From Methanosarcina sp. (GTDB lineage: Archaea; Halobacteriota; Methanosarcinia; Methanosarcinales; Methanosarcinaceae): DNA of 42,533 nt. The notes under the pieces were generated by a model. The model saw only the letters and a list, made by a program, of their open reading frames with translations. It was not told where the DNA came from and searched no databases. Below, in pieces: positions 1-42,533 of this stretch (position 1 is its first letter; the number at the start of each line of letters is the position of its first letter). Location: positions 1-42,533 of the forward strand of contig NZ_JAQUVZ010000032.1 in the NCBI RefSeq assembly GCF_028693135.1, given 5' to 3'. Both the position numbers and the translations under genes were made by a program.

Positions 1-2
1 AC

Positions 3-605
3 CGGGTGCCTCAAGCTCATGCATATTCAGATTTATGCGGGCAGCTCTACACAGAAAGTTCCGATTCCGAGAATATAATCACTGTCTATGAAAATATTTC
101 ATACAGCCAGTACAGCAATGAAACCCTTACGGAAGTGACCCTGGTTTCAGGGGCTGACCTCTCAACTTATCTGGATAAAAATGGATATGCTCTGCTGGAT
201 CTCCGGGTGGAAAATAAAGCTCTTGATGCTTTTGTATTTATTCCAAAGGGGACAAGGCTGCTTGATAGCCAGAAAGAGCCTCTTAAAGCAATAAAAATAG
301 TAGAGGCAGACCAGCCGCTCTTGCCAGGTACCTTATACCTGGTGGGGAAATGTTATTGTGGACTTGAACCTGAAGGAGTGGAATTCGATCCTTTTGTCAG
401 GCTCAGTCTTGGCCTCAATGACTCTATAGAGGGTAACTTCCCCTCTATATACAGCTATGATGGGGCTAATTCTACATGGACTCTGATTGACAGTACTCTC
501 AGTGAAAACATAATTTCAGCTGAACTAACTCACTTTTCGGTGTATGCAGTTCTTGCAGAACCTCCGGCAGAAGTAGAATTGCATGTTAACCTGGTTCCTG
601 CGTAA
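3..605 (+). CDS. C-terminal part of a surface protein (5' truncated by window edge)
   Basis: The frame is open from the window edge to a TAA at 603-605, so only the C-terminal ~200 residues are visible. A GTG at position 6 is in frame but has no visible ribosome site and is probably internal. The segment has the pattern of the ZU5-like/beta-sandwich C-terminal domains common in Methanosarcina surface proteins: a 'PEGVEFDP' strand, a 'YSYDGANSTWTLID' strand and a closing 'THFSVYAVLAE' motif. There is no C-terminal membrane anchor after this domain. Family level is my recognition; the function is not known beyond a likely cell-envelope or adhesion role. Confidence 0.6.
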   Translation, partial: RVPQAHAYSDLCGQLYTESSDSENIITVYENISYSQYSNETLTEVTLVSGADLSTYLDKNGYALLDLRVENKALDAFVFIPKGTRLLDSQKEPLKAIKIVEADQPLLPGTLYLVGKCYCGLEPEGVEFDPFVRLSLGLNDSIEGNFPSIYSYDGANSTWTLIDSTLSENIISAELTHFSVYAVLAEPPAEVELHVNLVPA

Positions 606-1388
606 CCCGAATTGCGATTCGGGATCACAGGAAATCGAGTATTTTTTGGGAGTTGCACTGTAAGTACAACAGCCCGTCGTCCGTTTCGCTTCGCTCAAGC
701 AGACTAATTTTAGGTTTTAGCAGTGAGCTTCTCTCGCTCAAGATGTCTAAATTACAGATCTTTCTGACCCTTGCAACTTTATTCGCTGTACCGGGTCGTT
801 CCTGTCACGCTCGACGCAGGAGAGCGGTCTGTCCCAAAAAAGAGAGTAAAGAAAATAAAGGCCATCAAGCAAAAATTATCTAGTAAGCTGGTAAGACACC
901 AACAAAAAACGAACAAATCAAACTCTGCCTGAGAAATATTTTTATGAGTTATTTCTTATCCGGACTTCTTTCTCTTTTTGGGAGGAACTCCAAACCGGCT
1001 GGTGGAGCGCATATGTACTCGTAGATTAAAATGCGATTTTCTAGATCAAGAGAATTATTTTTCATATCAGGTGGCCGTTTTTCCATAGTATCCGATTTCT
1101 TTTAGTTGAGTCACATTCAACGTTATTTTTTTTAGCTTGTGGCAGGCCGGGTTCAGTCCCGTGCGGCGCAGGGAGAGAAAACTGAAAAATCTCCTCCACG
1201 ATTCCGGAATAGGTCCATTAGTTAATCAGGTACCAACTGTTGTTTCATAACCTGCAAATGCCTTTTCAGCCAGGTTCAGGAGATTCTTCAGGTTTGATTC
1301 CTTCCTGGGGATGTGGAGAACTGAGAATGTGGAGAAGTATCTGAGGAAATATATGCAACTTTTTATCGATCCTGCGTCTAAGGTCCAA
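606..1388. other. Gene-poor stretch between the surface protein and the insertion sequence
   Basis: About 780 bp without a convincing gene. A 76-codon frame at 653-883 has arginine/serine-rich, unlikely composition. A 45-residue frame on the minus strand (1086-949) reads with a Leu-Glu-Asn-Arg-Ile-Leu-Ile-Tyr-Glu-Tyr start, reminiscent of the first helix of methanogen winged-helix regulators, then ends; it may be a remnant. Short inverted and direct repeats (for example 'tcgctcaag' at 692 and again near 733) suggest palindromic intergenic repeat debris. No RNA gene was recognised. Confidence 0.4.
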
Positions 1389-1419
1389 CAGTAGTTCCGA
1401 TCAGGCTTACTTCCGAATG
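1389..1419 (+). repeat. Left terminal inverted repeat of the IS
   Basis: Blocks CAGTAGTTCCGA (1389-1400) and TTCCGAATG (1411-1419) mirror the right end. It is directly preceded by target duplication GTCCAA. Confidence 0.8.
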
Positions 1420-1595
1420 ACAAAAACATATTGATTTTACTTTTTACCCACTCATTTTCAAAATATTTTCTATTACTGGTTAGAGTTTAAAATTCTTAAT
1501 CTATAATTTCCACTAACAGTTCTCAAAAAATAATTTTTTATCGAGTGATTTTATAGCATAAGCTATTAAGTTAGCAATTTTTAATTCAATACAAG

Positions 1596-2789
1596 TTATA
1601 TTGTAGTTAATCGAGTGCGTAGCACTCGATTTCGTTCTTCATTAAACCATCTCAAACATTCCAGTAACACCTTAACCGGAATAAAATTCAGCGATTTTAG
1701 CCCATATCTAACAGCTTTGTTTATGTCTTCATTTATTAATGATTTTAGCTCATAAGCTGTAATTTCGATAACTGACTTTAGCATATTTAGAACATTGTAT
1801 ATGATGCATTGAATAACAAAGAACAATACTCTTGCTACTGGTGATTTTGTACATGTTCGTATCTTGAAGTCGTTTTTCACTCTATAGCCAGTTTCTATGT
1901 TCCATCTTTTTCTGTATTCTTGAGGAATTGTCTTTTCAAATTTCTCAGTTGATTCTGCCTCTTTGTTTGTAGCAAACAGGATGTACTTTTCCTTTTTATC
2001 ATCATATATTGCCACAATATTGAAGGAAGGTCCTCCTTGCTTAAATTGATATTCAAAAATTACTGAAGTATTTCCCCATTCTTTTTGATGATTTTTAAGT
2101 TCTCTATTGATAACCTGATTTGATTTAGCTGCTATAACAAAATTGACTTTAAGTTCATCTAATTTTGAAATCACAGCTCTATTACAAAATTCCTTGTCAA
2201 GGTATGAGGTCCCTGTTTTTACACCTATTGCCTTAAGTCTTTCGAATAAAGATTCGATGAATAGAGAATAATTCTTGTTCAAACTATTAATGTCGATTAC
2301 GTCAAGTGTCAAGTGAGAAGTTCCAATTATATCCAGGGTACAAAACGATTTACCCCACGAACTGCCATTCTTTGGTTTTATGCCCCTAATTCCGGGAGTA
2401 TTTTTGTCTCCATAAAATGGAACATCATGAAAATCAATAGCTATGTCATGAACAGTGTTTTCAAGTTTCATCATCTTGAAAATCTCAAAATTCATTTTTC
2501 TGAAAGCAGAAAGAGTATCTTCAATATTATTGTCTTTGATGTAATTGAAAATAGTATCTGCTGAGGGGATTCTTAAGTCAGGATTTTTGCTTTTGAGGTC
2601 ATTACTTGCAGATTCAAGAGAGTTTGTAGAAAATGTTGAGGCATGTAATAACACGTTTAAAATGTCCTGACATTCATAATTTGCAGATTCTGGCAAAGTT
2701 ATTATATCATATTTGCGAAACAATTCAGAGGATACAGCCATCAAGCTGGCTGTATCTATGGCCATGGAGTCGTTTTTGGTTGGCATCAC
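1596..2789 (-). CDS. ISH3-family DDE transposase
   Basis: A 397-residue transposase of the IS4-related ISH3 family. The first catalytic Asp lies in 'AIDFHDVPFYGD' (about residue 119 or 122), the second in 'SYLDKEF' (D198) and the Glu in 'YRKRWNIETGYRVK' (E299), which also gives the Y-R-E-K signature (Y292, R295, E299, K305). The N-terminal ~110 residues are helical and probably form the DNA-binding part. The frame is intact and of normal length for the family, so the enzyme may be active. The first Met is used here, but Met9 is an equally good start. It is the only gene of the element at 1389-2890. Confidence 0.9.
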   Translation of the reverse strand: MMPTKNDSMAIDTASLMAVSSELFRKYDIITLPESANYECQDILNVLLHASTFSTNSLESASNDLKSKNPDLRIPSADTIFNYIKDNNIEDTLSAFRKMNFEIFKMMKLENTVHDIAIDFHDVPFYGDKNTPGIRGIKPKNGSSWGKSFCTLDIIGTSHLTLDVIDINSLNKNYSLFIESLFERLKAIGVKTGTSYLDKEFCNRAVISKLDELKVNFVIAAKSNQVINRELKNHQKEWGNTSVIFEYQFKQGGPSFNIVAIYDDKKEKYILFATNKEAESTEKFEKTIPQEYRKRWNIETGYRVKNDFKIRTCTKSPVARVLFFVIQCIIYNVLNMLKSVIEITAYELKSLINEDINKAVRYGLKSLNFIPVKVLLECLRWFNEERNRVLRTRLTTI

Positions 2790-2859
2790 AAACGAATTCC
2801 ATGGTTCATTAGATCTTTTTTTCGGTAGATCATAAATATTTGATGACTGCCAAATTCAG

Positions 2860-2890
2860 CATTCGGAACTTGGGTTATTCGGAACTACTG
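2860..2890 (-). repeat. Right terminal inverted repeat of the IS
   Basis: Reverse complement reads CAGTAGTTCCGA, 10 bases, TTCCGAATG, matching 1389-1419. It is directly followed by target duplication GTCCAA (2891-2896). Confidence 0.8.
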
Positions 2891-2905
2891 GTCCAATCAG
2901 GAAGC

Positions 2906-2913
2906 TTTATATT
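2906..2913 (+). promoter_or_regulatory. Probable TATA box of the ACT-domain regulator gene
   Basis: TTTATATT lies about 30 bp before the ATG at 2940, so the transcript would start at or within a few bases of the start codon (leaderless or very short leader). The IS ends only 15 bp upstream of this box, in the place where a B-recognition element or operator would sit. Confidence 0.45.
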
Positions 2914-2939
2914 GGAGACTCAATTTAAATATAATTTAT

Positions 2940-3443
2940 ATGTGGCAAACACTACTCACAAAGTTCGAAAAATACCCGGCACAGGCAAAAGTACTTAAGT
3001 TACTATTTGAACGCGGATTTCAGGTGAACGAGGAAGGAAAGGTAACTTCCGGGAGCATCGAGATAGCACACACCCAGCTTGCAAAAGAAGTAGGGGTTGA
3101 CAGACGGGTGGTTGATGCGACCACAAAAACCATTGTCTCCGACGAACTCCTCAGCACGATATTCAAAAATGTTCATTCAATCCCGTTTCTCAGAGACGTT
3201 GCCCCTGCTCTTGGGCTTGGGGTAATCATCATCATCCCTGAAGACGCCGCCCATGTTGGTATCCTTGCAGAAGTTGCAGGCCTGATTTCCAGACACAATT
3301 TAAGCATCCGTCAGGCCGTCTCAGATGACCCATACTTTACGGACAATCCCAGGCTCACCATCGTTACCGACCACAAAGTTCCCGGAGACCTTGTTGACGA
3401 TATCCTTAGCCTTCCCTCAGTAAAAGGAGTAAGCATCTACTGA
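2940..3443 (+). CDS. HTH-ACT domain regulator of amino acid metabolism
   Basis: A 167-residue protein of the archaeal 'regulator of amino acid metabolism, contains ACT domain' type. Residues ~1-75 form a helix-turn-helix ('IAHTQLAKEVGVDRRVVDATTKTI'-like region, around residues 42-65). Residues ~90-167 form an ACT domain with the typical beta strand 'LGVIIIIPED', the helix 'HVGILAEVAGLISRHNLSIRQA' region and the C-terminal 'LPSVKGVSIY'. ACT domains usually bind amino acids, so a ligand-responsive DNA-binding role is likely but not shown. The gene stands alone, with an ISH3-like element ending 49 bp upstream of the start, which may have changed its expression. Confidence 0.85.
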   Translation: MWQTLLTKFEKYPAQAKVLKLLFERGFQVNEEGKVTSGSIEIAHTQLAKEVGVDRRVVDATTKTIVSDELLSTIFKNVHSIPFLRDVAPALGLGVIIIIPEDAAHVGILAEVAGLISRHNLSIRQAVSDDPYFTDNPRLTIVTDHKVPGDLVDDILSLPSVKGVSIY

Positions 3444-3538
3444 ACAAAAATTCAATTTTCACAAAATCAGAAGTTAATGAAGCTGGACTGGAATTACAGT
3501 TTTTTGAGAGTGCCAGCCCGAAGGGGAAAAGCAGAGAC

Positions 3539-4222
3539 TCAAAAAGCTCCTTCAGTGATTTTTCCATCCTTTAGCTTTACCACCCTGTCCGCAGTCCTGG
3601 CCATTTCAGGGTCATGGGTAGTAACAACAAAACTTACTCCTTGCTCCAGGTTGATTTTTCTCATAAGGTCCGTTATCTTTTTTCCGGTCTCGGAATCAAG
3701 GTTTCCTGTAGGTTCGTCTGCCAGAATAAGCCTGGGGCTGTTTGCAAGTGCCCTTGCTATGGCAACCCTTTGCTGTTCTCCACCTGATAACTCGGAGGGC
3801 AGGTGATGCATCCTGTCCCCTAACCCGACAAGGTCAAGAAGCTCGTTTGCTCTCTGTTTTTGTTGGGGACGGGAGACCCTGTTGAAGTACATGGGATAGC
3901 AGATGTTCTCCAGGGCAGTCATTGTAGAGATCAGGTTAAAAGCCTGGAAAACAAAACCTATTGTCTGCCTGTGCAGCCGGACAAGACTGGAAGAATTCCT
4001 GTAGTCAACTTCAGTGCCCTCGATGAAAACCCTGCCCGATGTGGGCTGGTCCAGACAGCCAACAATGTTAAGCAGGGTAGACTTTCCCGAGCCTGAGGGC
4101 CCCATGAAGGAAACAAAATCTCCCTCTTCAATCTTCACATTTATTCCCCTGAGGGCTTCCACGCGCAGCCCTGAATCGAAGGTGTAACACTTTGATAAGT
4201 CTCTGGTTTCAACGATAGTCAT
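3539..4222 (-). CDS. MacB/LolD-type ABC transporter ATP-binding protein
   Basis: A 227-residue ABC ATPase. It shows Walker A GPSGSGKST (residues 41-49), Q-loop 'GFVFQAFNLI', signature LSGGEQQRVAIARAL, Walker B 'LILADEPTGNLD' and H-loop 'TTHD'. The 'LDQPTSG' and 'DEPTGNLD' wording is typical of the MacB/LolD/FtsE group, which works with FtsX-like permeases. I start it at the ATG at 4222, preceded by GGAAAGGGATTGG; an upstream in-frame TTG (4252) lacks family support. It is the last gene of the minus-strand run 7017 to 3539, after two DUF3344 genes. No permease is adjacent. The best partner in the window is the FtsX-like permease at 13852-15093, also next to a DUF3344 gene. Confidence 0.9.
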   Translation of the reverse strand: MTIVETRDLSKCYTFDSGLRVEALRGINVKIEEGDFVSFMGPSGSGKSTLLNIVGCLDQPTSGRVFIEGTEVDYRNSSSLVRLHRQTIGFVFQAFNLISTMTALENICYPMYFNRVSRPQQKQRANELLDLVGLGDRMHHLPSELSGGEQQRVAIARALANSPRLILADEPTGNLDSETGKKITDLMRKINLEQGVSFVVTTHDPEMARTADRVVKLKDGKITEGAF

Positions 4223-4256
4223 TTCCAATCCCTTTCCTGATCCCTTCTGCAAACAG

Positions 4257-5240
4257 TCAGCTGCCTCCCTCTAGAGTTTCAGGCTTTTTAAATTCAAGTA
4301 CAAGTATTTCATTTGTTACCAGAAGGTAATCCCCATTATCCTGAATACTGGCAAAATTCTCCGCAGATTCCAGATAAGCCCCCACAGGTCTCTCATCTAG
4401 AGCAACCTGGACAGTTTCGTTTGTCTGGTATATGTCCTTCCAGCTTTTTCCCCCCCCAAACAGGAGCTTTATGAGATCTCCAATGACCGGAATACTCTCG
4501 GTTTTCTCGTTAAAGAAAAGCCTGTTCCGGGCTCCTGCGCCTGAACTGTAGCCCCCGGAAGGAGAGACTGTTATCAGGCGTGCATCTGCAACATTCTCAG
4601 AGTCAATATCCCCCTCAAAGTAAGCGGTCGTTGTGGCCATTTCGGGATCGATCCCGTATTCGGCATACAGCATGTCGCAGCCTTCGTTAATCCAGTATTC
4701 GATCACCGGTAACTCTTGACCTTCATAAACGAGCAGAAGCCCTATGCTCTGCACGCAAAAGGTGCTTCCGTCCTCGGCTGTATTCACAAGTGAGATAGAA
4801 TAGTTGCCTGGTTCGGAAATTTCCTCGGTCAGGTCATAAGCATGCGTGCCTGAAAAAAAGTCGTACCTGGATACAAAGCCCTTTGTGTCCGTATACATCT
4901 GTCCTCCCTTAAGAGGCACAACTGTTCCCGAATTTTCAAGAGAGGCATTAAATTCCGGATAGATGCCTTCAAGCCCTTTTTTACTCCAGACCCAGTAAAC
5001 GTAAGCCTTTGCAACCTTTATGGAACTCCCGGCAGGGGGTTCGACACTAAAGTTTACCTGATAACTTTCATTATATTCAAGCTCCCCGCTGTACCTGCTG
5101 TCCCCCAGAGAAAAGTCAAGAGCTCCGTGGTGTCCGTCATGGAGGACAGTCTGCAGAGGTTTGTCTCCAGCATATGAAGCCGAAGCCGGGGTGATGAGCA
5201 GCAGGAGGTTAATTAAAATCGCAACATTTCTCAAATTCAT
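4257..5240 (-). CDS. DUF3344 surface protein (type B)
   Basis: A secreted protein of about 327 residues with an N-terminal hydrophobic signal ending near 'TPASASYAG', followed by a DUF3344 body. The visible family pattern includes 'LGDSRYSGELEYNESYQVNF', the aromatic strand 'KAYVYWVWSKKG', 'GLLLVYEG', 'IEYWINEG' and the closing 'GDYLLVTNEILVLE'. No C-terminal anchor is seen. I choose the ATG at 5240 because GAGG lies at a proper distance upstream; a start at 5261 is possible. It overlaps the 3' end of the preceding gene by 32 nt, so translation is probably coupled, and the ABC ATPase follows after 34 nt. Its sequence is closest in pattern to 7555-8853. Function unknown; an extracellular binding or scaffold role is inferred. 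Confidence 0.75.
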   Translation of the reverse strand: MNLRNVAILINLLLLITPASASYAGDKPLQTVLHDGHHGALDFSLGDSRYSGELEYNESYQVNFSVEPPAGSSIKVAKAYVYWVWSKKGLEGIYPEFNASLENSGTVVPLKGGQMYTDTKGFVSRYDFFSGTHAYDLTEEISEPGNYSISLVNTAEDGSTFCVQSIGLLLVYEGQELPVIEYWINEGCDMLYAEYGIDPEMATTTAYFEGDIDSENVADARLITVSPSGGYSSGAGARNRLFFNEKTESIPVIGDLIKLLFGGGKSWKDIYQTNETVQVALDERPVGAYLESAENFASIQDNGDYLLVTNEILVLEFKKPETLEGGS

Positions 5241-7017
5241 TGTTATCCTCATCCGACTCAATTATGTCATTATGCTCGTCTACCTTCACGCTGAGGGTAT
5301 GCTCACCTTTCAGAGCGTTAACTCTTATCTCATTCTCAATCGAGGCATGCCCTGCCAGTTCAGGGATATTCAGGACCGTAACACTTTTCCCATCAAGATA
5401 GAGGTTTACGTCAAAGTCCAGGGCTGAAGCTTCTCCGCTATTTATAAGCGTTATCGGAATAGAGTAAGCCGTTTTTTCTGCTGTCCGGGTTTCCTCAACA
5501 CAGCCGCTAAAAGCCGCTATCATGAGCACCGCCAGTAAAAGCAGGAGAATAGGTTTTTTTCTCCGGGCTCCAAAAAGAGATAAGAAAGAGAGACAGATTA
5601 GCGAAGCCGATGCGGTCTCTTCCTGAGCCTCGAGTTTCACGGGTTCTCCGAGGGAAACCGAAAGTTCGGGCTTTGACCTGACACTGACATTTAATGTACA
5701 GGCATTATTTTCCTTCTCCAACTCTTTTATTTCGGCTTCGGGGTCCACGGAGAGTTCAAGCAGGTGCTCCCCTTCGACTGCAGGCCATGAGAATGTGGAC
5801 ATGTACACTCCGGAAGCTTCCATCAGGACAGGGAAAGTTAAAACCTCACTTCCATCTATCCGGAAACTTACCGTACAGTTTTCTTCGCAGATTCCTCCGG
5901 GATTGTTTATTGTAAAGGAAATTTCTGCCATTTTTTCATCAACCAGTTCCTGTTTCGAGATTTTCATTTCAGGGTAAAGATCAGGTAGTAAGGAAGCTGT
6001 ACTGTCAGAAGTCAGGACCAGGGCTGCCAGGACAGGGTGCAGGTAGTCCTCTCCTTCCTGGATACTGATTTCCCCGTCCCCGTCCAGGTCAAGCCCTCTC
6101 AAAAAAGATACGGAATTACGGGGTCCGGAATTACTGGCCTGCAAGTAATCGAGCACGTCAAAATGTTCTATATCGAAGTAGCTGGAAGAAAAACCCTCAT
6201 TTCCACAGGCATCAAAGCTCACCTCATTGGCAACGTCCCTTGCTTTTCCACCATAGCTCTCAGACAGGTACTCAGGGGACACTCCAGGCATTTCTCCGTT
6301 GAATTCCAGATAATCAGGCAGGTCTTTTGACCCGGTAAGATATACTACCGAAAGTTTGGCGGCCTCTATGCTGCTTAGAGCCTTTCCTGAGCTGAAATAG
6401 ACGTCTTCCCGGTCGTTGACATTTGCCGTGTTTCCACTCCAGCCGTTTCCATGAAGGTTTATGTTCCCGCTCAGGAGCTGGTAGGAAACAATGGGCGCTT
6501 TTGAGTCTTCACAGGCTGCAGCAAGCACTGCGCCGTAGACTCTCCCGTCCAGCCTGTTCCCTGGCTCGCCGCTGCTTGTAAAGATCTCCACTATATTTTC
6601 CCCGGTTTTAGTAATGTTACTTATGTCATAGGAAACCCAGTAAACCCCATTCCCTGCACAGTACACATCCTCGTTTTCGTCATTGACTCCGGCAAGCTGC
6701 ATCTGTTCAAGCCTTTGCCCATTAAACTCAGGCCGGACCCAGCCTTCATAGTTTTCAGTGCCTCCCCAAATTCCTATGTACAGGTGAGCCCAGCGGAGAG
6801 TGCCTTCTGGCACGTCAAATTCCTGAGAGTAAGGGGAAAAAGAAAGCCCGTGTCCTCCATCTATGTAGACCTCTCCCCTGAATGTGCCCTGAGCATCCGG
6901 AGCAAAGGGTATGCCCTCATACGAGTATATGGCTCCGGCAGGAGGGATTGAGAGTAGAAATGAGAGCAGGAGGATTAATAGTACGGTTATCTTTACAGGA
7001 TCTATTTTCATAGCCAT
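5209..7017 (-). CDS. DUF3344-CARDB surface protein (type A) with internal lipoprotein-like signal
   Basis: 602 residues. The signal peptide is about residues 8-29. The DUF3344 body (about 30-340) contains 'RGEVYIDGGHG' (47-57), a calcium-type loop DLDGDGEISIQE (310-321) and 'YLHPVLAALV'. A first CARDB-like beta domain follows (about 346-447). Then come a hydrophobic stretch (469-482), the basic cluster RRKK (485-488), a second hydrophobic stretch (489-504) and a lipobox-like 'AAFSGC' ending at C506. A second CARDB-like domain (about 512-596) closes the protein. The middle looks like a C-terminal membrane anchor joined in frame to a lipoprotein signal, as if two proteins were fused. It is first in a minus-strand operon with 4257-5240 and the ABC ATPase. 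Function unknown. Confidence 0.75.
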   Translation of the reverse strand: MAMKIDPVKITVLLILLLSFLLSIPPAGAIYSYEGIPFAPDAQGTFRGEVYIDGGHGLSFSPYSQEFDVPEGTLRWAHLYIGIWGGTENYEGWVRPEFNGQRLEQMQLAGVNDENEDVYCAGNGVYWVSYDISNITKTGENIVEIFTSSGEPGNRLDGRVYGAVLAAACEDSKAPIVSYQLLSGNINLHGNGWSGNTANVNDREDVYFSSGKALSSIEAAKLSVVYLTGSKDLPDYLEFNGEMPGVSPEYLSESYGGKARDVANEVSFDACGNEGFSSSYFDIEHFDVLDYLQASNSGPRNSVSFLRGLDLDGDGEISIQEGEDYLHPVLAALVLTSDSTASLLPDLYPEMKISKQELVDEKMAEISFTINNPGGICEENCTVSFRIDGSEVLTFPVLMEASGVYMSTFSWPAVEGEHLLELSVDPEAEIKELEKENNACTLNVSVRSKPELSVSLGEPVKLEAQEETASASLICLSFLSLFGARRKKPILLLLLAVLMIAAFSGCVEETRTAEKTAYSIPITLINSGEASALDFDVNLYLDGKSVTVLNIPELAGHASIENEIRVNALKGEHTLSVKVDEHNDIIESDEDNNEFEKCCDFN

Positions 7018-7554
7018 TCACTTTCTTACCAGAGTGAAATTTGAGTTTAAGGGGAAGCTCAGGCTTTCTCTGGTTTTTTATTTAGATAAATTCCTCTACG
7101 TGAAGTGTAACTTTCCGGGTAAATCTCACACCATTAAACAATTACAGCGAAGTGAAGGTTATTAAATATTACTATTTTTCTTTTTTGTATGAAATTTTGT
7201 ATATGCAGTTTGGATTGAACTAAGAAACTCAAAATTGCTTTGGGGTATTCCATAGTAAACCGCAGAGCATTCAACTTAAACGTGATATGAAACTCTGTAA
7301 TTAGTTTCACTGAGCCTGTATATGTTCAACTTATTCCAATATTTCATGGGATTCTTCTATGAGCTTATTCAGTTGAACTGTGGACCTGAAGCTGGATGAA
7401 AGTGATCATAAATAGAATAATAGTAACAATTTATGTTATAATATATTTACAAATACTTATTTTTTAAAAGAATTTATATATTCAGAACCTATTATCTGTT
7501 TACTAATTAAAATTGTTATAAAAGAATCTCAGTGACTTTGCAGGCGGGAAAAAT
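7018..7554. promoter_or_regulatory. Divergent promoter region between two DUF3344 genes
   Basis: 537 bp with no gene. It separates divergent type A (5209-7017) and type B (7555-8853) DUF3344 genes. A TATA box TTTATATA (7473-7480) would start the rightward transcript near 7503, giving a ~50-nt leader. An 8-bp inverted repeat GTTCAACT/AGTTGAAC (about 7328-7335 and 7369-7376) is a possible operator. Nothing else was recognised. Confidence 0.4.
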
Positions 7555-8853
7555 ATGCAGGCAGGAAGCATGGAGCAGAAAGAGAACCGAAGGATGGCTT
7601 ATGGGATAAAAAAGGATCTGGAAATAAATAAGGAGTTTAAAGCAAAAAACGGACATTATGAAGGAAAAGCAAAAAACAGGCATAAAGGCCGAAGGGAAAA
7701 AACCCGCAGGGTCGGGAATATACTCTGTCTGGCGGCGGGACTATGTTGCCTGATAACAGTATTGTGCTGCCTGCTGGTCGCACCTGCCCTTGCCCAGGCT
7801 CCTGAGAATAATGGCTATGTGGCAGATAAACCTCTTGAAGTTTACAGCCATGATATGGTTCAGGGAGGACTTACCTATACGGTAGGGAACAGCTATTACA
7901 GTGGAAAGATCTACCCCGGAGATGTATATTCTGTGAGCCACAATGTCAACCTGCCGGAAGGGGCAACCGTGAAACTTGCAAGGCTCTATGTCTACTGGGC
8001 CTGGAGTGCCGAAGGGGTTACAGGCAGGTACCCTGAGCTGAACCTGAGCTTTAACGGGGAAGAGCTTGAACCTGAGCGGGAGTACAGCGACAGAAAAGGC
8101 TGGGGTATTTATGATTACCCCACAGGCACCTGGGCTTATGATGTGAGTGCTTACGTCCCCGGTTCTGGCACCTTTAGCACGGATATTAAAAATAAAGGCC
8201 CCGGGGCGTCTTATGTCTGCTTTAACGGGGCAGGTCTGCTTATCGTTTATATGGACCCGAACGGGAAATATATCGAATACTGGGTCGGTGAGGGAGCTGA
8301 CGAACTCAATTCTCAGGTGGACGAAAACGGAAACTCGCTTTACTATGCTACCTCAAACCAGACGATATGTGAATTGCTCATGCCCACCCTGCAGCTCCCT
8401 GTCCGCAGCGCTACTCTCTGGACGGTCACTCAGTCCGGGAACTGGGAGGATAATACCCTTCTGGTTAATGAGGAAAAGCTCTCCGGAATCTGCAATGGCA
8501 AACCTTACCCTGACCTGGATATTGATGTAAGGGAAATCACGGGCAGCCTGAAATCCGGAGAAAATTCCATTCTTCTCCAGGCTGTCGGGGATTATGTGAC
8601 GCCCTCAGGAGCTTTCCTTGTGCTTGAAAATGATTCACTGGCAGAAGAAGCACAGGCTTCCACAGGGAAGACGTCGGGGAATCCGGAAGAAACATATATA
8701 ACTCCGGAAGCCTCTGGCACAGAAACTTCAGACACAGAAAGTTCCGGAACTGAAGCAGAAAAAGCTCCAGGATTCGAATTTATTTCTACTTTTGTCCTTT
8801 TAACAGGGGGAAAAATAGCTTCAGGGCACCGAAAGCAGAAAGGTCGGAAATAA
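7555..8853 (+). CDS. DUF3344 surface protein (type B) with degenerate PGF-like C-terminus
   Basis: 432 residues. A long, basic N-terminus (about 50 residues, rich in Lys/Arg) precedes the hydrophobic signal at 53-80 ending 'APALAQA', so the true start may be a later Met (residue 6, 14). The DUF3344 body includes 'VGNSYYSGKIYPGDVYSV', 'RLYVYWAWSAEGVTGRYPEL', 'GLLIVYMDPNGKYIEYWVGEG' and 'GDYVTPSGAFLVLEN'. A Ser/Thr/Glu-rich linker (about 360-402) leads to 'APGFEFISTFVLLTGG' and a basic tail. This looks like a PGF-CTERM archaeosortase signal, though the hydrophobic part is short and broken by a Lys. It stands alone, convergent with the EcfT gene 30 bp away. Function unknown; probably anchored at the cell surface. 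Confidence 0.75.
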   Translation: MQAGSMEQKENRRMAYGIKKDLEINKEFKAKNGHYEGKAKNRHKGRREKTRRVGNILCLAAGLCCLITVLCCLLVAPALAQAPENNGYVADKPLEVYSHDMVQGGLTYTVGNSYYSGKIYPGDVYSVSHNVNLPEGATVKLARLYVYWAWSAEGVTGRYPELNLSFNGEELEPEREYSDRKGWGIYDYPTGTWAYDVSAYVPGSGTFSTDIKNKGPGASYVCFNGAGLLIVYMDPNGKYIEYWVGEGADELNSQVDENGNSLYYATSNQTICELLMPTLQLPVRSATLWTVTQSGNWEDNTLLVNEEKLSGICNGKPYPDLDIDVREITGSLKSGENSILLQAVGDYVTPSGAFLVLENDSLAEEAQASTGKTSGNPEETYITPEASGTETSDTESSGTEAEKAPGFEFISTFVLLTGGKIASGHRKQKGRK

Positions 8854-8883
8854 CAGGTTCCTTTTTGCAGGGGGCATTCTTTA

Positions 8884-9747
8884 TCAAACCGGGACTGTAC
8901 CCCCGAACCCTGCATAACTCAGATAGATTCCTCCTGCCGTAAAAAGGACTGTATATGTTAGAAAAAGGTAATCGTTCCTTTTCAGCCTGAGTTCGTTTAC
9001 GTAGGTCCTGTGCCTGTTTGCCCGAAACCCCCGGGTGTCGGCAGCTACTGCGAGTTTTCGTCCTGCACGGAGTATATTAACCACGAGGGGGACAAGGGTG
9101 TATTTCAGAGCTTTTGCTTTCGTTCGGACCCCACCTTTTAACTCAAGCCCTCTTGCCTGCATCGCATTGAGGATCAGGTCGCTTTCTTCGAGCATTGTGG
9201 GGGCAAAACTAACTGCAGAAGAGAGCATGAATGCAATTTCGTAGGGAAGGCCCACCCTGTAATTTTTCCCACCGAGTTTTATTTCAAAAAAGCGGACAAA
9301 AGCGGTGATCAGCCTGGAAGGGTGGCTTGTGGCAAGGACCAGCATTGCAGCGCTCAGGGATGTCATAAAACGGAAAGCCTGATACAGCCCGTAGACGGCC
9401 CCGTCCGCATAGAAATATACTCCTCCTGTTAGCGGGCCCACCAGGGGGAAGGAAGGAGGGAGGAGAGTTAACAGCGGGTCTCTTGCCCAGTAATAGAAAA
9501 GGGCCTGCGAGAGTATAAAACCCAGCCCAATACTCCCGAAGACAATGAGCATTGCTTTTATCCTGCTTTTCGAGGGCCTCAGGATGAACCAGAAAGGCAG
9601 GGTTGAGGCGAATAGTGCTACCAGCAGATAAGGAGTTCCGAGTACGACACTCAGGACCGAAATCCCGAAAAGCCAGAGCAGTTTTACTCTCGGGTCCAGC
9701 CTGTGAAGCAGGCTGTCTTTTTGTTCATAGCGAAAAAGCCACTTCAA
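8884..9747 (-). CDS. ecfT: ECF transporter T component (CbiQ/EcfT family)
   Basis: A 287-residue integral membrane protein of the energy-coupling factor T family. The N-terminal 'SLLHRLDPRVKLLWLF' is the typical EcfT opening. Several membrane helices follow, and the two cytoplasmic coupling motifs are present: 'MQARGLELKGG' and 'AADTRGFRANR' (the second has T-R-G in place of A-R-G). Such proteins transmit ATP hydrolysis from the paired ATPases to a substrate-binding S component. The fused ATPases start 110 bp away on the opposite strand (9857-11701), and an S-component candidate is at 11698-12789. Substrate unknown. Confidence 0.88.
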   Translation of the reverse strand: MKWLFRYEQKDSLLHRLDPRVKLLWLFGISVLSVVLGTPYLLVALFASTLPFWFILRPSKSRIKAMLIVFGSIGLGFILSQALFYYWARDPLLTLLPPSFPLVGPLTGGVYFYADGAVYGLYQAFRFMTSLSAAMLVLATSHPSRLITAFVRFFEIKLGGKNYRVGLPYEIAFMLSSAVSFAPTMLEESDLILNAMQARGLELKGGVRTKAKALKYTLVPLVVNILRAGRKLAVAADTRGFRANRHRTYVNELRLKRNDYLFLTYTVLFTAGGIYLSYAGFGGTVPV

Positions 9748-9856
9748 ACCTCAAATCCTCCGTCCAGGTTTTCATACAAAAGATGATAATCGTCAAACTA
9801 TTTCTTACTTTTCATAATGATTTTAAACTCAAAGGTGTAAGAAACAGAACGATAGT

Positions 9857-11701
9857 ATGGACCAAATAACAGACACCCCTCCACAAGTCAGGCTTGAAAA
9901 ACTCACATACAGCTACCCATATTCGGATTCCCAGGCTCTTTCGGATGTGAATCTTGAACTCAAAAAAGGAGAATTCGTGCTCCTGGTAGGCCCAAGCGGC
10001 TGTGGAAAAAGTACTCTTGTACGCTGCCTTAACAGGCTGGTCCCTGAAATTTCGGGAGGCAGCTTTTCAGGGCGCGTCCTGCTCCGGGGAAAAGACCTCG
10101 AGCACGAAAAAGTCCACAGGCTTGCCCTTGAAGTGGGGATGGTGTTCCAGAACCCTGAAACCCAGCTGTTCTCCCTGACAGTGGGTGAAGACCTTGCCTT
10201 CGGGCCTGAAAACCTCGGGCTGCCCCGGCAAGAAGTCAGGTCCCGCGTGGAAACAGTGCTTAAAGAGGTAGGGCTGGAAAGTTTGAGGGACCATTTTATC
10301 TTCACGCTTTCAGGAGGTGAAAAACAGAGGACCGCAATCGGAGGAAACCTGGCAATGCAGCCGGAAATCCTGGTCCTTGACGAACCGACCTCGGACCTGG
10401 ACCCTGCCGGCACCCGGGAGGTGCTTGAGCTACTCAGGCGGCTGAATGCGGAAAAACAGACCACTCTCATCCTGATTGAACATAAGCTCGATGCCGTTTT
10501 TGAAATGGCAGACCGCATGCTTGTTATGGACGAAGGTAGGCTCATCCTTGACGGAAAACCTTTTGAAATCCTGTGTCGGGAAGAAGAAAAACTCCGATAC
10601 CTCGGGATCCATCCTCCCCAGCTCACCGAGATTGCCGGCTTTCTGGGCTTGGCCTCTGAAACTTCAAATGTCCCTGCCTATGAAACTCTCCTGAAACGTC
10701 TGACTGAACTTCTGCAGGCCTCTGAGGTAGAAAGCCAGCTCGGAAGCCGGGAAGGGGCAAAATTTGAAATTCCCGATTCTATTCTGCAGCCTCCGGAAAG
10801 CTTTCCCCATGTCCGGATCGAGAACCTCTGCTACAGGCATGAGGACGGTTCGGAAGCCTTTGAAAACCTCAACCTTGAAATCAAACAGGGGGAATTTCTT
10901 GCCCTGCTCGGGCACAATGGTGCGGGAAAGACAACCCTTGCAGGCCACCTTATAGGATTTTGCAGGCCTGCATCCGGAAGAGTCCTCCTTAATGGAAAAG
11001 ACATAAGCAGGTACTCCACAGCTCAGCTTTCAAAGCAGGTAGGCTACCTTTTCCAGAACCCGGACTCGCAGATCTTTACAGATAGCGTGTTTGAAGAAGT
11101 CCGTTTCGGGCTCGAGAACCTGGGAATGCCCGAAGAGGAAATCAAAAGGCTGGCAAATTCGGCCCTGGAAATGATGGAACTTTCGGCTTACAAAAACAGG
11201 CACCCTCATGCCCTTTCAAGAGGACAGCGCCAGCGTCTGGCAGTAGCCTCCATTCTTGCCCTTGAGCCGGACCTGCTTGTCCTGGACGAGCCTACCACAG
11301 GGCAGGACAGGGGGCACATCCGCAAGTTCCTGGATAAGATTCGGGAGCTTAACAGGCTCGGGAAAACGGTGATTCTCATAACCCATGACATGGAGCTTGC
11401 AGCGGAGTATGCGGAGAGGGTTGTCGTGATAAAGCAGGGACAAATCCTGCTGGAAGGCCCGACCGCAGGGGTATTTTCAAGCCCTGAAGAGCTGGGTGCA
11501 GCCGGGCTTATCCCTCCGCTCCCTGCAAGGCTTGCCCTGGACCTCAGGAAACAGGGAATTGACATCCCCCGGCTGCTTACTGTTTCCGAACTGAAAAGCT
11601 TCCTCCGGGTTCGCTGTCCTGGACTTCCGGTTTGCAGGAATACGGAAAAAGAGGAAATTACTATAGAAAAAGAAGAAGGAGAAAGGGCAAGCCTCTTTTA
11701 A
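9857..11701 (+). CDS. ECF transporter fused double ATPase (EcfA-EcfA')
   Basis: 614 residues with two complete ABC domains in one chain. Domain 1 has Walker A GPSGCGKST (45-53), Q-loop 'MVFQNPETQLFSLTV', signature 'LSGGEKQR' and Walker B 'LVLDEPTSDLD'. Domain 2 has Walker A GHNGAGKTT (352-360), Q-loop 'YLFQNPDSQIFTDSV', a signature variant 'LSRGQRQRLAVA' and Walker B 'LVLDEPTTGQD'. The 'FQNPexQlf' wording is typical of CbiO/EcfA ATPases. It is divergent from the T component and convergent with the S-like gene, whose stop overlaps its own by 3-4 nt. In other ECF systems A and A' are usually separate; the fusion also occurs in the second ECF operon of this window. Confidence 0.9.
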   Translation: MDQITDTPPQVRLEKLTYSYPYSDSQALSDVNLELKKGEFVLLVGPSGCGKSTLVRCLNRLVPEISGGSFSGRVLLRGKDLEHEKVHRLALEVGMVFQNPETQLFSLTVGEDLAFGPENLGLPRQEVRSRVETVLKEVGLESLRDHFIFTLSGGEKQRTAIGGNLAMQPEILVLDEPTSDLDPAGTREVLELLRRLNAEKQTTLILIEHKLDAVFEMADRMLVMDEGRLILDGKPFEILCREEEKLRYLGIHPPQLTEIAGFLGLASETSNVPAYETLLKRLTELLQASEVESQLGSREGAKFEIPDSILQPPESFPHVRIENLCYRHEDGSEAFENLNLEIKQGEFLALLGHNGAGKTTLAGHLIGFCRPASGRVLLNGKDISRYSTAQLSKQVGYLFQNPDSQIFTDSVFEEVRFGLENLGMPEEEIKRLANSALEMMELSAYKNRHPHALSRGQRQRLAVASILALEPDLLVLDEPTTGQDRGHIRKFLDKIRELNRLGKTVILITHDMELAAEYAERVVVIKQGQILLEGPTAGVFSSPEELGAAGLIPPLPARLALDLRKQGIDIPRLLTVSELKSFLRVRCPGLPVCRNTEKEEITIEKEEGERASLF

Positions 11702-12789
11702 AGCCTTGCTCCGCTCATTTTTACAGCCGTATCGTAACCAAGCAGCCCTCCTATGAGCCCCCCCGCACACGCGAATGCGAGCTGAAGTCCTATATACCAG
11801 GGCGCATAGGAGATTTTCCACTCAACAGGAGCATAGAGCAGGTAAAAAACAAGGGTTGAGACCATACCTCTTGATATGCCGTAGATTACGGCGGTCAGGC
11901 GCCTGTCTGCATAATCCATCCCGAACAGGATGACCAGGAGGTCAACAACAACCCCTTCGGCAAGGTAAAAGCCCAGCCACATTATATGGGAACCCCAGAC
12001 AACCATGCTGATTAGCAGGACACAGGTAAAGAGCAGGGTTGCAGTGCCGGGCTTTCGGACCAGCTGCAGGGCCACCACCATCAGGACAACGGTAGGAATT
12101 GCAATGACCAGCCCGTCAAACCAGCCCAGGTTGATGAGCTTGCTCAGGTACCGGAACACAACGGCAATAACAGCGGCAAGGAGTGCTATCGTTATCAGGT
12201 CAACGGTTGAAAAGAGGTCAAGGACTCCGGAGTGTTTTATTGCAGCTAAAATGCCGACAAAAAGCAGGAGGCTTGCCAGGATCGTAAAATAAGTCAGCCA
12301 GGAGGGCGGGGGGATGAGGCTGACCTTATGTTCGCTTTTCTGCTCCCCTCCGGGGTAGACTGCATGAATCGTGAACGTGACCTGTTTTTTAAACTCAACG
12401 GAAGCAGGAGGTTTTACGTCAAGAAGGAGGCTTGCACTTTGTCCGGGAGCCAGTTTCCCTATTTCAGCCGTAATTTTCTGGCCTTCTTTTATTATGAGAT
12501 ACGGCTGGGGAGAGATGCTGGTTTCCAGGCTTTCCGGGACTTCGATGAGGACAGTTATGTTGTATAAGGGCTCAGTTCCAGGATTCTCAAGGTTTACCCG
12601 GGCTCTTTCCCAGGAATGCCCCGCTACAAGGACGTCAGGAGCCAGGTCTTTGTCAAGGGGAATCTCCAGGCTGACTTCGAGGGGGGTGGCAGCTGAGCCT
12701 GAAACTGGTTCTGATGCAGAAACTCCGGGAGCCCAGGAAGCTGCCAGGATAAGCGCAAGCATTAATGCGAGAATCCGTCCGTATTTCAT
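11698..12789 (-). CDS. Candidate ECF S component (YkoE-like) with N-terminal extracytoplasmic domain
   Basis: 363 residues. A signal peptide (about 1-25) is followed by a soluble beta-rich domain (about 36-160) of the NEW3/CARDB kind: 'RARVNLENPGTEPLYNITVLIEVP' strands and 'PGQSASLLLDVKPP'. Then come about six to seven membrane helices (from about residue 169). The membrane part has 'LVRKPGTATLL' and 'YLAEGVVVDLLVILFG', which resemble the 'RKPGAA ... G..aElvF' pattern of YkoE-type S components, and ends with the Gly-rich helix 'GGLIGGLLGYD'. With A and T genes adjacent, I infer it is the substrate-binding subunit. A signal peptide plus exposed domain on an S component is unusual. It lies downstream of a DUF3344 gene and the FtsX-like permease on the same strand. 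Confidence 0.65.
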   Translation of the reverse strand: MKYGRILALMLALILAASWAPGVSASEPVSGSAATPLEVSLEIPLDKDLAPDVLVAGHSWERARVNLENPGTEPLYNITVLIEVPESLETSISPQPYLIIKEGQKITAEIGKLAPGQSASLLLDVKPPASVEFKKQVTFTIHAVYPGGEQKSEHKVSLIPPPSWLTYFTILASLLLFVGILAAIKHSGVLDLFSTVDLITIALLAAVIAVVFRYLSKLINLGWFDGLVIAIPTVVLMVVALQLVRKPGTATLLFTCVLLISMVVWGSHIMWLGFYLAEGVVVDLLVILFGMDYADRRLTAVIYGISRGMVSTLVFYLLYAPVEWKISYAPWYIGLQLAFACAGGLIGGLLGYDTAVKMSGARL

Positions 12790-12880
12790 GTTTTACCTCT
12801 TTTCATCTATTGCTTTTGAATTCAGGTCAGAAGAAATCCTTTTTTCTCAAACCTTCTCCCCAAATCTTTCTCCTCAAACC

Positions 12881-13816
12881 TCATCTCTTTCTGAACCTCA
12901 GAATAACCGCCAGGCAGGCAAGAAGAGAGACAACAATTACCGAAAATGGGACCTGCCCCCCTTTTGCGGTTTTTTGCTCATGGAGCTTGAGATATTCGCT
13001 GTCCGATTCCGATTCGGAAACAAGGACTGCAACACATGGATGGAGATAGCCTTCATCGCCCCGCTCGAAGCAGAGGATGCTTTCCGTACCTTTCGGGGAA
13101 ACTGAAACCGAATACAGGTCAAAGTACTTGCCCTGCGAGGAATTCCCCACATCGTTTCCGATGTTCACTGAATCGAAATAGAGTTCGTCCCGTTCTCCTT
13201 CGGTGCCTGCCACAAGTAGGGTATGGAGGCTTGCATTTTTCCCGGGGGATGTGCCTTTAAAGGTGCTTGTCACACTGTCTTTTTTATTCGTATAGGTAAG
13301 GGCATAGTTGCCTTCGTTGATCCAGAACCTGACCGGAGGCAGAGAACTGTTTTCGGAAACGGCAGCGAGGGTGATGCCGTAGGGCCCGCCTCCAGGGTTT
13401 TCTGATAGGACAGAGACTTCATTTAACCCGGCACGGAGGGAAGTATTATTGGCATCAAGGCAGTAGAGGGCTGTACCCCAGGCTGAAACATAATCCGGCT
13501 CCTGTTTTATAGCGAGTTTTTTCCCGTTGACTGTTACCTGGATACCGTCCCCGCTGTCATAGTTCCAGACCGGCACATAAAGCCTAGCATACCTTACCTC
13601 TCCGGGGGGCAGTTCGAAATACTGGAGGTAAGGGTTTTCTCCGGTATACCCGTGCCCGCCGTTGACATATACTTCTCCCCTGACAACTCCTTCTGCTATT
13701 GTATAGGGAGGGATGCCGTCTCCCTGCCAGCCCCCATTTCCCGAAAAGAAGGGAAGCAGGAACAGCAGTCCGACTCCAAGAAGCCCTGCTATTAAGATCT
13801 TGTTTCCTATATGCAA
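12881..13816 (-). CDS. DUF3344 surface protein (type A)
   Basis: 311 residues. An N-terminal hydrophobic segment (about 7-26) and a C-terminal membrane helix followed by 'RFRKR' suggest a protein anchored at one or both ends with the body outside. The DUF3344 body has 'VRGEVYVNGGHGYTGE', 'RYARLYVPVWNYD', 'GITLAAVSENSSLPPVRFWINEG', and 'DEGYLHPCVAVLVSES', which matches 'EDYLHPVLAALV' in 5209-7017. This makes it the short type A paralogue, without CARDB domains. It lies 35 nt downstream of the FtsX-like permease and 91 nt before the S-like gene on the same strand, so the three are probably one operon. Function unknown. Confidence 0.75.
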   Translation of the reverse strand: MHIGNKILIAGLLGVGLLFLLPFFSGNGGWQGDGIPPYTIAEGVVRGEVYVNGGHGYTGENPYLQYFELPPGEVRYARLYVPVWNYDSGDGIQVTVNGKKLAIKQEPDYVSAWGTALYCLDANNTSLRAGLNEVSVLSENPGGGPYGITLAAVSENSSLPPVRFWINEGNYALTYTNKKDSVTSTFKGTSPGKNASLHTLLVAGTEGERDELYFDSVNIGNDVGNSSQGKYFDLYSVSVSPKGTESILCFERGDEGYLHPCVAVLVSESESDSEYLKLHEQKTAKGGQVPFSVIVVSLLACLAVILRFRKR

Positions 13817-13851
13817 GGTAGTGTCTCCTGAATAAACTGAATGTCTCCCTT

Positions 13852-15042
13852 TTAGAGCTGCCTTAAAGCCCTGACCGGGTCCAGTTTTGAGGCCCTCCAG
13901 GCAGGATAGAGCCCTGAAAGCTCGGATACGAGTAAGGATACCAGAATTCCGGCTGCAAGAATCTTGAAGTTTAAGGCGGTCAGGTGTTCGATATTTCCTA
14001 TTTCAAGCCTTGACATTAGCAGGGACCTTCCTACCTTGTCTATGAGGGCTGCAAAAAGAATGCCAAAAAGGTCTCCTAAAACCCCTCCAATGGTTCCTAT
14101 AAACAGGCATTCGGCTAAAAACATCCGCAAGATGTCAGATTCCGAAGCTCCGAGAGCTTTTGAAATCCCGATTTCCCGGGTCCGTTCGTAGACCGAGACT
14201 ACCATTGTGTTGACCACCATCAAGCCGCCTACAAGCAGGGAAATACTTGAGAAAAAGGCAAGGACAAGGGTCACCCCGTTCATGATCCTGTTGACCGAGT
14301 CGATTTCGTCCTGGGCACTTGAAGTGGAAAGTCCCAGTTTTTCGACCTGCTCTCTTGTTTCACGGACCAGGGACGAACTCTCCACCTTTATCAGGACTCC
14401 GTCATAGTATTCCTTTTTGCTGAGTTCTTTTGCATATTCAAGCCTCATGAAGGCCCCTGAATCTATTTCGTTTCCTGCAGGCTTCAGATAGCCCACAGGA
14501 GTGAAGCTTATTTCCCTATCAAGAGGCCTCCCGTCTTCTCCGTAAAGGCGCAGCCTGGCTGTTATCGGGGTTCCTATTCTGGCCCCGTCTATTTTTTCCA
14601 GTTTTTCCCACAGATCACTTCCAAGGACGATCTGGTCCTGCCCGCTGTCAAACCAGCTCCCTCCGGCAAGTTCAAGCTCATTTGCAGTTCTGTAATCCTC
14701 CTGGACGCCGAACAATTCTAAATAGGTACCCGAAGGGCTGACATAGGCATCCTTTACGTAAGGACAGACCACTTCCTCATATTCCTTTATTCCCTCTATT
14801 TTTGAGTCACTTATAAGGACAAGCCCATTTTCTCTGAGCCCGGGAGATACTTCAATTAAGGTCAGGTCCCGGGACTTCTGGACCTCTTCGACTGCATTGA
14901 TACGAAGGCCTTCTCCAAACGAGACTACGGCTACTACCGTTGCCACGCCGATAGCGATTCCAAGGAGAATAAGCAGGGTTCTGAGCTTTTTAAGGCGCAA
15001 CTGTCGTATTGCCATTGCGAACTCTTCAATCAAACCGTTCAC
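13852..15042 (-). CDS. FtsX/MacB-type ABC transporter permease
   Basis: A permease of about 396 residues with the MacB layout: one N-terminal membrane helix after 'AIRQLRLKKLRTLLILLGI', a ~220-residue extracytoplasmic MacB_PCD-like domain, then three C-terminal helices with the FtsX signature 'YERTREIGISKALGAS' and 'YPAWRASKLDPVRALRQL'. The frame is open from 15093. I favour the GTG at 15042, preceded by GGAAAAAGGGA; an ATG at 15015 is also possible. No ATPase is adjacent. The MacB-type ATPase at 3539-4222 carries a similar pre-start sequence (GGAAAGGGATTGG) and is the likely partner. First gene of a minus-strand operon with a DUF3344 protein and the S-like protein. MacB-family pumps commonly move lipids, peptides or envelope proteins rather than import nutrients. 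Confidence 0.85.
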   Translation of the reverse strand: MNGLIEEFAMAIRQLRLKKLRTLLILLGIAIGVATVVAVVSFGEGLRINAVEEVQKSRDLTLIEVSPGLRENGLVLISDSKIEGIKEYEEVVCPYVKDAYVSPSGTYLELFGVQEDYRTANELELAGGSWFDSGQDQIVLGSDLWEKLEKIDGARIGTPITARLRLYGEDGRPLDREISFTPVGYLKPAGNEIDSGAFMRLEYAKELSKKEYYDGVLIKVESSSLVRETREQVEKLGLSTSSAQDEIDSVNRIMNGVTLVLAFFSSISLLVGGLMVVNTMVVSVYERTREIGISKALGASESDILRMFLAECLFIGTIGGVLGDLFGILFAALIDKVGRSLLMSRLEIGNIEHLTALNFKILAAGILVSLLVSELSGLYPAWRASKLDPVRALRQL

Positions 15043-15093
15043 CAATCCCTTTTTCCAGTTCCTGCCAAGGGTGCAGGAGCCATGTCCATGCAT

Positions 15094-15451
15094 ATGAATT
15101 TATATAAGCGTAAAATATACGACTTAAAAATATTGTATACTACATTATTTCATAATACAATATTTAAATTAATTAACATAAATTATGGGTATATAACTTT
15201 TTTGATTTTTGGTGGATATCTCCTTGAAGCAAACTCTTCCCCGGATGTAACAGATATGTCTCTTCAGACAATATCAAATGAAATTATCAAACAGCTCCAG
15301 GCTTATGTATTGGCTGAATCTTGTGAAGTCTGCTGGAAATTTGAATGATACAGCAGCAGATTTCCCAATATATTTCGGAAAAATGATTAAATTATTAATA
15401 CAAAATCAATTCGATGAGTATAATTAGTTTGACTATGTATGTTTTATACAT
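15094..15451. other. AT-rich intergenic region, one doubtful short frame
   Basis: Divergent promoter region. A frame of 88 codons (15082-15348) has weak composition at its start; the last 30 codons (from ATG at 15256) look more gene-like but have no recognised homologue in my memory. TATAATT at about 15419 would place a start site close to the ATG at 15452, so the DUF2117 mRNA may be leaderless. Confidence 0.35.
15128..15165. promoter_or_regulatory. Inverted repeat, possible operator of the permease operon
   Basis: Arms AAATATTGTAT (15128-15138) and ATACAATATTT (15155-15165) form a perfect 11-bp inverted repeat. It lies just upstream of the minus-strand permease operon, next to TTTATATAAG near 15100-15110. 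Confidence 0.4.
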
Positions 15452-16627
15452 ATGCAGATCGGAATTGTAATTCATAACCTCCAGCTTATGGATTCTCCCC
15501 AGACCGTAAAAGACATTCTTACACTTCTTTCCAGGGAAAATTGCATAAATGCCTGTCTTTGCGGTACCATGGGAAAAGTTGCTGCGATTGATGCAGGTCT
15601 TGAAAGCTTGATTGATATCGAGCAGTTTCAGAAACCCAGTGCCTGCATCGAATCTCTTTTCGGGTCAAACGACCTGGTGTGCCTTCTGAACCATGGCAGG
15701 GAGCTTCAAACCGGCCGGACTTTCGGTAGGATCGTGGTTTCGCATATACAAAATCCTGACGAGAAGCCCCTTATCCAGATTGAAAGGCCCGGATGCCTTG
15801 ATGGAGAACTCATCTCCTGGAACCAGGCTGCAGACCCTCATGCTAAAAAACTCTCCGGCCTTCTTAACCTTAAAATTTCCCCGCCTCCGCTGCCAGCCAA
15901 CACCATAGAAGTCAGCAATCAGGGAAAGAGGGTTCTGAGAAGAATCTCAACCTTTCCAGGGGCAAACATAATGGTCGAAGGGATTGTGGTTGGAAAAGCT
16001 ACTTCCTCGGAGGTCGCCCTCGTATCCGAAAATGGCTTTCTTACTTCAATGGAAGGGGGAATCATAAAGGATCAGGGTATCGAAATCCTCCATAAGCATA
16101 GAGAAAGAGTACCTGTTGACCTGTCCAGGGCATGGGTAAAAACCACAGCTTCCCGAAAAAGCCCCACAGTCTGCAAAAGCCTGACGGAAGACAAATCCGA
16201 AGGGAGAGCGAAAACCTCTTTTTTAAAAAAGAGGTTTTTGCAGGAGAAAATCCCGGAAGGGAAAGTTAAAGTCATTCTTATAGACCACTGTGCAGAGCGT
16301 TCATTTGAGATGATGGAAGGGACAGGTCTTGCCATTACTATTGGGGATGACACAACAGAGCTTGCAGGAAATATCTTATCCAGATTTGGAATCCCTGTTC
16401 TGGGGATTATGGATGGGGACTGTGATGAACTTGCAACCGCAGTGAGCTATGCTCCAGGTTCTCTGATCCTGCATTTAAAGCTCGGAAAGGATGATGAGTT
16501 CGGGAGAAAGCTCCAACAGGATATCTTTTCAGGAGAACATGCAGCTTTTTTTGAAGATATTGAGAGTCTGAAGCTGAGGATCATAAATATTGCAGACAAT
16601 TCCCTGGAATCCATCTCAGAATACTGA
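15452..16627 (+). CDS. DUF2117 family protein
   Basis: 391 residues, matching what I recall of the methanogen-specific DUF2117 (COG4031-like) family. The N-terminal 'MQIGIVIHNLQLMDSPQTVKDIL' opens with the expected strand-helix. Further conserved-looking parts are 'LCGTMGKVAAIDAGLE' and, near the C-terminus, 'AITIGDDTTELAGNILSRFGIPVLGIMDGDCDEL', which looks like a nucleotide or cofactor loop. Residues about 235-265 form a Lys/Ser-rich linker coded in part by a 28-bp perfect palindrome (16211-16238). There is no ribosome site before the ATG and a TATA-like box about 30 bp upstream, consistent with a leaderless mRNA. Biochemical function unknown. Confidence 0.75.
   Translation: MQIGIVIHNLQLMDSPQTVKDILTLLSRENCINACLCGTMGKVAAIDAGLESLIDIEQFQKPSACIESLFGSNDLVCLLNHGRELQTGRTFGRIVVSHIQNPDEKPLIQIERPGCLDGELISWNQAADPHAKKLSGLLNLKISPPPLPANTIEVSNQGKRVLRRISTFPGANIMVEGIVVGKATSSEVALVSENGFLTSMEGGIIKDQGIEILHKHRERVPVDLSRAWVKTTASRKSPTVCKSLTEDKSEGRAKTSFLKKRFLQEKIPEGKVKVILIDHCAERSFEMMEGTGLAITIGDDTTELAGNILSRFGIPVLGIMDGDCDELATAVSYAPGSLILHLKLGKDDEFGRKLQQDIFSGEHAAFFEDIESLKLRIINIADNSLESISEY
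16208..16241. repeat. Long palindrome inside the DUF2117 coding sequence
   Basis: AAAACCTCTTTTTT (16211-16224) is followed at once by its exact reverse complement (16225-16238). With one mismatch the symmetry extends to 16208-16241. Such a sequence is usual for intergenic palindromic elements, not for codons. Confidence 0.85.
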
Positions 16628-16670
16628 GCCTTTGCCTGTACGATTCCAAACCCTGGAATCTCAGAAAGAA

Positions 16671-16755
16671 CCCTTAAAAATGTTAAAATTCCCTTAAAAA
16701 CGTTAAAATTCCATTAAATACTTTAAAATTCCCTTAAAAACGTTAAAATTCCATG
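16671..16755. repeat. 20-bp tandem repeat, about 4.3 copies
   Basis: Units of CCCTTAAAAACGTTAAAATT at 16671, 16691, 16711 and 16731 (third copy diverged), with a partial fifth. It lies 43 bp after the DUF2117 stop. The unit itself is partly palindromic (AACGTT). Confidence 0.85.
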
Positions 16756-17144
16756 AAAATCTCTATAAAATATCCTTCTGCCCTGTAGAAATCAAGATTT
16801 TTCCGGATTACCGCGAGCCTGGGGGTGGAAAGGAATAGAATAAAGTTTTAAGAAGATTGTGGTTAATATTTTCTAAATAATTAACATAAAACACGTACTA
16901 TATTAAATGATAATATGTAATATTTTATAATATGGAAAACAAAAACAAATGCTTTTAATATAAGAATCTCGAGATGTGTGATATTTAAAAATAAATTATG
17001 GAACTAAAATAAATTACAGAATTACTGAAAATACATTAAAATCACCTGAAGCTCAATTTAAGATATAGAATCAGCATGAAAACAAAATAATTTTGAATTG
17101 CAGTCCGATCATAAATATGGGCCAGGAAATATTGAGGTTTGCGA
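16756..17144. other. AT-rich intergenic region
   Basis: No gene seen. It contains several TATA-like stretches and short inverted repeats around 16900-16940 (AATATGTAATATTTTATAAT). It is likely the promoter region of the surface protein gene starting at 17145. Confidence 0.3.
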
Positions 17145-18302
17145 ATGAGAATTAAACTTGTGTTATTCATCATCGCTCTGATAGTCTCGGTGCAGGTGGT
17201 TACTGCTTCTGACATAGGTGTTGGAGTAAGCCTCGGAAACATGAGTTACAGGCTTGCTCCGGGAGCTTTGGCAGAGCAGTCTCTGTATGTGATAAACACC
17301 GGGACTGAAACTGCAACATATAACGTTTTCCTAGACGACAGCGCTTATGATAGCTGGTTTACATTTTCTGCATCTTCTTTTGAGCTGAGGGCAGGGGAAA
17401 ATAAAGAAGTTAAGGTAACGCTTAGTGTCCCGGCTTCGGCTGAAGAGGATGTGGACTGCAAGATAAAAATCCCATGTACTGTACCCGGAGGAGAGGTTGG
17501 AACAGGGGTTCTAATTCCTGTCCACATCGATATTTCCACCTCAGAGGAGAGTTCTTCCAGGGTGAGCTCTTCCGGCAGCAGTTCTTCTGGAGGGGGAGGA
17601 GGCTCTCCGGAACCTGGCAGCAACGTAAAATCCAAAGAGCTCTCACAACAGTATGTTGTCAGCGGTAGCAGCGTCAGGTTTAATTTCACACAGGATGCCA
17701 CCTGCGTAATGTATGTGGAGTTTGATGCAAAAAAAAGCCTGGGGAAGATCACAACCTTTGTTGAGCTACTGAAAGATAGATCTACGCTGACTCCGGAGAT
17801 ACCTGAAGGCGAAGTATACGGTTACCTGAACATCTGGGCTGGAAACGATGGCATTGCAACTCCGGAAAATGTCGAAAATGCTGTGATCGGTTTCAAGGTG
17901 AGCAAAGCCTGGGCCAGTGAAAGCGATATTGACGCAAACTTGATCACCCTTGATTACTATAACGGCGAGAAATGGGAACCTCTGCCTACGAAGAAGGTGG
18001 TCGAGGATGAAGGATATATCTATCTGGAAGCCGAAACTACGGATTTTTCTCACTTCGCCATAATCGGTGAGAAATGGGACGCAGCTGATGGAAGTCCGGG
18101 GATGGCTCCAATCACAAGAGCAGGTGAAAAATTGAAAGAATCTGCTGAAAACCTGGAGTCAACCGCAGTCAAGAGACTTGAAGAAAAAGGTCCCGGTGTT
18201 CTGGCAGAAATTGAAGGCTATAAAGAGAAACTTCGAGAGCTTTACCTGGATTTGATTCGCTCCTTGCAGGAGAAAAGCTGGTTCTCTCAGGGCTGCTTAT
18301 AA
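17145..18302 (+). CDS. PGF-pre-PGF domain surface protein without PGF-CTERM
   Basis: 385 residues from the ATG at 17145, chosen because GAGGT lies 6 nt upstream; an in-frame TTG six bases earlier is less likely. After a signal peptide (about 4-22) comes a beta-sandwich domain of the NEW3 type (about 25-130), a Ser/Gly-rich linker 'SSSGSSSSGGGGGSPEPGSN', and a PGF-pre-PGF domain: 'SKELSQQYV', 'YVEFDAKKSLGKITTFVELL', 'NIWAGNDGIATPENVENAVIGFKV', 'YLEAETTDFSHFAIIGE'. The family usually continues into a PGF-CTERM sorting signal. Here the tail (about 325-385) is a charged helical region ending in Cys-Leu, with no membrane helix. Likely extracellular; a paralogue is at 39495-41108. Confidence 0.8.
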   Translation: MRIKLVLFIIALIVSVQVVTASDIGVGVSLGNMSYRLAPGALAEQSLYVINTGTETATYNVFLDDSAYDSWFTFSASSFELRAGENKEVKVTLSVPASAEEDVDCKIKIPCTVPGGEVGTGVLIPVHIDISTSEESSSRVSSSGSSSSGGGGGSPEPGSNVKSKELSQQYVVSGSSVRFNFTQDATCVMYVEFDAKKSLGKITTFVELLKDRSTLTPEIPEGEVYGYLNIWAGNDGIATPENVENAVIGFKVSKAWASESDIDANLITLDYYNGEKWEPLPTKKVVEDEGYIYLEAETTDFSHFAIIGEKWDAADGSPGMAPITRAGEKLKESAENLESTAVKRLEEKGPGVLAEIEGYKEKLRELYLDLIRSLQEKSWFSQGCL

Positions 18303-18700
18303 AGAGGCAGTATAAAACTAATTCCCTGAAAAATCTGGAGTCCACCAGCATCCGTAATAATAAAAGCGGTTACAGTGCCGAATAAAAAAGTCCAGCCCGG
18401 CAGGCCCGAAAAACAGTATAAAAAAGAGCCCATTAACAGAGCGTCTTAACCCGAGTAACAGAGAGTCTTAACCCGAATCCAGATCCAACCTGGATGAAAC
18501 AAAATCCGGGTATTTACGTGAAGCTAAGGTCTGTTACCCGGATAAATAAATATATATAAAAATATGTGTTTTTATTCATGTCGCTTCCGCTTACTCATAT
18601 TCCACAAATATATGTTTCCCATTATCTCTTTTTTCAGGTGGATGCAGGACTCTTTAATTCTAAGGTCCATAAGATAAAAGTGCAGTACTTTTTAAAACTC
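18303..18700. other. Intergenic region between convergent genes, with a 22-bp repeat
   Basis: No gene is supported; frames here are reverse shadows or too weak. It holds two tandem copies of a 22-bp unit beginning TAACAGAGNGTCTTAACCCG (18434-18455, 18456-18477). Confidence 0.5.
18434..18477. repeat. 22-bp tandem repeat, two copies
   Basis: Copies at 18434-18455 and 18456-18477 differ at two positions. Confidence 0.8.
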
Positions 18701-19699
18701 TCAGACAAGTGTTGCCGATCCGTCATTACAGGCGTTATAGTAAGCACTAGAGCACACATTGTCCAGCCAATATGCTCCATATGCTGTTCCGAAAAATCCG
18801 GCAACTTTGGATTCTGCATTTTCATATCCATCTACCTGATGTCCCGGAATAATGAAAACATTGTCATCATGGTGGGCATTTGAAACGACTTTCTCACCTG
18901 AAAGTTCCCAGAGCCGTGAATGGTATCCCCCGGTAATTCTGTATTTGCTGTCAGCCACTCCGTCTCCAGCAACCCAGCTTCCATCAGGATACGGAAGATA
19001 ATGGGTGTATTCTACAGGGTTATCAACCCATTTTTGATTAAGGATTACACTTTTAACTGCCTTTAGACTGTTCTGTTCCCATACAAGGTTTATGGGGTCT
19101 TCCATTTTGTAATAAGTTTTGAAGAAATAGGTAAACTTTGAAAAAGTCCATTGTGGATAAGCTGAAGCAGTTGAAGAAATGGTTGAAGACGCAGTTGAAG
19201 AAACAGTTGAAGAAACAGTTGAAGGAGCAGTTGAAGGAGCAGTTGAAGAAATACTGGCCCACCATTTATATGGGTCATCGGCAGTGGTAAGCACTATAGA
19301 TTCCTGGGTCACGATTTCTTTCTTATCTCCGGGCTTTAGTTTCAAGCTTCCGCTTTTGGCACTTACAGCAACCTCTTCTTCGTCAGGGATAGAAAAAGTC
19401 TGTGATCTTGTGAGTTTATCTGCCTTAAATTTACCTTTAAGCTTCTCTCCCGAATAAGTTTCAGTGATTTTGAGCGTCCCGTCTTTTTTATAATCATAAA
19501 CTGTTGTCATCTCAACTTCCACAGTATGGGCCTGCTTCCATTCACTCCATTGTGAATCATCACCAGATTTCGGTCCATTACCTACTTTTTCGGCGGCTGT
19601 TTTTTCCGGAGTGGCACTTGCCGCCGGAACAAGCATTAGTCCAAAAAACAGGGTCATCAAAAGCAAAACGATAAACTTTGATTTTTTATTCTTATTCAT
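18701..19699 (-). CDS. Secreted protein of unknown function with Ser/Thr repeat linker
   Basis: 332 residues with a clear signal peptide (about 8-29, ending 'PAASATPE'). The N-terminal part (about 30-145) is charged and probably beta-rich. Residues about 150-178 are a linker of four-residue units (Ser-Ser-Thr-Ala/Val/Ile/Pro) coded by a 12-bp tandem repeat. The C-terminal part (about 180-332) is rich in Tyr, Trp and His ('TGGYHSRLWELSGEKVVSNAHHDDN', 'VAGFFGTAYGAYWLDNVCSSAYYNAC') with two late Cys that could form a disulfide bond. I do not recognise a family; the His/Asp-rich C-terminal half could bind a metal or be an enzyme domain. No membrane anchor. It is convergent with 17145-18302. Confidence 0.75.
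   Translation of the reverse strand: MNKNKKSKFIVLLLMTLFFGLMLVPAASATPEKTAAEKVGNGPKSGDDSQWSEWKQAHTVEVEMTTVYDYKKDGTLKITETYSGEKLKGKFKADKLTRSQTFSIPDEEEVAVSAKSGSLKLKPGDKKEIVTQESIVLTTADDPYKWWASISSTAPSTAPSTVSSTVSSTASSTISSTASAYPQWTFSKFTYFFKTYYKMEDPINLVWEQNSLKAVKSVILNQKWVDNPVEYTHYLPYPDGSWVAGDGVADSKYRITGGYHSRLWELSGEKVVSNAHHDDNVFIIPGHQVDGYENAESKVAGFFGTAYGAYWLDNVCSSAYYNACNDGSATLV
19167..19250. repeat. 12-bp tandem repeat in coding sequence, seven units
   Basis: Seven units of the GCAGTTGAAGAA type, in frame with the minus-strand secreted protein, each coding for one Ser-Ser-Thr-x tetrapeptide. Length change by whole units would keep the frame. Confidence 0.8.
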
Positions 19700-19747
19700 C
19701 TGTTCTACTCCTATTAATTTCGTAGAGGTTGCGTGAATGCAGAGCTA

Positions 19748-19966
19748 TTAACTTATAGAGAAACCCAGGCATGTATATAACTTTACTAATTTATCACTTT
19801 GTATATATTTTAGAATTTGTACTGATGGCGGACCTGTTACCTTTTCTAAAACCTCTTTTAAAGGAACTTTTTCTTTCTTACGCATTACACGAATTTCCTG
19901 CATAACTTCAAGAGAATCCGCAGCTAAAGTCAAATATAAATAAAACAGTGGCGTATCTTCATACAT
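19748..19966 (-). CDS. Possible small protein, 72 residues
   Basis: The frame has a Lys/Glu-rich helical composition ('RKKEKVPLKEVLEKVTG') typical of real archaeal proteins, and does not overlap another gene. I know no homologue and see no ribosome site; a T-rich TATA-like sequence lies upstream. It could be a remnant of a longer gene. Confidence 0.3.
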   Translation of the reverse strand: MYEDTPLFYLYLTLAADSLEVMQEIRVMRKKEKVPLKEVLEKVTGPPSVQILKYIQSDKLVKLYTCLGFSIS

Positions 19967-20030
19967 ATCAGTAATAAGTATGTTGCTGAATTATTTCAGA
20001 ATTCTTACATAAAAAAATCAAAACAATTTC

Positions 20031-22034
20031 TTGAATATCGGATCAACTGAAGGGGGATTTAGTATAAGGAAAGTTCTAATTATCTGCCTGGTTTTGCTGG
20101 CATCAATTCAGATTGGGGCAGCAAGCCCTGTTGCAGAGTACCTGAAACTCAGTACGGATGTGAACAACGGGTATGCAATCACCACCGTGGAAGAAAAGCT
20201 CAACAATCCGACTGATACGGCTGTTGAAGACCAGTTCAGTTTTTTGATTCCTGAAGAGGCTTTCATTTCGGGTTTTTCCCTGATTATTGATGGAAAAGAG
20301 TATAGGGCTGACGTACTTCCAAAGAAAGAGGCATCCGAAAAATTTGAGTCTGCCGCATCGGGAGGAAGGACAGCAGGTCTTCTCGAAACAAAGGATGAAA
20401 ACCTTTTTGCCTATGCCCTTAGCTTTGAACCCGGGCAGAGCATCATCGTGAAGCTGACCTATGAACAGGCACTTAAGAAAACTCTCGGGGAATACGAACT
20501 CGTGCAGTTCATGGAAAGCAGCCGCCCAGTGGCTAACCTCTCAGTAACCGTAAACGTAAATGCTGCAAACCAGCTTATCCGCCTGGAAGCCCCTGCTTTC
20601 CCGGAAGCTGAGGTGGAGTACCTTTCCTCAAACAGGGGTCAGGTACGATATGAGGCTGACTCGCTGCCTGCCTCAGAACTCAGGGTAGTGTTCGAAACGG
20701 CAAACCCTCCTTTGAACGGGAACATGCTGTTTTACGAAAATGAGGGTCAGGGGTATATGATGCACATCTTTTCCCCAAGCGAAGAAAACCTTGGGACCTC
20801 AGCCATGAGCAAGGAAATTATTTTTGTCCTTGATAAGTCCGGCTCTATGCAGGGATACAAGCTCGAGCAGGTAAAGGATGCTTTCGGCAACATTATTGAG
20901 GACCTGCCGCCCGGAGATTACTTCAACATCATTTTCTTCGACAGTACGATACAGAGCTATTCGGGGACCCTCATGGAAGCAAACTCGGAGCAAAAAGCCG
21001 GGGCTTTCGACTTTGTAAACAGCCTTGAGGCAAACGGCGGCACAAACATAAACGAAGCCCTGCTTACGGCTCTTGGGATGTTTAACCCTGAGAGCGGGAG
21101 AGTGCCGATAATTGTTTTCCTTACAGATGGAGAACCAACTGAAGGCGTTGTTTCCCCTTATGCAATCCGCCAGAACATTAAAGATGCGAATACTGCACAT
21201 GTGGCTATCTTTTCCATTGCTTTCGGGATTGAAGACGAAAATAACTATAGTTTCCTGAGAGCTATGAGCCTGGAAAACTATGGGACTGTGGAGAGGTTCT
21301 CTCCGGATGATAATGCTTCTGAGGAAATAGGGGGCTTCTATAAAACGATTTCAACTCCCCTGGTCACGGACATGACCTTCTCTTATAGCGGGGGAGTCAC
21401 TGAACTCGTAAACACCGGGGAGAAGAACCTCTTTGCAGGTTCTGATGCCATTGTCCTCGGGAAATACAGCTCTGAAATCGGCAAAATCCAGGCGGATGTT
21501 TCGGCCAGTACCAGGACCGGGCCCCGAATTTTCTCAAAAGAGTTTACTGTAAGCCCGAAAGGGGTAAATGCCTTTATTCCCAGGCTCTGGGCATATACCA
21601 CCATCGAATCCCTGCTGGACAGGATTGAAGTGGAAGGAGAAACTGAACCTCTGGTATCTGCAATAACGGACCTTGCCCTTGAATTTGAATTTGTGACACC
21701 CTACACCTCTCTCTTCGTGGAGGTGCCTGAATTCTCCAGTCCGGGAGCCGACGGTGGCGAAGAAACGGTTCCTGAAATGCCTGTGCTAGCTACGGAAGAA
21801 GAAATGGCTGCTCCTTTAAGTAACCAGATCCAACCCTCATCGGATTCTCGTTATGAGAGCGACATTGAAACTGAAGAGTCACAGGTATATGGAGGGCTGG
21901 TAGAAGACAAAGTTGCAAAAGAAGGTGCGGAAGAAGGTGCAGACGAAAGTACAGAAAAAAGTACACCTGGTTTCGGGGTTCTTTTCACTTTTAGCGGGTT
22001 CCTGGGAGTTGCGTTTTTACTTCAGAGGAGTTAG
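20031..22034 (+). CDS. VIT and von Willebrand A domain surface protein with PGF-CTERM
   Basis: 667 residues. Signal peptide about 14-31. A vault/inter-alpha-trypsin (VIT) domain spans about 32-155 ('VEEKLNNPTDTAVEDQFSFLIP', 'KKEASEKFESAASGGRTAGLLE'). A vWA domain spans about 260-440 with the MIDAS motif 'DKSGSM' near residue 267, a 'GGTNINEAL' Thr site and 'FLTDGEPTEG'. The C-terminus 'STPGFGVLFTFSGFLGVAFLLQRS' is a good PGF-CTERM sorting signal after an acidic linker, so archaeosortase processing and lipid anchoring are expected. The start is TTG as no ATG fits before the signal peptide; the ribosome site is weak. The MIDAS suggests metal-dependent binding of a partner outside the cell. Confidence 0.88.
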   Translation: MNIGSTEGGFSIRKVLIICLVLLASIQIGAASPVAEYLKLSTDVNNGYAITTVEEKLNNPTDTAVEDQFSFLIPEEAFISGFSLIIDGKEYRADVLPKKEASEKFESAASGGRTAGLLETKDENLFAYALSFEPGQSIIVKLTYEQALKKTLGEYELVQFMESSRPVANLSVTVNVNAANQLIRLEAPAFPEAEVEYLSSNRGQVRYEADSLPASELRVVFETANPPLNGNMLFYENEGQGYMMHIFSPSEENLGTSAMSKEIIFVLDKSGSMQGYKLEQVKDAFGNIIEDLPPGDYFNIIFFDSTIQSYSGTLMEANSEQKAGAFDFVNSLEANGGTNINEALLTALGMFNPESGRVPIIVFLTDGEPTEGVVSPYAIRQNIKDANTAHVAIFSIAFGIEDENNYSFLRAMSLENYGTVERFSPDDNASEEIGGFYKTISTPLVTDMTFSYSGGVTELVNTGEKNLFAGSDAIVLGKYSSEIGKIQADVSASTRTGPRIFSKEFTVSPKGVNAFIPRLWAYTTIESLLDRIEVEGETEPLVSAITDLALEFEFVTPYTSLFVEVPEFSSPGADGGEETVPEMPVLATEEEMAAPLSNQIQPSSDSRYESDIETEESQVYGGLVEDKVAKEGAEEGADESTEKSTPGFGVLFTFSGFLGVAFLLQRS

Positions 22035-22080
22035 AGCTAAGAAAGTGAACTGAAATGAAGAGGACATTTTTCTGAAAACG

Positions 22081-22106
22081 AGGGGATCAAAATCCCCTTC
22101 CTTTTT
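22081..22106 (+). terminator. Hairpin with T-run between convergent genes
   Basis: AGGGGAT (22081-22087) and ATCCCCT (22092-22098) form a 7-bp stem with a 4-nt loop, followed by TCCTTTTT. It lies between the stops of 20031-22034 and 22113-22730 and could serve both directions poorly, rightward best. Confidence 0.55.
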
Positions 22107-22112
22107 AAATAA

Positions 22113-22730
22113 TCAGAATCTTTTCTCGAGTTCAATAGTTTTGCTCAAACACCTGATTGTCCGGTTCGTATTTTTATGCAGGATCCCGATTCCTCCTGCG
22201 TCTTCCCATTCACTTATATTGTCGGAATTGTCATCAATAAGAACTCTTGAAACCCCAGAATGGAGTGCCTTTTCCGGGCGGAAACAGAGAATTGCTTCTT
22301 CTGCATAGGGGGTTCCGAGTTCCTTCCTTAGCCACATTATTTTTCCCTTCCTGGCATAGGCTAAAGCAGCCTTCCGGTCTGGATTCGGAAGTGCAGAAAG
22401 AATTGTCGGAGAAAAGCCGGAGCTTTTAAGGAAGCTATGAAGTTCCTTTCCCCCTGTCATCCAGGGCATTTCCGCCCAGAATCCTGTGCCGGCAGCTGAG
22501 ACACGTTTCCAGAAACGTTCCTTATCGACGCTGTACCAGAACATCATGTGTTCACCGAGCTTTTCACAGGCTCCAGTGAAATCAGTGAGGACTCCGTCCA
22601 TATCGAGAAAAAGCTTTACTCCGGCCACTGTTCGGGAAAAGGATAGAACAGGCGAATAATCAGGGAGAGTGTTCTGAGGTCTCATGGAATCAACCTGACT
22701 GGAATTACGCTGATCGAAATATATGGGCAT
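22113..22730 (-). CDS. HAD-family phosphatase, 5'(3')-deoxyribonucleotidase-like
   Basis: 205 residues with HAD motif I 'FLDMDGVLTDF' (Asp nucleophile and Asp+2 near residues 43-45), a Thr in 'TILSALPNPD' as motif II, and the acidic motif 'RVLIDDNSDNISEWEDAGG' as motif IV. The C-terminal and cap layout ('MPWMTGGKELHSFLKSSG') resembles the NT5C-type nucleotidases that release phosphate from (deoxy)nucleotides. The N-terminal ~35 residues before motif I are poorly supported; Met16 is an alternative start. Single gene, convergent with the VIT-vWA gene. Substrate is inferred from resemblance only. Confidence 0.75.
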   Translation of the reverse strand: MPIYFDQRNSSQVDSMRPQNTLPDYSPVLSFSRTVAGVKLFLDMDGVLTDFTGACEKLGEHMMFWYSVDKERFWKRVSAAGTGFWAEMPWMTGGKELHSFLKSSGFSPTILSALPNPDRKAALAYARKGKIMWLRKELGTPYAEEAILCFRPEKALHSGVSRVLIDDNSDNISEWEDAGGIGILHKNTNRTIRCLSKTIELEKRF

Positions 22731-23003
22731 AACAACCTTTCCTGATCTTCACTGGCGGCAAATGACTTCCTACTTCTTTATGTAATTGATTATAATAATA
22801 ATTATTCATTGTAAAAATATTAATACCTTTCCGCAGGAATTAATCGAAATGGTAGGGAATACAAAGAAGATTAATAAAAAGACGGTGGATAAATGAAAAA
22901 GGAAAAGTGGGGAAAATAAAAAAGTTCGCGTGCATGAGTTTTAAATCATCAGATTTTTTCATAAAGATTATACTTATAATGGTTACAAAACTAATTCAGA
23001 TTG

Positions 23004-23474
23004 ATGGAACGAAAAATGAAAAAATACCTGAAAATAACCCTTTATACCTTATTGACACTTTCTTTGCTCATTTTTGTATCAGGTATTTTAGTCGTTTCAC
23101 ACCCGTTTTTCCTGACCAAGCATGTCAATTCACTTGTAAAGCACAGCGGGGCCGATCCTAATGAATTTAAGCTTCAGACTTACACAAAAGAAGAATTCGC
23201 GCTGGAATACTTCAACGTCTCTTTAAGCCCGGAAGACGACTTTATAGAGCTTTTCGAGAACCATTATGGCACTTCAAATAAAAAAGACGAGTTGTTGATG
23301 GTCACTTATGATATCCAGGACCCGGAGGACAATTCTACCTATACGCTCTACGGGATAAATAAGTATACCGATCTTGTCTATGTAAGTACCAGAAAGGCAC
23401 ACTGGGTCAATGAAAGAAGGGGAGAATCTTTTCGTAAGGATATAAAACCGTCCGCAGATCAGGACAGGGAGTGA
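23004..23474 (+). CDS. Small membrane-anchored protein of unknown function
   Basis: About 156 residues (or 152 from the ATG at 23016). One N-terminal membrane helix (about residues 9-32) is followed by a soluble, mainly acidic domain of ~115 residues outside the cell by topology, with no cysteine. I do not recognise the family. It is 10 bp upstream of the VTT-type membrane protein and likely cotranscribed. A TATA-like TTATACTTATAA (about 22967-22979) suggests a short leader. Confidence 0.6.
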   Translation: MERKMKKYLKITLYTLLTLSLLIFVSGILVVSHPFFLTKHVNSLVKHSGADPNEFKLQTYTKEEFALEYFNVSLSPEDDFIELFENHYGTSNKKDELLMVTYDIQDPEDNSTYTLYGINKYTDLVYVSTRKAHWVNERRGESFRKDIKPSADQDRE

Positions 23475-23484
23475 GCGGCTAGGA

Positions 23485-24036
23485 ATGAACCCGAAGAAGC
23501 TCGCTTTTTACCTCTGGATGCTCCTGGTCGTAGTAGGGATAACAGCATACCTCCTCTTCCCGGATGCAATAAACATCCTTTTCCTGGAAGAACTCTCTAC
23601 TAAATATTATTACATAGCTCTGGTTATCTATTTCCTGCTCCTCTCAGCCAGAGGTCTGACCATGATTCCCTCGACTCCCCTTCTCCTTGCAGGGGTATTG
23701 ATCTTTGATCCCCTGGAACTCTTTGCCGTAAACATGGCAGGGATACTGAGCTCCTCCACCATAGTATACTATTTCTCTAAATACCTGGGTTTCGACGTAT
23801 ATTTTGAAACAAAATACGGCAAATATACCCGAAAAATAAGGAATGGGCTCACAGACAAAGAACTTCCGATAATTGTCGGCTGGAGTTTTTTTCCGCTCGT
23901 ACCTACGGATTTGATTGTGTATGTGGGATCGAGCCTGAGAATACCCGTGCTTAAATGCCTGCTGGGAGTCTTCATAGGGGAAGCCGTAATTAATACATTT
24001 TACATACTTTCGACAACATTGATCCTAAAGCTTTAA
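23485..24036 (+). CDS. VTT (TVP38/TMEM64, DedA-like) membrane protein
   Basis: 183 residues with five or six hydrophobic segments. The segment 'ARGLTMIPSTPLLLAGVLIFDPLELFAVNMAGILSSSTIVYYFSKYLG' has the Pro-Ser/Gly pattern of the VTT domain (re-entrant helix plus Gly/Ser-rich helix), and 'GWSFFPLVPTDLIVYVGSSLRIP' matches the second re-entrant region of TVP38/TMEM64 proteins. These proteins are linked to lipid scrambling in other organisms; the role in archaea is unclear. It follows the small anchored protein by 10 bp. Confidence 0.75.
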   Translation: MNPKKLAFYLWMLLVVVGITAYLLFPDAINILFLEELSTKYYYIALVIYFLLLSARGLTMIPSTPLLLAGVLIFDPLELFAVNMAGILSSSTIVYYFSKYLGFDVYFETKYGKYTRKIRNGLTDKELPIIVGWSFFPLVPTDLIVYVGSSLRIPVLKCLLGVFIGEAVINTFYILSTTLILKL

Positions 24037-24326
24037 AATTCGGTTCAGCTTTGAAAAAACATAAACAAACCGGATTCCCCAAATTAAAATATTTTCGGTT
24101 CTCATTGACCTTAAGACCTGCATGACCTTTAGGTCCGCAAGAACCTTAAATAATTGTTAAATAATGCTCTTTTTATATCACTCATATAAAGTAAGCGAAA
24201 AGCAAAGGATGAGGTCCTGTGAAAAGCTGCCTGGTCTTCCCTGTACACTGTTGAAATAAAGATCCAGTATTTAGATATTCCCTGAAATGAATAAACAACG
24301 CAGTAAAAGAAACCGGAAAATGCCAC

Positions 24327-25067
24327 ATGAAAAACCACAAACTTTATCAAGTCTTTATTTTCACTTTGATATCATCATCGGTACTCCTGTATTCCGTAGA
24401 ATACCTGATTCTAGGAGATTCGAGTACCATCTTCATGGCTTTTTTGAGCAACATGGCTTTCCTTCCCATAAACGTCCTCCTGGTTTCGATGATTATTCAC
24501 CAGTTGCTCAATGATATGGAGAAGAAAAACAGGATTGAGAAGCTGAATATGGTAATCGGGACTTTTTTCAGCCAGACCGGAACACGGCTGCTGGTGTTCT
24601 TTTCCGAAGCAGACCCCCGGATTGGAGAGATCCGGAAGTATCTGGTCGTAAAAAAGGACTGGGGTGAAAAGGATTTTGCCGACGTGAGCCGGCGGCTGAA
24701 GAAATACGATTATGCCGTTAAGGCTGATTCTCTTGACCTGGCGAACCTGAAGGATTTCCTGGAGCAGAGAAGCGACTCGCTCCTGCGCCTGCTTGAAAAC
24801 CCGGTTATGCTCGAACACGAGACCTTTACCGAACTCCTGATGGCGGTTTTTCACCTCAAAGAAGAGTTGCTGAACCGGGAAGAACTCAAAGGGCTTCCTG
24901 TAAGCGATCTCGAACACCTCGAAGGGGATGTAAAAAGGGCCTACAGCCTGCTTGTTTACGAATGGGTCGCCTACATGGAGTACCTTAAGATCAACTACCC
25001 CTATCTGTTTTCCCTGTCCATGCGGACAAACCCCTTTGACCAGGAAGCTTCGGCCGTGGTGAAATGA
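24327..25067 (+). CDS. Membrane protein with long cytoplasmic helical domain, unknown function
   Basis: 246 residues. Two membrane helices (about 7-27 and 35-58) are followed by a ~185-residue soluble domain rich in Leu, Glu and Lys. The family-like ending 'EWVAYMEYLKINYPYLFSLSMRTNPFD' is one I have seen in conserved hypothetical proteins of Methanosarcina and some bacteria; no function is known to me. TTTTATAT (24171-24178) is a probable TATA box, leaving a leader of about 120 nt. It is convergent with the coiled-coil gene at 25121. Confidence 0.7.
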   Translation: MKNHKLYQVFIFTLISSSVLLYSVEYLILGDSSTIFMAFLSNMAFLPINVLLVSMIIHQLLNDMEKKNRIEKLNMVIGTFFSQTGTRLLVFFSEADPRIGEIRKYLVVKKDWGEKDFADVSRRLKKYDYAVKADSLDLANLKDFLEQRSDSLLRLLENPVMLEHETFTELLMAVFHLKEELLNREELKGLPVSDLEHLEGDVKRAYSLLVYEWVAYMEYLKINYPYLFSLSMRTNPFDQEASAVVK

Positions 25068-25120
25068 ACCGACGAGGGATGTAAGAAGACATTTCTGTCT
25101 TCTCATTTTCGTTATTTTGT

Positions 25121-25441
25121 TCAAATTCTTTCCATTAACTTTTTGATATCTGTCTTGATCTCCGAGGCAAGCTTTTTCGCATTGTCTCCGGTTGAATCAA
25201 CCAGCTTTTCGACCCTATCGGTAATGTTCTTTATCTCATCCTTTACATCAATGGACTTTATTTCTTCAGATAGCGACTTTATTTCCCCATTTATACTCTT
25301 TGAAAGTTTTGAGGCTTCATCCCCGGTCTTTTTTGCAAGGCTATCAATATCATCCCCTAGCTTTCCAATTTTTTCCTGAATATTGAAACCTTTTTTACCG
25401 GCTCCGGTTTCTTTTGTTTCAGTCTCAATTTCTTTTGTCAT
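25121..25441 (-). CDS. Small coiled-coil protein
   Basis: 106 residues, almost entirely amphipathic helix with Lys/Glu/Asp/Ser and regularly spaced Ile/Leu ('IKSLSEEIKSIDVKDEIKNI', 'VEKLVDSTGDNAKKLASEIK'), reminiscent of apolipoprotein- or LEA-like repeats. No signal peptide or membrane helix. I cannot assign a function. It stands alone, convergent with 24327-25067. Confidence 0.6.
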   Translation of the reverse strand: MTKEIETETKETGAGKKGFNIQEKIGKLGDDIDSLAKKTGDEASKLSKSINGEIKSLSEEIKSIDVKDEIKNITDRVEKLVDSTGDNAKKLASEIKTDIKKLMERI

Positions 25442-25948
25442 ATAAACCCCTTTAAATGTTCAATAATGAGAATAGATTTCTCTCATGGAGAGTGCCTGTT
25501 TTTTAAATACTTATATATCAGCATCCAGAATTATAACATTATCTTTGAAATTTACGTTTTTTCGGGATTTGTAAAAGAATTGTTTTCAGGTAAGATGCCA
25601 GCATCCGAAATTTATAATACGAAGATAAAATATATATAGAGTTCATAACATGTAAAGGAGTCTTACAATTTTACAGAACTTCAATTAGCTTTTTTGTGTA
25701 GTTCACTATATAAACTATAAATTGAAATAGTATGCTTGTAAAGAGTAAGGAAGTTTAACAAATTCAAAGAGTGTGTCAGGTCAGGAATAAATTACCGGAA
25801 AGAAGGGGAAAGGACCCGATGAATATAAAAAAGGCTCCTGTAATGCATCCTCTGTAAGCTGATAAATCAGAAACCTGATAAGATACATTTTTCAGTAGAT
25901 AACTGGATCTCCGGGACAGAATATCTCCATAAAAATGATAGAGGAGAC
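25442..25948. promoter_or_regulatory. Promoter and long leader region of the DUF373 gene
   Basis: 507 bp without a gene. Two TATA-like boxes (AAAATATATATA near 25627, CTATATAAACT near 25706) would give a leader of 200-290 nt before the ATG at 25949, which has a good ribosome site GAGGAG. The leader could hold regulatory structure; I saw no known riboswitch. Confidence 0.4.
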
Positions 25949-27085
25949 ATGCAGACCTTAGTTATATGCATAGACAGGGATAACGACCTGGGCGAAAAAG
26001 CAAAAATGGGAACTCCCATAGTAGGCAGGGAGGCAAATGTTCAGGCAGCAGTTGCACTCGGGATTGCTGACCCTGAGGATTCGGACACGAATACGATTTT
26101 CGGAGGGATCCGGATCCTTGACGAGCTTCGGGCAAAAGGAGTTGACGCTGAGATCGTTTCTTTTGCAGGTGATAAGAATGTTGGAGTGATCTCAGACCAG
26201 AAGATCGCCGACCAGCTCGAATTCTATCTCCAGATGAACGACGTGCGGAGAGCCGTTTTTGTCTCGGATGGGGCAGAGGATGAAACTCTTGTCCCAATTG
26301 TGCAGTCCAGAATGAAAATCGACTCCGTAAAACGTATTGTTGTTATGCAGAGTGAAAACCTGGAAAGCACATATTATATCCTCAAGCACGCCTTCAGCGA
26401 TCCCAAGATATCGCAGACTTTTTTTGTGCCTATAGGCCTTGCTTTTCTTATTTACGCCATCTTCCTGCTTGCCCACTATCCCGAAGGGGCAGTTGTGGGA
26501 ATTCTTGCAGCTGTCGGGCTTTACATGCTGTACAGGGGCTTCGGGCTTGATGATATTGTTGCCCTCGAAAAAGAAAGGCTCTGGGATGCTTTCCTTGAGC
26601 AGAGAATGGTTTTCATCAGCTACACTGCTGCCCTGCTTACCAGTCTTGTAGCCACTGTATACGGAGCTCTGGAGGTATGGAAACTTTACTCTGCAGAAGG
26701 GGTCTGGTATCACGGCACCCTGACTCTTATTTCGGTCTTCATCAATGTATCTGTCTGGTGGTACGCAGCAGCCCTCCTGCTTGCGAACTTTGGAAAGATT
26801 TTCGATCTAAGGATGGATGAAAGGCCCATATATAAAAATATCTCTCTCTCCCTCTTCGTGATCGCAACAGGCCTTCTTTTCTGGGGGGCAAGCACATACA
26901 TCCTAGCAGTAGCTTCCATATCGGAAGGGTTCTTAAGTGCTCCCTCCCTTGCGCTGCAGTACTTTGTATATTCGGTTACAGTTGCAATCCTCATTGCACT
27001 TGCAGGGATAAAGTATTCTCTGTCAAACCAGACTCTGGAAAACGAGAAGAGGGTGAAACGAAGAAAAAATAAAAAAATCGCATGA
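25949..27085 (+). CDS. DUF373 family membrane protein
   Basis: 378 residues, agreeing with the archaeal DUF373 family. The N-terminal soluble domain (about 1-155) begins 'MQTLVICIDRDNDLGEKA' and has 'GREANVQAAVALGIADPEDSD', 'FAGDKNVGVISDQKIADQL' and 'VFVSDGAEDE', which read like a nucleotide- or sugar-binding alpha/beta fold. The C-terminal part has about six membrane helices and a basic tail. Function unknown; the conserved Asp-rich N-terminus suggests a binding or catalytic role in the cytoplasm. Confidence 0.85.
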   Translation: MQTLVICIDRDNDLGEKAKMGTPIVGREANVQAAVALGIADPEDSDTNTIFGGIRILDELRAKGVDAEIVSFAGDKNVGVISDQKIADQLEFYLQMNDVRRAVFVSDGAEDETLVPIVQSRMKIDSVKRIVVMQSENLESTYYILKHAFSDPKISQTFFVPIGLAFLIYAIFLLAHYPEGAVVGILAAVGLYMLYRGFGLDDIVALEKERLWDAFLEQRMVFISYTAALLTSLVATVYGALEVWKLYSAEGVWYHGTLTLISVFINVSVWWYAAALLLANFGKIFDLRMDERPIYKNISLSLFVIATGLLFWGASTYILAVASISEGFLSAPSLALQYFVYSVTVAILIALAGIKYSLSNQTLENEKRVKRRKNKKIA

Positions 27086-27154
27086 ACCTCGGAGAAATCA
27101 ATCAGTTGAATATTAATAACTTTAGTATTAAAACGCGGGAAAGGAGATCTAAAA

Positions 27155-27931
27155 ATGGATAAGGCAGCTGAAATTGCAGAAATTGCAGTACTTGGAGGTG
27201 TGGGTTTTAACTCATACAGGGACTGTGAAAGCCAGACGGTAAAGACCCCCTATGGGGAGGTTACTGCTTATATAACCAGCATAAAAGGAAGAAGCGTTGC
27301 AATAATTCCCAGGCATGCCGAAGAAATCCATATTCCCCCGCACAGAGTTAACTACAGGGCAAATATCTGGGCTGTGCACTCCCTGGGAGTAAAACGCGTA
27401 ATCTCCACAAACTCGGTCGGGTCAATGCGTGGGCATCCGATTGGCAGTTTTGTCTTGCTTGATGATTTCATTGATTTTACCCGCAGCAGGCCTTCGACCT
27501 TTTATGACGATAAAACTGTCCATGTGGATGTTACTGAGCCCTATTGCCCTGAAATTAAGGCAGCTCTTAAGTCTGCCCTGGGAAAACAGGGACTTTCCTA
27601 TACCGAGGGAATTTACGCCTGCACTGAAGGTCCCCGCTTTGAGACTCGGGCTGAAATCCGTATGATGAGCCAGTTTGCAGATGTTGTTGGCATGACAGGC
27701 GTGCCGGAAGTAGTTCTTGCAAAGGAACTCAGCCTCTGTTACGCTTCCCTTGCCATCGTTACAAACCAGGCCTGCGGGATGACCACCCAGAAATTAACCG
27801 TAGATGAAGTCACAGAAGTTGTCGGGAAGGCGCAGGACTCAATCTTCGAAATTCTTTCGGATGCGATTGAAAAAATTCCAGAGCCTCGGAGCTGTATGTG
27901 CAGGTTTGCAAAGGAAGGAGCCTGTCTTTAA
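27155..27931 (+). CDS. S-methyl-5'-thioinosine (or thioadenosine) phosphorylase-type PNP
   Basis: 258 residues of purine nucleoside phosphorylase family 2. Visible motifs are the phosphate-binding 'GGVGF' and 'PRHAEEIHIPPHRVNYRAN', 'STNSVGSMRG', the base site 'YACTEGPRFETRAEIRM', and 'DVVGMTGVPEVVLAKELSLCYASLAIVTNQA'. In methanogens this group phosphorolyses methylthioinosine after deamination of methylthioadenosine, a step in methionine/polyamine by-product salvage; substrate preference between inosine and adenosine forms cannot be fixed by eye. Two Cys near the C-terminus ('CMCRF...GACL') may matter for stability. It follows the DUF373 gene by about 70 bp. Confidence 0.85.
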   Translation: MDKAAEIAEIAVLGGVGFNSYRDCESQTVKTPYGEVTAYITSIKGRSVAIIPRHAEEIHIPPHRVNYRANIWAVHSLGVKRVISTNSVGSMRGHPIGSFVLLDDFIDFTRSRPSTFYDDKTVHVDVTEPYCPEIKAALKSALGKQGLSYTEGIYACTEGPRFETRAEIRMMSQFADVVGMTGVPEVVLAKELSLCYASLAIVTNQACGMTTQKLTVDEVTEVVGKAQDSIFEILSDAIEKIPEPRSCMCRFAKEGACL

Positions 27932-27953
27932 GATTTTCAAAGAATATGTGGGA

Positions 27954-28004
27954 AAGTATCAACTGAAAGAAAGTATCAACTGAAAGAAAGTATCAACTGA
28001 AAAT
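27954..28004. repeat. 17-bp tandem repeat, three copies
   Basis: Copies of AAGTATCAACTGAAAGA at 27954, 27971 and 27988 (last one diverging at its end), just after the phosphorylase stop. Confidence 0.8.
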
Positions 28005-28241
28005 ATAAGATTCTCTCTTCAGTCCCGCCTCTTCCCACCTCTTTATTCAACTCAACTGCTGCTCAACTGAACTTCTCTATTTAAATCGGTCTTTTTATCG
28101 AGCTTAATTTCCTGTTCATCTGAACCTATATTCTGGCTCAACCGAAGATCATGTGTTCTGAAAATCAGGATTTTTGTTCTCATGAAACAAACCAAAACAA
28201 CGATTATATAATACATAAGTGATAAAATATAAATACGATAG
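28005..28241. other. Intergenic region before the helicase unit
   Basis: No gene seen. AAAATATAAATA (about 28224-28235) is a probable TATA box for the unit that includes the helicase. Confidence 0.35.
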
Positions 28242-28508
28242 ATGCTATATACGGAGATACATGGAGATACTCTGAAAAAAGTACTCAGGAAGGCATACAC
28301 TACAGGAATAATCAGGTGGGATGCCCTGAAAAATGTTTTTACTCTGGAAGAATTACTGAAAAACGTAATCGTATTTTTTACCTATATTTTCACAGGCGCT
28401 GCTGTAGTCTTAGACGGCAAGAAGACCGAACGACGGCAGAATACTATCATTTTTCGAACTCCGAAAGGAAGCTTTCTTATATCATTCACATATCAGGATA
28501 AACAATGA
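28242..28508 (+). CDS. Possible small gene translationally coupled to the helicase
   Basis: An 88-residue frame with a hydrophobic middle ('VIVFFTYIFTGAAVVLDGKK') ending TGA at 28506-28508, overlapping the helicase ATG as ATGA. That overlap is typical of coupled genes and is the main argument for it. Against it, the start lies only about 10 bp past the TATA-like box, there is no ribosome site, and I know no homologue. Confidence 0.35.
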   Translation: MLYTEIHGDTLKKVLRKAYTTGIIRWDALKNVFTLEELLKNVIVFFTYIFTGAAVVLDGKKTERRQNTIIFRTPKGSFLISFTYQDKQ

Positions 28509-30982
28509 CGCTCTGGGTCCTAAGCTATGCTGAAAAATCAAAAATTGTAGTGATGACTATAAAGGACCGGATGAAGCAGCCGCTTTCCATAGCTGAGCTC
28601 CATATAAAGGACAGTTATAAAGGTCCACGACCTCATAAAATCCGGCTTCTGACCGGCAAAAATGAGGAGTTCATTCCTCCCCAGCAGTTCATAGAACTTT
28701 TGCGCAGTGCAAACCGGATTATGCTCACAGAAGGAGGGAACCCTGCTAATGAAGTGGCTTTTCTTGAAATGCTCAAGGCCTTTCAACTCAGTGCAGATAG
28801 GGTGAAGATCTGTAAACACTGCTGGCTCAATAAACGTTTTAACTTTGTTAACAGCAAGTCCATTAAGTACCACGATGAGCTCATCTGTGAAGACTGTGCA
28901 AAAGACGAATTAATTCGGGCAGTCCGTTCAGCAGATGCGCCGTACGGCGAAAAATCGGTTGATTTCCTTGAGCAGGTTCTCCACAAAACAAGAGATCTTG
29001 ACAGGACAATCCGTATGCTGAGCCCTGAGAGGCTGGACCCTGAGTTCACACGTTATGATACTATCAGGACAAAACCCTACGAATCCACGGTCAGGGTAAA
29101 GAGCCTCCCTCTTGCAAAAAAGTTCAAAGAATTGCTTCTCCAGAAATCCGAGACCCTGCTGCCCGTGCAGGCGTTGTCTGTAGAAGCCGGGCTTCTGGAA
29201 GGAAAAAACCAGTTTGTGGTTTCTGCAACCGCAACCGGAAAAACTCTGATTGGGGAGATGGCAGGGGTCCAGAACCTGCTGGATAAAAAAGGGAAAATGC
29301 TTTACCTGGTTCCCCTTGTAGCTCTTGCAAACCAGAAGTACGACCAGTTTACGGAACGTTATTCAAAGCTCGGGATCACAACCTCCATAAAGATCGGTGC
29401 AATTCTCATAAAGACCTCTCAGCGGGTGAAAATGCATACAAGCCCGAATGCGGATATAATTGTGGGAACCTATGAAGGCGTAGACCACATGCTCCGCTCA
29501 GGAAATGCTGATTTTCTTGGCAAAATAGGGACTGTTGTTATAGATGAGGTACATACACTCGAAGACCAGGAAAGGGGGCACAGGTTGGACGGGCTTATCG
29601 GAAGGCTTCGCTATGCTGCGCCTGAAGCCCAGTTCATCTACCTCTCTGCAACCGTTGTAAAACCTGAAGCTTATGCAAAGAAACTCGGAGCCCAGCTTAT
29701 CCGCTATGACCACAGGCCGGTTCCCCTTGACAGGCATCTCCTTTTCTGCCAGGAAAACGAAAAGTCAAACCTGATTTCCCAGCTTGCAAAAGAAGAGTAT
29801 TCAATGTTCTCTTCGAAAAAACACAGGGGACAGACAATAGTCTTTACGAATTCAAGGAGAAACTGCCATAAGCTTGCAGGAGCTCTTTCAATCCAGGCTT
29901 CCCCTTACCATGCGGGGCTTTCGCAGTATGAACGAAAAAAGGTGGAAACCATGTTTGCAAAAGGGGAGCTTCCGGTAGTTGTGACCACTGCTGCCCTTGC
30001 AGCCGGAGTGGATTTCCCGGCTTCTCAGGTTATATTCGAATCCCTTGCAATGGGCATAGACTGGATTTCGGTCCAGGAGTTCCTGCAGATGAGCGGAAGG
30101 GCAGGCAGACCTGATTATCACGATCGGGGCATTGTCGTGCTCATGCCCGTGCCAGGGAAATCCTATTCAAGTTCACAGTCCGATACTGAAGAAGAGGTTG
30201 CAATCAAGTTACTGCAGGGGGAGATGCTCTCTGCAGGAGTCGAGTATGGGGAAGCTGAACAGCTTGAAGAGGTTCTCGCATCAGTTGCTGTTACCTCTTC
30301 GGTCCAGGACTTAAGGAAGATTCATTCCCTTATGTTTGGGGGCTTTGACCTGGATAAACTGGTTTCCCGCCTCCAGAGCTACAGATTCCTTGAGAAAAAG
30401 GGAAATAAAGTAACACTTACCCTATTCGGGAAAATTATTGCAGCCCATTTCCTTCCGGTCTCCAAGGCTTTCCTGATTCGAGATGCCGTGCTTGCGGACA
30501 ACAGTCCCATTAAAATTGTAACCAATCTGGAGTTTTTCGATGCTGCATACTTCAAGTATTCAAACCAGATCGGAAGCTCTCTTCATGTGAACATGCCTTC
30601 GAGGGTTTTTCAGGGAGCAGCCCTTGATATTGTCTTTGACGGAGAATCTCTGTCCCAGCTGGACCAAAAAATAAGGGTACTTATGCTGAACTTTGCCTCG
30701 GATTTTTTAACCTGCACGTGCAGAGACTCACCTTACTGCGGGTGCGCAGAACAGAAGTTTTCGGAGAAGATTATCCGGCTGCGTATGGAAGGTATGGACC
30801 CTTCCCAGATAATTAAGATACTTGAGGATAAGTACGGCATTTCCGCATATCAGGGCGATGTTTTTGGGTATCTGGACGGTGCAGTACGCAACCTTGATGC
30901 TGTGGAACTGATCGCAAGGGTCCATTCGAAAAAGGGAGTCACAGAAGAAGCAAAAAAGCTTAAGAAGAAAGTCCAGGGCTGA
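28505..30982 (+). CDS. DEAD/DEAH-box helicase with N- and C-terminal Cys motifs (DUF5814-like)
   Basis: 825 residues. The N-terminus has a zinc-ribbon pattern C103-x2-C106 ... C128-x2-C131. The helicase core shows motif I 'ATATGKT' (about 241-247), motif II 'DEVH' (about 347), motif III 'LSAT', and motif VI 'QMSGRAGRPDYHDRG' (about 526-540). The core is of the Ski2/Hel308 kind (superfamily 2). A C-terminal region carries 'CTCRDSPYCGC' (about 736-746), a second likely metal site, followed by a helical end. The arrangement agrees with the euryarchaeal helicases annotated with DUF5814; this is memory, not a search. Role in DNA repair or RNA processing is possible. Met17 is an alternative start. 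Confidence 0.85.
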   Translation: MTLWVLSYAEKSKIVVMTIKDRMKQPLSIAELHIKDSYKGPRPHKIRLLTGKNEEFIPPQQFIELLRSANRIMLTEGGNPANEVAFLEMLKAFQLSADRVKICKHCWLNKRFNFVNSKSIKYHDELICEDCAKDELIRAVRSADAPYGEKSVDFLEQVLHKTRDLDRTIRMLSPERLDPEFTRYDTIRTKPYESTVRVKSLPLAKKFKELLLQKSETLLPVQALSVEAGLLEGKNQFVVSATATGKTLIGEMAGVQNLLDKKGKMLYLVPLVALANQKYDQFTERYSKLGITTSIKIGAILIKTSQRVKMHTSPNADIIVGTYEGVDHMLRSGNADFLGKIGTVVIDEVHTLEDQERGHRLDGLIGRLRYAAPEAQFIYLSATVVKPEAYAKKLGAQLIRYDHRPVPLDRHLLFCQENEKSNLISQLAKEEYSMFSSKKHRGQTIVFTNSRRNCHKLAGALSIQASPYHAGLSQYERKKVETMFAKGELPVVVTTAALAAGVDFPASQVIFESLAMGIDWISVQEFLQMSGRAGRPDYHDRGIVVLMPVPGKSYSSSQSDTEEEVAIKLLQGEMLSAGVEYGEAEQLEEVLASVAVTSSVQDLRKIHSLMFGGFDLDKLVSRLQSYRFLEKKGNKVTLTLFGKIIAAHFLPVSKAFLIRDAVLADNSPIKIVTNLEFFDAAYFKYSNQIGSSLHVNMPSRVFQGAALDIVFDGESLSQLDQKIRVLMLNFASDFLTCTCRDSPYCGCAEQKFSEKIIRLRMEGMDPSQIIKILEDKYGISAYQGDVFGYLDGAVRNLDAVELIARVHSKKGVTEEAKKLKKKVQG

Positions 30983-31160
30983 ACAAATCATAAAAGTTTT
31001 TGTAGACAAGTGATTTATAAGTTATGAAGAGGTAAATATTCCTGTTCACACCGAGAAAAATAATTTGCAAAGAGTGGCCTGTCAGTATATTGGATAACTG
31101 GTAAAAACCAGGGCCCGGATACCGGGGTTCTCACGAGAACAAATCACAGAGGTAATTTTT

Positions 31161-31559
31161 ATGGCTGAAAATGTCGAATCCAGGGAAAATATTGAAAGTG
31201 AAGCTTCCAAAAAAGGGAAAAAGAGTATCACAATTGAGTTTCTAAAGCCTGAAGACTTCCGGCAGATATATGCAATAGGAGCTGCAGGTGGGCACAGCCC
31301 TTACGATTTCAGGATCGGTTTTTACAACGATACTCCGAAGATGTTCGGGGACGCCTCAGAGTCCAGGGTTATCGAAAGGCGTGTTGAAACCGAAGTGATA
31401 CTTTCTCCGGTTGCAGCTCTTGAACTGAACCGCTGGCTGACCCAGCACATAAACGAGTACGAATCCGTTTTCGGGCCCATTTCAAGATCGATTCCGAGAA
31501 TGACCAAAAAAGAGTCCGTAAAAGTTGATGAAAGCACTGATATTCAGGGTTACATCTAA
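31161..31559 (+). CDS. DUF3467-like protein
   Basis: 132 residues. After a charged N-terminus (about 1-22) comes a small alpha/beta domain with 'AAGGHSPYDFRIGFYND', 'ERRVETEVILSPVAALELNRWLTQHINEYE' and 'FGPI', the pattern of DUF3467 proteins found in bacteria and methanogens ('vilSp..A..L...L...i..YE..fG.i'). Biochemical function unknown. The leader (31030-31160) has two compact hairpins, including GTTCTC-AC-GAGAAC (about 31126-31139), and the ATG is preceded by GAGGT. Confidence 0.7.
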   Translation: MAENVESRENIESEASKKGKKSITIEFLKPEDFRQIYAIGAAGGHSPYDFRIGFYNDTPKMFGDASESRVIERRVETEVILSPVAALELNRWLTQHINEYESVFGPISRSIPRMTKKESVKVDESTDIQGYI

Positions 31560-32041
31560 GTTCAGGTTATTGTTGAAGTCAGATATAACGTGGTTAATAC
31601 CCGCAGAATAGCCTGATCCGGAAGTCTGAGTTTTAGAGTGTTAAGGCTGCATAAAATTATAAAGACTACCCAAATGTAGGATTGCAGTACTTAACCTATT
31701 TTAACTTACTTTCTTTTTGGTGCAGGTTTCACTTCGTTTTAACCTCTCAACTCTTTAATTTTTGAGATATCCACCAGGCTCTCCTTACACTCCCTTACAT
31801 CGATGGTTATATATCTCTGAAAAGGATATGTAATTTCAGTTTTCTTAAGAGCCGGTGGAGTGACGATTTGGAATTGTTTTTCAGTTGCTGGCAGAAAGCA
31901 GCTGATAAAGGCAGCAGGCTTATTGTAAATGCTTATAGAGCCCTGACACAATTTGCCCTGCGCCGGCTTTGGAATAAGAGAAGCAGGAACCCGGGAGTAC
32001 GGGGAACCGAAAATCCATAATAAATAAGCGAGGGTTTAATT
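31560..32041. other. Intergenic region and long leader before the Sm-like gene
   Basis: About 480 bp. A frame of 70 codons on the minus strand (31951-31739) is not convincing. TTATATAT (31807-31814) is a probable TATA box on the plus strand, so about 200 nt would be transcribed before the Sm-like gene. The GC-richer part at 31950-32010 contrasts with its surroundings and may hold a structured RNA; no known class was recognised. Confidence 0.35.
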
Positions 32042-32266
32042 TTGTTCCCAAATAAAAAAGTTCAGAAAATCGTTGGATCGAGGATCCAGGTAGAAATGAA
32101 AGGCGACCTTAATTTGCTTGAAGGCACTCTAAAGAGTGTGGACGACTATATGAATCTTCATCTTGTAGATACAATGGAGATCGTAAAAGGGGAAAAAGTC
32201 CGCTCCCTTGGTTCTGTAGTACTTCGGGGCAATAACATCATACTGATCACTCCTGTTGAAGACTGA
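32042..32266 (+). CDS. Sm-like (LSm/SmAP) RNA-binding protein
   Basis: 74 residues, the usual size of archaeal Sm proteins. The Sm1 motif is read in 'GSRIQVEMKGDLNLLEGTLKSVDDYMNLHLVD' and the Sm2 motif in 'LGSVVLRGNNIILI' (Arg-Gly-x-Asn-Ile). Archaeal Sm proteins form heptameric rings that bind U-rich RNA. The start is TTG (32042), with GAGGG nine bases upstream. It is followed after 27 nt by the winged-helix/four-Cys gene, so the two are probably cotranscribed. Confidence 0.85.
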   Translation: MFPNKKVQKIVGSRIQVEMKGDLNLLEGTLKSVDDYMNLHLVDTMEIVKGEKVRSLGSVVLRGNNIILITPVED

Positions 32267-32293
32267 AACGTCTGAAGAAGGAACCTCATTAGT

Positions 32294-32707
32294 GTGGAAG
32301 CAGGCATGGATCTTGAAGACGAAGCATACAATATAATAAGAAGACATAAAGACGGCGTTTTCCAGAATGTTATCTGGAAAGAGCTGGATATCGACAGCAG
32401 AAAATGCTCCAGAATCATAAAAAAGCTTTTGGACAAGGACCTTATTATCCGTGAGGTGGGAGTCTCAAACGGAGCACGGACATACCTCCTGAAAGCAAAA
32501 GAGGAGGTCAAAGAGAAATACGATCTTCTGCTCTCCAGGGATCTGTTTTCAGCCTGTACTGGTTGTACCGGGGATTGCGAGCCCGAGTACTGCGGAAGAC
32601 TCAGCGAATGGATCGAAAACCTTATGGTAGAAAATGCTGAGGAATCTGGAGAATCCGAAGAAGACATGGATATTGAAGATGATGGTAAAATTGAAGAAGA
32701 GATCTGA
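32294..32707 (+). CDS. Winged-helix protein with four-Cys motif, candidate TFE-beta/RPC39-like factor
   Basis: 137 residues from GTG at 32294 (ATG at 32306 possible). Residues ~8-70 form a winged helix ('VFQNVIWKELDIDSRKCSRIIKKLLDKDLI', 'GARTYLLKA'). After a short helical linker comes C88-x2-C91-x3-C95-x-P-x2-C100, followed by 'GRLSEWIENL'. This order and the Pro-x-x-Cys...Leu-x-x-Trp ending resemble the Fe-S domain of RNA polymerase III subunit RPC39/Rpc34 and of archaeal TFE-beta. The acidic tail (about 113-137) is low-complexity. It could instead be an independent Fe-S redox-sensing regulator. It sits after the Sm-like gene and before tRNA-Glu, an information-processing context. Confidence 0.65.
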   Translation: MEAGMDLEDEAYNIIRRHKDGVFQNVIWKELDIDSRKCSRIIKKLLDKDLIIREVGVSNGARTYLLKAKEEVKEKYDLLLSRDLFSACTGCTGDCEPEYCGRLSEWIENLMVENAEESGESEEDMDIEDDGKIEEEI

Positions 32708-32741
32708 ACGACAATTGAGATAAATCAAAAACTTTGGTAAA

Positions 32742-32779
32742 GTCTAAAGAAACCCGAAAGGTCTAAAGAAACCTGAAAG
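32742..32779. repeat. 19-bp tandem repeat, two copies
   Basis: GTCTAAAGAAACCYGAAAG at 32742-32760 and 32761-32779, followed by further GTCTTAAAAG-like text; in the spacer before the tRNA. Confidence 0.75.
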
Positions 32780-32818
32780 GTCTTAAAAGATCGTAACAGA
32801 TCTTAACTGATACTCTTC

Positions 32819-32845
32819 AATAGTTGTCCACAATGGACAACTATT
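32819..32845. promoter_or_regulatory. Perfect palindrome overlapping the TATA box before tRNA-Glu
   Basis: AATAGTTGTCCA (32819-32830), spacer CAA, then the exact inverse TGGACAACTATT (32834-32845). The right arm runs into TTTATAT (32844-32850), the TATA-like box about 70 bp before the tRNA. It may be an operator, or the 3' hairpin of the upstream gene. Confidence 0.6.
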
Positions 32846-32916
32846 TATATGAGAACCCCTTATTGAAGAATCCCCTTCGATAAGGGAAATTAAATTCACT
32901 TAAGTACAACCAAAAC

Positions 32917-32994
32917 GCTCCGGTAGTGTAGTCCGGTCAATCATTCCGGCCTTTCGAGCCGAAGACTCGGGTTCAAATCCCGGCCGGAGCACCA
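32917..32994 (+). tRNA. tRNA-Glu (UUC), copy 1, CCA encoded
   Basis: Acceptor stem GCTCCGG/CCGGAGC, T-arm with GGGTTCAAATCCC, and anticodon loop CTTTCGA with anticodon TTC, read as glutamate. The discriminator A is followed by CCA in the DNA. The top pair of the anticodon stem (C27-A43) is a mismatch, present in both copies. Confidence 0.95.
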
Positions 32995-33372
32995 AATCCC
33001 AATTTTCTTTTCTAATATGTTTTTGTTTAATGTGATAAAGGTATTTTTGGATATTTTTATTGTTCTTGCATCTTTGTTACTCGAGTTTGATTTACGGGTC
33101 ATAAGGTCAAAAGTTTCGATGCTTTATAGGAGTAGTTCACTACTTTCTCTCTTTTACCGTGCTTTCCTACATTTCTGAGCCCTGAATATAGTATTCTTAC
33201 TAAATATTATTCAGCCCGTAATGGGGTACTTGGTAAAAAATAGTGAACATTGTCCTAAATATAAGACCAGATAAACTTTGTTTGATTAACAAACTGCGCA
33301 ATAAGCTCGCAGAGAGGGGACAGATTTATATATTACAAGGTATATTGTTGACCTCGCTGTGAGATGCAATGT
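32995..33372. other. Spacer between the two tRNA-Glu genes
   Basis: 378 bp with no gene. It starts with a T-rich unit (CTTTTCTAATATG) that probably ends tRNA transcription. TTTATATA (33325-33332) is a TATA box about 48 bp before tRNA copy 2. Confidence 0.45.
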
Positions 33373-33450
33373 GCTCCGGTAGTGTAGTCCGGTCAATCAT
33401 TCCGGCCTTTCGAGCCGAAGACTCGGGTTCAAATCCCGGCCGGAGCACCA
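33373..33450 (+). tRNA. tRNA-Glu (UUC), copy 2, CCA encoded
   Basis: Identical over all 78 bases to copy 1, including the C27-A43 mismatch. The 3' flank is related to that of copy 1 but carries four T-rich units instead of one. Confidence 0.95.
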
Positions 33451-33456
33451 AATCCC

Positions 33457-33548
33457 AATTTCTTTTTCTAATATGTTTTAATTTCTTTTTCTAATATGTT
33501 TTAATTTCTTTTTCTAATATGTTTTAATTTCTTTTTCTAATATGTTTT
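33457..33548 (+). repeat. 23-bp T-rich tandem repeat after tRNA-Glu copy 2, four units
   Basis: Units starting AATTTCTTTTTCTAATATG at 33457, 33480, 33503 and 33526, identical by eye. One related unit follows tRNA copy 1. The oligo-T runs suit archaeal transcription termination. Confidence 0.85.
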
Positions 33549-33850
33549 TGTGTAATGTGAAATATAGATTTTTGGGTATTTTTTTGTAATAAATCTTAAA
33601 AATTATTTTGTTTGAGGCTGAGCTGTGAAGTTGAAACTATGTCTGAAGAATTGAAGTTAACTTCCGTATTCTATTTTAATATCTCTTAACCTGCCTGGAA
33701 TTCACACTCATTTTGAGAAATGCAGGACCTGCCTGGATTTCTTTCAGTTCCTGAGTCCTCTGCCCTGTCTTTTCCTTCCATCTTTTACAGGTCAACTTTT
33801 TGTCGATCATCAACTTTTTGTCGATCAGTTACTATATCAGTTACTGTAAG
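33549..33850. other. Intergenic region with 18-bp tandem repeat
   Basis: No gene is supported. TCAACTTTTTGTCGATCA occurs twice in a row (33792-33809, 33810-33827), followed by a 12-bp near-repeat of CAGTTACTATAT. Both lie just past the stop of the minus-strand alpha-solenoid gene. Confidence 0.6.
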
Positions 33851-34870
33851 TCAATTTCTTCTAAGGATACGCTGGTGGAAATCCATTATTTCCTGGATTT
33901 TTTCCAGGTTCTGTTCATCATCGGGGACTCCTGCTGTACTTAACGATTCCAGTGCCAGCTTCCCTGCAGCAACAGCCGTTTCCATCTCATATTCCAGTGC
34001 AAGGACCCGGAGGGTTTCCAGAGCCCATACAATCTGGACAAGTGCATTTTTAGAATCCTGTCGATCAAGAGCTTTTCCCAGCTTTCCAAGTGTCTGGATC
34101 ACAATCTCTACCTGAGGTTCATCTCTTTTTCTTACAGCAGCAGTACCCAGTTCCTCAAGAAGGATTGCAGCCCCGACCGCACTATTCTCCATTTCCTTCC
34201 CGGCTGAAGAAGCTCCTATTTCTCCGAGGAGGTTTACGGCAGCATCCCGGGTCTCGGAGAGGTTTTCTTCCATTGCTTTCATGGATAACTGCATAAGATA
34301 TATCTCGGAAAGGCTTGCCAGAACCTCCATTTTTGCCCTTGCAGATTCTTTCCCGATGTTTCCCAGGGATTCGGCTGCATTTCTTGCCACAGCATCCATT
34401 CCCTTTCCTGCTAATTCCAGGGCAAGCCCTCCAAGCCCGGAAAGTGCTTTTAATGCAAGAGACTCTCTTTTCTGATCTGCAGCCTCAACAGCCACTTCTC
34501 CAAGAGAGCGAACTGAGGCTATGGATGCAATCTCCATTCCTTTTTCAGCAGTCATCCTGCCTATGTCTCCCATAGCAATTATCAGAGCTTTTGCATCGAG
34601 CTCGTGTTCTGCAGTAATATCCAGATGTATCAACTGCACTGCGAAATCCCTCAGACTGCTAAAAGCATCTGCCACCCCTTTAGCATCTCCATCGTAGGCT
34701 TTCCTGAATCCCTCTTCAATCATCCTGACTTCAGCCAGGTCACGTTCCTCCACCGAAGACATGCAACACCCCAGAATAGTCTTTGTTAATCTTATGTCCT
34801 GTCTCATGATCAGTTTTCCTATCAGAGCCACTTTCCTATCAGAGCCACTTTCCTGTCGGAAGCTCTCCAC
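33851..34870 (-). CDS. HEAT-like alpha-solenoid protein
   Basis: 339 residues (or about 318 from Met22 at 34807, which may be the true start because the first 21 residues are weak). The body is all helical with Ala/Leu/Glu-rich repeats, each carrying a Gly-x-Leu/Ile-Gly turn: 'SLGEVAVEAADQ', 'GLGGLALELAGKGMDAVA', 'SLGNIGKESARAKM', 'LLGEIGASSAGKEM', 'LLEELGTAAVRKRDEPQ', 'TLGKLGKALDRQDS'. Units of about 35-40 residues suggest a HEAT/ARM-like superhelix used for protein binding. No signal peptide. I do not recognise a named family. Confidence 0.7.
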   Translation of the reverse strand: MESFRQESGSDRKVALIGKLIMRQDIRLTKTILGCCMSSVEERDLAEVRMIEEGFRKAYDGDAKGVADAFSSLRDFAVQLIHLDITAEHELDAKALIIAMGDIGRMTAEKGMEIASIASVRSLGEVAVEAADQKRESLALKALSGLGGLALELAGKGMDAVARNAAESLGNIGKESARAKMEVLASLSEIYLMQLSMKAMEENLSETRDAAVNLLGEIGASSAGKEMENSAVGAAILLEELGTAAVRKRDEPQVEIVIQTLGKLGKALDRQDSKNALVQIVWALETLRVLALEYEMETAVAAGKLALESLSTAGVPDDEQNLEKIQEIMDFHQRILRRN

Positions 34871-34997
34871 GGCTGTAAGAAATTCCTCCGGAATCTATCG
34901 AAAACCAGAGTATTTTATGGACATATTTATGGACAGCTAAGGAAGGGGGCGCGTAAAGGCACGGAAAAAAGTGCGAAAATGGTTGATAAAGCGTAAA

Positions 34998-35122
34998 GTA
35001 TATATACTAATGTACAACATTATACGTTATTGTACTACACTGTATAATTGATTTGTTATGTTAATCAATTTATGATGTTTAACTGATTGTTGTTTAACCG
35101 ATTTATGAAATTTAACTTATTT
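34998..35122. promoter_or_regulatory. Promoter region of the second ECF operon with palindromes and direct repeats
   Basis: The palindrome AGTATATATACT (34998-35009) is followed by inverted arms GTACAA/TTGTAC (35012-35017, 35030-35035). Four imperfect direct repeats of TTTAACYGATTT are at 35061, 35078, 35093 and 35111 (spacing 15-18 bp). TTTATATAC (about 35129-35137) is the probable TATA box, placing the start site near 35160, just before the first gene. Repeated sites this close to a TATA box suggest a bound regulator. Confidence 0.5.
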
Positions 35123-35180
35123 GTGGTATTTATATACTCAGGAACGTTCTCCTGAAAACTGATGTAGGAAGATGGTTTTA

Positions 35181-35705
35181 ATGAAATCTCAGGATATTGC
35201 TATTATTGGAATTTTGCTTGCAGTCGGCGCAATCGTACGCTATTTATCCCTTGTTATCCCGGGACCCATAGTCTCGAATCTCGTAATAGCCTTTTACTGT
35301 CTTGCAATTATCCTTGTCGTACCCAAATTCACGGAAGTTATTGGGATAGGGATTGTAGCAGGCATCGTATGTGCCCTTCTCAGCCATTCCATTTTCCCAC
35401 CTGCAAACCTTATCAGCGAACCAATAGGGGCAGTCACATGCCTGTTCACATATAAAGCTCTCAGTAACAAGCTGTCAATCTCTCCGGCTCTTTCAACCCT
35501 GCTAGGGACTCTTGCCAGCGGGACAAGCTTTGTAATTGTTGCAATTCTTATGGTTGCCCCTACAATCCTTTCCAAGTTCCCCACTATGGGAGCCTTCATA
35601 GCCACTATTATCCCTATTGTCGTATTAACTGCAATCGCTAACGCAGTTATTGTCCAGATACTCTATGTTCCTGCTTCAAAAGTACTTGCCCGGGGGAAAG
35701 CATAA
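35181..35705 (+). CDS. ECF transporter S component
   Basis: About 174 residues with five to six membrane helices and no soluble domain, the normal S-component size. The opening 'IAIIGILLAVGAIVRYLSLVIPGP' and the segment 'IGIGIVAGIVCALLSHSIFPPANLISEPIGAVTCLF' have the pattern of vitamin or amino-acid S components; the wording recalls TrpP-like proteins, though this is weak. I take the ATG at 35181 (GGAAG nine bases upstream); the ATG at 35172 is possible. It begins an operon with the fused ATPases after 3 nt and the T component. The substrate is not known. Confidence 0.7.
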   Translation: MKSQDIAIIGILLAVGAIVRYLSLVIPGPIVSNLVIAFYCLAIILVVPKFTEVIGIGIVAGIVCALLSHSIFPPANLISEPIGAVTCLFTYKALSNKLSISPALSTLLGTLASGTSFVIVAILMVAPTILSKFPTMGAFIATIIPIVVLTAIANAVIVQILYVPASKVLARGKA

Positions 35706-35708
35706 AGC

Positions 35709-37181
35709 ATGATCGAACTCAGGAACTTCTCGTATACCTATGGCACAGCTGGAACCCCAGCTCTGGATAGCATCAACCTCAAAATCCCGGACGGTGAACT
35801 GCTCCTTGTCACTGGACACAGCGCAGCAGGAAAAACAACGCTTGCCTTTGCAATGGCAGGGATTTTCCACCATGAAATCGGGGGGCGGATCGAAGGAGAT
35901 CTCTCTTTCAAAGGAAAGGATATCAGAGGCTTTGACGGCATGAAGGAACTGAGCCGGCATATGGGAATGGTTTTTGATGATGCTGAGTCCCAGCTTATCT
36001 TCACAACCGTCGAAGAAGAAATCCGCTCAGGGCTCGAAAACCGCTTCCACTCCGAAGCTGAAATAGGGCGCAGGCTAAAAGAGGTAATGGAACTCTGTGA
36101 AATCAGCCACCTGAAACACCGGGCTCCCCACACCCTGTCGGGAGGACAGAAGCAGAAAGTTGCCCTTGCAGCAACCCTTGCCCTGGATACGGAAGTCCTG
36201 ATTCTTGACGAAGCTACAGCCGAACTGGATACAAAAGCCGTAAGAAAAGTTTTTTCCATCCTGAAGCGTTTAAAAGAAGCCGGAAAGACGATCATAATCG
36301 TCGACCACAACATAGATGACTTCCTGGAAATAGGGGATCGAGTCGTGCTTCTTGAAAAGGGCAAAATAAAGGCCATTAAAAGCCCCTCGGACTTTAAAGC
36401 AACCTTTCACACACATGAGGAAAGTACAACAAGCCTTCCCCTTTCAAAAAATGATGGACAGCCGATTATTTCCGTAAAGAAACTAACCCAGCGTTATGGG
36501 GAAGTCCTGGCGCTCGATAACATTGACCTTGATATCTACCCCGGGGAGCTCGTCGCCATCCTGGGGGAAAACGGCTCGGGCAAGACTACCCTTGTGAAAC
36601 ATTTCAACGGCCTTCTGCGCCCTTACTCCGGAAACGTTACCGTGAAGGGGCTCGATGCCTCCATGGTTCCCATAAACGAGCTAGTGAAGCACACAGGCCT
36701 GGTCTTCCAGAACCCGGATAACATGCTCTTTGAAGATACCGTTGAAGCTGAAATCAATTTTGGGTTGAATAATATTGGAGTGAAAGGGCCTGAAGCAGCA
36801 AGGGCAATTCTCCATTCTCTGGAGCTCGTAAACCTTGGTGAAAAGCAGAAAGTCTTCCCCCGCAACCTGAGCCGGGGGGAGAGGCAGAGGCTGGCTGTTG
36901 CCTGCGTAGTTGCAATGAAGCCCGAACTGTTAGTGCTCGACGAGCCCACAACAGGCCTGGATGCCGAAGAGTCAGACCGGATGATGCAGCTCATGCGAAA
37001 GCTCCAGCAGGAAGGCCATACCATAGTCATGGTGACTCATAACCTGCAGATAGTAAGAGACCATGTCGAAAGGGTCATTCGTATGGAGTCCGGAAAAATT
37101 GTGGAAAATTCGGTTAACAGGAAATTTTCCAGTAAAGAATGTGTCAGTAAAGAATGTGTTAGAGGAGGCACATGCGCATGA
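35709..37181 (+). CDS. ECF transporter fused double ATPase, N-domain with altered Q-loop
   Basis: 490 residues with two ABC domains. Domain 1 has Walker A GHSAAGKTT (36-44), signature 'LSGGQKQKVALA' and Walker B 'LILDEATAELD' (Ala for the usual Pro). Its Q-loop reads 'MVFDDAESQLI' with Asp90 where 'FQNPE' has Gln. Domain 2 has Walker A GENGSGKTT, a normal Q-loop 'LVFQNPDNMLFEDTV', the signature variant 'LSRGERQRLAVA' and Walker B 'LVLDEPTTGLD'. The C-terminus carries a doubled 'SKECV'. It lies between the S and T genes; its 3' end overlaps the T gene start by 10 nt. The two domains may be unequal in catalysis. Confidence 0.9.
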   Translation: MIELRNFSYTYGTAGTPALDSINLKIPDGELLLVTGHSAAGKTTLAFAMAGIFHHEIGGRIEGDLSFKGKDIRGFDGMKELSRHMGMVFDDAESQLIFTTVEEEIRSGLENRFHSEAEIGRRLKEVMELCEISHLKHRAPHTLSGGQKQKVALAATLALDTEVLILDEATAELDTKAVRKVFSILKRLKEAGKTIIIVDHNIDDFLEIGDRVVLLEKGKIKAIKSPSDFKATFHTHEESTTSLPLSKNDGQPIISVKKLTQRYGEVLALDNIDLDIYPGELVAILGENGSGKTTLVKHFNGLLRPYSGNVTVKGLDASMVPINELVKHTGLVFQNPDNMLFEDTVEAEINFGLNNIGVKGPEAARAILHSLELVNLGEKQKVFPRNLSRGERQRLAVACVVAMKPELLVLDEPTTGLDAEESDRMMQLMRKLQQEGHTIVMVTHNLQIVRDHVERVIRMESGKIVENSVNRKFSSKECVSKECVRGGTCA

Positions 37182-37963
37182 AAGAGATTATGCAGTACAT
37201 AAACAGGGACAGTTTTTTACACCGCATGAACCCGCTTTCGAAGATCGCTGCAGTAACGGGCATAATAGCCCTTGGCGTGTTCACAACAAACCCTGAAGTT
37301 CTGGCCGTTATGGTGCTTGGGATTTTTCTGGCTTCCTTAGGAGCCGGGCTCCAGCAGGAACTCCTCAAGCAGCTGAAACTCCTGGTCTTCCTGAGCGTTA
37401 CCCTGATCCTGCTCACCGTTTTCACCCTGAAAAGCGGGGAAACTGTCGGCTACCTGATCCCTGCCGGTATCCTTACAGCCGGAGGGCTTGTCCCGGTCAC
37501 AACCGGAGCTCTGGACTTTGGAACCGTCCTTTCCCTCCGTTTCTTTGCAATGCTTTTTGCCTTCCAGCTCCTGGTGGTCACCACAAAGCCAAGTGACCTT
37601 ATGAAAGCCCTCCTGGCAATCCATATCCCTGTAGACTATGTGCTCATGTTCGTAATCGCCCTCCGTTTCATCCCTAGCCTCCAGATAGAAGGTCAGCGCA
37701 TCCATGAAGCCCAGCTCGCAAGGGGCTACAACCCCGGGAAAGGCCTCCGCGGAAAAATTATGAGTGTAAAGCCGATCCTGGTGCCCCTGGTCGCAAATTC
37801 CCTTGGAAGGACCCAGGTGCTCGGCCTGACCATGGACATGCGAGGCTACAGGAGTCGGCAGAGCGTTGAGAAAAATCAGCTTACCTGGAATAAGACCGAT
37901 ATAGCAGCTGTGGGCTGTGTGGCTGTTATGGGGCTTGGAGTGGTGCTTGGCGGGTTTATGTAA
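37172..37963 (+). CDS. ecfT: ECF transporter T component
   Basis: 263 residues of the CbiQ/EcfT family. The opening 'SFLHRMNPLSKIAAVTGI' is typical, five or so membrane helices follow, and both coupling motifs are present: 'AQLARGYNPGKGLRG' and 'TMDMRGYRSRQS'. GGAGG sits just before the ATG inside the end of the ATPase gene, so translation is coupled. Last gene of the S-A-A-T operon. Confidence 0.9.
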   Translation: MRMKEIMQYINRDSFLHRMNPLSKIAAVTGIIALGVFTTNPEVLAVMVLGIFLASLGAGLQQELLKQLKLLVFLSVTLILLTVFTLKSGETVGYLIPAGILTAGGLVPVTTGALDFGTVLSLRFFAMLFAFQLLVVTTKPSDLMKALLAIHIPVDYVLMFVIALRFIPSLQIEGQRIHEAQLARGYNPGKGLRGKIMSVKPILVPLVANSLGRTQVLGLTMDMRGYRSRQSVEKNQLTWNKTDIAAVGCVAVMGLGVVLGGFM

Positions 37964-38159
37964 GCTCGTCCTAACTTTTCCATTTGAAACTGCAGAGAAC
38001 TCTTCTGAAAATGAATAAACTGCAGAAAATTAGAAAATTATCAAAATCCAAAAAAGAACGAAAAAATAGAAAGTTAAGCCCTAACTCCTTTTTCCTGGAA
38101 TCCCATAGCCAGCCAGAATTGCTGCAGCAAGTATAACTACTGCAGCCAGGTTATCAAAA

Positions 38160-38230
38160 ATGATCAAAATGTGATCAAATATCTTCAAAAGATGTTATCA
38201 AACATCTCTTTGGGTGTAACCCTACACCCT
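38160..38230 (-). ncRNA. Three hairpins at the 3' end of tnpB, probable omega-RNA / IS right end
   Basis: On the minus strand the tnpB 3' end and the bases after it form three successive hairpins: GGGTGTA/TACACCC (38212-38218 with 38223-38229, 4-nt loop), AGATGTT/AACATCT (38190-38196 with 38201-38207, 4-nt loop) and TGATCA/TGATCA (38161-38166 with 38172-38177). In IS200/IS605 elements the right end is structured and gives rise to the guide RNA of TnpB. The exact guide boundary cannot be set by eye. Confidence 0.55.
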
Positions 38231-39419
38231 CCACTCCGTCTGCAAATGCTTTTGGAGTTGCTTTCCTGATGATGTTCAGAGCTCCGTTGACATCGGCGTT
38301 GATAATTATTCCAGTTGCAGATTTGAATAAACCCCGTTTGATTCGTCTGCCTACATATTTAGCTCTGTGTTCTACAGGTTCGTTATCAAGGAAACTACAT
38401 TTTGATGTATGGCTCTCTTCTTGAAGAACAACTTCTATGTTGACTTCCTGAGCTTTGTACTGGATCATCTCAATTAACCTGGCCAGGGGAAGCTGAACAA
38501 ATTTCTGGTTGGTTTTTCGTCCCATGTTGACATCTTGCTTCCAGTTTTCGTTTTTGCCAATTATGATTGATTTGACATTGTTTTTGATAGCGTAATTAAC
38601 TATTCTACGGCTAAGTTTGTGGAAATAATCCTTTATCATGTTATTTCGTTTGAAGTCGAGTTTTGCTAATTTACTACCCCATTTAATTTTAGCCAGATCG
38701 TATATGTGCTGAATCCTGGCTTTTTTCATGTTATAGAACTGATTAATGTTGTTTGCAGTATTACCCTTAACAACAATTGGTTTTGCACCAAAGTTATTTG
38801 CGATAGTTGCAATATTGCGAACGCCAAGATCAATTCCCAAAACCCGACTGGAGTTAATTTCATTATCAGAAACTGTTTTGTCGTACACGATTTCACACGT
38901 ATACTTATTTGCGTTTGGGATTACCCGTACTTCTCTGAGGTCCACATCAACTAACCTGGTTTTTAATTCAAGGTTTACCACTTTTGGGAAGTTGAGTATA
39001 CCATTAACGATTTTACACTGCTGGTTTGTGAATACCAGGATGTCTTCCCCATCTTTATGTTTGTATTTGGGTGGTTTAGGTCGTCCCAGAAATAATTCCG
39101 GAGATTTTGCGTATACTTTTAATGCTTTGAAGAACGATTTCCAGCTTTTTTCCAGTAGTTTAAGTACCTGTTGAGCTGTTTGTGCTGGCAATGCTCGGTA
39201 CTGCTCTGTGTTTTTTAGCATTGAGTAAAGCTGTTTATACCAGATACCTTCACCCTTTTCACCAGTTTCCTGGTAAAGCTTATCATTTTCAAAGAATCTT
39301 TGTCGTATTATGTAGTTGGCAGTATTAAACAGGTTTTTGGATGCGTGAGCTAGTCCTGAGATTGTTTCTGATTTAAATTGAATTTGCTCAGTTCTAGTCA
39401 CAAGTGCCACTTTAGTCAA
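38175..39419 (-). CDS. tnpB: TnpB, RNA-guided nuclease of a solo IS1341-type element
   Basis: 414 residues. RuvC motifs are intact: D197 in 'GIDLGVRN', E334/E335 in 'LQEESHTSKCS' and D376 in 'NADVNGALN'. The usual four-Cys zinc finger between the last two is missing: only C341 remains, and the region reads 'SFLDNEPVEHRAKYVGRR'. No tnpA transposase is near, so this is an IS1341-type unit. TnpB proteins cut DNA guided by an RNA from the element's 3' end; here three hairpins lie there (38160-38230). The frame is full length. The start is TTG (39419), and TATATGAATATATT lies just upstream (about 39428-39441). Confidence 0.88.
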   Translation of the reverse strand: MTKVALVTRTEQIQFKSETISGLAHASKNLFNTANYIIRQRFFENDKLYQETGEKGEGIWYKQLYSMLKNTEQYRALPAQTAQQVLKLLEKSWKSFFKALKVYAKSPELFLGRPKPPKYKHKDGEDILVFTNQQCKIVNGILNFPKVVNLELKTRLVDVDLREVRVIPNANKYTCEIVYDKTVSDNEINSSRVLGIDLGVRNIATIANNFGAKPIVVKGNTANNINQFYNMKKARIQHIYDLAKIKWGSKLAKLDFKRNNMIKDYFHKLSRRIVNYAIKNNVKSIIIGKNENWKQDVNMGRKTNQKFVQLPLARLIEMIQYKAQEVNIEVVLQEESHTSKCSFLDNEPVEHRAKYVGRRIKRGLFKSATGIIINADVNGALNIIRKATPKAFADGVEGVGLHPKRCLITSFEDI

Positions 39420-39494
39420 TCTCCAGCTTTTATATGAATATATTAATTGATAGTATCAGATGATTATATTAGTTACTATTGTTACCATTTTTCG

Positions 39495-41108
39495 TCACCA
39501 TACTTTTTTCAGGCTTCCGAAAATTCCGAAATTATTCTCCCCTGCTTCAGAATCGATAACATCAAACTCTTTCTCGCCTGAAGCCTCGGAAACTACCCTG
39601 AAATCCCTATCCTCTACAGAATTTACCAGAGCACGATACGTTTCTGGATCGTCTTCCGGATAAAGGGCCATTATTGAAAAGGCCGAGAACCCTGGAGTAT
39701 CTGCCTCATAATAGACGTAATCATTGTCTTCACTTGTCTGGCTGGTAGGGAGTTCTATCCATTTTCCGTCTTCAAACTTCCAGAGTTTGACAGAAGAAGA
39801 ATCCACGCCATTTGAATTAATCCAGGTTTTTTCGACCTTGAAGCCGACAATTGCGTTTTCAATGTTCTCGGGGCTTGCAGTCCCTTCGGTTTCGACCCAT
39901 ATATTTGTGTTTTCATAAACTTTCCCGGAGGGCAGTTCCGTTACCAGGGTGGATTTTTCCTTAAGGGTCTCGACAATAGTTGTAGTTTTCCCGACGGTCT
40001 TTTTGGGGTCGAATTCAATGTAAGCTATTGGGGTTACATTTTTTGCGAATACGAATTTAGCATGGTTGTAGTTGCTGATAAACTGCTGGTCGAGTTCTTT
40101 TATCTCAACATTGCTGGGAGGTTCTGAAGAGCCGCAGGCACCTCCGGAGCTTGAATAAGACGAACCAGAAGAAGAGGATGAAGAGGTCGTGAAGCGTGTC
40201 ACTTTAAATATCCCTTCTTTTTCGTTATTTTCTTCACTAAAATCGAAAAACTGTTCCTCCGAATCTACAACTACTTTTAAGTCCATGTTTCCCGGACTGG
40301 TTGGGACCCAGTTGAATGTAAAGGAAGTTTTCGAACCCGCTTCAAGTCCGGAAATCGGGGAGAAAGAGATTTCATTCCCATTCAGGTAGCATTTTACACT
40401 GCAATTTCCAGATGGTGCAAGACCTACATTCATCAGCGTAACTTTAAATGTTACATTTTCGTTTTCGCATGGATTTGCCGGTTCCCAGGAAACGTCCTCG
40501 ATTCTCAAATCAGGGGAATCGGGCACATCTATCAGTTTTTTATAAATGTTCCACCCCTGCTGGTCCGCATCACTCAAAATTTTGGGATAACTCTCATAAT
40601 TCCCGGTTGAATCATTCTTCAATACCGCTCTGACCAGGAATAATACATCCCTTAAACCCTTATTTGGATTTACCTTCAGGTTGAGAGTTTCGTTTTGCCC
40701 GGTTTCCCAGCCTGACGTTACCAGGTCAACAAAAGGATATTCCGATGAATCAATTTTTATCTCGTCTTTTCCCTCAATCGAACTTCCACGCGGATAGAAT
40801 TCTACCCTGTCTCCGCTTCTTCCCATACTCAATATTTCCTCATTATTCGGAAACGAAACAATAATATGGTCTTCAATTAATTTTTCTCCGTTGTTTTTTG
40901 TTGTTACGGAGATATTAGCGCATTCATTATTGTAAAGTTCCCCCTCTATGTAGACAGTCGTGCTGGTGGTTTCGAAAATAAGGGGGTCTGCGGCCCCTAC
41001 TCCGGAAAGGTATAAATCTGAATTTGTTCCAGATGCTGCGGTATTAAATGGCGTCAACAATAAAAAAAACACCAGCAAGAAACATGGTACTGTCAAATAT
41101 GTTCTCAT
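39495..41108 (-). CDS. CARDB and PGF-pre-PGF surface protein without PGF-CTERM
   Basis: 537 residues from the ATG at 41108, chosen for the strong ribosome site GGGGGAGGAG just before it. A signal peptide (about 5-25) is followed by a beta-rich region (about 30-190), a CARDB domain (about 200-305: 'DLRIEDVSWEPANPCENENV', 'DFSEENNEKEG'), a Ser/Gly linker 'TTSSSSSSGSSYSSSGGACG' and a PGF-pre-PGF domain ('KELDQQFI', 'YIEFDPKKTVGKTTTIVETL', 'NIWVETEGTASPENIENAIVGFKV', 'YYEADTPGFSAFSIMAL'). As in 17145-18302, no PGF-CTERM or membrane helix follows; the tail is acidic. Likely extracellular. Confidence 0.82.
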   Translation of the reverse strand: MRTYLTVPCFLLVFFLLLTPFNTAASGTNSDLYLSGVGAADPLIFETTSTTVYIEGELYNNECANISVTTKNNGEKLIEDHIIVSFPNNEEILSMGRSGDRVEFYPRGSSIEGKDEIKIDSSEYPFVDLVTSGWETGQNETLNLKVNPNKGLRDVLFLVRAVLKNDSTGNYESYPKILSDADQQGWNIYKKLIDVPDSPDLRIEDVSWEPANPCENENVTFKVTLMNVGLAPSGNCSVKCYLNGNEISFSPISGLEAGSKTSFTFNWVPTSPGNMDLKVVVDSEEQFFDFSEENNEKEGIFKVTRFTTSSSSSSGSSYSSSGGACGSSEPPSNVEIKELDQQFISNYNHAKFVFAKNVTPIAYIEFDPKKTVGKTTTIVETLKEKSTLVTELPSGKVYENTNIWVETEGTASPENIENAIVGFKVEKTWINSNGVDSSSVKLWKFEDGKWIELPTSQTSEDNDYVYYEADTPGFSAFSIMALYPEDDPETYRALVNSVEDRDFRVVSEASGEKEFDVIDSEAGENNFGIFGSLKKVW

Positions 41109-41525
41109 AACTCCTCCCCCAAAATGCATAATCTAAAGGTCTAATCTTAAGAAGATTTTCAATGTTTTATTAGTAACTAATATTCACACAACCATATAAT
41201 TTAATGGAAATGTAATTCCTAATAAAAATTATGAAACTAAAATTATCTAATTAAAAAAATTATAAAACTAAAGTTATCTAATTAAAAAAATTATAAAAAT
41301 ACGATTTTAAAATATGGAGAGTTGCTAATTAGAACCTTATTAATTTCTACTGAATCACTTATCTGAGAAGACTCCAGAAGCTTGGATTTATGCTGTATCT
41401 TTTTTATGTGCCCTGGGTTGAGCAGTTTTCTGGAAACAAAATTCTTTTCTGGATTTATTACCTGAGACCTCAGCTGAGACCATAAGATTCCTCATAGAAG
41501 AGTTAGATTTAAAATAAAACCGCTG
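41109..41525. other. AT-rich promoter region with 31-bp repeat
   Basis: No gene is supported. AAATTATATGG (minus strand, about 41195-41205) is a possible TATA box for the surface protein gene. A ~31-bp AT-rich unit containing TATCTAATTAAAAAAATTAT is repeated about 2.4 times at 41223-41300. Confidence 0.45.
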
Positions 41526-41661
41526 GCAAAATTCGATGCCAAAACGAAATCTCAAAACTTGAAAGCAAAATTTGATGCCAAAATGAAATGTCAAAACTTG
41601 AAAGCAAAATTCGATGCCAAAACGAAATGTCAAAACTTGAAAGCAAAATTCGATGTCAAAG
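41526..41661. repeat. 39-bp tandem repeat, about 3.4 copies
   Basis: Units beginning GCAAAATTCGATGCCAAAAC start at 41526, 41565, 41604 and 41643 (last partial), differing at a few positions. As 39 is a multiple of three, one minus-strand frame (41633-41388) reads through as a 13-residue repeat, but its composition (Phe, Cys, Arg) makes a protein unlikely. Confidence 0.9.
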
Positions 41662-42112
41662 TTGGATGCCCGAATTCGAGAAATGAATCGAAGATCAGGA
41701 TCGACAGCTCATGATTATTTAATATAATAGCTTAAATATAATGGATATGTAAAAATCTCTTAAAATAAAATTCAAAAGTAAACTTAACAACGCAAAAGAA
41801 AGTTCCAAAAACAGTTTCATATAATCAAAAAATTTTAATATTGAGGGGTTTTTATACTGGTTAGTGCAAAATTTCTAAGATATCAAAGAATTTATATATC
41901 ATAGAATAGTAAAATAACTATCAAAAATATTTGTGGAAAGACCCATGGAGTGATTTATAAAACTCTTTATATAAATATTTGTAAGGGGTCAAATTAACAT
42001 TCGGGGGAATTCTATAATTGAACACTCTATCAATAGTGGATATTCTATCTACACTATGCAATACGAGTTGTCATTTGTTTAAAAAAGTGTTTAAAAAGTT
42101 AGTTGAAATTAA
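41662..42112. other. AT-rich intergenic region upstream of the hairpin pair
   Basis: No gene seen. Two TATA-like boxes, CTTTATATAAATAT (about 41964-41977) and GTTTAAAAAAG (about 42078-42088), face right; the second is about 30 bp before the first hairpin unit. Confidence 0.35.
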
Positions 42113-42241
42113 GTTGGTGATTGATTGAGAGCCCGTTATTATGATCCCATGGGCTCTCAATCGTATGAAACCCCCTTTAAAGAATACTCCCACATATTCT
42201 TTGTACAATTGTAAGAAAAGCAATCAAAATTTGTTGCTGGT
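42113..42241 (+). ncRNA. Candidate small RNA, unit 1 of a 129-bp tandem pair
   Basis: A 12-bp perfect stem GATTGAGAGCCC/GGGCTCTCAATC (42123-42134 with 42151-42162) closes a 16-nt loop. After a C-rich single strand (ATGAAACCCCC) comes a second hairpin, AAAGAATA/TATTCTTT (42179-42186 with 42195-42202), with a CTCCCACA loop. The C-rich loop and strand could pair with GGAG/GGGG ribosome sites. No open frame. The strand is inferred from the TATA-like box near 42078. Confidence 0.55.
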
Positions 42242-42370
42242 TGTGGTGATTGATTGAGAGCCCGTTATTATGATCCCGTGAGCCCTCAATCAGATGAAAC
42301 CCCTGTTGATGAATACTCCCCAAGTATTCTATTTACAAACATGCACTAATGTGCTTCTCTTACAATTACA
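42242..42370 (+). ncRNA. Candidate small RNA, unit 2 of the tandem pair
   Basis: A repeat of unit 1 at an offset of 129 bp. The first stem (5' arm 42252-42263) keeps 10 of 12 pairs. The second hairpin GAATAC/GTATTC (42311-42316 with 42324-42329) has the loop TCCCCAA. The C-rich strand ATGAAACCCCT is kept, while the spacers have drifted. Confidence 0.5.
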
Positions 42371-42496
42371 ATTCTTCTAATGCTGAAATTCTATATATAA
42401 TAAATTAGTATCCTCTTCAAATTAAATGGATTTTCAATCGCAGGAAAAATATAATAGTTGCTCCATTTCCTCTTTATCATATCTTGGAGTCACAAA

Positions 42497-42533
42497 ATGG
42501 AACTCGAAGCTTTAAAACAATTGCTGGCGTCAC
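42497..42533 (+). CDS. Start of a gene cut by the window edge
   Basis: An ATG at 42497 follows TTGGAG with a 7-nt spacer and opens a frame of 12 codons (Met-Glu-Leu-Glu-Ala-Leu-Lys-Gln-Leu-Leu-Ala-Ser) to the window end. TATATATAATAA (about 42391-42402) is a possible TATA box. Too short to identify. Confidence 0.45.
   Translation, partial: MELEALKQLLAS

Follow-up and report, generated by a model that had tools for sequence, protein, structure and literature searches.

Dedicated DUF3344 surface proteins accompany an ECF module and a MacB-type transporter in Methanosarcina and its relatives: a candidate surface-coupled uptake apparatus

The locus described here can be read, from its gene order and sequence relationships, as a surface-coupled uptake apparatus that would consist of two modules, an ECF importer and a MacB-type transporter, each with its own DUF3344 protein; we put the probability of this reading at roughly 0.5. 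One part of it stands on much firmer ground: conserved synteny, overlapping genes, dedicated orthologue groups and phyletic co-occurrence make a fixed partnership between DUF3344 proteins and the transporters very likely. As for the substrate, the neighbouring genes tilt the balance slightly towards a metal or a tetrapyrrole.

The window, that is, the entire analysed stretch of 42,533 nucleotides, is contig C46 of the 4.2-Mb genome of a Methanosarcina relative. Open reading frames and Pfam/NCBIfam searches bore out the inventory given in the earlier note, namely, nine genes of which four encode DUF3344 proteins (Table 1). These four, at 4257, 5209, 7555 and 12881, are labelled D1, D2, D3 and D4, respectively, and score 81-243 bits against PF11824, for which the Pfam gathering score is 27.2. 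Translation of the ATPase probably begins inside its frame, at an ATG near 4222. A transposase is present near the locus. Given that EcfAA and D3 run opposite to the minus-strand genes (permease-D4-S, EcfT and D2-D1-ATPase), a single combined operon is ruled out in the window.

Table 1. Features of the DUF3344/ECF/MacB locus in the window
Feature	Position	Strand	Evidence
MacB/LolD-type ATPase	3539..4252	-	ABC_tran E 1e-34; closest NCBIfam models LolD, MacB
D1, single DUF3344 domain, signal peptide	4257..5261	-	PF11824 E 7e-72
D2, DUF3344-CARDB + hairpin + second CARDB	5209..7017	-	PF11824 E 6e-30, CARDB E 2e-39
D3, DUF3344 protein	7555..8853	+	PF11824 E 4e-66
EcfT, CbiQ family	8884..9747	-	PF02361 E 1.5e-23
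Fused ECF ATPases EcfA-EcfA' (EcfAA)	9857..11701	+	Two ABC domains, TIGR04520 above cut-off
S-protein, predicted signal peptide + extracellular NEW3-like beta domain + YkoE-related membrane part	11698..12789	-	Homologue matches to PF09819/PF10633, model
D4, DUF3344 protein, predicted N-terminal signal/TM + C-terminal TM anchor	12881..13816	-	PF11824 E 1.5e-22
MacB/FtsX-type permease, DUF3344-specific subfamily	13852..15093	-	MacB_PCD E 3e-21, FtsX E 1e-22

Loci of relatives were collected through homology to the S-protein (32 GTDB contigs) and to DUF3344 and mapped by ORF and HMM searches; some of these loci (L010/L036, L014/L035, L017/L040 and L009/L030, for example) are the same contig taken twice, and duplicates from the S-protein scan were excluded from the module counts, which cover 38 permease loci and 37 S loci. 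Among the latter, D4 directly adjoins S in 36, including a Firmicutes MAG (L057), and the two genes overlap or lie at most 10 bases apart in 23. At 29 of the 37, a same-strand EcfT gene lies no more than 2.5 kb away; in most of the others, the contig is cut or the locus, from Methanosarcina, is divided. EcfAA is usually divergent from EcfT-D4-S. The sole exception to the D4-S adjacency is a Helarchaeota MAG (L059), where EcfT comes in between, in the order D1-like, EcfAA, D4-like, EcfT, S.

The T component is assigned to the CbiQ family through PF02361, as expected of an ECF system, and EcfAA scores above the cut-off for TIGR04520/TIGR04521 in two stretches. The S-protein is more divergent: PF09819 (ABC_cobalt, YkoE type) is matched by 25 of its 29 homologues, with a best E of 3.6e-7, and NEW3 (PF10633) by 15, and the window protein itself reaches no family threshold alone, with 14.9 bits against PF09819 where the cut-off is 25.2. 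A structural model (mean pLDDT 78, pTM 0.57) predicts a signal peptide, a beta domain at residues ~38-159 and a helical membrane part. By these matches, S appears to be a distant YkoE/ABC_cobalt relative that carries an extra extracellular domain. No sequence relatives of S with a solved structure and no viral contigs carrying S were found; the fold search offered no usable ligand clue, the listed PDB matches being to the beta domain (copper-binding YcnI among them) and too generic. A relative that lacks the beta domain belongs to a YkoE-type ECF system that has no D4 either; ChlD-like and FecBCD-type genes are part of the same run (L119). YkoEDC-type systems (PF09819) likewise combine a CbiQ-like T with fused ATPases but differ in the absence of the NEW3-like extracellular domain on S and of the obligate DUF3344 neighbour, and in gene context. 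The CbiMNQO/NikMNQO systems share the CbiQ-family T, and metal-related neighbours (NikR, CobN) occur here too, but the present module is without CbiM/CbiN and draws its S from another family.

In the second module, the order D2 (DUF3344+CARDB)-D1 (DUF3344)-ATPase-permease is unbroken at 26 of the 38 permease loci, all of them distinct. Of the other 12, 11 come from Methanosarcinaceae, with permease and ATPase apart (in some, the contig is cut), and the remaining one is an additional paralogue in L065. The genes are tightly packed: in the first locus set, D2 and D1 overlap by 44-53 bases, the gap between D1 and the ATPase is 0-33 bases, and ATPase and permease overlap by 17-20. Because the ATPase and permease genes overlap in ANME-2 and in the genome G026, and are adjacent in Methanomicrobiales, the split pair is a rearrangement of Methanosarcinaceae; the two genes do lie at opposite ends of the locus in the window, as the earlier note had it, but this is not their general arrangement. 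A permease with MacB_PCD and FtsX matches, paired with a LolD/MacB-like ATPase that adjoins it in relatives, is the composition of MacB/LolCDE-type (type VII) transporters. No equivalogy to MacB, LolCDE or FtsEX was found, all NCBIfam equivalog scores falling far under the cut-off, and the present system differs from the MacB/LolCDE type in its distinct permease subfamily, its fixed DUF3344 partners and its host, these archaea having no outer membrane.

The two modules are separable. D2-D1-MacB is common at loci without ECF, EcfT-D4-S occurs without MacB at many ANME-2 and other loci, and Methanosarcinaceae and some ANME-2 are the only ones to combine the two. Both are present together and unsplit in G026 (L010/L036) and in several ANME-2 contigs, which makes the arrangement in the window a rearranged form. 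M. acetivorans C2A has the complete locus, at about 2,096,300 to 2,108,000 of its genome. The proposal that DUF3344 proteins are partners of one transport system thus survives in part: the partnership is borne out by synteny, overlaps, clades and co-occurrence, but there are two systems rather than one.

A maximum-likelihood tree of 87 DUF3344 domains assigns partners to each. The D4 clade comprises 19 proteins, all encoded beside S (support 100/100); the D1 clade, 18 proteins, all preceding the MacB ATPase (100/99); and the D2 clade, another 18 (100/95). Since D1, D2 and D4 form distinct, well-supported orthologue groups, each transporter has its own DUF3344 partner, D4 for ECF and D1/D2 for MacB; the D4-like protein of Helarchaeota falls outside the D4 clade, on a long branch, and for D3 the tree establishes no fixed transporter partner. 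D4 is predicted (model pLDDT 84) to consist of a signal/TM segment, a beta-rich body and a C-terminal TM segment. The histidine of its GGHG motif is invariant and its HP motif nearly so; as metal ligands common to DUF3344 these motifs were rejected, being kept in D4, partly in D2, and absent from D1 and D3, and the beta-rich fold of D4, without a global PDB match, likewise failed as a ligand clue. D2 is laid out as DUF3344-CARDB, an anchor helix, a basic loop, a second signal-peptide-like helix and another CARDB, with the hairpin conserved; the end of the second helix is lipobox-like in Methanosarcinales and ANME-2 and AxA-like in Methanomicrobiales.

Genome-wide, the profile of the DUF3344-linked permease is bimodal among 29 genomes, with 15 matches at 524-610 bits and the next best at 177. 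The subfamily is present in 14 of 15 genomes with DUF3344 and in none of 14 without (Fisher 2e-7, the relatives not being independent samples), and 14 of the 15 strong matches sit at DUF3344 genes, the other being in G117, whose D2/D1 pair has a separate genomic position. The S-protein is strongly matched in 10 of 88 genomes with DUF3344 and in 0 of 305 without. Among 12 complete genomes, the neighbourhood check proposed in the earlier note gave a divided answer: in 10, DUF3344 has a MacB_PCD gene no farther than 5 kb away, against a null of 0.9, but only 2 of 51 EcfT genes lie within 15 kb, against a null of 1.5, so a general DUF3344-ECF link is rejected. With MacB_PCD enriched near DUF3344 and EcfT not generally so, the MacB link is widespread and the ECF link lineage-restricted.

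Conservation excludes chance as the source of this gene arrangement, and it also bears on the view that DUF3344 has a general adhesin or surface-layer role and that its genes gathered near transporters without functional coupling. The family forms an ambiguous cluster in a survey of fibrillar adhesins (PMC9210967), many large DUF3344 proteins, often the giant multi-domain ones, are encoded far from transporters, and a transposase lies near the window locus, but conserved and overlapping gene order, dedicated orthologue clades and coupled presence and absence render this view highly improbable. For D1, D2 and D4 it is strongly disfavoured; for D3 and the giant proteins, it may hold.

The substrate clues come from gene neighbours. 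On unbiased coordinates, the share of CobN genes with DUF3344 no more than 15 kb away is 6 of 16 when M. acetivorans is set aside (null 0.44, P ~1e-4), 0 of 12 in M. acetivorans itself, and 6 of 28 overall (null 1.0, P 0.013). CobN and ChlD adjoin the module in L032 and L035, CobN is divergent from D2 in L036, and L108/L160 have the order CobN-ChlD-(178 aa)-D2-D1-MacB. In the Firmicutes locus L057, the order is MotA-DUF2149-EcfT-D4-S-EcfAA-CobN-ChlD. At Methanomicrobiales-type loci, DUF3344/MacB genes adjoin FecB/BtuF-type binding proteins, BtuC/FecCD permeases, CobN and ChlD (L160, L163-L166) or a cobalamin-synthesis run (cbiL, cbiF, cbiD and a CbiA-family gene) with cobN (L161, L162). NikR is found near some DUF3344 loci only. 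Four contigs, ANME-2 or related, have it next to the permease of the MacB pair; in the window's own genome, contig C82 has it 0.4 kb upstream of a D2-like gene; and in M. acetivorans it lies inside the DUF3344 cluster. Altogether, CobN/ChlD, BtuF/FecB, FecCD, CbiD, CbiM or NikR occur at DUF3344 loci across several families and the Firmicutes MAG. A separate tally of neighbours is partly biased in that several extended windows were picked towards known CobN genes; its 40 random control windows contained BtuC twice, binding proteins twice and NikR once, and CobN, ChlD and EcfT not at all. The link with metal and corrinoid genes is present, although not in every lineage. Because CobN/ChlD, cbi, BtuCDF/FecBCD-type and NikR genes are found near DUF3344, we infer that Co/Ni, corrinoids or another metallo-tetrapyrrole are captured at the surface and taken up.

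Alternatively, the ECF module might import a thiamine precursor or another vitamin, like YkoEDC, with D4 as an accessory anchor and the metal-related neighbours coincidental to import. S is nearest to the YkoE family, the characterised members of which handle thiamine/HMP, YkoD consists of fused ATPases as EcfAA does, and no CobN is near DUF3344 in M. acetivorans. Yet, no thiamine genes were found among the listed neighbourhoods and no riboswitch in the window, where a search for such substrate hints returned two tRNAs only, whereas CobN/ChlD adjoin the module in L032, L035, L036 and L057, and NikR does in ANME-2. We consider vitamin import unlikely.

Under the preferred reading of metal or tetrapyrrole uptake, D3 and the giant DUF3344 proteins would bind a metal species in short supply, be it Co/Ni, a corrinoid or another metallo-tetrapyrrole, at the surface, and the MacB pair would perform ATP-driven mechanical work via D1/D2 outside the membrane, which is what type VII ABC proteins do. 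That work could be hand-over of the ligand or maturation of surface proteins; the specific hand-over role is less likely than not. D4 and the extracellular domain of S might then take up the ligand and dock it onto the ECF importer. Transport into the cytoplasm would fall to the ECF complex or, for Methanomicrobiales, to an importer of the BtuCDF type, and CobN/ChlD could insert or remove the metal there. The chain in its entirety, a surface-receptor system in which giant proteins capture a metal-tetrapyrrole, MacB drives its release via D1/D2, and a DUF3344-docked ECF or BtuCDF-type importer completes uptake, seems rather doubtful; it would be functionally comparable to TonB-dependent receptors, for archaea without an outer membrane, and, if true, would also explain the purpose of some unassigned archaeal CobN homologues. 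Of similarly low probability is a MacB module that acts solely as an export or maturation machine, with D1, D2 and the giant DUF3344 proteins as clients and uptake left to the ECF or BtuCDF parts. The affinity of the ATPase to LolD, the lipobox-like second signal of D2 and the giant DUF3344 gene that often directly follows the permease are all consistent with such a machine, but D1 and D2, each a strictly conserved single orthologue, do not vary as clients would, and metal importers and chelatases are encoded beside the MacB loci too.

The usual view of ECF importers is that the membrane S-component alone catches the ligand. Here, ECF genes are linked with the gene of a dedicated surface protein that is anchored in the membrane, S has a predicted extracellular domain, and a MacB-type transporter has a like genetic link with related DUF3344 proteins. 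A role in uptake would provide the first function for DUF3344 and would hint at the way in which methanogens and methane oxidisers that have an S-layer and a large Co/Ni demand scavenge these metals. It would also bear on the role of archaeal HmuS/CobN/ChlH homologues, a stated open question (PMC12583661). In the Bacteroidota hmu haem system with HmuS, a CobN-type chelatase is likewise encoded beside surface proteins, but a TonB receptor is present there, and ECF or BtuCDF importers with DUF3344 here; MotA/DUF2149 genes also invite the comparison (PMC12583661), but, found in L057 and L074 only, they were rejected as a regular partner. In M. acetivorans, DUF2149 is beside CobN, away from DUF3344.

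The component families are already known, and the DUF3344-ECF combination had previously been mentioned only in passing: ORFs 67-75 of the Methanoperedens plasmid HMp_v1 bring together NikR, two DUF3344 proteins and EcfT/EcfA (PMC9674854), the same neighbours as here. In the passage concerned, the authors guessed at a biotin transporter, did not connect DUF3344 with it and left a MacB module unmentioned. Among open-licence PMC papers, we found no mention of DUF3344/PF11824 beyond PMC9210967 and PMC9674854 and none that ties DUF3344 to MacB or gives it a transport role.

Two further features of the window deserve mention. An HTH-ACT-type protein is encoded at 2940, and in Methanosarcina relatives a near-identical copy adjoins further DUF3344 genes (L024, L168); considered as a metal clue, it was set aside, those neighbourhoods giving no metal hint. 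A second ECF set, with a TrpP-like S-protein and without DUF3344, occupies 35172-37963.

The product of D2, the DUF3344-CARDB gene at window positions 5209-7017 (reverse strand), and its homologues have an internal anchor helix followed by a basic loop, a second signal-peptide-like helix and, finally, the last CARDB domain, a layout that looks as if two secreted proteins had been fused, with the two halves, perhaps, being cleaved from one another.

In some loci, genes for MotA/ExbB-like and DUF2149 proteins immediately adjoin DUF3344 genes (6997-7991 in L057, from a Firmicutes MAG, and 15104-16292 in L074, from an archaeal genome), hinting that some DUF3344 systems might include a proton-driven motor. 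In G357, the genome that carries locus L110, the gene for the MacB ATPase is split into two pieces about 1.1 kb apart (L110, 2362-4180), and therefore, on this gene structure, the MacB module may be inactive in that genome.

The window encompasses a second ECF transporter (35172-37963), comprising a TrpP-like S-protein, fused ATPases and a CbiQ-type T component; DUF3344 is absent from this set, which is a natural comparator. A YkoE-type ECF transporter without DUF3344 is also found at locus L119 (7193-19083), where the same run holds ChlD-like and FecBCD-type genes.

Mobile elements and repeats in the window
Feature	Position	Remark
DDE transposase gene	1596-2789	enclosed by inverted repeats 1389-1419 and 2860-2890
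OrfB/IS605-type (TnpB-like) gene	38175-39419	
Tandem 20-base repeat CCCTTAAAAACGTTAAAATT, ~5 copies	16651-16770	immediately downstream of the DUF2117 gene
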